Assembly: GCA_903916735.1 (NCBI GenBank)
Contig: CAIWXX010000095.1
Coordinates: 1-34,293, forward strand
Direction of reading: 5' to 3'
Origin: an uncultured Acidobacteriota bacterium
Lineage (GTDB): Bacteria; Acidobacteriota; CAIWXX01
Length of the DNA stretch: 34,293 bases
This document shows, one piece after another, positions 1 through 34,293 of this stretch. The position numbers and the translations under genes were made by a program. The notes under the pieces are model-generated. The model was given only the letters and a program-made list of their open reading frames with translations, was not told the DNA's origin and did not search any database. Each line of letters begins with the position of its first letter. Position 1 is the first letter of the stretch.

Positions 1-983
1 AGCGCAAAAGCCTTCTTCGATTCTTCCAGGCCATGGCCTTTGTGATGCGCCGAGAGGAGTTCAGAGCTGCCTGTTTCGACTCCGATCATCATAAAGTGGC
101 AACCCGCTCGTTTCGCGGCGATGATAATTTCTTCGTCGAGATTATCAACCCGGCACTGGCCAAACCATGAAAAACAACCCATTTTCTCAAGCTCCCGACA
201 ATAGAATAAAAACCTTTCTCGCCACGCCGTGAGGACGTTATCCATGAAATAAATCTCAGGGATCTGCAGCCGTGCGAGCTCCTGAAATTCTTCACACACT
301 TCATCGGGATCACGATATACCAAAGGAAACCGGCCTTCGATGCAGTAATCACATTGATAGGAACAACCGAAGCTGGTCAGAGTCCGGGCGAGCGGATGAC
401 GCTTTGCCTGCGGCACCTTATAGCGTGACAGAGGAAAGGCCGTGTGCTGAGGAATCCCACATCGAAAGTTTTTTTTCTTCTTGGCGGGGAAACGCTGTAT
501 CCGGCCATTTTCTCTCAAGAGGAGCCCTTCCAGGCTCATCCTATCCCCAGCGACGAGATGCGCCATCGAATCCGAAATGAACTCCAGAAGGATACCGTCA
601 ATGGCTGAACAGGAAGCCATGATGTCTTCGCCCCAGAAAGTCAGGTTCCCGCCGCTTCCATAGATGTGTGCACCAGTCCGACTTTTTAAATTGGTGATGA
701 ATGCCAAATCCTGATCGATCGAAGCGGGACCGGTAATAAACAGAACGACATCGGGCTTGAGTGCCTCCGCTGCATCGAGCGCATCGGTTGGGTTGAGTCG
801 TTCAGCCGTCGCATCGAGCACCGATATCTCGGCGCAATCCCTCAAGATGCCGCTCTGGACGACAAGATCGATCGGCGGCCAATAATAATCCGCCTTGGAT
901 GAATAGCTGCAATAATTATCCCGTATGTAGATTCCTGGGCCGGGAGGGACGAGGAGAAGGACCCGAGGCTTCCTGGTTGACAT
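1..983 (-). CDS. B12-binding-type radical SAM protein (3' end cut by window edge)
   Basis: The reading frame opens at the ATG at 983 and runs off the left edge, so 327 residues of an incomplete protein are visible. The cluster CSYQCDYC at residues 207-214 is the CxxxCxxC motif that holds the radical SAM 4Fe-4S cluster. The roughly 200 residues before it resemble the N-terminal cobalamin-binding-like domain of B12-type radical SAM enzymes, although I see no DxHxxG cobalamin ligand motif. The sequence YFMDNVLTAW (about 50 residues after the cluster) and GVETGSSELL further on are typical of the TIM-barrel half. It starts 9 nt after the stop of the upstream GT2 gene, so the two are probably one operon. 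Members of this family methylate or rearrange lipids, sugars and natural products; the substrate here is unknown. A run of eight A's lies in the coding strand at 469-476. Confidence 0.85.
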   Translation of the reverse strand, partial: MSTRKPRVLLLVPPGPGIYIRDNYCSYSSKADYYWPPIDLVVQSGILRDCAEISVLDATAERLNPTDALDAAEALKPDVVLFITGPASIDQDLAFITNLKSRTGAHIYGSGGNLTFWGEDIMASCSAIDGILLEFISDSMAHLVAGDRMSLEGLLLRENGRIQRFPAKKKKNFRCGIPQHTAFPLSRYKVPQAKRHPLARTLTSFGCSYQCDYCIEGRFPLVYRDPDEVCEEFQELARLQIPEIYFMDNVLTAWRERFLFYCRELEKMGCFSWFGQCRVDNLDEEIIIAAKRAGCHFMMIGVETGSSELLSAHHKGHGLEESKKAFA

Positions 984-992
984 GATGCCGGA

Positions 993-1778
993 TCAAGAGC
1001 CTGTGTTCTGTGGCGGCCGAGGCTTGGCCGTCGTTACCCGGATGGTATGTGCAGTGCACGATTCTTTTTTAAGCCGATGGAGCTCAGGGGAAAGTCGGAT
1101 CATTTCCTTCAGCATCCGCAGAACCACCGGGAGACTGGTCAAGGTGGATGAGCCACGTGTCCGGGGAAAATAGTCGACACCGATCTGCACAATCCTCATC
1201 TTCTGACGGAGAGCTCGAATAAGAATCTCCGCGTCGATGAAGCTGCCTTCGGATTTCAAATCGAGCTTCCTGAGTGCTTCCAGGCGGAAGAGCTTGAAAG
1301 CGAAATTGACATCGCGCAAATGAAGCCCGAAGAGGAGATGGAGAAGCAGGTTATAAACATAGGATTGGAAGGTGCGCCACCAGCCCTCGCTGTGCCTGTC
1401 ATGCCTGTAGGCGGACATGATATCGGCCCGGCGAATCGCTCGAAAGGCTCTCGGTATCTCGTGCAGATCGAAGGGGAAATCAGCATCGGAATAAAGCACC
1501 AGTGATTTTGTCGCTGCGGAGAAGCCCGATTTCAAGGCGCCGCCGAGCGAGTGATTCCCGGCATGGTGGATGACGTTAATCCGCGGATTACCAGCGGACA
1601 TCCGATCCAAAATGGCGCCCGTCGAGTCGGTCGATGCATCATCCACAACGACGACTTCATAATCGGGATAATGCCGGCTCAGGTAGGCGACTGTCTCATT
1701 GAGCAGCTCCTCGACAGTTTCCTCCTCGTTAAACATCGGATAAACAATCGTGAGACTCGGCGGATTAGTATGAGGCAT
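993..1778 (-). CDS. GT2 family glycosyltransferase (dolichyl-phosphate-mannose-synthase-like)
   Basis: This 261-residue protein is a cytosolic GT-A fold glycosyltransferase of family 2. It shows the N-terminal IVYPMFNEEE strand, the nucleotide-binding VVVVDDAST motif (residues 43-50) and a metal-binding DAD at 98-100. Length and motifs fit the polyprenyl-phosphate hexosyltransferase branch, which moves a sugar from a nucleotide donor to a lipid phosphate. No membrane segments are evident, unlike GtrB-type enzymes. A GGAAG Shine-Dalgarno-like element lies about 10 nt before the ATG. The gene is first in the leftward operon and is followed after 9 nt by the radical SAM gene, suggesting both act on the same glycolipid. 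Donor and acceptor cannot be read from the sequence. Confidence 0.88.
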   Translation of the reverse strand: MPHTNPPSLTIVYPMFNEEETVEELLNETVAYLSRHYPDYEVVVVDDASTDSTGAILDRMSAGNPRINVIHHAGNHSLGGALKSGFSAATKSLVLYSDADFPFDLHEIPRAFRAIRRADIMSAYRHDRHSEGWWRTFQSYVYNLLLHLLFGLHLRDVNFAFKLFRLEALRKLDLKSEGSFIDAEILIRALRQKMRIVQIGVDYFPRTRGSSTLTSLPVVLRMLKEMIRLSPELHRLKKESCTAHTIRVTTAKPRPPQNTGS

Positions 1779-1802
1779 CGATGACGACTTCCACTTCCTT
1801 CA

Positions 1803-1815
1803 AGGCCTGATTATA
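1803..1815 (-). promoter_or_regulatory. Extended -10 promoter for the GT2 / radical SAM operon
   Basis: On the minus strand the consensus -10 hexamer TATAAT (complement of 1810-1815) is preceded by TGC, giving the extended -10 form TGnTATAAT, which does not need a good -35 box. Transcription would start near 1803, about 25 nt before the GT2 ATG at 1778. Confidence 0.6.
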
Positions 1816-1844
1816 GCAGAGCCCAATTCTGAGTGATGATTCAT

Positions 1845-1872
1845 TTGATCACAAGCACCATACATGCATAAT
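1845..1872 (+). promoter_or_regulatory. Candidate promoter for the ChbG-like deacetylase
   Basis: TTGATC (1845-1850) and CATAAT (1867-1872) are separated by 16 bp, a reasonable housekeeping-sigma pair. A start near 1879 would leave a leader of about 115 nt before the deacetylase ATG. This is a motif match only. Confidence 0.35.
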
Positions 1873-1993
1873 GGAATGATGAGCAATCTTGATCACTGCA
1901 ACCTTGAGCCTGTGACACAACTGACTTTGAGAATACAGGTCATTTTTGCGAAACGGGTGAAATGCCGGCGTTCCTTGCTCATGAAGAAAGATC

Positions 1994-2827
1994 ATGCCTA
2001 AGAAAATCATCATCAATGCGGACGATTTCGGTTTCTCGACTGGAGTGAACGCAGGCATCATCGAATGCCTTGAGAGCGGCCTCATTCGCAGCGCCACCAT
2101 CATGGCCAATACGCCGGGTGCCGAAGAAGCCGCATCGTATGCAAAAGCTCACCCCGAATTCGACTTCGGTCTTCACCTCAACCTGGTCTGGGGCCGACCG
2201 ATCAGTGAAAAGCCCGCGACTCTCTGCGCCCCGGACGGTTCGTTCCTTCCACCACTACGCTTGCTCAAAAGTCTCATCACGGGCGCGGTCGATCAGATCG
2301 ATCTAGAGAATGAGATCAGAGGCCAACTGGCGTTTTGCTGCGATCGTGGAGTGCGGATGACTCACGCCGACAGCCACAAGCATTTCCATGTTTTCAGGCC
2401 CGTCTACAGGGCGCTGACGAAGGTCGCTGCTGAATTTGGAGTGAGATCGTTCCGGCTGCCACGCGAGATTCCGATTGCTCGATCGCGCTTCTTCTGGAAG
2501 GCACGCCTCCTGCGTATGCTTTCCCGTGGCCTCGCCCATCATCTTGACCGAACGAATCTAATGCACCCTCAATATTTCTATGGAAGCGCATTAATGGGTG
2601 CATCATTCACAGAAGATCATCTGGTTCGTGTGCTCCGGCAACTCCCGCCGTCAATCACTGAACTCATGGTTCACGTCGGCAGGCCGGAAGCGTCATTTCG
2701 TGAGATGGATCCATATGTCGAATGGCGCGGGCAGGAGATTGATGTTCTTAAGAGCACCTCAGTGCGTGAGGCCATGGCATCAGCCGGTATTGAACTGAGT
2801 GACTTCAGAGCTCTCCAAGCTCTCTGA
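1994..2827 (+). CDS. ChbG/YdjC-family (HpnK-like) carbohydrate deacetylase
   Basis: The 277-residue product begins with the family signature IIINADDFG. The expected metal and catalytic residues are present: the Asp pair D10-D11, H61 in GLHLNL, and H124 with H128 in the THADSHKHFH segment. Known members remove acetyl groups from N-acetylated sugars: ChbG acts on chito-oligosaccharides and HpnK on N-acetylglucosaminyl bacteriohopanetetrol. The protein is presumably cytosolic, since no signal peptide is seen. It is transcribed away from a GT2/radical SAM pair and converges with the next GT2 gene, leaving 16 nt between stop codons. Together these suggest deacetylation of an amino sugar on a glycolipid or glycan precursor, but the substrate is not determined. 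Confidence 0.9.
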   Translation: MPKKIIINADDFGFSTGVNAGIIECLESGLIRSATIMANTPGAEEAASYAKAHPEFDFGLHLNLVWGRPISEKPATLCAPDGSFLPPLRLLKSLITGAVDQIDLENEIRGQLAFCCDRGVRMTHADSHKHFHVFRPVYRALTKVAAEFGVRSFRLPREIPIARSRFFWKARLLRMLSRGLAHHLDRTNLMHPQYFYGSALMGASFTEDHLVRVLRQLPPSITELMVHVGRPEASFREMDPYVEWRGQEIDVLKSTSVREAMASAGIELSDFRALQAL

Positions 2828-2843
2828 CTCATACGCGGCTCGA

Positions 2844-3599
2844 TCAGGTGGTCGAAGCTTTGTCGCCGTCCCGCCGAAAGTAGTCGCCGCGTGAAAGCAT
2901 TTTTTCCAGCCAAAGATAGAGAACGATGAACAGGTACCGGCCTCCCATCTCTTTGATCTTGAGCTTCGAAATTCCTGAGATCCGTCCGTGCCACTGTATC
3001 GGAATGACGGCGAACGAATACCCACGGATGATCGCCTTGAGAGGCATCTCGACGGTCAGATTGAAATGCGGGGAGATGAGAGGCTGAATGCCGTCGATGA
3101 CATTTCGCTTGTAGCCTTTAAATGCATTTGTCGTATCGTTTAATGAGACACCGAAAAGGAGCCTGATGAACCAGTTGGCGATGCGATTGATGATCAGCTT
3201 GTGCGATGGATAGTTGATGACCTTGGACCCTCGCATGAAACGGGATCCGAAGACACATTCGTACCCTTCCTGGAATTTCCTGTGGTACGCGAGGATATCC
3301 TCCGGCACATCCGAATGATCGCCCATGACGATGACAGCGGCATCTCCTCTATAAGCCTCAAGCCCGGATCGGACAGCGTATCCAAAACCCGGAGGCATCC
3401 TATTTTCTACTGCCTTCATGCGCGTGTCGCCGGCTGCCATTTCGCTGAGCAGCTCGCCAGTCCTGTCGATACTGTGATCATTGACGATAATGATCTCATA
3501 ATCGATCTTGGCCGAATCGAGTGTACGATGGATCTGATCCACCGTCTTTTGGATGGATCCCTCCTCGTTGTGCGCTGGTATTATGATGGATATTTTCAC
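2844..3599 (-). CDS. GT2 family glycosyltransferase (DPM1/polyprenyl-phosphate type)
   Basis: The start is a GTG at 3599 that overlaps the TGA stop of the upstream epimerase gene (GTGA, 3596-3599), a sign of translational coupling. The 251-residue product has ISIIIPAHNEEG, IIIVNDHSIDRTGE and the acidic MGDHSD motif (D94 and D97), as in dolichyl-phosphate mannosyltransferase-like enzymes. It lacks obvious membrane helices, so a soluble or peripheral enzyme that charges a polyprenyl phosphate with a sugar is likely. It is the third gene of a leftward operon after two sugar-nucleotide SDR enzymes, which may make its donor. Confidence 0.88.
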   Translation of the reverse strand: MKISIIIPAHNEEGSIQKTVDQIHRTLDSAKIDYEIIIVNDHSIDRTGELLSEMAAGDTRMKAVENRMPPGFGYAVRSGLEAYRGDAAVIVMGDHSDVPEDILAYHRKFQEGYECVFGSRFMRGSKVINYPSHKLIINRIANWFIRLLFGVSLNDTTNAFKGYKRNVIDGIQPLISPHFNLTVEMPLKAIIRGYSFAVIPIQWHGRISGISKLKIKEMGGRYLFIVLYLWLEKMLSRGDYFRRDGDKASTT

Positions 3600-4702
3600 A
3601 ATATCCCGATTCGTCGCAATTCAGCTTCAGCCTGATGATAGAGATCGATTGCTTCTTCGGTCTCCGCCCATTTGATAAGCTCCTCGATCCCCTCTTTGAG
3701 GCTGATTTTTGGGGTGAATCCCAAAACGTCTCGTATTCGTGTCATGTCGGCGAAGCAGTGGCGAATGTCGCCGGCTCTGAATTCGCGAGTGATCCTGGGT
3801 TCGATAGCAGAATTGCACGCTGATGCCATCGTGCGCGCCAGCTCTCCAATCTCGGTTGGTTGGCCGCTTCCGACATTGAAGCAGTCAGTCGGTTGCTTTT
3901 CGCATTCAAGAGCGAGCCGGATCGCGCGAACAGCATCATGGACCGATATGAAATCCCTGGTCTGCCTGCCATCCTCGTAAACAACCGGCGGCTGAGCGTT
4001 TTTTATGCGAGCCAGAAAAATAGCTGTGACACCGGTGTACGGATTCGAGAGCGACTGGCGTGGGCCATACACATTGAAAAAACGTAGCACGGTTACCGGG
4101 ATCGAATGCAGCTTGCCCAGATTTGTTCCCATTCTCTCCTGGTCAAACTTTGTGAGAGCGTAGATAGAGCCGATATTTTGAGCGGCACTTTCAGGGGTCG
4201 GAATCGGCGCGAGCGGTTCGCCCGTCTCCGGACAAATAGGTTCCCAACCAGATTTCTCGATCTGTGCCTTTGTTCGAATGGAAGGTCTGACCAGATCCTC
4301 GTCTGAACGTTTATAAAGACCTTCGCCATAACAGACCATGGAACCGGGGATGACAATCCTTGGGTGATGTCCTTGTTTGATGAGGAGGTCGAAGAGAACG
4401 GCCGTGCCGAGGCAATTGGATTCAACGTAACGTTGGACTTCGTAGTTGGATTGGGCGACTCCCACTGCGGCAGCCAGATGCGCAACCGCATTCACGCCGT
4501 CAAGAGCCGTCGTCATGGCCTCACGATCGCATACATCGGCATGCATGAATTCCGCCTCGCGGTTCAAGTACGACGGTATTCGCCCTCGATGGACCTGCGG
4601 AGTCAGATTATCTAGAATGCGAACAAAGTGGCCCTCGTGTACAAGCGCGTCGGCCAAATAAGATCCGATGAACCCTGCTCCGCCTGTGATCAGAACTCTC
4701 AT
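3596..4702 (-). CDS. Extended SDR NAD-dependent sugar-nucleotide epimerase/dehydratase
   Basis: I place the start at the ATG at 4702 (MRVLITGG), because it puts the Rossmann motif TGGAGFIG at residues 6-13 and forms an ATGA overlap with the upstream gene (4699-4702). The product is 368 residues. S121 in IPGSMVCYG and Y181-x3-K185 (YALTK) complete the catalytic triad. An insertion at about residues 136-175 contains [16 protein letters not shown] associate this kind of insertion with dTDP-L-rhamnose 4-epimerase-like enzymes of O-antigen clusters, so a 4-epimerase on a deoxysugar nucleotide is the best guess. The enzyme would act in the cytosol on an NDP-sugar. It is sandwiched between another SDR and a GT2 gene, coupled by 4-nt overlaps on both sides. 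Confidence 0.88.
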
Positions 4703-5754
4703 TGTGCGTTCTTGGAGTGTCGATCGGTTTCGACTCGCACCATCTCCTCCAAGATGTCCGGGAGCTTTCGTGTGACGGACCAACCGGGGTAATGCGATTT
4801 CAACTTGGATAGATCGCTGATGTAGCAGATGTGATCTCCAGAACGATTTGTTTCGACATACGAGCGATTGAGTTTGCGACCCAACATTTTTTCCAACGTG
4901 TCGATGGCTTCCAGAATGGAGATGCTATTCTCACGGCCTCCGCCCAGGTTGTAAACTTCCGCCGATCGAGGCTTTTTGATTAACTCGTGCATGGCCATGA
5001 TGACGTCATGGCTGTGTATATTGTCCCGAACCTGTTTCCCTTTATACCCGAATATCTTGTATTCCCCGTCATTGATAGCGACTTTCACAAGGTAGGATAA
5101 AAATCCATGCAGCTCGACTCCGCTGTGCGCCGGGCCCGTGAGGCAGCCTCCGCGGAGGCACACCGTCGGCATTCCGAAATACCGGCCGTACTCCTGGACG
5201 AGGATATCGGCGGCCAGCTTTGAAGCGCCGAAAAGGCTGTGCTTTGACCTGTCGATCCGCATGTCTTCCGAAATTCCATCGCGGCCATCTGCGTATTCCC
5301 ATCGAGTGGGCAGTTCCTTGAGCGGCAGATCGTTGGGGGCGTCTCCATACACCTTGTTTGTGCTCATGAAAACAAAAGGGCTCTCCGGCGCATGGCGGCG
5401 CGCGGCTTCAAGCAGGTTAAGCGTCCCGGTTGCATTCGTTTCGAAGTCGTCGAAGGGCATCTTCGCGGCCAGATCATGTGATGGTTGAGCGGCACAGTGA
5501 ATGGTCGCATCGATTCGATGTGATGCATAGAAATCGAGGATGGATTGACGGTCGCGGATATCGATGGCATGGTGTTCAAACCGTCGAGTGCTTGCAGCAA
5601 GATTTTGCAGATTCCATGTCGTATCGCCGCCTGGTCCGAAGAAATATTGCCGGAGGTTGTTGTCGATTCCGTATGTCGATTGCCCCTGTTGATCGAAAAA
5701 TCGTACGGCTTCGGATCCGATGAGTCCACTGCTACCGGTGATGAGCATGTTCAT
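4699..5754 (-). CDS. Extended SDR, CDP-paratose 2-epimerase-like
   Basis: The start is set at the ATG at 5754 ([10 protein letters not shown]), which places TGSSGLIG at residues 6-13; longer frames only add a non-conserved tail. An AGGA element lies just upstream. The 351-residue product carries [20 protein letters not shown] and [14 protein letters not shown], which I recognise from proteins annotated as CDP-paratose/CDP-tyvelose 2-epimerase-like. The usual catalytic Tyr of YxxxK is Phe here (F175, with K179), in HSLFGASK. Either the whole subfamily uses Phe or the reaction differs from a classical SDR. It is the first gene of the leftward three-gene operon and supplies a sugar nucleotide for surface glycan synthesis. 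Confidence 0.85.
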
Positions 5755-5776
5755 TGTATTCCTGCTTCCGGCCCAT

Positions 5777-5805
5777 TTAGTAGCGTCTCCGCCCAGAGAA
5801 GTCAA
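5777..5805 (-). promoter_or_regulatory. Candidate promoter for the SDR-SDR-GT2 operon
   Basis: On the minus strand TTGACT (complement of 5800-5805) and TACTAA (complement of 5777-5782) are 17 bp apart. The -35 is close to consensus, while the -10 is a weak match. It lies about 22 nt before the SDR start, giving a very short leader. Confidence 0.35.
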
Positions 5806-5879
5806 CAGAATTGTTGAGTAAACGAGCCGGGCTTGGATTTGTCGCCGGCCGTTCCAATTCTCGAATGCGGGCATTGCAT

Positions 5880-5908
5880 TTGCTAGAGATGCGCTGGATG
5901 TGTAGAAT
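5880..5908 (+). promoter_or_regulatory. Promoter for the HNH endonuclease gene
   Basis: TTGCTA (5880-5885) and TAGAAT (5903-5908) are separated by exactly 17 bp. Transcription would begin near 5916, about 20 nt upstream of the ATG at 5935. This is a good match to a housekeeping promoter. Confidence 0.55.
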
Positions 5909-5934
5909 ATGGCGATTTATTGAGATCCAAACAT

Positions 5935-6480
5935 ATGAGTTTCGCTCCGGCATTACTCTTGAACGCCACCTATGAACCTCTACGGGTCATTGCATGGCAA
6001 AAGGCCATTCGTCTGCTCTGCCAGGGAAAGGTGGAGGTTGTCGAGGAATATGATCAGGAGATCAGATCCGTCTCGATCACTTTCAAGTTGCCCGCTGTCT
6101 TGCGGCTTCTATCATTCATCCGCATCAAGCCGCCGGCCAGCTGGGTCAAGTTTTCCAGAGCGAACATCTATGCTCGAGATGATCACCGCTGCCAATATTG
6201 CGGAAACAGGTACCGTATGGAGGATCTCACGTTTGATCACGTTGTACCGGTGGCACTCGCCGGCGAGAAGCGTTGGGAGAACATCGTGACCTGTTGCATC
6301 GATTGCAACCGGAAGAAGGGCGGCCGGACGCCGGAACAGGCCGGGATGAGCCTCATCCGGAAGCCGGAACGCCCAGGGTGGTTGCCTCGCATTACGGCCA
6401 AGCTCACCATACGGTCGACGCCCGACTGCTGGCGCGACTACCTCTACTGGAATATCGAGCTCGATAGCGACGACCCGTGA
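5935..6480 (+). CDS. HNH endonuclease family protein
   Basis: The ATG at 5935 gives MSFAPALLLNATYEPL, matching the conserved LNATYEPL start of a widespread small HNH family; a longer TTG start at 5920 is less likely. The 181-residue protein has a zinc ribbon (CQYCG paired with CCIDC) around the HNH core: D-H in LTFDHVVP, then N in RWENIV and N-R-K-K-G. The HNH fold cuts DNA with a metal ion, but the cellular role of this family is unsettled. Members are often single chromosomal genes rather than restriction enzymes. It has its own promoter and no methylase or phage neighbour, so it is probably an unrelated gene that separates the two glycan operons. Confidence 0.85.
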   Translation: MSFAPALLLNATYEPLRVIAWQKAIRLLCQGKVEVVEEYDQEIRSVSITFKLPAVLRLLSFIRIKPPASWVKFSRANIYARDDHRCQYCGNRYRMEDLTFDHVVPVALAGEKRWENIVTCCIDCNRKKGGRTPEQAGMSLIRKPERPGWLPRITAKLTIRSTPDCWRDYLYWNIELDSDDP

Positions 6481-6552
6481 TGGCTGGACTTTGAGCATGG
6501 AGAGGTCGCTGGTCCATCCATGTGATAGGGCGATGTCGGCCTGAGATTCCTC

Positions 6553-6569
6553 GGTCGCCCACGGCGACC
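6553..6569. other. Short perfect hairpin in the HNH-wzm intergenic region
   Basis: GGTCGC (6553-6558) and GCGACC (6564-6569) form a perfect 6-bp stem with a 5-nt loop, 72 nt after the HNH stop. No T-run follows, so it is not a classical terminator. Confidence 0.3.
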
Positions 6570-6673
6570 TTAGAATGGCTGCTGATGGATGGCATGCCAC
6601 GTTTATTTGGCACATGCTGAAAATGCCGACTTTCTGCGTCCAGCAACGATTTTGATCTCTGTCTGCACTTTGC

Positions 6674-6702
6674 TTGGTACGCCGCACCTGCGATGCTATA
6701 CT
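6674..6702 (+). promoter_or_regulatory. Promoter of the wzm-wzt operon, predicting a leaderless transcript
   Basis: TTGGTA (6674-6679) and TATACT (6697-6702) are exactly 17 bp apart. The expected start point, 6-8 nt after the -10, is 6708-6710, which coincides with the wzm ATG at 6710. No Shine-Dalgarno sequence is present in the seven bases between. Confidence 0.6.
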
Positions 6703-6709
6703 TCGTCCC

Positions 6710-7471
6710 ATGTTCATGAGGCTCTTGCGCGATCTCGTTGTGAAGGACCTTCAAGCTCGATACCAGACATCGGCGATGGGATTTTTCTGGTCAATCATCA
6801 ATCCTCTCATCATGGTGCTTCTCTTCACGTTCTTCTTCTCTCACTTCCTTCGCATTTCTCCACCGCCGGGTGTGCATAGCTATGCATTGTTCGTCCTGAG
6901 CGGGATCCTGCCGTGGTTCGCCGTCCAGGAAGCCCTGACCCGCTCAGCCAGTTCCATTCTCGATAACAGCTCGCTTGTCAAAACCGTCAAATTTCCATCA
7001 GTCATTTTCCCTCTCTATCTGGTGATTTCGGGGATCATCAACGAGGCGATTGGAATTGTATTGCTTCTTGTCTTTGCCGTTTACTGGCAGGGATCCATCG
7101 GTTTGGTTTTTCTGCTCATTATCCCGGTCCTGGCATTGCAGGCATTGTTCTCACTGGGCTTGGGATGCATCGTGGCGACGCTTCAGGTTTACGTCCGCGA
7201 TACGATGCAGCTCCTGGGCGTCATCCTCCTCGTGTGGATGTATATGACCCCGATTTTTTATCCGGCTGACATTATCCCGCCGAAATATTTATTCGTTCTG
7301 ACTTTCAATCCTCTCTACTATCTGCTCTCAATTTACCGATCTCTGTTGCTGCGTTTTGAACTGCCTCGCGCTCAGGACCTGTTGGTCTTCTCGGCGATCA
7401 GCTTCCTTAGTTTTTATGTCGGGCTCTATGTTATCCGCAAGCGTGGCCGGAGCCTCGCTGATCTGGTTTGA
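6710..7471 (+). CDS. wzm: Wzm-type ABC-2 permease of a polysaccharide exporter
   Basis: The start is taken at the ATG at 6710 (MFMRLLRDLVVKDLQ); an in-frame TTG further upstream lies in the -35 box and is rejected. The 253-residue protein has the amphipathic N-terminus of ABC-2 polysaccharide permeases followed by about six membrane helices. It forms the inner-membrane channel through which a completed polyprenyl-linked glycan crosses, powered by the ATPase encoded 3 nt downstream. No Wzx/Wzy pair is visible nearby, so this exporter is likely the route for the glycan made by the surrounding glycosyltransferases. TagG/KpsM-type capsule or teichoic-acid permeases are the alternative, but the partner's C-terminal domain favours O-antigen type. 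Confidence 0.88.
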   Translation: MFMRLLRDLVVKDLQARYQTSAMGFFWSIINPLIMVLLFTFFFSHFLRISPPPGVHSYALFVLSGILPWFAVQEALTRSASSILDNSSLVKTVKFPSVIFPLYLVISGIINEAIGIVLLLVFAVYWQGSIGLVFLLIIPVLALQALFSLGLGCIVATLQVYVRDTMQLLGVILLVWMYMTPIFYPADIIPPKYLFVLTFNPLYYLLSIYRSLLLRFELPRAQDLLVFSAISFLSFYVGLYVIRKRGRSLADLV

Positions 7472-7474
7472 AAT

Positions 7475-8689
7475 ATGCCGGCGATTCGAGCGACCAATCT
7501 GGGCAAGTGCTATTCGATCTATCCGCAGCCGGCTGATCGTGTGAAGGAATTCTTCCTACGCCGGAAGAGGCACATCGATAAATGGGCACTGAGGAATCTC
7601 TATTTTGAAGTCGAGACCGGATCGGTCCTCGGTGTGATTGGCCAGAACGGATCCGGCAAATCGACGCTGGCGAGGATTCTCGCCGGGATCAGCGATCCGA
7701 CCGAAGGGGAGTTAATGTTGACCGGCCGTGCCGCCGCGGTCCTCGAGCTCGGAGCCGGATTTCACCCTGATTTCACCGGGCGGCACAATCTCGTGATGAG
7801 CGCAGCTTTTCATGGCTTCACTCGTGAAGAGATCGATGAGATGCTGCCGCAGATTATCGATTTCAGCGAACTGGGCGAAGCCGTCGACTATCCCGTCCGA
7901 AGCTATTCTACAGGAATGTATCTGCGTCTCGGGTTTTCGCTGGCGATCCATGTGAATGCCGATGTGATCATTTTTGATGAGATCCTCGCCGTAGGCGACG
8001 AATACTTCCGCGGCAAATGTTTCAATCGCATCAACCAGCTTCACAAGGACGGGAAAACCATCGTCTTCATTTCGCATGATATGGGAGCTGTCCGAAACCT
8101 TTGCAGTTCGGTTATCCTTCTCGATGATGGAAAGATGGTTCGCCAGGGGTCGCCTGAAGAAATAGCCCTCGACTACATCAAACAGATGCGCCTTCGGTTG
8201 GAAGGCCGGCAGATAGCCAATCCAGCGGCCGGCGGTCCGATCCGCTGGGGCAGCGGGCAAATTGAGATTGCCCGGGTCGCGACGTACAATTCAGATGGAA
8301 AGGAATCGCACGTGTTTCGCACGGGAGAGCCTGTGAATATCGTGGCCGACTTCCTGGTAAAACAGGATGTTCGCCATCCCGTTTTTGGAAATGGGATTTT
8401 TCGGAGTGACGGCGCCTACATCTCCGGCTTCAACCATCTGTGGCATTCTCATCCTCAGGATATTGAAATGTTGCAGGCGGGGAAGAGTGGGCGAATCCGT
8501 TGTCGGATCCCCTCGATTCCGCTCCTGCCCGGCGACTACTTCATTTCATACTATTGCTATGATCATTCTCTTGCCGCGCCTCAGCCGATCGATCACATCG
8601 AAAACGCCGTCCGTTTCAGTATCCTTCCCGGTTCCGTCGAAGAGCATGGGACTGTGCACATCGATAGCGAGTGGAAGATGGAGCTATGA
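7475..8689 (+). CDS. wzt: Wzt-type ABC ATPase with C-terminal carbohydrate-binding domain
   Basis: The 404-residue protein has an N-terminal ATPase domain (about 1-225): Walker A GQNGSGKST at 56-64, a divergent signature YSTGM at 144-148, Walker B VIIFDE at 164-169 and the switch H201. The YSTGM/SSGM form of the signature is usual for this subfamily. Residues about 240-404 form a beta-rich extension like the Wzt C-terminal domain, which reads the modified non-reducing end of the O-polysaccharide in E. coli O8/O9a. Its presence suggests the exported chain carries a recognised cap. It follows wzm by 3 nt and overlaps the next glycosyltransferase by ATGA at 8686-8689. Confidence 0.9.
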   Translation: MPAIRATNLGKCYSIYPQPADRVKEFFLRRKRHIDKWALRNLYFEVETGSVLGVIGQNGSGKSTLARILAGISDPTEGELMLTGRAAAVLELGAGFHPDFTGRHNLVMSAAFHGFTREEIDEMLPQIIDFSELGEAVDYPVRSYSTGMYLRLGFSLAIHVNADVIIFDEILAVGDEYFRGKCFNRINQLHKDGKTIVFISHDMGAVRNLCSSVILLDDGKMVRQGSPEEIALDYIKQMRLRLEGRQIANPAAGGPIRWGSGQIEIARVATYNSDGKESHVFRTGEPVNIVADFLVKQDVRHPVFGNGIFRSDGAYISGFNHLWHSHPQDIEMLQAGKSGRIRCRIPSIPLLPGDYFISYYCYDHSLAAPQPIDHIENAVRFSILPGSVEEHGTVHIDSEWKMEL

Positions 8690-9630
8690 AAGAGCTGTCC
8701 ACACAACTGGGCGTGGACGTCTCAATCGTCATTCCGGTAAAAAACGGCCGCCGGCATCTCGCAGAAGTCCTGGATGCGATTCTGGCTCAGAGGTCGCCGT
8801 ATCGGTTGGAGCTGATCGCGATCGACTCGGGATCCACCGATGGTTCGCTCGACTTGATTCGATCTCGCCCCGTGCGATTGTTGACGATCCCGTCGAGCCA
8901 ATTCAATCACGGCCTGACTCGGAACCTGGCCATCGAAAAATCATCCGGCCGATTCATCGTGCTTCTGACACAAGATGCGACTCCTGTTGGTGATAGCTGG
9001 CTGGAAACGATTGTCCGCAATCTCGAAGATGAGACCGTCGCCGGCGCCTATGGACGGCAGATGCCCAGACCGGATGCAGATCCAATCACGAAACACAATC
9101 TTGAAAACTGGATTACAGGCCGGGCAGATCGCCGAGTGAATGCAATGGGATCCGAAGAGTACCAACAACTGCAGCCGTATGACCGCTATCTTCGCTGCTA
9201 TTTTGATAATGTTTGTTCCGCCATCAAAAGGAGCATTTGGGAGCGGTTCCCGTTTCCGACGACCTATTTCGCCGAGGATTGCGAATGGGGCAAGAATGTC
9301 CTTCTCGCCGGCTACCGAACTGTATACGAGCCGCAGGCGGCGGTTCTCCATTCGCACGATCGCACGGCTCTCTACGAGTATCGGCGCACTTACGTTTGTC
9401 ACCGGCGCCTTCAGGAGCTTTTTGAATTACGGACGATTCCGACACGGTTGAGTCTTTTTCGCGCTTTCATTTCGGAGTGCCGAAATCATGCCCGGATTTT
9501 GCGCGATAACGGCGCGGGCGTTTTCCGGCTCGCGTCGATTCCTGCTTTCGCTCTCGCTTCAACAGCAGGCCAGTACTTCGGCGCCGCGGCTGAAATTCTT
9601 CATAAGCCGCTTCCACGATGGCAGGTATAG
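8686..9630 (+). CDS. GT2 family glycosyltransferase (rhamnosyltransferase-like)
   Basis: The ATG at 8686 overlaps the wzt stop as ATGA, which decides the start over an in-frame ATG 15 nt earlier. The 314-residue product shows VSIVIPVKNG, the FNHGLTRN motif (residues 73-80) and the acidic LTQDATP site (94-100), a pattern common in rhamnosyl- and related O-antigen glycosyltransferases. Translational coupling to wzt suggests it builds the glycan exported by Wzm/Wzt. The C-terminus has two weakly hydrophobic stretches but no clear transmembrane helix. Sugar specificity is unknown. Confidence 0.85.
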   Translation: MKELSTQLGVDVSIVIPVKNGRRHLAEVLDAILAQRSPYRLELIAIDSGSTDGSLDLIRSRPVRLLTIPSSQFNHGLTRNLAIEKSSGRFIVLLTQDATPVGDSWLETIVRNLEDETVAGAYGRQMPRPDADPITKHNLENWITGRADRRVNAMGSEEYQQLQPYDRYLRCYFDNVCSAIKRSIWERFPFPTTYFAEDCEWGKNVLLAGYRTVYEPQAAVLHSHDRTALYEYRRTYVCHRRLQELFELRTIPTRLSLFRAFISECRNHARILRDNGAGVFRLASIPAFALASTAGQYFGAAAEILHKPLPRWQV

Positions 9631-9651
9631 AATCCGAGGGGATTAACACGC

Positions 9652-11001
9652 ATGCGAATCCTCTATGTTCATCATACGCTGCCGCCGGACAGTTTCGCCG
9701 GCAGCGAAATTTATCACTACCGGCTCGCCCAGGCGATGGCACCTCAGCATGAGGTTATGATCCTTTACAGGGAAGCCAATCCGGCTCTTCCTGAATATGC
9801 TCTTCGTGAACGCGAAGAGCCGGGGATGACAGTCTTCGCGATCAATAATACTTTCAAGGAGTGCACGTCCTTCGAGATGACATATCGGAACCGGGATATC
9901 GAACGCCGGTTTGATGAATTGCTCACTCGGCTGCAGCCGCAGATTGTCCATTTCGGGCATGTCACATGCCTCTCGACGGGGCTACCAGCGGTCGCCCGGC
10001 ATCACGGCGCGCGTGTATTCATGACGGTCCACGACTTCTGGCTTCTCTGCCAGCGCGGGCAATTGTTGCGGCGCGACTATAGTCTCTGTTCAGGCCCAAC
10101 TCCTTCGGAATGTTCCTCTTGCCTCGCCGACCAGATGACTCTCAGCCCGCGAACCAAACAAGCCGCTCGCCTTGCCGGTGCATACCTTGATTTCGCAACA
10201 TCGCCCTTTCTGCGGCGCCTTGCTTCGTGGTATTCCATTGCGCACCTTTGGTTGAGCCGCGAGGCGAAGGAGGCCTACTGGAAGAGGGCTGATGAAATTC
10301 AAACCCTCTTCGATTCCGTGGACTGCTTTATCTCGCCTTCGGAATTTTTGCGAGGGGTTTTCATCAAGCATGGAGTGCCGGAAGATAAAATCATTTACTC
10401 CCAGAATGGCCTTGAAAAGAATTTCCTCGCCTCATATGAGCGCACATCTTCGGCAATTCTCCGACTCGGATACATCGGCAGCGTTATGCCGTCAAAGGGC
10501 CTTCATGTCTTGTTGGAAGCGATGAAGCGAGTCAAAGGGGACAACATTTCTCTTACCGTGCATGGCGCCTTCCAGACCTATCATGGAGACGCGACATACG
10601 AATCGCAGATCCGACGGCTGTTGGCACAGCCAAGAGTGACATACGCCGGTCATTTCGAACATGGATTGCTCGGGCGGATCCTCTCCGATATTGATGTCTT
10701 GGTTGTCCCGTCCGTCTGGTATGAAAACGCACCTCTCACTATACAGGAGGCGTTTGAAGCAGGGATACCTGTGGTTGCCTCGGACCTCGGAGGAATGAGG
10801 GAGTATGTAACAGACGGCACAGACGGCCTGCTCTTCAAGCCGGGCTCTTCAGACCATCTCGCTCGCGTGTTGGAAAAGCTTGTTGCAGATCGAGACTTGG
10901 TTAATTTACTCGCGCGTGGGACCATCCCCCAAAAGTCGGTATCGGAGAATGCCGACGAACTGGGAACGCTGTATCGAAACTATCTTGATAAACGCCGATA
11001 G
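9652..11001 (+). CDS. GT4-type (GT-B fold) glycosyltransferase
   Basis: A GAGGGG element sits about 10 nt before the ATG. The 449-residue protein has the GT-B layout: an N-terminal acceptor domain starting MRILYVHH, a linker, and a C-terminal Rossmann domain. That domain has LGYIGSVMPSKG and the donor-binding EX7E-like motif in ENAPLTIQEAFEAG, where the two glutamates of IQEAFEAG are those expected to contact the nucleotide sugar. HDFW at 127-130 precedes a cysteine group (C133, C146, C154, C157) seen in one branch of GT4 enzymes, possibly a structural metal site. It probably adds one sugar to the growing O-polysaccharide. Confidence 0.87.
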   Translation: MRILYVHHTLPPDSFAGSEIYHYRLAQAMAPQHEVMILYREANPALPEYALREREEPGMTVFAINNTFKECTSFEMTYRNRDIERRFDELLTRLQPQIVHFGHVTCLSTGLPAVARHHGARVFMTVHDFWLLCQRGQLLRRDYSLCSGPTPSECSSCLADQMTLSPRTKQAARLAGAYLDFATSPFLRRLASWYSIAHLWLSREAKEAYWKRADEIQTLFDSVDCFISPSEFLRGVFIKHGVPEDKIIYSQNGLEKNFLASYERTSSAILRLGYIGSVMPSKGLHVLLEAMKRVKGDNISLTVHGAFQTYHGDATYESQIRRLLAQPRVTYAGHFEHGLLGRILSDIDVLVVPSVWYENAPLTIQEAFEAGIPVVASDLGGMREYVTDGTDGLLFKPGSSDHLARVLEKLVADRDLVNLLARGTIPQKSVSENADELGTLYRNYLDKRR

Positions 11002-11009
11002 GATTTACG

Positions 11010-11054
11010 ATGAAAGGGTGGTCGATTGTGAATTTCTTAATACCCTGGTTATAG
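11010..11054 (+). CDS. Possible 14-residue leader ORF coupled to the next GT2 gene
   Basis: ATG at 11010 opens a 14-codon frame (MKGWSIVNFLIPWL) with a TAGGA element 6 nt upstream. Its TAG stop at 11052-11054 ends one base before the ATG of the following GT2 gene at 11056, which has no Shine-Dalgarno of its own. The arrangement is what a translational-coupling leader would look like, but such short frames also arise by chance. The hydrophobic peptide has no recognisable function. Confidence 0.25.
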   Translation: MKGWSIVNFLIPWL

Positions 11055-11055
11055 A

Positions 11056-11991
11056 ATGGAAAATCGAGCCGCGGAGCTGAGGAATCACCCCTCGTCTACT
11101 GCTTTCAATGTCGGCGTCGTGATCGTCAATTACAACCGACGACAGATCACACTACGAGCTGTGGATTCGGTCATGCGAAACGGCGGCGAGCTGATGAGAG
11201 TGATCGTTGTCGAAAATTCGGAAGATAATGATGAACGCTTGCAGAAGAATCCCCGCTACGAGGTCCTGGACTGTCATGAGAACACCGGGTTTGCCGGCGG
11301 ATGCAATGCGGGTATCGCTCGCCTTTCGGAACAGGGGGTCACTCACTTTCTTCTGCTCAATAATGATGCCGTCCTATTGCCCGGCTGTATCGATCACTTG
11401 ACTGCGGCTTTTGATCGAGAACCTCATGCGGGGATCATCGCCCCGGCCGTTATTCGCGGTGATGGCAGTATTGAATCGGTTGGCATACGGATCAACCGGA
11501 TCACAGGTCGCCACAGGCTCATCGGATACGGAGATCATGTTTCATTGGCAGGTACTTTCCGACAGGTCGAGGCGGCCACAGGGACTGCCATGCTGATCTC
11601 CAAGACATGCTTTGAGAAAACCGGTGGCTTCGATGCGAGGCTTTTTTGCTACTTTGAAGATGTCGACTTCTGCTACCGGGCTAAAAATGCCGGGTTTTCA
11701 ATTCATGTTGAACCAGCCGCCCGCGTGCAGCATCTGAAGGACGGTATTTCGCCCGAAGAAATTTACTACAGTTGTCGTAATCATCTGATCCTCTTGCAGC
11801 GCCATATGCCTCAGACGATCGGGGGAAGAATTCAGGCCGGATTTGTCAGCGGCTTGTATCGGCTTTACCTGGCACGATCTGGCATGAGGCATTCGGTCGA
11901 TCATAAGAAAGCTCTGCGCCAGGCCATTCATGATGCTAACCCCGGCGTCCGACGATTAGGCCGGCGGACAACACTGAAGCAAGAAGATTAG
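11056..11991 (+). CDS. GT2 family glycosyltransferase (WbbL/rhamnosyltransferase-like)
   Basis: The 311-residue product has the features of GT2 enzymes that extend O-antigen chains: VGVVIVNYN at residues 19-27, NTGFAGGCNAG, the LLLNNDAV metal site near residue 100, and the C-terminal catalytic segment FEDVDFCYRAKNAGF. It lies 54 nt after the GT4 gene. No ribosome-binding site precedes the ATG, so translation may depend on the upstream mini-ORF or on read-through from the GT4 gene. The product should be a cytosolic transferase on the growing polyprenyl-linked glycan. Confidence 0.86.
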   Translation: MENRAAELRNHPSSTAFNVGVVIVNYNRRQITLRAVDSVMRNGGELMRVIVVENSEDNDERLQKNPRYEVLDCHENTGFAGGCNAGIARLSEQGVTHFLLLNNDAVLLPGCIDHLTAAFDREPHAGIIAPAVIRGDGSIESVGIRINRITGRHRLIGYGDHVSLAGTFRQVEAATGTAMLISKTCFEKTGGFDARLFCYFEDVDFCYRAKNAGFSIHVEPAARVQHLKDGISPEEIYYSCRNHLILLQRHMPQTIGGRIQAGFVSGLYRLYLARSGMRHSVDHKKALRQAIHDANPGVRRLGRRTTLKQED

Positions 11992-12061
11992 GTTAGGAGT
12001 ATTGTGTGCAAAACCCCTCAACAGGTTCGCCCGTTTTCTGAGATGCTGCTCGGCCTCTCTG

Positions 12062-12090
12062 TTGCCATGCACCTTAATTTGCCTTAAATT
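12062..12090 (+). promoter_or_regulatory. Candidate internal promoter for the GT2-DUF2304 pair
   Basis: TTGCCA (12062-12067) and TAAATT (12085-12090) are 17 bp apart in the 133-nt gap before the GT2 gene. Expected start is near 12097. It would allow the last two genes to be expressed separately from the wzm operon. Confidence 0.4.
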
Positions 12091-12124
12091 ATGATTGATA
12101 CTCAACAGGGGCATCAAGCTGGAA

Positions 12125-12883
12125 ATGAAAATCGATCGAATGAGCGGGCAAAATGCGGGTGTGGCTGAACGCAGAGTCATGGTTATCATTCCCGCTTTCA
12201 ACGAAGAAGCGGCTCTTGGATCTCTCATCCCCAAAGCCCGGGCGCGTTGCCCTCGATGCGATCTGGTTGTCGTGGATGACGGCAGTACCGACGACACGTT
12301 GAAAATAGCATATGCGGCGAAGGTGATCGTCCTCCGGCATCCCGTTAATCTAGGGTACGGCGCCAGTCTGCAGACCGGCATTGAGTATGCGCTGCGTCGA
12401 GGATATTCAACAGTTGCTTTCTTGGATGCTGATGGGCAGCATGAGCCCGAGGACCTTGAGAAGCTCCTGGCTCCGGTCGTATCGGGGCAATGTGATGTGG
12501 CGATCGGATCGCGTTTTCTCGACCCAGGTTCCTATCGCCACGGCGTGTTCCGGAAGTTCGGCAGCTGGGCCTTCTCACGACTGGTCCGTTTGCTGACATC
12601 GATCCCGGTGACGGATCCGACGTCAGGCGCTCGAGCGTTGAACCGCCGAGCCATGCGCTTGTACACAAGAGAAGGTTTTCCCGACGAATTTCCGGATGTC
12701 AGCGCGATTGTGCTCTATCATCGATACGGCCTGCGGGTCTGCGAAGTTCCGGTGCGGATGTATCCGTCCGTGAAAAAACGTCCGATGCATCGCGGGATGA
12801 CCGTCCCATATTACATTTTCAATGTGTTCTTTTCGATCCTCATCGCTCTCCTGCAGGAAGGAACTCCGGCAAAAGAGGAGTAA
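12125..12883 (+). CDS. GT2 family glycosyltransferase (DPM1-like)
   Basis: I choose the ATG at 12125 (252 residues); ATG at 12140 is equally possible and a TTG at 12095 less so. The protein shows VMVIIPAFNEE, the nucleotide site LVVVDDGSTDDT, and the metal-binding FLDADGQHEPED motif (D101 and D103). It also has the PTSGARALNRRAM stretch seen in polyprenyl-phosphate hexose transferases. It is followed after 5 nt by a DUF2304 membrane protein. This pairing recurs in bacterial genomes and suggests that the soluble GT2 is anchored by its partner at the membrane. Confidence 0.87.
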   Translation: MKIDRMSGQNAGVAERRVMVIIPAFNEEAALGSLIPKARARCPRCDLVVVDDGSTDDTLKIAYAAKVIVLRHPVNLGYGASLQTGIEYALRRGYSTVAFLDADGQHEPEDLEKLLAPVVSGQCDVAIGSRFLDPGSYRHGVFRKFGSWAFSRLVRLLTSIPVTDPTSGARALNRRAMRLYTREGFPDEFPDVSAIVLYHRYGLRVCEVPVRMYPSVKKRPMHRGMTVPYYIFNVFFSILIALLQEGTPAKEE

Positions 12884-12888
12884 ATCCG

Positions 12889-13269
12889 ATGCCAATTCGA
12901 CAGAAGATTTTCGCAATCATTATGGGAGCTCTTATCTTCTTTGCCATCATCGAACTTGTCCGGCGAAAACGACTTCGGCTGGAATATTCCTGGCTTTGGC
13001 TCTTGACAGGGGTCACGATTTTGACCCTCACTTTCTCCTATGATCTTCTGCTTTTCCTCACAAAACTCATTGGCGCCGTCTCGTCGACGACAACGCTGCT
13101 CCTCTTCGCCTTTCTTCTTCTGCTCAGCATCAGCCTGCACTTCTCTGTTCGCATCTCATCACTACAGACAACCGTCAAGATGCTCAGCCAGGAAATTGCT
13201 CTTCTCAGAGCGATGAGGCAGGAGGAGGGGATCAAGCCTGCGGACGATATGAGAGACTCTCCTGACTGA
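12889..13269 (+). CDS. DUF2304-family small membrane protein
   Basis: The 126-residue protein has an N-terminal helix (about residues 6-22), two more hydrophobic helices (about 33-58 and 64-85), and a C-terminal coiled-coil-like tail with LQTTVKMLSQEIALLRAM. That layout and the LEYSWLWL stretch fit DUF2304, whose genes regularly follow DPM1-like GT2 genes. Its role is unproven; membrane anchoring or flipping of the polyprenyl-phosphate sugar is the usual suggestion. A GAGGAG ribosome-binding site lies inside the last codons of the preceding gene. Confidence 0.8.
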   Translation: MPIRQKIFAIIMGALIFFAIIELVRRKRLRLEYSWLWLLTGVTILTLTFSYDLLLFLTKLIGAVSSTTTLLLFAFLLLLSISLHFSVRISSLQTTVKMLSQEIALLRAMRQEEGIKPADDMRDSPD

Positions 13270-13451
13270 GGAATCGTCATGCCGCCCGCGGCGCCCTTTT
13301 GCGCAACATCCGCACAGGCACTCTTGGATGCTCATTCTCAGGCGCTGGTATAAGGAGCTATTCTGTTGGTCCAGATCTTTTGCATCCGGCAACGATCATG
13401 ATAGTCAGATGCGCCAGGGCTAAAAAATCCGCGAAGCTTAAAGCCTCGGCC

Positions 13452-13895
13452 TTAATGATGTCGGGGCTTCTCGGTGCGATACGTTTCGTATGTTTCCGGC
13501 TTCGGATTTTTCCAATTGGGCGTGATGAGAAGAGATTTTCCGGCTTTCATCCGTTCGCCGGACATGAGAATTGCATCGACTTCGACGAACAGCCAGTGCG
13601 GCTTCTGATTGGGAATATTGATAGGCACCCCGACGCTGCGCCTCTCACCCCGTACCATCGGAAGCGATGGCATGGGCGCTGATGATAATGGGAGTTTGTC
13701 AAGGTAAGCGGTCAGAGTGATACTCAGAATGGGCATTTTCGCCGTGACTTCGAATTGCGCCCACATCATGCCGACTGTCTGCTGGGGGACTTTGATTTCA
13801 ATTGAGACCGCCGCTTTCATAGGCGCCGGGAAGACAGGTTTATAGGCCGATATGAGCAGGCAACCGACAATCAATCCCGTACGTATTCTCACCAT
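13452..13895 (-). CDS. Small secreted protein of unknown function
   Basis: The start is the ATG at 13895, placed by a GAAGAG ribosome-binding site and a good promoter immediately upstream. The 147-residue product begins MVRIRTGLIVGCLLISAY and then FPAP, a plausible signal peptide cleaved near residue 25. The mature part is beta-strand-like, with SIEIKVPQQTVGMMWAQFEVTAKMP and a proline- and lysine-rich end. I do not recognise a family. It faces the wzm operon tail convergently and stands alone. Confidence 0.65.
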   Translation of the reverse strand: MVRIRTGLIVGCLLISAYKPVFPAPMKAAVSIEIKVPQQTVGMMWAQFEVTAKMPILSITLTAYLDKLPLSSAPMPSLPMVRGERRSVGVPINIPNQKPHWLFVEVDAILMSGERMKAGKSLLITPNWKNPKPETYETYRTEKPRHH

Positions 13896-13914
13896 GTTCT
13901 CTTCAATCGAGCTG

Positions 13915-13943
13915 ACTATATCAAAATCAAACCCACGCGGCAA
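13915..13943 (-). promoter_or_regulatory. Promoter of the small secreted protein gene
   Basis: On the minus strand TTGCCG (complement of 13938-13943) and TATAGT (complement of 13915-13920) are 17 bp apart. Transcription would start near 13908, about a dozen bases before the ATG at 13895. Confidence 0.55.
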
Positions 13944-14061
13944 GAATTTACTTTTTATCAGGTGGATTACCACCATCTCGCTCCTCAGCCACTATCGGGA
14001 GTCAATGTTCAATTGACTAAAATTTCTCGACCCAAGGACTCAATGGCACGAGGTAAAGAAC

Positions 14062-14127
14062 CACGGAAGAACGCAGATAAACAGAGATACCCGGCATCCG
14101 ATCTGTGTTCATCCCTGTTCAATTGTG
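14062..14127. repeat. Imperfect inverted repeat
   Basis: The 27-base arm at 14062-14088 matches the reverse complement of 14101-14127 at 18 of 27 positions, with a 12-nt loop. The repeated core is of the form GAACxxxGATxAACA-AGAT. It resembles the loose, partly palindromic intergenic repeats that litter some large bacterial genomes; copy number elsewhere cannot be judged from this window. Confidence 0.5.
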
Positions 14128-14281
14128 TTTTCGAAGCATTTTCCTTGCCGGCAACAATTTTGTCTTGCACCCCCTAACGCTGCATAGCCGCAACCAAACA
14201 AGGTGGCTTCTACAATCATCGCTCCTGAACCTCTCAGGAATGGAACGGATTTTCATTTCGACCAGCAGTGATTTCATAAGC

Positions 14282-14317
14282 CATTCCTGCATTCCTTTCT
14301 TCCTGGCGTCCTGAGAG
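14282..14317. repeat. Intergenic repeat, copy 1
   Basis: This segment, with core TTCCTGCATTCCT, then CTTCCTGGC and TCCTGAGAG, matches 18114-18149 with only a few mismatches over 36 bases. The copy also folds: CAGGAATGG at about 14236-14244 is the exact complement of CCATTCCTG at its start, and CTCTCAGGA is the complement of its TCCTGAGAG end. Confidence 0.55.
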
Positions 14318-14442
14318 AAATTCACGATTATGTCCTGTCACAGGTCTTACCATTTTATGCACAGATTTCACCGGTTAGACGCTAAGGTATGGGATCTATC
14401 AATTTGACTTGCACTCAAGATCCGGCATGCACTCACCCCAGA

Positions 14443-14471
14443 TTGATGTTTCTGCGATCCTTGGCTATACT
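14443..14471 (+). promoter_or_regulatory. Promoter driving the leader of the radical SAM operon
   Basis: TTGATG (14443-14448) and TATACT (14466-14471) are exactly 17 bp apart. The expected start point is near 14478, giving a leader of about 272 nt before the radical SAM ATG at 14750. Confidence 0.55.
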
Positions 14472-14477
14472 TACGCC

Positions 14478-14749
14478 ATGCTTTTGGATTTAATAACATC
14501 GGAAACATAGCTGAATTTCGCTCGGTTGAGAGGCATTCTCAATCGGGCTCAATAAAATCAATTGCTTGTGTCATTATTTGAATGGAAATGCTCAGGATTT
14601 CAACACGGCCAGCGGGAATAACAGCCCCAACTCTCTTATTGAGAGGAAAGGCGAGAATGCTTGCATGCGCGCAATATTTTTAACGACGGCAACTAACCGG
14701 TCAGGCCGGTTGGATCTGCAAAAAAGCTCCTTTAGTTATTGAGGCAATC
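14478..14749 (+). promoter_or_regulatory. Long structured 5' leader of the radical SAM / aminotransferase operon
   Basis: Three hairpins can be drawn in this leader. One pairs GGTTGAGA (14524-14531) with TCTCAATC (14537-14544), a second pairs CTCTC (14631-14635) with GAGAG (14641-14645), and a third pairs AACCGG (14695-14700) with CCGGTT (14706-14711). No known riboswitch signature was recognised; in particular I see no cobalamin-type B12 box. A GAGG ribosome-binding site follows at the end. It may be an uncharacterised regulatory leader or simply a long 5' UTR. Confidence 0.35.
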
Positions 14750-16144
14750 ATGCGCATAGTGCTTGCAGATCTGGATGGGACAGATGGTTTTGTCAGCAAG
14801 GACACTGTAGCGGGGGGGTTTGGCTCGAGGTTCATCCCATTCTCTCGAGTGACCCGAGTAATTTATTACATGAAGCGGCGATATCATGAAATGCCTAGCA
14901 TGCAGATGGCCTATCTGGCAGCCATCGCAAGCACAGCCGGGCATGAGGTCCTCTGGACACGGGACGAATTCATCGATGGAGACGTGGCGATAGTATTATC
15001 TTCGTTGGTTGATTTCCGCCATGAAATCGCCTGGGCAGATGCTATGCGCACGCGAGGAGTCCGAGTTGGTTTTATAGGACTCGCTGCATCGAAAATCCCG
15101 GACATATTCGCGGAGCATGCTGATTTTGTCATAATGGGAGAGCCGGAAAGTGCTATGAGGCGCCTCGTTCAAGGCGAGAAACTCAGCGGTCTCTGCGAAA
15201 GCGAGCCCATCGAGAACCTGAATACGCTACCGTTTCCGCGTTGGGATCTCGTTCTAGACGGATATCGGCAGCGCAGCCTCAGTTTCTCGGCCCGGGCGGT
15301 TGGGGGAGGATTTCCCTTGCAAACAAGTCGCGGATGCCGGGAATTCTGCACCTATTGCCCGCATCGCATTCTCGCCGGGTATCGTTCTCGATCCATCCAA
15401 AGCGTTATTAATGAGCTCGAACAGCTCTGTGATCGCTTCCGGCGGCCGCAGGTCAAATTTCGCGATCCCGTATTTACGGAAGATCGTGATCGCTGCCTAG
15501 CGATCTGCGATGAGATTCAAGCTCGAGGGCTCGATCTTCGTTTCGAGTGTGAAACCCGGCTGGATCGAGTCGACACGGATTTGCTCGATAAAATGTACAA
15601 AGCCGGGCTCAGGGTGCTGAGCTTCGGCGTCGAATCCGTTTCTGCGGAATCGCTGAGCAGGGTTGGGCGGAGGCCGGTTCCGGAGGCCCACCAGCGCTCT
15701 CTGGTCGAGTATTGCCGACGTCGGGGCATCTTAACGGCTGCGTTTTATATACTTGGCCTGCTCGATGATGATTGGACATCGATCTCCGCGACGATCGACT
15801 TCGCCTGCGATCTCGGTTCGACACTTGCTCAGTTCAAACTGCTGACCCCTTACCCGGGCACACCTTTCTGGAAACAGGTCGAGCCACTTGTTTATGAAAA
15901 AGATTGGCAGAAATTCGATGGGTTTACTCCGACCTTCAAGCACCCGAATCTAACAGCCACTGAACTGAAATTTCTGCTAGGAGCCGCCTATACGCATTTC
16001 TATATGCGGCCTTCCTATCTCGCCAACTACCTCAAGATTCACAATACTCACGTACGACAAGTGATCGGAAAGATGGATGATAAGGTTATCGCTCTGCACG
16101 CACATTATGAAATTCAACATATGTCGAGGCCGGTGACATGTTAG
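14750..16144 (+). CDS. B12-binding-type radical SAM enzyme
   Basis: The 464-residue protein has an N-terminal cobalamin-binding-like Rossmann region (about 1-150, including VRVGFIGLAASKIPDIF and FVIMGEPE), but no DxHxxG motif. The radical SAM core follows, with CREFCTYC giving the cluster ligands C196, C200 and C203. Further motifs are FECETRLDRV, LRVLSFGVESVSAESL and FYILGLLDDD. A C-terminal helical part of about 90 residues completes it. Enzymes of this class methylate, cyclise or rearrange sp2/sp3 carbons of lipids and sugars. A GAGG ribosome-binding site precedes the ATG. Its stop overlaps the start of a DegT-type aminotransferase by 7 nt, so the two are likely to act on one substrate. 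Confidence 0.88.
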   Translation: MRIVLADLDGTDGFVSKDTVAGGFGSRFIPFSRVTRVIYYMKRRYHEMPSMQMAYLAAIASTAGHEVLWTRDEFIDGDVAIVLSSLVDFRHEIAWADAMRTRGVRVGFIGLAASKIPDIFAEHADFVIMGEPESAMRRLVQGEKLSGLCESEPIENLNTLPFPRWDLVLDGYRQRSLSFSARAVGGGFPLQTSRGCREFCTYCPHRILAGYRSRSIQSVINELEQLCDRFRRPQVKFRDPVFTEDRDRCLAICDEIQARGLDLRFECETRLDRVDTDLLDKMYKAGLRVLSFGVESVSAESLSRVGRRPVPEAHQRSLVEYCRRRGILTAAFYILGLLDDDWTSISATIDFACDLGSTLAQFKLLTPYPGTPFWKQVEPLVYEKDWQKFDGFTPTFKHPNLTATELKFLLGAAYTHFYMRPSYLANYLKIHNTHVRQVIGKMDDKVIALHAHYEIQHMSRPVTC

Positions 16145-17394
16145 AGGCCATTTCCCGTTACGGCGCCCGTATCATATCCAACACCGAACAGACCATCGCC
16201 GCTTGCCGTGGACGCGGGGAGCTGATACAGGGGCCGCAGATTTCAGAATTCGAACGAGCCTTCGAAAAATTTCATGGATGCGGCCGTGCCATTTCGGCTT
16301 CCTATGGGCGAATGGCCTTCTTTTATCTCCTCAAAGCATTCGATTTCCCCCCCGGCTCCGAGATCGTGTTCCCTGCACTCACATTCTGGGTCGTACCTGA
16401 ACTGGCGAAAGTCTCCGGCCTGAAAATTGTTTTCGCGGATGTCGATCCCGCGACGTATACACTGGATCCAGCCTCGCTGGAGCGAGTCATCACCGACAGG
16501 ACTCGCGCCGTCGTGCCGACTCACCTCTATGGACTGTCATGCGATATGGACAAAATCCTGTCGATTGCTGCCCGGCATCGGCTGGCGGTCATCGAAGACT
16601 GCGCTCACGCTTTAGGTGCGACCTATCGAGGGCGGCTGGTTGGAACACTCGGAGATGCGAGCTTCTTCAGTTTTCAGACGCTGAAGCCGTTGAATACGTA
16701 TGGAGGCGGAATGGCGCTCATCCATGATCCGGCGATCGCCGATCGAGTCGCCGGCTTCGTTTCGGCGGAAAAATGGCCGGATGAGAAACGGGTGCTTGGC
16801 CGGCTGGGGTCTGGACGATGGCAGAGAAGGATGATTCGTCCCGGCGTCTTCACCTACACCGCCTTCCCAATTCTTTGGGCGGCGTCGTGGTTCATGGCAC
16901 GGCCCGATGTCTATCTTTGGGAAAAAATCCGTCCCCTGAGCCCTCTACCGGATTCCTATATCGAACGCTATTCCAATGTCCAAGCGGCCATCGGGTTGGC
17001 TGGGCTGAGCCGGTTGGCAGATTGGAACTCTGCAACGCAGGCCCATGCGCGGGTCATGAATGAAGCGTTGCAGGGTCTCGTCGGTGTACAGGCACCTATC
17101 GTGCCGCCTGAACAGACTCACGCCTATTATCAATATTGCGTTTATGGCCCTGATCGCGATGATATTCTACGCCGATGCATCAAGAGAGGGGTTGATGTTG
17201 AAATCCTTCATGTCGATGTCTGTTCGCAGCTGGCTCTTTTCGGAGATGCACAGGGCAAGATGCCGGGCGCTGAACGTGCGGCCGATGCTTTTCAGGTTCC
17301 AGTGTACGAATCCCTCACCGATGAGCAGGTTCATCGCGTGTCCGACGTGGTTCGAGATGTCCTGGTGAAAAAGCAAGAAGTCTCCAGGGTCTGA
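16138..17394 (+). CDS. DegT/DnrJ/EryC1-family PLP-dependent aminotransferase
   Basis: The 418-residue product is a fold-type I aminotransferase of the sugar-aminating family. VIEDCAHALG (residues 151-160) supplies the PLP-binding D154, and the SFFSFQTLKPLNTYGGGM segment carries the Schiff-base lysine K183. These enzymes transfer an amino group from glutamate to a keto-sugar nucleotide, or act on related cyclitols. The C-terminus is longer than in many family members and includes an unusual hydrophobic insertion (FTYTAFPILWAASWFMA, about 238-254). The start overlaps the radical SAM stop by 7 nt (ATGTTAG), indicating translational coupling. The joint product is probably an unusual amino-sugar or amino-lipid, but this is inference. 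Confidence 0.9.
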   Translation: MLEAISRYGARIISNTEQTIAACRGRGELIQGPQISEFERAFEKFHGCGRAISASYGRMAFFYLLKAFDFPPGSEIVFPALTFWVVPELAKVSGLKIVFADVDPATYTLDPASLERVITDRTRAVVPTHLYGLSCDMDKILSIAARHRLAVIEDCAHALGATYRGRLVGTLGDASFFSFQTLKPLNTYGGGMALIHDPAIADRVAGFVSAEKWPDEKRVLGRLGSGRWQRRMIRPGVFTYTAFPILWAASWFMARPDVYLWEKIRPLSPLPDSYIERYSNVQAAIGLAGLSRLADWNSATQAHARVMNEALQGLVGVQAPIVPPEQTHAYYQYCVYGPDRDDILRRCIKRGVDVEILHVDVCSQLALFGDAQGKMPGAERAADAFQVPVYESLTDEQVHRVSDVVRDVLVKKQEVSRV

Positions 17395-17408
17395 CCGGCG
17401 ATCTGATT

Positions 17409-17975
17409 GTGAACATTAATGGCTGGCCGAGTGAGCTCGCTTATTTCATCGTTTTCATTGCGGCTGCAATTGAAGGGGAAGTGGTATTTGTCACAGCAAG
17501 CGTTCTTGTAAGCCTGGGCCGGCTCGATGCCGTCGGCGTCCTTGTCGCCGGCGCGCTCGGCGGTTCAGCAGGCGATCAATTCTACTTTTATGCATTTCGT
17601 GGACGCCTCAGTCGCTGGCTCTCTCGATTTCCTTCCATTGCCCGGCGACAGAATGCCGTCAGTTCTCGGGTGAAACAACATTCCAATATCCTGATTCTTG
17701 CATCCCGTTTCCTGCCGGGGCTCAGAATCGCGATACCGATCGCTTGCGCTTATGCACATGTGCCGGCCTTTAGGTTTTCAACCCTCAACCTTATCAGCGC
17801 GTTTGGATGGGCCGGCACCATCATGCTCATCGTTGCCTATGGCGGGCCGGTGTGGATGGCTCGGATTGGGCTCCCAGGATGGTGGGGAATCCTGGTGCCG
17901 GCTGTATTCATGGTTCTCTTTTTCAGATGGCTTGGCCGAGCTTCCACTCAACTTGAAGATCCCAACGCAGAATAA
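17409..17975 (+). CDS. DedA-family membrane protein
   Basis: Starting with GTG at 17409, the 188-residue protein has about five hydrophobic segments. It carries the DedA hallmarks: an acidic residue in the first helix region (AAAIEGEVVFV), GALGGSAGDQFYFYAFRG, and the arginine-containing SRFLPGLRIAIP. DedA proteins include undecaprenyl-phosphate and phosphatidylethanolamine translocases, so a role in recycling the polyprenyl carrier used by the surrounding glycan genes is attractive. It follows the aminotransferase gene after 14 nt and is likely the last gene of that operon. Confidence 0.8.
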   Translation: MNINGWPSELAYFIVFIAAAIEGEVVFVTASVLVSLGRLDAVGVLVAGALGGSAGDQFYFYAFRGRLSRWLSRFPSIARRQNAVSSRVKQHSNILILASRFLPGLRIAIPIACAYAHVPAFRFSTLNLISAFGWAGTIMLIVAYGGPVWMARIGLPGWWGILVPAVFMVLFFRWLGRASTQLEDPNAE

Positions 17976-18113
17976 GCCGACTCTGAACAGCGAGGTGCTG
18001 GAAAAGGTGAGGTCATTTAGTGCCTAAACGGCGAAATGTCGACACGAAATGGCAAGATCTTCGGAACATGCAAGATCCCATGCGAACCGGCCATTGCCGG
18101 CGCACTACCTTCC

Positions 18114-18149
18114 GTTCCTGCATTCCTCCCTTCCTGGCTTCCTGAGAGG
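18114..18149. repeat. Intergenic repeat, copy 2
   Basis: This is a near-copy of 14282-14317: TTCCTGCATTCCT, CTTCCTGGC and TCCTGAGAG are shared in the same order and spacing. Both copies lie outside genes, about 3.8 kb apart in the same orientation. Flanking sequence does not match. Confidence 0.55.
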
Positions 18150-18322
18150 GCCGGAGTCACGGGTGGTGCGGCCACCATCTTTGGTTCTGGCTCTGCCAGG
18201 TTAGGGATGCAAGTTTTTGGAGAAATTTGACTGTCTTGAGCCTTTTCGTTCACAACTTGAAGGAAAGACGGCAATTTCTGACAAACACGTTCATGCCGAA
18301 GATTGCGTTCCAGTGAGGAAGC

Positions 18323-18538
18323 ATGCCTGAAGAAAAGAAGAGAGAAGTGGAAAGCAGGTTGATGCGTACTCGTCCAAGATCGATCGATATGGAAAAGAGA
18401 GAGCGAAAATCGAACTGGATGCAAGAAATTTTGAAAGCACGCGAGATGAGGCGCGACAGCATTCGCGGGCCTTTGGAGTCGCTGTCATCTACCAGGGCTT
18501 CTTCCAGTCTGGCGACGCATTTTCCAGATGCGTCATAA
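18323..18538 (+). CDS. Possible small, highly charged protein (71 aa)
   Basis: The ATG at 18323 is preceded by GAGGAAGC, a fair ribosome-binding site. The product starts MPEEKKREVESRLMRTRPRS and remains rich in Lys, Arg and Glu, without a recognisable domain. An opposing 166-codon frame covers the same bases, so coding status is uncertain. It could be a small RNA-binding or regulatory protein, or a chance frame. Confidence 0.25.
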   Translation: MPEEKKREVESRLMRTRPRSIDMEKRERKSNWMQEILKAREMRRDSIRGPLESLSSTRASSSLATHFPDAS

Positions 18539-18544
18539 GGACTA

Positions 18545-18586
18545 TTTCCAACAATTTTCGGGACTTTCCCACAAGAATTTCCAATA
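18545..18586 (+). promoter_or_regulatory. Three TTTCC-type direct repeats upstream of the sigma-factor gene
   Basis: TTTCCAACAA (18545-18554), TTTCCCACAA (18565-18574) and TTTCCAATA (18578-18586) lie in the same orientation. The sigma-factor start is 72-111 nt further on. They could be operator half-sites; the spacings of 20 and 13 nt are not uniform. Confidence 0.3.
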
Positions 18587-18696
18587 CCTTTCGACTCGTT
18601 TTCAGGTAAACTAGAGAGAGCATTCGTGATGCCTTCTCCGAGGGCCGGCTGGGCCCGATGGAACCTTTTGGCGGGCGTTTCCGTTTGGATAGGTGG

Positions 18697-19281
18697 ATGA
18701 TGAATGAAGAAACCCTGAACGATAGGGAACTCGTTCGGAGATGCCTTCAAAGAGATGAGGATGCGTGGCGAATGCTTATCAAAAAGTACCAGCGAAGGGT
18801 TTACAACCTCTGCTATCAGTTTTTCGGACGAGCGGGGAGGGCTGAGGAGATGACCCAGGAGGTTTTCATGAGATTGTACGGGTCGCTAAACCGGTACAAC
18901 TTCGAGATGGAGTTTCCGACATGGTTGATGTCGGTCGCCAGAAACCTCTGCATCGATTTTTATCGGCATCATAAGAAGGAGAAATTCGTGGATATCGACG
19001 TCGTTGCCGCATTGCCTGCGCCGAATGGCGATGGGCCTGCTGCCGAGTACGAGCGCAGTGAAGCTCACCGGACGATCCACGAGGGGTTGCTTCGATTGAG
19101 CGACGACCTCCGGATGGCCGTGATCCTACGAGATATCCAGGGTTACAGTTACGACGAAATCGCGGCGGTTTTGAGCGCGCCTCTGGGGACTGTGAAATCC
19201 AGAATCAATAGAGGCCGTTTGGAATTGGCTCGAATGCTCATGGCCCAGCGAGAGGCCGGTGAGCTTGGAGGAACGGCATGA
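18697..19281 (+). CDS. ECF (group 4) RNA polymerase sigma factor
   Basis: The 194-residue protein has only sigma regions 2 and 4. Region 2 (about 25-92) includes AEEMTQEVFMRLYGSL and FPTWLMSVARNLCIDFYR. Region 4 (about 130-182) includes YSYDEIAAVLSAPLGTVKSRINRGR, its DNA-binding helix-turn-helix. An ATG at 18658 would add 13 residues; I prefer 18697/18700 because family members begin just before the DRELVRRC segment and an AGGTGG lies alongside. The next gene, an anti-sigma factor, starts within its stop codon (ATGA, 19278-19281). The pair should control an envelope-stress regulon, probably including this operon. Confidence 0.9.
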   Translation: MMNEETLNDRELVRRCLQRDEDAWRMLIKKYQRRVYNLCYQFFGRAGRAEEMTQEVFMRLYGSLNRYNFEMEFPTWLMSVARNLCIDFYRHHKKEKFVDIDVVAALPAPNGDGPAAEYERSEAHRTIHEGLLRLSDDLRMAVILRDIQGYSYDEIAAVLSAPLGTVKSRINRGRLELARMLMAQREAGELGGTA

Positions 19282-19886
19282 ATTGCAAACAGGTACAGGA
19301 TCTCCTGCCGGAATTCGTTGACCGGCAGCTCAAGCAGACTTTCCTGGCCGGTGTCGAAACCCACCTCAAAGCCTGCTCGGAATGCGAGACTCTTCTCACG
19401 ATCTATCGGCAGAATATGCAGCTCCTCGGGAGTTTCCCCGAGGTCGAGCCGCCACCCGATCTGGTGGAAAAAATAGTCCGGCGGACGGCCAAGCCGGCTG
19501 GTTTCCTGGCTCTCATGGAACGATATCTTCGGCTCCCAGCGCCGGTTCTTCTGCCTGCCGTCTCGGCATTGCTGATCCTTCTTCTTGGCCCGGCGTTCCT
19601 TCAAATGAACACGGTGCCGAGTCGGTCGGCCAACAAATATATCCACCGGGCCTGGTCTTACTCCACGCGGCTCTACGGCAAGGCCGAAGGCATGGGGCAG
19701 GAAATCGCGACGTTCAAGAACATCTTTATGCTGATCCTCGACCGTCGCGTTGAAAAGGTACAGGAAGAACTCGAAAACTATCGGAAGCAGAAAAACGACC
19801 AACAGAGTTCTCAAACGAGCTATATCACATGCGATGGGAACGGGTCTCATCAAGGAGCGATAAACCATGTATTGCATGAATCATGA
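19278..19886 (+). CDS. zf-HC2 anti-sigma factor with one membrane helix
   Basis: The 202-residue protein begins with a zinc-binding anti-sigma domain: C3, then H29, C33 and C36 in VETHLKACSECE. A hydrophobic segment at about residues 69-90 (VLLPAVSALLILLLG) places the zinc domain in the cytoplasm and the remaining 110 residues outside. The C-terminal third is charged and coiled-coil-like (VEKVQEELENYRKQ). It is coupled to the sigma gene by an ATGA overlap and shares its last 20 nt with the next gene. It should hold the sigma factor inactive until an envelope signal arrives. Confidence 0.85.
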   Translation: MNCKQVQDLLPEFVDRQLKQTFLAGVETHLKACSECETLLTIYRQNMQLLGSFPEVEPPPDLVEKIVRRTAKPAGFLALMERYLRLPAPVLLPAVSALLILLLGPAFLQMNTVPSRSANKYIHRAWSYSTRLYGKAEGMGQEIATFKNIFMLILDRRVEKVQEELENYRKQKNDQQSSQTSYITCDGNGSHQGAINHVLHES

Positions 19887-20502
19887 AACAGTCGAGAGTG
19901 TCACACTCTGCCACTCGTGCGGACGTCCGATCTGCCAGCAGTGCCAGCATGATGTGAAGGGGGTCAATTACTGCCCCGAATGTCTGGCACAGGCAATGGA
20001 GAAGCCGAAGCCCGCGCCGATTCCGCCGAAAACACCCGGCTTGGCCGCATTTTTGGCGGCCGTGGTTCCAGGCCTCGGCGCCATTTACAACGGGCAGTAC
20101 ATCAAAGCCGTTGCATTCCTTGCCATCTTCGCAGGGATCATCCAGGGCCTGACGAATGTGAGCGGTCCTGGGGAAGCGGTCTTTCTAAGTATCGCGTTGG
20201 CTTGCTTCTGGTTCTACATGCTCTTTGATGCTTACCGCTCCGCCCAGGCGATCAATGAGAAACCAGTCGATGCATCCTCCACGATTCCAACAACAACCAA
20301 TGGTGATCGCGAATCACTGACAGGCGGAATCGTCATTGCTGCCATCGGCTTGCTGTTTCAGCTTAATAATTTCGAGATACACATTTTCAGAAACGTGTTG
20401 AAGCTTTGGCCGCTTGTGATCATCATTATCGGTATCATTATGCTTAAAAATTACTTCGCTGAAGCTAAAGCGAAGGACGAGGAGGGGAAAGAAAATGTCT
20501 AA
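19867..20502 (+). CDS. Zinc-finger / TM2-like / DUF5668-like membrane protein
   Basis: The 211-residue protein has a B-box-like cytosolic zinc finger (C3, H6, C15, C18, C23, C26, C36, C39). A proline-rich linker leads to a TM2-like hairpin (about 55-118, with AAVVPGLGAIYNGQYIKA). Two further helices (about 150-192) contain GGIVIAAIGLLFQLNN and KLWPLVIIIIGI, as in the LiaF/LiaI transmembrane family DUF5668. An AAGGAG ribosome-binding site lies within the end of the anti-sigma gene. It overlaps the next gene by 8 nt. Its job is not known; position and architecture suggest a membrane sensor or scaffold feeding the anti-sigma factor. Confidence 0.8.
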   Translation: MYCMNHETVESVTLCHSCGRPICQQCQHDVKGVNYCPECLAQAMEKPKPAPIPPKTPGLAAFLAAVVPGLGAIYNGQYIKAVAFLAIFAGIIQGLTNVSGPGEAVFLSIALACFWFYMLFDAYRSAQAINEKPVDASSTIPTTTNGDRESLTGGIVIAAIGLLFQLNNFEIHIFRNVLKLWPLVIIIIGIIMLKNYFAEAKAKDEEGKENV

Positions 20503-20701
20503 ACTAAGATCGATTGATTCGCTGGTATTCGGAATTGTCCTTCTCCTGCTCGGAACGGTCATTCTACTGCAGAACCTTGGGGTGGACTTTGACCTCTGGT
20601 ACTACGTCGCCAAGTTCTGGCCGATGATTCTGATCGTTTACGGGTTGCTGAAGGTTATGCGGGCTCTTCAACAGAGGACAGGCGGCAATGAAAGCGCGTG
20701 A
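20495..20701 (+). CDS. Small LiaF/LiaI-like (DUF5668-type) membrane protein
   Basis: This 68-residue protein consists of two helices (about 9-27 and 36-56), with LVFGIVLLLLGTVILLQNLG and KFWPMILIVYGLLK. It repeats the C-terminal hairpin of the preceding protein, suggesting duplication of a module. A strong GAGGAGGGG ribosome-binding site lies upstream. It overlaps the gene before it by 8 nt and the gene after it by 14 nt. By analogy with LiaI/LiaF it may act in membrane-stress sensing. Confidence 0.8.
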   Translation: MSKLRSIDSLVFGIVLLLLGTVILLQNLGVDFDLWYYVAKFWPMILIVYGLLKVMRALQQRTGGNESA

Positions 20702-22085
20702 AATCGTCTTTGTCATCCTCGTCGTCCTCTTCGGACTATCGATCCAGAGCTTCGTTGGATTCAATCCATCTCCGTACTTTCACATCGATACGGACTGGGA
20801 TCAGGATCGGTACCGTGAGTACACGGAAACGAAAGAGGTGGCGGCGGATGCGAAGCTCCCGATCCTATTTGAAAATGCCTACGGTGATGTGACGATTCGC
20901 GGATGGGATGAGCCACGGATTTCGATTCTCTTGAGGAAGCGCGTGTGCATGCGTGAAGAGGAAAAAGCGCGGGCTGAAGCGGACCGGATCCACATTGTGG
21001 CCGAGCCGAAATCCGGGGAGATGTATCTCGGCAGCAACCGATCCAAGGAAAATAGAATCGGCACGAACCTGCAGACGGATTTCGAAGTGACAATTCCCAA
21101 TTCGATCTTTCTCAAAATTGTGGGCGAACATGGGGATTTCAAAATTCAGAACTTGAAATCGGCTGGAGTTGATCTGGCGATTGCCTATGGAGACCTTGAT
21201 ATGAAGAATATCGAGGGCAATACGACGATCCGGAATGATCATTCCGAAATATCCCTCAACGGACTGGCTGGAAATCTCCTCCTTGATGATACATACGATG
21301 ACCTGACGCTCATCCGGATCAGTGGCGATGCCAAAGTGAAAAACACTCATGGGGATGTGGATATAGAAAATGTCGGAGGAGGGCTGGATCTGATCGCGGA
21401 TTACGGCGATATCGTGCTGAAGCAAGTTGCCAAGGATGTGACGGTGGCAGGCGACCACTCTTCCGTGCAGCTCAATGATTGCCTTGGCAACGCCACAATC
21501 AATAACAGCTATGAAAGCATTGATGTGACGAAGGTCAGTGGAAAGCTCAATGCCACCGGGGATCATAGCCCGGTCACTTTCAAAGATATCGGCGATGCCG
21601 TCAAAATTCAAACGAGTTACGACGAAATCGATGGCGCCCGGATCAAGGGGCCCTTGACCGTTCAGGGTGATCGTGCGTCGGTGAATTTGAAAAATCTTGA
21701 GGCCGGCTGCACGGTTAATACGACGAATGAGGATGTGACGATCGTCGATTTCGTGGGGAAGATCGACATCACTGCGCCTCATGGGAGTTGCCGTTTGAGG
21801 GCCAGCATACCGCCATCGTCGCCGATCGCGGTACATTCCGACAACGGCGACATTCGGATTGTTCTTCCGCCAAACTCCCAATTTCAGTTTCTCGCGGAAA
21901 CTGTCTCTGCCGAAATTAAATGCCGCTACCCCAGCATGAATACATATCGCACGGATGAGAATCAGCGCGTCCGCGTGACCGGCTCTTCTGGAGGCCAGGC
22001 TCGTGGTCCGATGGTGGAACTACGAAGCACTTACGGCGACATCACGATTGTCGAGGCAGGGAAACAAGAGGACGAGGAGGAATGA
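20688..22085 (+). CDS. DUF4097-type beta-solenoid protein with an 18-residue Tyr/His repeat
   Basis: The 465-residue protein has a hydrophobic N-terminal segment (about 5-22; signal peptide or anchor), a preamble with one NAYGDVTI unit (Y65), then a long run of short beta-strand repeats. From residue 167 to 365 the same position recurs every 18 residues exactly: Y167, H185, Y203, H221, Y239, H257, Y275, H293, Y311, R329, N347, H365, with H148 one residue off. Tyr and His strictly alternate until the last three units. This fits a right-handed beta-solenoid facing the periplasm or surface. A last STYGDITI (Y449) precedes a short acidic tail. It ends the five-gene sigma operon and is followed directly by a terminator. 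DUF4097 proteins are called putative adhesins, but their function is unproven. Confidence 0.8.
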   Translation: MKAREIVFVILVVLFGLSIQSFVGFNPSPYFHIDTDWDQDRYREYTETKEVAADAKLPILFENAYGDVTIRGWDEPRISILLRKRVCMREEEKARAEADRIHIVAEPKSGEMYLGSNRSKENRIGTNLQTDFEVTIPNSIFLKIVGEHGDFKIQNLKSAGVDLAIAYGDLDMKNIEGNTTIRNDHSEISLNGLAGNLLLDDTYDDLTLIRISGDAKVKNTHGDVDIENVGGGLDLIADYGDIVLKQVAKDVTVAGDHSSVQLNDCLGNATINNSYESIDVTKVSGKLNATGDHSPVTFKDIGDAVKIQTSYDEIDGARIKGPLTVQGDRASVNLKNLEAGCTVNTTNEDVTIVDFVGKIDITAPHGSCRLRASIPPSSPIAVHSDNGDIRIVLPPNSQFQFLAETVSAEIKCRYPSMNTYRTDENQRVRVTGSSGGQARGPMVELRSTYGDITIVEAGKQEDEEE

Positions 22086-22113
22086 CGCAAGGGGCCGCTC
22101 CTTTTTCGCGTCA
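22083..22113 (+). terminator. Rho-independent terminator after the DUF4097 gene
   Basis: AAGGGG (22089-22094) pairs with CTCCTT around a 3-nt loop and runs into TTTTT (22102-22106). An outer TGACGC/GCGTCA stem (22083-22088 and 22108-22113) encloses it. It begins at the stop codon of the DUF4097 gene, closing the five-gene operon. Confidence 0.6.
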
Positions 22114-22404
22114 CATCGGGGCTCTGGCGTAGAACACTGCATCGGCGATGGCCTGCCAAGGGAGCCGGCCGGAAGCAGTGTGTGTGTATTTTCCATCTTT
22201 TGATTGAAGTCAATTCCAAGTTCGAGTAGCATAATTATCTTATGGAGCCTGCGCGTACGATTTTAATAGTTGCGTCGAAGAGGGATCCGGTGATGAGTAT
22301 GCTGAGAGCCATGAATGTGTTCGATGTCGTCTTCATGCAGGATAACAACTCCCTTGATTAAGGATCCCCTCGAAAAACACGATGTCGCACTAGATGACAG
22401 CAGG
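22114..22404 (+). other. Intergenic region before the GtrB-like gene
   Basis: About 290 bp. A 39-codon frame starts at 22242 and a CATAAT element lies at 22230-22235. No other gene was recognised. Confidence 0.4.
22242..22361 (+). CDS. Possible 39-residue leader or remnant ORF
   Basis: ATG at 22242 opens a frame whose product includes RTILIVASKRDPVMSML and then VFDVVFMQDN. It ends 43 nt before the GtrB-like start. There is no Shine-Dalgarno, but a CATAAT -10-like box ends 6 nt before the ATG, as in a leaderless gene. It looks like the first strand-helix-strand of a Rossmann-type domain, so it may be a decayed gene fragment or a leader peptide. Support is weak. Confidence 0.2.
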   Translation: MEPARTILIVASKRDPVMSMLRAMNVFDVVFMQDNNSLD

Positions 22405-23367
22405 ATGGAATCTCTTACTGTCGTCATCCCTGTCTTTAATGGCGGGGCTACCATCAGTGAAGTGCTCGCGCAATTGCGGGCAACTCTCCCCACTCTGAGC
22501 TCGCTCTATGAAGTCATACTCGTTGACGACGGAAGCAGCGACAACAGCTGGGAGGTCATCCAGGAACTGGTCGCCGAGAATGCGTGGGTACGAGGTGTCC
22601 GCCTGGCGAGGAATGCCGGTCAGCATAATGCTCTCCTGTGCGGCATCCGCGCTGCGAAGCATGACATCATCGTGACGATGGACGATGATCTCCAACATCC
22701 CGCCTCAGAGATTCCGAAACTCCTGGAGAAAATCCGGGCTGGGGTTGATGTCGTTTATGGCGTCCCGGAAAAGGAGCAACATGGCCTATGGCGGGATCTG
22801 GCTTCGCAGATCACCAAACTTGTTCTCCAAAGCACCATGGGTGTTGAAACGGCGCGCAATGTCAGCGCCTTCCGCGCTTTTTACATATGGATCCGTGATG
22901 CATTTTCCAGCTACCAGAGTTCCTTTGTATCTATTGACGTGCTCCTGGCGTGGGGGACGAGTCGTTTTGGCGCGGTTCGTGTTCGTCACAACCCGCCGTT
23001 TAAGGGTATTTCCCGGTACACCTTTCGAAAGTTGGTGGTCCATTCCCTGAATATGATGACGGGGTTCAGCAGTTGGCCACTGCAGGTAGCCAGCCTGGTT
23101 GGGTTTGGATGCACTCTGTTGGGGATAGGTGTTCTGTTGCTCGTCGTCGGCCGCTATTTGCTGCATGGTGCTGCAGTACCAGGCTTTGCTTTCCTCGCTT
23201 CGATCATTGCCATCTTCTCCGGTGCTCAACTCTTCGCGCTCGGGATTATCGGAGAGTATCTGGCACGCATGCATTTTAGAGCGATGGAACGGCCACCCTA
23301 TTTGATCCGCACGATCCTGGAGAACACGTCCAAATCTTCTGAAGCCTGCACTGGCACGCAATCCTAA
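22405..23367 (+). CDS. GtrB/ArnC-like polyprenyl-phosphate glycosyltransferase
   Basis: Starting at ATG 22405, the 320-residue protein has a GT-A domain with LTVVIPVFNGG, VILVDDGSSDNSW, ARNAGQHNALLCGI and VTMDDDLQHP. Two C-terminal membrane hairpin helices follow (about 230-255 and 262-290, ending IIGEYLARM). This is the architecture of GtrB, ArnC and DPM3-independent DPM synthases, which load glucose, Ara4FN or mannose onto undecaprenyl phosphate at the cytosolic face. In-frame starts at 22315 and 22354 are possible but lengthen a non-conserved N-terminus. The lipid-linked sugar it makes would be a donor for a GT-C enzyme such as the membrane protein encoded at 24173-26449. Confidence 0.88.
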   Translation: MESLTVVIPVFNGGATISEVLAQLRATLPTLSSLYEVILVDDGSSDNSWEVIQELVAENAWVRGVRLARNAGQHNALLCGIRAAKHDIIVTMDDDLQHPASEIPKLLEKIRAGVDVVYGVPEKEQHGLWRDLASQITKLVLQSTMGVETARNVSAFRAFYIWIRDAFSSYQSSFVSIDVLLAWGTSRFGAVRVRHNPPFKGISRYTFRKLVVHSLNMMTGFSSWPLQVASLVGFGCTLLGIGVLLLVVGRYLLHGAAVPGFAFLASIIAIFSGAQLFALGIIGEYLARMHFRAMERPPYLIRTILENTSKSSEACTGTQS

Positions 23368-23451
23368 GATGCCGATGTCGTACATTGCGGAGGGACGAAT
23401 TCTGTTGGATCTGTGGGTGATTGCGCGCTTCCGAAAAGAGAGTCACTATTG

Positions 23452-24213
23452 ATGAGAGAGCTTTGCACGGTTCTGCCGTGGGATTCCGATTTCTTTGGCA
23501 TTCGAATCGCACGACTGAATTCGACGGCGCCTTCAGCCGAGGATTTTGATGCGGCGACTGAATGGTGTCATCAGAGGAGCGTGCGGTGTCTCTACTTCCT
23601 CTGCGACTCGAACGCGAAGACGAGCGCCCGGCAGGCCGGCCACAGGGGATTCGACCTGATGGATATGCGGATCACGATGGCTAGCCGAAATGTTGCGGAT
23701 CATCGCGCTGCACGCATGATGCCGGAGGTGCTGATCCGGCCGGCACTCGATCATGATCTTGCCGCTCTTCGAGAATTATCCGGCCGAAGCTTTACTGAGA
23801 TGCGGTTTTTTGCCGACTCGCATTTTCCAAAGGAGCGTGTTCGAGCGCTCTATGAGTGTTGGGTCGATCGTGATTTCGCCTCTCCCGGCAGAATGGTTCT
23901 TATGGCTGAAATGGCCGGGCACTTTGCCGGATTCGTCACCGGCTCTCTGGAATCTGATGGAAGCGGGCTCGTCGGGCTCATCGCAACCCATGAAAGGGCA
24001 CGGGGAAAAGGCATCGGATCAGCGCTCATGGATGAGCTCCTGCGCGGCTTTCAGGGCATGAGTGCCTCCAAGGTTGTCGTTGTCACATCGGGATGCATTC
24101 CCAATGCGATGCGTCTTTATGAGAACCTTGGATTCCGGACCGAGTTAGTGCAGTTTTGGTTTCACCGGTGGTTTAACGAGGGCGAACTTGATTGTCCTGG
24201 TGAGGTGCGATGA
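23452..24213 (+). CDS. GNAT acetyltransferase (WecD/RffC-like)
   Basis: The ATG at 23452 gives MRELCTVLPWDSDFFG, matching the WDSxFFG start of dTDP-fucosamine acetyltransferase-like proteins. The 253-residue product has an N-terminal accessory domain. Its C-terminal GNAT domain (about 92-245) has the acetyl-CoA loop ERARGKGIGSAL (181-192) and the RFFADSHFP segment typical of this branch. It likely N-acetylates an amino sugar nucleotide for the surface glycan, perhaps the product of the DegT aminotransferase. Its last 41 nt overlap the end of the convergent membrane-protein gene. Confidence 0.82.
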   Translation: MRELCTVLPWDSDFFGIRIARLNSTAPSAEDFDAATEWCHQRSVRCLYFLCDSNAKTSARQAGHRGFDLMDMRITMASRNVADHRAARMMPEVLIRPALDHDLAALRELSGRSFTEMRFFADSHFPKERVRALYECWVDRDFASPGRMVLMAEMAGHFAGFVTGSLESDGSGLVGLIATHERARGKGIGSALMDELLRGFQGMSASKVVVVTSGCIPNAMRLYENLGFRTELVQFWFHRWFNEGELDCPGEVR

Positions 24214-26449
24214 AAGGATCCGGAACCAAAACTGTCTTGCCGGCCGAGGCCTCAGTGTCGGGTTCGGTGTGAATCTCAATACGATCGAATCGATAACGCA
24301 TCTTACGAGCTGAAGTTCCCTTCAATTTGAGGGATTGGGCGGGAACCCTGAATTCGATCAAATTTTCACCTTGGATGAGCTGAAGGTGGTCGACCTCACA
24401 CAGGTTGCACAGCGGGTTGCCCACAAGTATCCCATTTAAGTAGAATGACAGATCGCGGATATTGGATCGACCCCCATATTCCACCTTCGCTGTCGCATTG
24501 AGAGAGGATCGCGGTGAAAGCACTTGTATGCTGAATACCTGATCCTCGCGTTTGGTCCACCGGATTAGCTTGCCATGCACTTTCTCCGGCGATTCCCATC
24601 CCTGTCCAAATTGAACTTTCAATGATGCCGTCGATCCGAGCTTTCTTAGGATATAGCGATTGTTCACCCTCAATACTTCCTCCGAACCGACCCCTGTGAT
24701 CAAAACAATATCAGAATCCGCCTTTTCATCGAGTTCCAGCCTCCATTGACCCGCCAAGATACCCGTCCAGTATCCGTCATACGTTGGCAATTCTACGTAT
24801 AGTTTCTTCTTCAGTAGAAAATAAACGGGCCATATGACGATCCAAGGATCTTGATATGGAAGATTGATGGAGTCAATTCGAGGGTCATTTTCAATTTTGC
24901 CAAGATCAATAATGTCGTCATCCACGATACGACGAAGCTGTATGGCCCGATCATCGATAATATAAGCCGAGCAAACATTACCAACTAGAAGAAGTACAAT
25001 AAGTGTGATCGGAATGTAATTCCTAGGGAAATGATAATTCATCCGCCTGAACATAAGCAGGAGAGACGCGAATATGATCGGAAAGAAAAAAGAGAGAAGT
25101 TTGAAGCTCTTATATCCTCCCAAATGCCCTTCTAGATGGCCTTTGTACGCCAGAATAGTATATCCGGCGGAAATCGTCGCAAGCGATGCTAATGAGAGCC
25201 AGAAAGTCGTGCGATCCGTCTTGAACGTTTGAATGAGCCCCCACAGTGCCAAACCTATCACACAAATCGTGCCGATGTACCGGAGGACAATCGATGGAGA
25301 TCTGAGCCAGAATTCTCCGCCGGTCAATCCAAGCAGAGTATCCGGGTAGATCCAATTAACGAACCAACCTGCTTCGGCATTGCCCATAACTTGAAGACTA
25401 TTGAGGGCAGCTTTGGCCCGTTCGATCCATAATATTCCTGCAAGAATGAGAGACCATAGCGTGAGATGTGCCCAGCGAAATAGAATCGATGGTGATCTTT
25501 GTATTACAGCCATGAGAAAAACAAAAATGCCGATAGGGGCAAAAACAAAGAACACCATATGGGGATAAGTCACAGAGACAGTCCAGTTGAATAGAATGGC
25601 CAATGGAAGAAAGCGAATCGTCTGCATGATGGTTCTGCAATTTCTAACGGCGACTACATGGAGGATCACAATGGCGGTCGTGACCCCGGTGGTAATCGTC
25701 TGGCCCATGAATCCATGAAAGATGACGTACAACATGACGTGATTCAAGCCATAGAGCAGGGTGATAAAAGCAGCGCCCTTTCGATCGTAGCCAAACGCCT
25801 CGCGCACCAGTACATAGAAGGCGAGAATTCCAAAAAGAAAAAATACCTGGAGCAACATGCTCTGTATTTCGAAAGGCTGTACATGTAAGACAGAACTGGT
25901 GAACGCGCCCGCGAGGCTTCCGCCGAAAATCGTCTGATCTGCCATGCCTACGGTCGCATAGGTTTTAAATCCTAAAAACCCGGTACAGTCGGTTCTCGCA
26001 AACTCCTTTAGAAACCGGGCGGGGACGGCGACTGACGCAATATCATTATTGCCCGTCGTGATAGTGGTTGGACGATTCAGTCCCGCCACTTGAGGAATCA
26101 TGGCGATGATAAAGCACACAAGCGCGACGACGAAAGGCACCAGGATCTCTGAAGAAAATGGATTTTCCGTCTTAACTGGCCTGCGTTTATTAAAGATAAT
26201 TCCGGCCAGGATAAGTAAAAATATTGAGACAGCCAAGATGATCCAAGCGTATGAATCCGTACCTTTTAAATCGAGCCTGTAGAGATACCATCCGATCAGC
26301 GTCAGATAGGAATATCCAATTATCGGAGCTAGGAAAAGGGAATATCGGCGCAGGAAAGGTGGTAGGAGCAACCAGGTTAGTCCCAGGCCTAGACCCAGAT
26401 AAAGCAGAATGGAACCAATTGAACATAGAAAGTAAAAAATGAAAACCAT
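24173..26449 (-). CDS. Large GT-C-like multi-pass membrane protein
   Basis: The 758-residue protein has about twelve hydrophobic helices in residues 1-496, then a soluble C-terminal half (about 500-758) that is beta-rich near its end. After the third or fourth helix comes an external loop with TTGNNDIASVAVPARFLKE. D136 there is placed like the catalytic acidic residue of the first loop in GT-C glycosyltransferases. I do not recognise a named family. Such enzymes transfer sugars from polyprenyl-phosphate donors on the outer face of the inner membrane, and a GtrB-like donor synthase is two genes away. The gene looks more A+T-rich than its neighbours, hinting at transfer. It overlaps the GNAT gene tail-to-tail by 41 nt. 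Confidence 0.75.
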   Translation of the reverse strand: MVFIFYFLCSIGSILLYLGLGLGLTWLLLPPFLRRYSLFLAPIIGYSYLTLIGWYLYRLDLKGTDSYAWIILAVSIFLLILAGIIFNKRRPVKTENPFSSEILVPFVVALVCFIIAMIPQVAGLNRPTTITTGNNDIASVAVPARFLKEFARTDCTGFLGFKTYATVGMADQTIFGGSLAGAFTSSVLHVQPFEIQSMLLQVFFLFGILAFYVLVREAFGYDRKGAAFITLLYGLNHVMLYVIFHGFMGQTITTGVTTAIVILHVVAVRNCRTIMQTIRFLPLAILFNWTVSVTYPHMVFFVFAPIGIFVFLMAVIQRSPSILFRWAHLTLWSLILAGILWIERAKAALNSLQVMGNAEAGWFVNWIYPDTLLGLTGGEFWLRSPSIVLRYIGTICVIGLALWGLIQTFKTDRTTFWLSLASLATISAGYTILAYKGHLEGHLGGYKSFKLLSFFFPIIFASLLLMFRRMNYHFPRNYIPITLIVLLLVGNVCSAYIIDDRAIQLRRIVDDDIIDLGKIENDPRIDSINLPYQDPWIVIWPVYFLLKKKLYVELPTYDGYWTGILAGQWRLELDEKADSDIVLITGVGSEEVLRVNNRYILRKLGSTASLKVQFGQGWESPEKVHGKLIRWTKREDQVFSIQVLSPRSSLNATAKVEYGGRSNIRDLSFYLNGILVGNPLCNLCEVDHLQLIQGENLIEFRVPAQSLKLKGTSARKMRYRFDRIEIHTEPDTEASAGKTVLVPDPFIAPHQDNQVRPR

Positions 26450-26552
26450 ATTTCTTTTATTTATTGAATGAGAAAAACATAGGAAATCGTTTTTTTTCCT
26501 CGAAACAAAATCAGGATGAAATGCAGACGATTCGGATCGCGTCCAGCCCGTT

Positions 26553-26571
26553 TGCGTGTGTCATACACGCA
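26553..26571. other. Short perfect hairpin between the membrane-protein and PIN-toxin genes
   Basis: TGCGTGT (26553-26559) and ACACGCA (26565-26571) form a perfect 7-bp stem with a 5-nt loop. No T-run adjoins it. It lies in the 254-nt gap between two minus-strand genes and could be a transcript-end structure or an operator. Confidence 0.3.
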
Positions 26572-26703
26572 GAATACTCGCCGGAGGAGCGCGAGTCAAT
26601 CGCCGATTCGTGAAAAGTCGGCTACATGAACAGACCTGTAAGGCAAGTCCGGCCGAATAAAGTTATTACGGGTTCACCAGTATTGGAACAGAGTCCATAT
26701 TTT

Positions 26704-27090
26704 TCATACAGCCAACACCGATTCCTGATATTGGGCAACGGAAGCATCGCCGGTGAGGAGAAGCATCCCTTCTGTACGGGCTTGAGCAAGGAGCAGGCGG
26801 TCGAAAGGGTCTTTATGAAGAGGCGGTAACGTATCAACCTTCAAGGCATGTTCAGCGGTTACGGGAAGCTCTGTGTATCCATGCACTACGAGCATCTTTC
26901 TCAAACGATACGGATCAACCTTGAAATCTTCACGTCCAATTCCCAGCTTGATAACAATTTCCCAGATACTTGCCGCACTGAAAAACAGCCTATTCTCGGG
27001 TGTCATCAAAAGGGTGCGAGTTGATTCGGCAAGCTTTTCCGGCTGCCCGGCCGTCCACAGGAGAATATGCGTATCGAGGAGCAGTTTCAC
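26704..27090 (-). CDS. PIN-domain toxin (VapC-like)
   Basis: The 128-residue protein starts MKLLLDTHILLW and has the four PIN acidic positions: D6, E44 (SIWEIVIK), D97 (KDPFDRLL) and D115 (TGDAS). PIN toxins are metal-dependent RNases that cut tRNA or rRNA when freed from their antitoxin. The WEIVIK and HKDPFDR motifs place it with the Sll0205/Phd-associated branch rather than classical VapC. Its start overlaps the antitoxin stop as ATGA (27087-27090), so the pair is co-translated. Confidence 0.88.
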   Translation of the reverse strand: MKLLLDTHILLWTAGQPEKLAESTRTLLMTPENRLFFSAASIWEIVIKLGIGREDFKVDPYRLRKMLVVHGYTELPVTAEHALKVDTLPPLHKDPFDRLLLAQARTEGMLLLTGDASVAQYQESVLAV

Positions 27091-27335
27091 GATGACTTGC
27101 CCTCAAAAAGTGGCATAATCTCTGGCGCCCCCAGTGAATCAAAATCGTCAGGAACAGAAATCTCACCCGCCATAAATCCCAGTTTTTCACCACCTTGCCG
27201 CTCTTCTGCAGATAGGGGCGAAACCTTGACCAGCGGCTTTCCTGCCTTGGCAATGATGAAGGACTTTCCTTGCGCAGCCTCCTCAACCAGACGGGAAAGG
27301 TGCGTCTTCGCTTCATGAATATTGATGGTTTGCAT
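27087..27335 (-). CDS. Phd/YefM-family antitoxin
   Basis: The 82-residue protein begins MQTINIHEAKTHLSRLVEEA, the N-terminal DNA-binding fold of Phd/YefM antitoxins, and has the conserved GKPLVKVSP strand at about residues 32-40. The C-terminus (IMPLFEGKSS) would bind and block the toxin. A GGGGA ribosome-binding site lies 7 nt before the ATG. The protein should repress its own operon through the repeats at 27354-27385. Confidence 0.88.
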   Translation of the reverse strand: MQTINIHEAKTHLSRLVEEAAQGKSFIIAKAGKPLVKVSPLSAEERQGGEKLGFMAGEISVPDDFDSLGAPEIMPLFEGKSS

Positions 27336-27353
27336 AGCACATCCCCATGAGAT

Positions 27354-27406
27354 TAGTTTGATAAACTTAGTTTATGTAGTTTATGCATATGGCAGGAAAT
27401 TGTCAA
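27354..27406 (-). promoter_or_regulatory. Promoter and operator of the toxin-antitoxin operon
   Basis: On the minus strand TTGACA (complement of 27401-27406) and TAAACT (complement of 27378-27383) are 17 bp apart, a near-consensus promoter starting near 27371. The -10 box lies in a repeat tract: a perfect tandem TAGTTTATG at 27368-27376 and 27377-27385, plus a perfect AGTTT/AAACT palindrome at 27355-27367. This is what an antitoxin autorepression site is expected to look like. Confidence 0.7.
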
Positions 27407-27675
27407 TCTCAAATTGCAGCAATTGGCGAACATTATTTATTCGGATAATGAATAAATTTTCAAGTGAGGACAGATCGTTCCGATAATAGTCCTCCACTAT
27501 CAGAAGTAGGTTTATTTTCTGAGTGATGCATAGAGTTGGTAATAGTCGTCAGCGCGGAGAGGTTGCAGATATGATGTGATACAACTGGAAGAACTTGTGA
27601 CGGAGAACCTGCGTAATGAGAAGCAGAGTGAGGATCGATCGCCGGCACTTTGAGCGCGGCAGATCAGGAGGACTT
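27407..27675. other. Intergenic region between the toxin-antitoxin and ABC transporter genes
   Basis: The two operons diverge here. The region contains a perfect 8-bp inverted repeat, ATTTATTC/GAATAAAT (27435-27442 and 27450-27457), with a 7-nt loop and followed by TTTT. No convincing two-box promoter for the ABC genes was found. Confidence 0.4.
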
Positions 27676-28578
27676 GTGAAACTTGTCATTGATCGGGTCT
27701 CGAAGCTTTACCGTGGCTCCCTCTGGGGCCTGCGTCATTTCAGTCTCACTCTTGAATCCGGTGTGCTTGGATTGCTGGGACCGAACGGTGCTGGGAAATC
27801 TACACTCATGCGCATTCTTGCCACGATCACAAAACCGACGGAGGGACATGCGATCTGGAATGGCAGCGACCTTGCCGATGATCCGGATGCAGTGAGGGCC
27901 GTGCTGGGATATTTGCCGCAGGATTTTGGAGTTTATCCAAATCTCACAGCCATTGAATTCCTTGAATATCTGGCGGCAGTCCGCGGCTTGGATGGTCGCC
28001 AGTCGAAAAGACGCATTTCCGAGTTGCTCGAGATGGTGAATCTTACCGATGCCGCACGCCTGACACTGGGCAGTTATTCGGGAGGAATGAAGCAGAGAAT
28101 CGGCATCGCTCAGGCACTCCTCAATGATCCTAAACTTCTGATTGTGGATGAACCGACGGTTGGGTTGGACCCTGAGGAGAGAGTCCGCTTTCGGAATTTG
28201 CTCTCGGATCTTTCCGGGGACCGAATCGTGATCCTCTCAACGCACATCGTTTCCGACGTCGAAGCGGCGGCGACCGAACTGGCCATGATCTCCAAAGGCA
28301 GCCTCATCATGCATACCACCGCTGAGAATCTGTTGCGCATGGTTGAAGGCAAAGTCTGGGAATGGGTCATCTCCGGCGCCGACATCTCGGCGGCCAAGCA
28401 ACGTTACCTCATCAGCGGAACAGTCCGCCGCAGTGATGGCATCCACTTGCGGGTGGTTTCGGATTCATCGCCTGGTTCTGAAGCGAGCCTCATCACGCCT
28501 AACCTCGAAGATGCCTACCTCTACTGCATTCAATCGAGTCGTGAAGGCGAGCGCGCTGAGCAGTCTCACGCCAACTAA
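27676..28578 (+). CDS. ABC transporter ATP-binding protein
   Basis: The start is the GTG at 27676, because a perfect AGGAGG (27666-27671) lies 4 nt upstream; an ATG at 27616 has no such site. The 300-residue protein has Walker A GPNGAGKST (35-43), Q82 in the Q-loop, signature YSGGM (134-138), Walker B LLIVDEP (154-160) and STH as the switch. A C-terminal domain of about 90 residues follows, as in export ATPases of the ABC-2 group. It is followed after 12 nt by its permease. The substrate is unknown. Confidence 0.9.
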   Translation: MKLVIDRVSKLYRGSLWGLRHFSLTLESGVLGLLGPNGAGKSTLMRILATITKPTEGHAIWNGSDLADDPDAVRAVLGYLPQDFGVYPNLTAIEFLEYLAAVRGLDGRQSKRRISELLEMVNLTDAARLTLGSYSGGMKQRIGIAQALLNDPKLLIVDEPTVGLDPEERVRFRNLLSDLSGDRIVILSTHIVSDVEAAATELAMISKGSLIMHTTAENLLRMVEGKVWEWVISGADISAAKQRYLISGTVRRSDGIHLRVVSDSSPGSEASLITPNLEDAYLYCIQSSREGERAEQSHAN

Positions 28579-28590
28579 AGGCCGTCTATC

Positions 28591-30207
28591 ATGATCAGAA
28601 TGCTCTATCAGATTATGCGAGCGGATTTCCTGGAACGAACGCGCCGCTACAGTTTTCTCATCATACTTGGGATCACGGCCTATTTCGGATACATCTCTGT
28701 ACCGCCACCTGACGCCAACTATGTGACCCTCACACTGGGCAACTATCGCAGCCTCTATAACTCAGCCTGGATCGGCAACCTGGTCGTCATGATGACCACG
28801 ACGTTCCTGTCCTTGGCCGGGTTCTATCTCGTCCGGAACGTGGTTGATCGGGATCGACAGACGGGGGTCGGACAGATACTGGCCACGACTCGGATGACCA
28901 GAGTCCTCTACACAGTTGGGAAAATGCTCAGCAATCTGGCCGTCTTGATGGCTATTGTTGCGGTTTTGATTGTGATGGCCGTTGTCATGCAGATGGTGCG
29001 TGGGGAAGATCATGGGATACGGATTTGGCCTTTGCTGGCGCCCTTTATCCTGATTGCATTCCCTGCGATGGCTTTGGTTTCGGCGGTCGCCGTCTTCTCG
29101 GAAACCGCTTCTTGGCTGCAGGGCACCAAAGGCAACATCTTTTACTTCATTCTGTGGTGGATCTGCATGCTCGTGCCGGCGCAAATCAATCCGAAAGGTA
29201 CCAACAATCACTTCTTGGATCCGATGGGCGTGACAGTTCCACTTAAGAGTATGATGATATCGTGCCGCCGGGTTTTCCCCGATTATCAAAGTGACATGAA
29301 TTTCGGATTCATTTTCATGGATCAGAAAGTAAATCGGGGGACCTTTCACTTCGAGGGTGTCGACTGGACAGGTGAGATTTTGGCGAGTCGATTTCTCATG
29401 CTATCACTCGCTTTCGCTATCGCCGGCTTGTCGGCGCTCCCGTTTGATCGATTTGACCCGGCTCAGTATCGCGAGAAGCGTCAGCGAAAAAAAAGAACTG
29501 CGCCCACTGCTGTTGTGAAAGCGAGTCGTCCCCTCTCAACTCCTGTCACGCATCTCTCGACAATCATCGGAGGTTCGCTGAATTTCAGTTTCAATAGAAT
29601 GCTTGCAGCCGAACTGCGTCTCATGATGAAAGGGCTCAGTTTGTGGTGGTATGCCGTTGCCGCCGGTTTCGTCATTGCAGAGCTGTTCGCACCGCTTCCC
29701 ATCGCTCACAAATGGATACTCTCGTCTGCTTGGATATGGCCTCTTCCGCTCTTCTCAGCCATGGGCACACGCGAGGCACGGCATAATGCCGGACAACTTG
29801 TCTTCACGGCAGCTCATCCATTAAGGCGCCTGCTGCCGGCCTGCTGGCTTGCCGGTGTGTTCCTCGCGGCGACGACGGGAATTGGTGTTGCTGTGAGGTT
29901 GTTTACGAATGGGAGATGGATCGCATTGATCGCATGGGCGGTCGGCGCCGCCTTCATTCCAAGTCTGGCTCTAGCGTTCGGAATCTGGAGCCGTAGCAGC
30001 AAGCTTTTCGAAGTCATTTACACTCTTCTCTGGTATGCAGGTCCGATGAGCGGTCTGGCGGCGCTGGACTTTACGGGGGCCTCCGAGCCGGCTCAAACGG
30101 CTGGATCCTGCTTGATATTCGCCGCGGCAACGGTGGTCGTGCTGTTGCTTGCCTTCTACGGACGATCCCTCCAGCTGCGCGGGCGGCTCTCATCCCAGTC
30201 GTCATGA
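28591..30207 (+). CDS. ABC-2 type permease
   Basis: The 538-residue protein has about twelve hydrophobic helices in two halves joined by a basic linker (about residues 285-320, with REKRQRKKR). The N-terminal half carries an external loop (about 205-260) between its helices. Layout and the upstream ATPase mark it as the membrane part of an ABC exporter. Fusion of two six-helix halves would let one polypeptide form the channel. The next gene, a sensor kinase, begins 133 nt downstream and could regulate or sense this transporter. Confidence 0.82.
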   Translation: MIRMLYQIMRADFLERTRRYSFLIILGITAYFGYISVPPPDANYVTLTLGNYRSLYNSAWIGNLVVMMTTTFLSLAGFYLVRNVVDRDRQTGVGQILATTRMTRVLYTVGKMLSNLAVLMAIVAVLIVMAVVMQMVRGEDHGIRIWPLLAPFILIAFPAMALVSAVAVFSETASWLQGTKGNIFYFILWWICMLVPAQINPKGTNNHFLDPMGVTVPLKSMMISCRRVFPDYQSDMNFGFIFMDQKVNRGTFHFEGVDWTGEILASRFLMLSLAFAIAGLSALPFDRFDPAQYREKRQRKKRTAPTAVVKASRPLSTPVTHLSTIIGGSLNFSFNRMLAAELRLMMKGLSLWWYAVAAGFVIAELFAPLPIAHKWILSSAWIWPLPLFSAMGTREARHNAGQLVFTAAHPLRRLLPACWLAGVFLAATTGIGVAVRLFTNGRWIALIAWAVGAAFIPSLALAFGIWSRSSKLFEVIYTLLWYAGPMSGLAALDFTGASEPAQTAGSCLIFAAATVVVLLLAFYGRSLQLRGRLSSQSS

Positions 30208-30340
30208 GACGAAAGATCTGCTGAGCCTGATAGGCGCTGTGCCCGGAGGGGGGAAGCCTTGCATCTCTGTCTGCGAATTCCTGAGAGAGAAAATGTTTCC
30301 TCGACGAACCCATGATAAAATGCCGCTCATAGATCACAAT

Positions 30341-33319
30341 ATGAACCAAGAAAACGCTCGATGGCGTGCTTCCTTCCTCTGGTTTTGGGTTGCTCTCACT
30401 CTCATGTGGGCTCTGCCGCTGTGGGGGCTGGATCCACACAAAGCGATTACTCAATACGGCCTTGACACATGGACCCGGGCGGATGGCCTTCCACAGAGCA
30501 CAATCTCGGCAATTCTCCAAACGCATGACGGGTATCTCTGGTTCGGCACGGAAGAAGGGTTGGTCCGCTTTGATGGAGTTCGCTTTACGGTCTTCAATTC
30601 TTTGAATACGCCTGCAATGGTGGAACAGGATGTCAGAAAACTGTTCGAAGATCGGAATGGAACCCTCTGGATTGCGACCAATGCGCATCTTATTTCCTAT
30701 CGTGCCGGCAAATGGATCGATCGCCTTCTGCCGGACGGATACGCCGACCATCCGAACCTATGCCTCTATCAATCGGCGGATGGCACGATATGGGTCGGCA
30801 GCAACGGGAAATTCGGAACGCTTCAGGGTAAAGTCATCCGCGACTTCAAGGATCAAAAGGGGAGTTCTCTCGACGGTGCCGGCACCATCTTCGAAACCAA
30901 AGACAGCAGCATCTGGATTGCCTTCCGAGGTCTCTTTCGTTTGAAGGATGGGCTCTTTTCGACGGCATGCCCCAACAAGCAGACGGCACCCATTTCATGT
31001 GCTGCGATTGATCATCATGAAACGATCTGGTTCGGCACGGAAGGAGGCGGCGTCGGTCGACTCCAGAACGGAGCGTGCTCGTATTTACCCGACATAAATG
31101 GGACTTCCCATGATTATGTCACCTCGATTCTCCCCGATCGAGACGACAATATCTGGGTTGGTACGATCGGTAACGGGTTGAGGCGATATGGTGAAAGCGG
31201 CGTCGCCACGCTATCTATGAAGAACGGATTTTGCAGTAATCAAGTCATGTCGCTTTTCGAGGATCGTGAGGGAAGCATTTGGATCGGCACCAATGGTGGA
31301 GGGCTGTGTCGACTGAGAGACGGTCGATGCACGAGCTATTCGGCCGAAGAAGGCGTCAATGGTTCTTTCGCCCAAGCCGTCTGCGAAGGAGCCGATGGGT
31401 CCATTTGGATAGGAACCAACGAAGGCGGAATCACTCAGTTTCGCAGTGGACAAGTCATCTCCCACCTGACAACCAAAGATGGCTTGTCGAACGATTCCGT
31501 AACGAACCTGATGTTCGATCGGAACGGGGATCTTTGGATCGGCACCGGCGGCGGTGGACTGAATCGAATCTCGCATGGAAAATTGGATTCCCATCCTCGC
31601 GGAGCCGACGTCCTCGGACCGATCATTTTCTCTATCTATGAAGACCGCGCCGGTGTCGTTTGGATTGGGTGCATGAAAGGTCTTTGGCGGTGGCAGGATC
31701 AGAAATTCGAAAAAATCCCCGGCGTCGATAGCTACCCGATGTGCATGGAGGAGGACAAGAGCGGCCGGCTGTGGATCGGCACGATGACGGGAGGCTTGAA
31801 GTGCCTATTCGAAGGCCGTCTGAGTTCCTATGCCGCTAAGGAAGGTCTTTCTAAAAATATATTAGTGAGTCTCCATGCAGACGAAAACAATGTGCTGTGG
31901 ATCGGCACGATCGGAGGCGGTCTGGATCGCTTCCATGACAACAAGTTCACTCATGTCACAATGAAACAAGGTCTTCTCTCCAACACCATCTGTGGAATCC
32001 TCCAAGACGAAGCCGGGAATCTCTGGATGAGCTGCAACAACGGTGTTTTTCACGCGAGTAAGAAAGAACTGGATCGAGTTGCGATGGGAATGATCAGCTC
32101 GGTCCACTGCGTTTCATTCGACGAGTCGGACGGAATGCGTAATCGAGAATGCACCGGCGGCGGTCAGTCGGCGGCATGCCGAGCCAAGGATGGAGGTCTC
32201 TGGTTTACGACGGTCAATGGCGTCGTTCACGTGGATCCTCACTCGCCACGACTGGCGCCGGTGCCTCCACAAGTATTCGTCGAGGAAATGAGCGTCATGG
32301 GCCGAAAGGTCGGGGGCCTCGATTTCGGATTTCCTACGGCGCTGGCGGCGGGAAGCGATCGTCTGGAATTTCAATACACCGGTCTCAGTTTCTTGAAACC
32401 CAAGAGAGTGCAGTTCCGCTACAAGCTGGAGGGGTTTGATCGTGAATGGATTGATGCACATACTCGGCGAACTGCTTTTTACACGAATATTCCACCCGGG
32501 AAGTACACGTTTCGAGTAACCGCCGCCGACAGTAACAGCGTTTGGAACAGCACGGATGCCTCTATTGAGTTTCGCCTCAAGCCGCACTTCTATCAGACGA
32601 TCTGGTTCGACGCGCTGATTGTGGTAACAATGATCTGCATCATACATGCACTGTATCGTATTCGGGCGCGGCGATTGCTTGCGATTGAGCGGGTTCGCAC
32701 GCGCATCGCAACTGATCTCCATGATGACGTCGGAGCCGGTCTGACGCACATCGCGATTGTGAGCGAAATGATCAAGAAGCAGATCAAGCTGAATCGTGCC
32801 GAGGCCGAAGGGATGGTCTCGACCGTCGCCGACACGGCGCGCGAGCTTGTCGAATCTATGACTGACGTCGTATGGGCGATCGATCCGAAGTTGGATGACC
32901 TCGCGAGTCTCATCGTGAGGATTCGCAAGTTTTCGTCGGAAATCCTCGAGGCGAAAGGGATCAAATTGGAAATGCGAGTGCCCAAGGATGCACTGCGAGT
33001 GCGAGTCGGCTCCAATCATCGCCGGCAGATACTTCTGATTTTCAAGGAAGCGGTCAATAACGCCGTGAAATATGCATCCTGTTCATCGGTTGTCCTTAGT
33101 CTCGACTGTCGCGATCGATCCATCGTGGGTGAGATACATGATGATGGACAAGGATTCGACTGCCTCTCTGTTGTCCCGCGCGGTAGCGGCCGAGGGTTGG
33201 CGAGTATGCGCGACAGAGCCGAACGACTCGGCGGGTCACTGGCCATCGCGTCCGAACCCGGATGCGGTACCCGAATCACATTCACCATTCCACTGAAATC
33301 GCATGAACATGCGATTTAA
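30341..33319 (+). CDS. Two-propeller periplasmic sensor histidine kinase (Reg_prop / Y_Y_Y / HisKA_3)
   Basis: From the ATG at 30341 the protein has 992 residues; ATGs at 30293 and 30320 are alternatives, the first with a weak GAGAG site. A signal peptide or anchor lies at about 10-29. It is followed by fourteen Reg_prop repeats of the form DGxLWIGTxGGGLxR, enough for two seven-bladed propellers. A Y_Y_Y domain (about 668-745, with FQYTGLSF and PPGKYTFRVTA) and a membrane helix (about 753-775) come next. The HisKA_3 domain has phospho-acceptor H794 in DLHDDVGAGLT. The ATPase domain has the N-box EAVNNAVKYA (about 903-912) and GRGLASMRDRAERLGG. Kinases of this type often sense carbohydrates. 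The partner regulator is the next gene. Confidence 0.9.
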   Translation: MNQENARWRASFLWFWVALTLMWALPLWGLDPHKAITQYGLDTWTRADGLPQSTISAILQTHDGYLWFGTEEGLVRFDGVRFTVFNSLNTPAMVEQDVRKLFEDRNGTLWIATNAHLISYRAGKWIDRLLPDGYADHPNLCLYQSADGTIWVGSNGKFGTLQGKVIRDFKDQKGSSLDGAGTIFETKDSSIWIAFRGLFRLKDGLFSTACPNKQTAPISCAAIDHHETIWFGTEGGGVGRLQNGACSYLPDINGTSHDYVTSILPDRDDNIWVGTIGNGLRRYGESGVATLSMKNGFCSNQVMSLFEDREGSIWIGTNGGGLCRLRDGRCTSYSAEEGVNGSFAQAVCEGADGSIWIGTNEGGITQFRSGQVISHLTTKDGLSNDSVTNLMFDRNGDLWIGTGGGGLNRISHGKLDSHPRGADVLGPIIFSIYEDRAGVVWIGCMKGLWRWQDQKFEKIPGVDSYPMCMEEDKSGRLWIGTMTGGLKCLFEGRLSSYAAKEGLSKNILVSLHADENNVLWIGTIGGGLDRFHDNKFTHVTMKQGLLSNTICGILQDEAGNLWMSCNNGVFHASKKELDRVAMGMISSVHCVSFDESDGMRNRECTGGGQSAACRAKDGGLWFTTVNGVVHVDPHSPRLAPVPPQVFVEEMSVMGRKVGGLDFGFPTALAAGSDRLEFQYTGLSFLKPKRVQFRYKLEGFDREWIDAHTRRTAFYTNIPPGKYTFRVTAADSNSVWNSTDASIEFRLKPHFYQTIWFDALIVVTMICIIHALYRIRARRLLAIERVRTRIATDLHDDVGAGLTHIAIVSEMIKKQIKLNRAEAEGMVSTVADTARELVESMTDVVWAIDPKLDDLASLIVRIRKFSSEILEAKGIKLEMRVPKDALRVRVGSNHRRQILLIFKEAVNNAVKYASCSSVVLSLDCRDRSIVGEIHDDGQGFDCLSVVPRGSGRGLASMRDRAERLGGSLAIASEPGCGTRITFTIPLKSHEHAI
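33296..33317. other. Perfect 10-bp inverted repeat at the end of the kinase gene
   Basis: AAATCGCATG (33296-33305) and CATGCGATTT (33308-33317) are perfectly complementary around AA. The palindrome covers the last codons of the kinase gene and ends in its TAA stop. No T-run follows. It may be a protein-binding site near the regulator's promoter or a transcript-stabilising hairpin. Confidence 0.5.
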
Positions 33320-33340
33320 CCTGGGATGAAAAGATCGTAG

Positions 33341-33378
33341 TATCCTAGGTGTCATGGATGAAAAACTGTACCAGGAGG
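33341..33378 (+). promoter_or_regulatory. -10 element and strong ribosome-binding site of the response-regulator gene
   Basis: TATCCT (33341-33346) is a possible -10 without a good -35, so the promoter is tentative. AGGAGG (33373-33378) is a perfect Shine-Dalgarno 8 nt before the ATG at 33387; it decides that start over the ATG at 33354. Confidence 0.45.
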
Positions 33379-33386
33379 TTGGTGGG

Positions 33387-34052
33387 ATGAACGAGGCACC
33401 GGATTCTTCAGAAGGCAAACCGATTCGAGTAGCCATTGTCGAAGACGATCGGTTGGCGCGCGATTGGCTGCACCAGCTCCTCGATGGAACTCCAGGCTAC
33501 TGTTGCACCAATGCGTTTGAATCAGTCGAGCGCGGATTGCACGAGATGGCGAAGGATGTACCGGACGTACTCCTTCTGGATATCCATCTGCCGGGGATGA
33601 GTGGGACTGAGGGAGTCCGGCTGTTTCGTGAGAAGTTTCAAAAACTCCAGGTTCTCATGCTGACCAACTACTCCGAGGAAGACAAGGTTTTTGAGTCGAT
33701 TTATAACGGCGCATGCGGGTATCTATTGAAACAGACGCCACCTGAGAAGCTTCTGGAGGCAATTTCGGATGCTGCAACCGGTGGCGCCCCTATGTCCCCT
33801 GGTATTGCTCGTATGGTTGTGGAGCTGTTCCAGAAGACGAAGCCACCCGTCAAAGTTGAACACGCTTTGACACCGCATGAAGTAAGACTCCTGGGGATTC
33901 TCGCTCAAGGCTATACATATCAAGGAGTGGCCGATATGCTGTCGGTCAGCATTAATACGATACGAACCTACATCCGCTCTATTTACGAAAAGCTCCACGT
34001 GCATTCAAAGTCCGAAGCCATCAGTAAGGCGCTACGAGGCCGCATTATTTGA
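33387..34052 (+). CDS. NarL/LuxR-type response regulator
   Basis: The 221-residue protein has a receiver domain (about 13-130) with the acidic pair D20/D21, phospho-acceptor D65 in LLLDIHLPG, T93 and K115. Its C-terminal LuxR-type helix-turn-helix (about 158-218) has LTPHEVRLLGILAQGYTYQGVADML and a recognition helix in SINTIRTYIRSIYEKL. It follows its cognate kinase after 67 nt. Phosphorylation by the kinase should permit DNA binding. Targets may include the adjacent ABC transporter, but no binding site was identified. Confidence 0.92.
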   Translation: MNEAPDSSEGKPIRVAIVEDDRLARDWLHQLLDGTPGYCCTNAFESVERGLHEMAKDVPDVLLLDIHLPGMSGTEGVRLFREKFQKLQVLMLTNYSEEDKVFESIYNGACGYLLKQTPPEKLLEAISDAATGGAPMSPGIARMVVELFQKTKPPVKVEHALTPHEVRLLGILAQGYTYQGVADMLSVSINTIRTYIRSIYEKLHVHSKSEAISKALRGRII

Positions 34053-34061
34053 AGTAATAAG

Positions 34062-34277
34062 CTAAAACTCTTTATGTCGGTGGCAACTTTGACTATTCCT
34101 ATTACAAAGCTGTTCAAGATTTAGGTTGTATTGCCGCATATTAATAACCTGAATTCGTTTGCAAACTAAGACGAGTTTTTGCTCAATGTCGTAGCTGCGC
34201 TCCCCCACATTGCCAAGGAATATTCCCGCGGCCTTGTACCGCAGGAATTTCACATACAGCACACATCTCCAGTACAT
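34062..34277 (-). CDS. Possible 3' part of an unrecognised gene at the right edge
   Basis: A minus-strand frame ends at 34062 and is open to the right window edge, with an internal ATG at 34277. The product contains YVKFLRYKAAGIFLG and YDIEQKLVLVCKRI, which read like real protein, but no family is recognised and the true start would lie outside the window. Composition is more A+T-rich than the response-regulator gene. Confidence 0.25.
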   Translation of the reverse strand: MYWRCVLYVKFLRYKAAGIFLGNVGERSYDIEQKLVLVCKRIQVINMRQYNLNLEQLCNRNSQSCHRHKEF

Positions 34278-34293
34278 CTTGATTTCGTACCTC

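Follow-up and report, generated by a model that had tools for sequence, protein, structure and literature searches.

The window analysed here, a stretch of 34,293 nucleotides from an uncultured Acidobacteriota bacterium, encodes a Toastrack (DUF4097) protein in which one position of an 18-residue repeat, column 4 of the unit, is occupied alternately by tyrosine and histidine over nine successive units. The reading that we prefer, with a confidence somewhat above even, is that this protein is a membrane-anchored solenoid closing a sigma factor operon, and that column 4 is an aromatic/polar corner-packing code that gives the solenoid a stiffened edge and possibly a docking rail. The features of the operon and of the repeat array are listed in Table 1.

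Table 1. Candidate features of the sigma factor operon and of the Toastrack repeat array, with positions in the window
Feature	Position	Strand	Basis
ECF sigma factor, opens the operon	18658..19281	+	Sigma70_r2 2.8e-18, Sigma70_r4_2 3.9e-14
zf-HC2 anti-sigma factor, overlaps the sigma factor gene by 4 bases	19278..19886	+	PF13490 1.6e-07
LiaI-LiaF-type membrane protein, Cys-rich N-terminus	19867..20502	+	PF18917 3.7e-10, PF22570 1.2e-07
Toastrack (DUF4097) protein, 465 aa; regions: N-terminal membrane anchor, intertwined N-terminal beta region, beta-solenoid with 18 residues per turn	20688..22085	+	PF13349 match
Predicted membrane anchor, residues 4-20, REIVFVILVVLFGLSIQ	20697..20747	+	sequence; K2/R4 at the start
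H148, which opens the series at a distance of 19 residues from Y167	21129..21131	+	sequence; His kept in homologue L006
Twelve exact 18-residue units, residues 164-379	21177..21824	+	sequence, strand columns of the models
Ladder from Y167 to H365, column 4 in all twelve units, YHYHYHYHYRNH	21186..21782	+	sequence, family statistics

The Tyr/His ladder

Translation of 20688-22085 on the forward strand confirms the exact ladder of the original prediction. Y167, H185, Y203, H221, Y239, H257, Y275, H293 and Y311 alternate strictly and are followed by R329, N347 and H365; the spacing is 18 residues throughout, with no insertions or deletions. The start at position 21129, claimed for the ladder, holds in part: H148 is encoded there and is a member of the same series, but the 19-residue gap after it restricts the exact ladder to 21186-21782. 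When periods from 10 to 40 were scanned, the longest Tyr/His alternation in the protein had nine members. The maximum in 2000 shuffles of the protein was four for Tyr/His and seven for any pair of residues. Thus the ladder is not a product of chance, as a run of nine is to be compared with a shuffle maximum of four.

Comparison of the array with itself gives 23% identity at a distance of 36 residues versus 10% at 18 residues. At the DNA level the units are only 34-42% identical to each other, and both tyrosine codons and both histidine codons are in use. Thus the array is old, and recent tandem duplication is ruled out as the origin of the ladder. The bends that contain the ladder residues are heterogeneous (YGD, HSE, YDD, HSS, YES, HSP).

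The repeat array is crossed by an antisense open frame of 338 aa (20865-21881, reverse strand), and the homologous locus L015 likewise contains a long antisense frame. The frame in the array is probably a by-product of codon use.

Conservation of the alternation

The sample consisted of 100 homologous proteins from one phylum, Acidobacteriota, collected in a search begun from a profile of the Tyr/His type. The 18-residue units were detected by a profile with the Tyr/His column masked, and the column was read afterwards. The nearest homologue, L006 (48% identity), has YHYHYHYHYHYH at the same 12 positions, and the alternation is kept at 12 of 12. Column 4 is identical between the two proteins at 10 of 12 positions, versus 96 of 204 in the other 17 columns (Fisher p = 0.014).

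In the 57 exact arrays, similarity at column 4 favours a distance of two units over one (lag2-lag1 2.52, z = 12.0; the permutation tests were run within arrays, and the statistics are uncorrected for kinship between arrays). The next-best column has z = 4.8, and a weaker two-unit period is seen in columns 3, 10, 11 and 16 (z 3.5-4.8). Column 4 is thus the dominant column with a two-unit period in the family, which supports the selected 36-residue double repeat proposed originally. With units of 17 and 19 residues allowed, there are 583 aromatic/non-aromatic switches between adjacent units, versus 415.7 ± 12.7 expected. The alternation is individually significant (p < 0.05) in 31 of the 100 proteins, a prevalence that is biased since the sampling profile was built from Tyr/His-type proteins. 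The significant proteins span eleven family labels (f1, f2, f24, f27, f38, f41, f48, f57, f62, f78, f81).

The longest runs alternate at 19 of 19 positions (F/N, FHFNFNFNFNFNFNFNFNF), 17 of 17 (F/S, FSFS...) and 14 of 14 (Y/S, YSYS...). Ten-unit columns of the types HYHYHYHYHY and YHYHYHYHYH are also found. In 28 alternating arrays, the aromatic parity contains 98 Tyr, 64 Phe and 9 other residues (Tyr or Phe at 162 of 171 positions), and the other parity contains 61 Asn, 58 His, 32 Ser, 5 Gln, 2 Arg and 2 Asp (Asn, His or Ser at 151 of 160); because these arrays were chosen for alternation, the counts are informative only about which residues make up each parity. The letters are exchanged (Y/F and H/N/S) while the class stays. 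Selection thus keeps an alternation of aromatic with small or polar residues and not of Tyr with His, the latter pair being one solution of several.

A neutral origin of the pattern should be considered here, in which the array grew by duplication of 36-residue double units and the ladder is a relic of this growth. The weaker two-unit period of columns 3, 10, 11 and 16 is what such growth would leave. On the other hand, in the long F/N, F/S and Y/S arrays the identity between units of the same parity is 96% at column 4 versus approximately 26-29% elsewhere in the unit, and there is little parity beyond columns 2-6. As the rest of the unit has diverged to approximately 25% identity between repeats, the alternation appears to be maintained and not freshly duplicated. 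Together with the constancy of the aromatic and polar classes under changing letters, this makes the neutral explanation improbable.

Other family members have uniform columns, with Tyr, His, Ser, Asn or Gly in all units. Thus the alternation is kept in L006, in the significant proteins and in runs of up to 19 units, but many columns are uniform and the identity of the residues as Tyr and His is not kept. Since so many members have a uniform column 4, the alternation is optional for the Toastrack fold. Near-uniform columns occur in L010 (YYYYHYYYYY), L053 (YYYYYYYHYHY) and L059 (HHHHHHHYH), and mutational tests could use these three proteins as a natural contrast. The columns of L081 (DHDHDHDHHSAH) and L060 (NHNHSHQHYHYL) show a mostly aromatic-free alternation of His with a smaller polar residue.

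The Toastrack protein of one genome from the same phylum is identical to a protein in a record of Candidatus Aminicenantes; Aminicenantes belongs to Acidobacteriota. Plasmid searches gave only weak matches from Actinobacteria and Firmicutes.

Predicted structure of the protein

The 465-aa protein matches the PF13349 profile with E 1.7e-19 and 70.6 bits, versus a gathering cut-off of 22.9. It scores 49 bits with the LiaG equivalog NF049997 (NCBIfam), below the cut-off of 285. The Toastrack domain (DUF4097/DUF2154/DUF2807; LiaG, the C-terminus of LiaF) was defined in a survey that described its beta-helix fold and its ties to LiaI-LiaF-TM and operonic sigma factors and proposed that signalling complexes are assembled by its two sheets (PMC11237479). 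The window protein shares with it PF13349 and a right-handed beta-helix with an intertwined N-terminal region, and is set apart by a long array of regular units whose bend column alternates between aromatic and polar residues, a feature for which no description was found.

Structures were predicted with AlphaFold for the window protein and for an F/N homologue, each from a two-sequence alignment. In the window model pLDDT is mostly above 90 over residues 170-350; in the model of the homologue it is approximately 95 over most of the array, and the layout is the same. The window model has the right-handed beta-helix with an N-terminal multi-stranded region known from 4QRK and 4OPW, and it superimposes on 4opw_A over 221 residues (3.0 Å, Z 15.6) and on 4qrk over 158 residues (2.9 Å, Z 13.5). 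The Bacteroidales "putative adhesins" of the DUF2807 type (3lyc, 3pet, 3ljy, 4opw) and 4qrk have the same fold, with 158-222 residues superimposed at 2.6-3.0 Å, and are shorter than the window protein. A sequence search of solved structures for relatives gave no convincing match (best E 0.79).

In both models each unit contains two strands, formed by columns 16-18, 1 and 2 (strand B) and by columns 7-12 (strand A), with bends at columns 3-6 and 13-15. Column 4 is assigned to a strand in 18-37% of units. According to these models, the ladder residue of each 18-residue turn lies in the four-residue bend that joins the two strands, and as there is one column-4 residue per turn in bend 3-6, the residues form one column. 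The beta-solenoid with one such residue per turn in a single column, as originally predicted, is therefore supported by both models.

The two models can be superimposed on region IV of MpAFP (3p4g) over 257 and 234 residues, each at 2.9 Å. This region consists of 19-residue repeats, one per turn (PMC3492233). A turn of 18 rather than 36 residues is supported by the two strands per 18 residues and by the fit to the 19-residue turns. A turn of 36 residues, which would place Tyr and His in two opposite columns, was rejected on the same grounds and because there is little parity in the strand columns. MpAFP and the RTX beta-roll resemble the window protein as two-sheet solenoids with one repeat per turn, but MpAFP has 19 residues per turn and Ca2+-dependent bends; no repeated calcium-binding bend of the type GGxGxD or xGTGND is present in the window array.

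Charged residues make up 10% of column 4, versus 0-1% of the core columns and 33-52% of most exposed columns. In the analogous bends the side chains point outwards, namely Thr/Asx of the MpAFP bend xGTGND (PMC3492233) and, in models, Tyr of the GYGS bends of the ice nucleation protein INP (PMC3196904). Because of the intermediate charge and these analogies, the ladder is probably on a semi-exposed edge, and we infer an outward orientation of its side chains. In the core column 16, turns whose column 4 is aromatic tend to have a larger residue and the adjacent turns a smaller one. Given this weak two-unit period (z = 4.5), column 4 could partly pack inwards.

The membrane anchor of the window protein is a helix at residues 4-18 in the AlphaFold model, with low pLDDT. 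K2 and R4 open the anchor and acidic residues follow it (20688-20790). By positive-inside reasoning, the solenoid is predicted to be outside the cytoplasm. This differs from the published survey, in which an intracellular location of Toastrack is argued for (PMC11237479).

Operon and genomic neighbourhood

The Toastrack gene is the last of a four-gene operon, preceded by the genes of the ECF sigma factor, the anti-sigma factor and the LiaI/LiaF-type protein; the latter gene overlaps the anti-sigma factor gene by 20 bases. The partnership with LiaI-LiaF-TM and an operonic sigma factor is shared with the published Toastrack systems (PMC11237479), and both the link to LiaI-LiaF-TM and that to a transcription regulator are present in the window. 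In genome G001, from the same class, the order (sigma-like, anti-sigma-like, LiaI-LiaF, Toastrack) and the 4- and 20-base overlaps match the window; there the LiaI-LiaF and Toastrack genes were assigned by Pfam, and the sigma-like and anti-sigma-like frames were read from the sequence. In the more distant G220, sigma factor, zf-HC2 and LiaI-LiaF genes lie in the same order upstream of the Toastrack gene. Sigma factor genes are also found near alternating Toastrack genes in G187, G071, G277 and G253. A promoter scan of the operon found no sigma-70-like site, and no PspA or PspC gene was found in the scanned subset of window ORFs. The operon probably serves as an envelope-stress system, in which Toastrack would be the sensor or an output scaffold.

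In locus L103 of G001, the gene of a DrrA-like ABC ATPase (8093-9001) begins where the Toastrack gene ends. The window encodes a similar ATPase together with a permease approximately 5.5 kb downstream of its Toastrack gene (27616-30207). A cluster of the polysaccharide-export type (993-17394) contains genes of a Wzt-like ABC ATPase (7475-8689), several glycosyltransferases, an epimerase, a PseC-like aminotransferase and a B12-type radical SAM protein. A frame of 758 aa without a Pfam match is on the reverse strand (24173-26449). The region 30149-34052 encodes a large propeller/Y_Y_Y sensor histidine kinase followed by a LuxR-type response regulator.

Possible role of the alternating column

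In the preferred corner-packing model, each 18-residue unit would form one turn, composed of strand B, the bend at columns 3-6, strand A and a second bend. The column-4 residues would then stack approximately 4.8 Å apart as one ladder along one edge, with an aromatic residue (Tyr or Phe) in every second turn and His, Asn or Ser, which are smaller and polar, in the turns between. The aromatic residues would be two turns apart, and each could lie over the polar neighbour of the next turn. Such a regular, mostly uncharged edge would stiffen the solenoid and may act as a docking rail.

A more general form of this proposal is tentative: the long solenoids of Acidobacteriota would carry a two-turn corner code, with aromatic residues approximately 9.6 Å apart, as an assembly zipper or a glycan rail for sigma-linked envelope-stress signalling.

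One possibility is self-association, where the aromatic residues of one solenoid would occupy the spaces over the polar residues of another that runs antiparallel to it. An analogue is the Tyr ladder of INP (PbINP), also a beta-solenoid with an aromatic residue in a short Gly-containing bend and a ladder along the edge. The INP ladders are at the GYGS bend, are modelled as exposed to solvent and are proposed to be a dimer interface (PMC3196904, PMC10727499). The window bend resembles S-Y-G-D, and knobs-into-holes packing would need just such an alternation of large and small residues, which in the family extends over as many as 19 turns. However, INP has 16-residue coils with Tyr on each coil and no alternation, whereas the window protein has 18-residue turns that alternate strictly, and in the latter the pattern is interrupted at R329/N347. 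By analogy, then, such a zipper is possible, if rather doubtful.

As a rail for glycan or peptidoglycan, the column would stack the aromatic residue of every second turn on one of the sugar rings in a glycan with beta-1,4 linkages. The disaccharide repeat of such glycans is approximately 10.3 Å, and two turns, the spacing of the aromatic residues, are close to it at approximately 9.6 Å; the mismatch of 0.7 Å per repeat, however, accumulates over many turns. The sigma-linked operon, the positive-inside topology that puts the domain outside and the nearby polysaccharide-export cluster are in line with such binding, but the argued intracellular location (PMC11237479) is not. We regard this role as unlikely.

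Finally, a metal, haem or proton-relay surface of stacked Tyr and His, as suggested by the original prediction, is very improbable: both residues are capable of this chemistry and the column is nearly all His in a few proteins (L059), but Phe often replaces Tyr (64 of 162 aromatic positions), Asn or Ser replace His (93 of the 151 Asn, His and Ser positions of the other parity), whole columns consist of Tyr, His, Ser or Gly, and His residues two turns (approximately 9.6 Å) apart with an aromatic residue between them would make no obvious metal site.

The fold and the operon type have already been published, and the alternating corner looks like a structural code. Searches of mostly open-access papers for Toastrack, for aromatic ladders in beta-solenoids and for DUF4097 together with sigma factors found no description of the alternating column. 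The column also shows that a beta-solenoid can have a higher-order period of two turns that is no leftover of recent duplication. Toastrack proteins occur widely as partners in envelope-stress systems. The strongly selected alternating edge column marks a specific surface in them, and mutants with a uniform column would offer a simple handle on assembly or binding.
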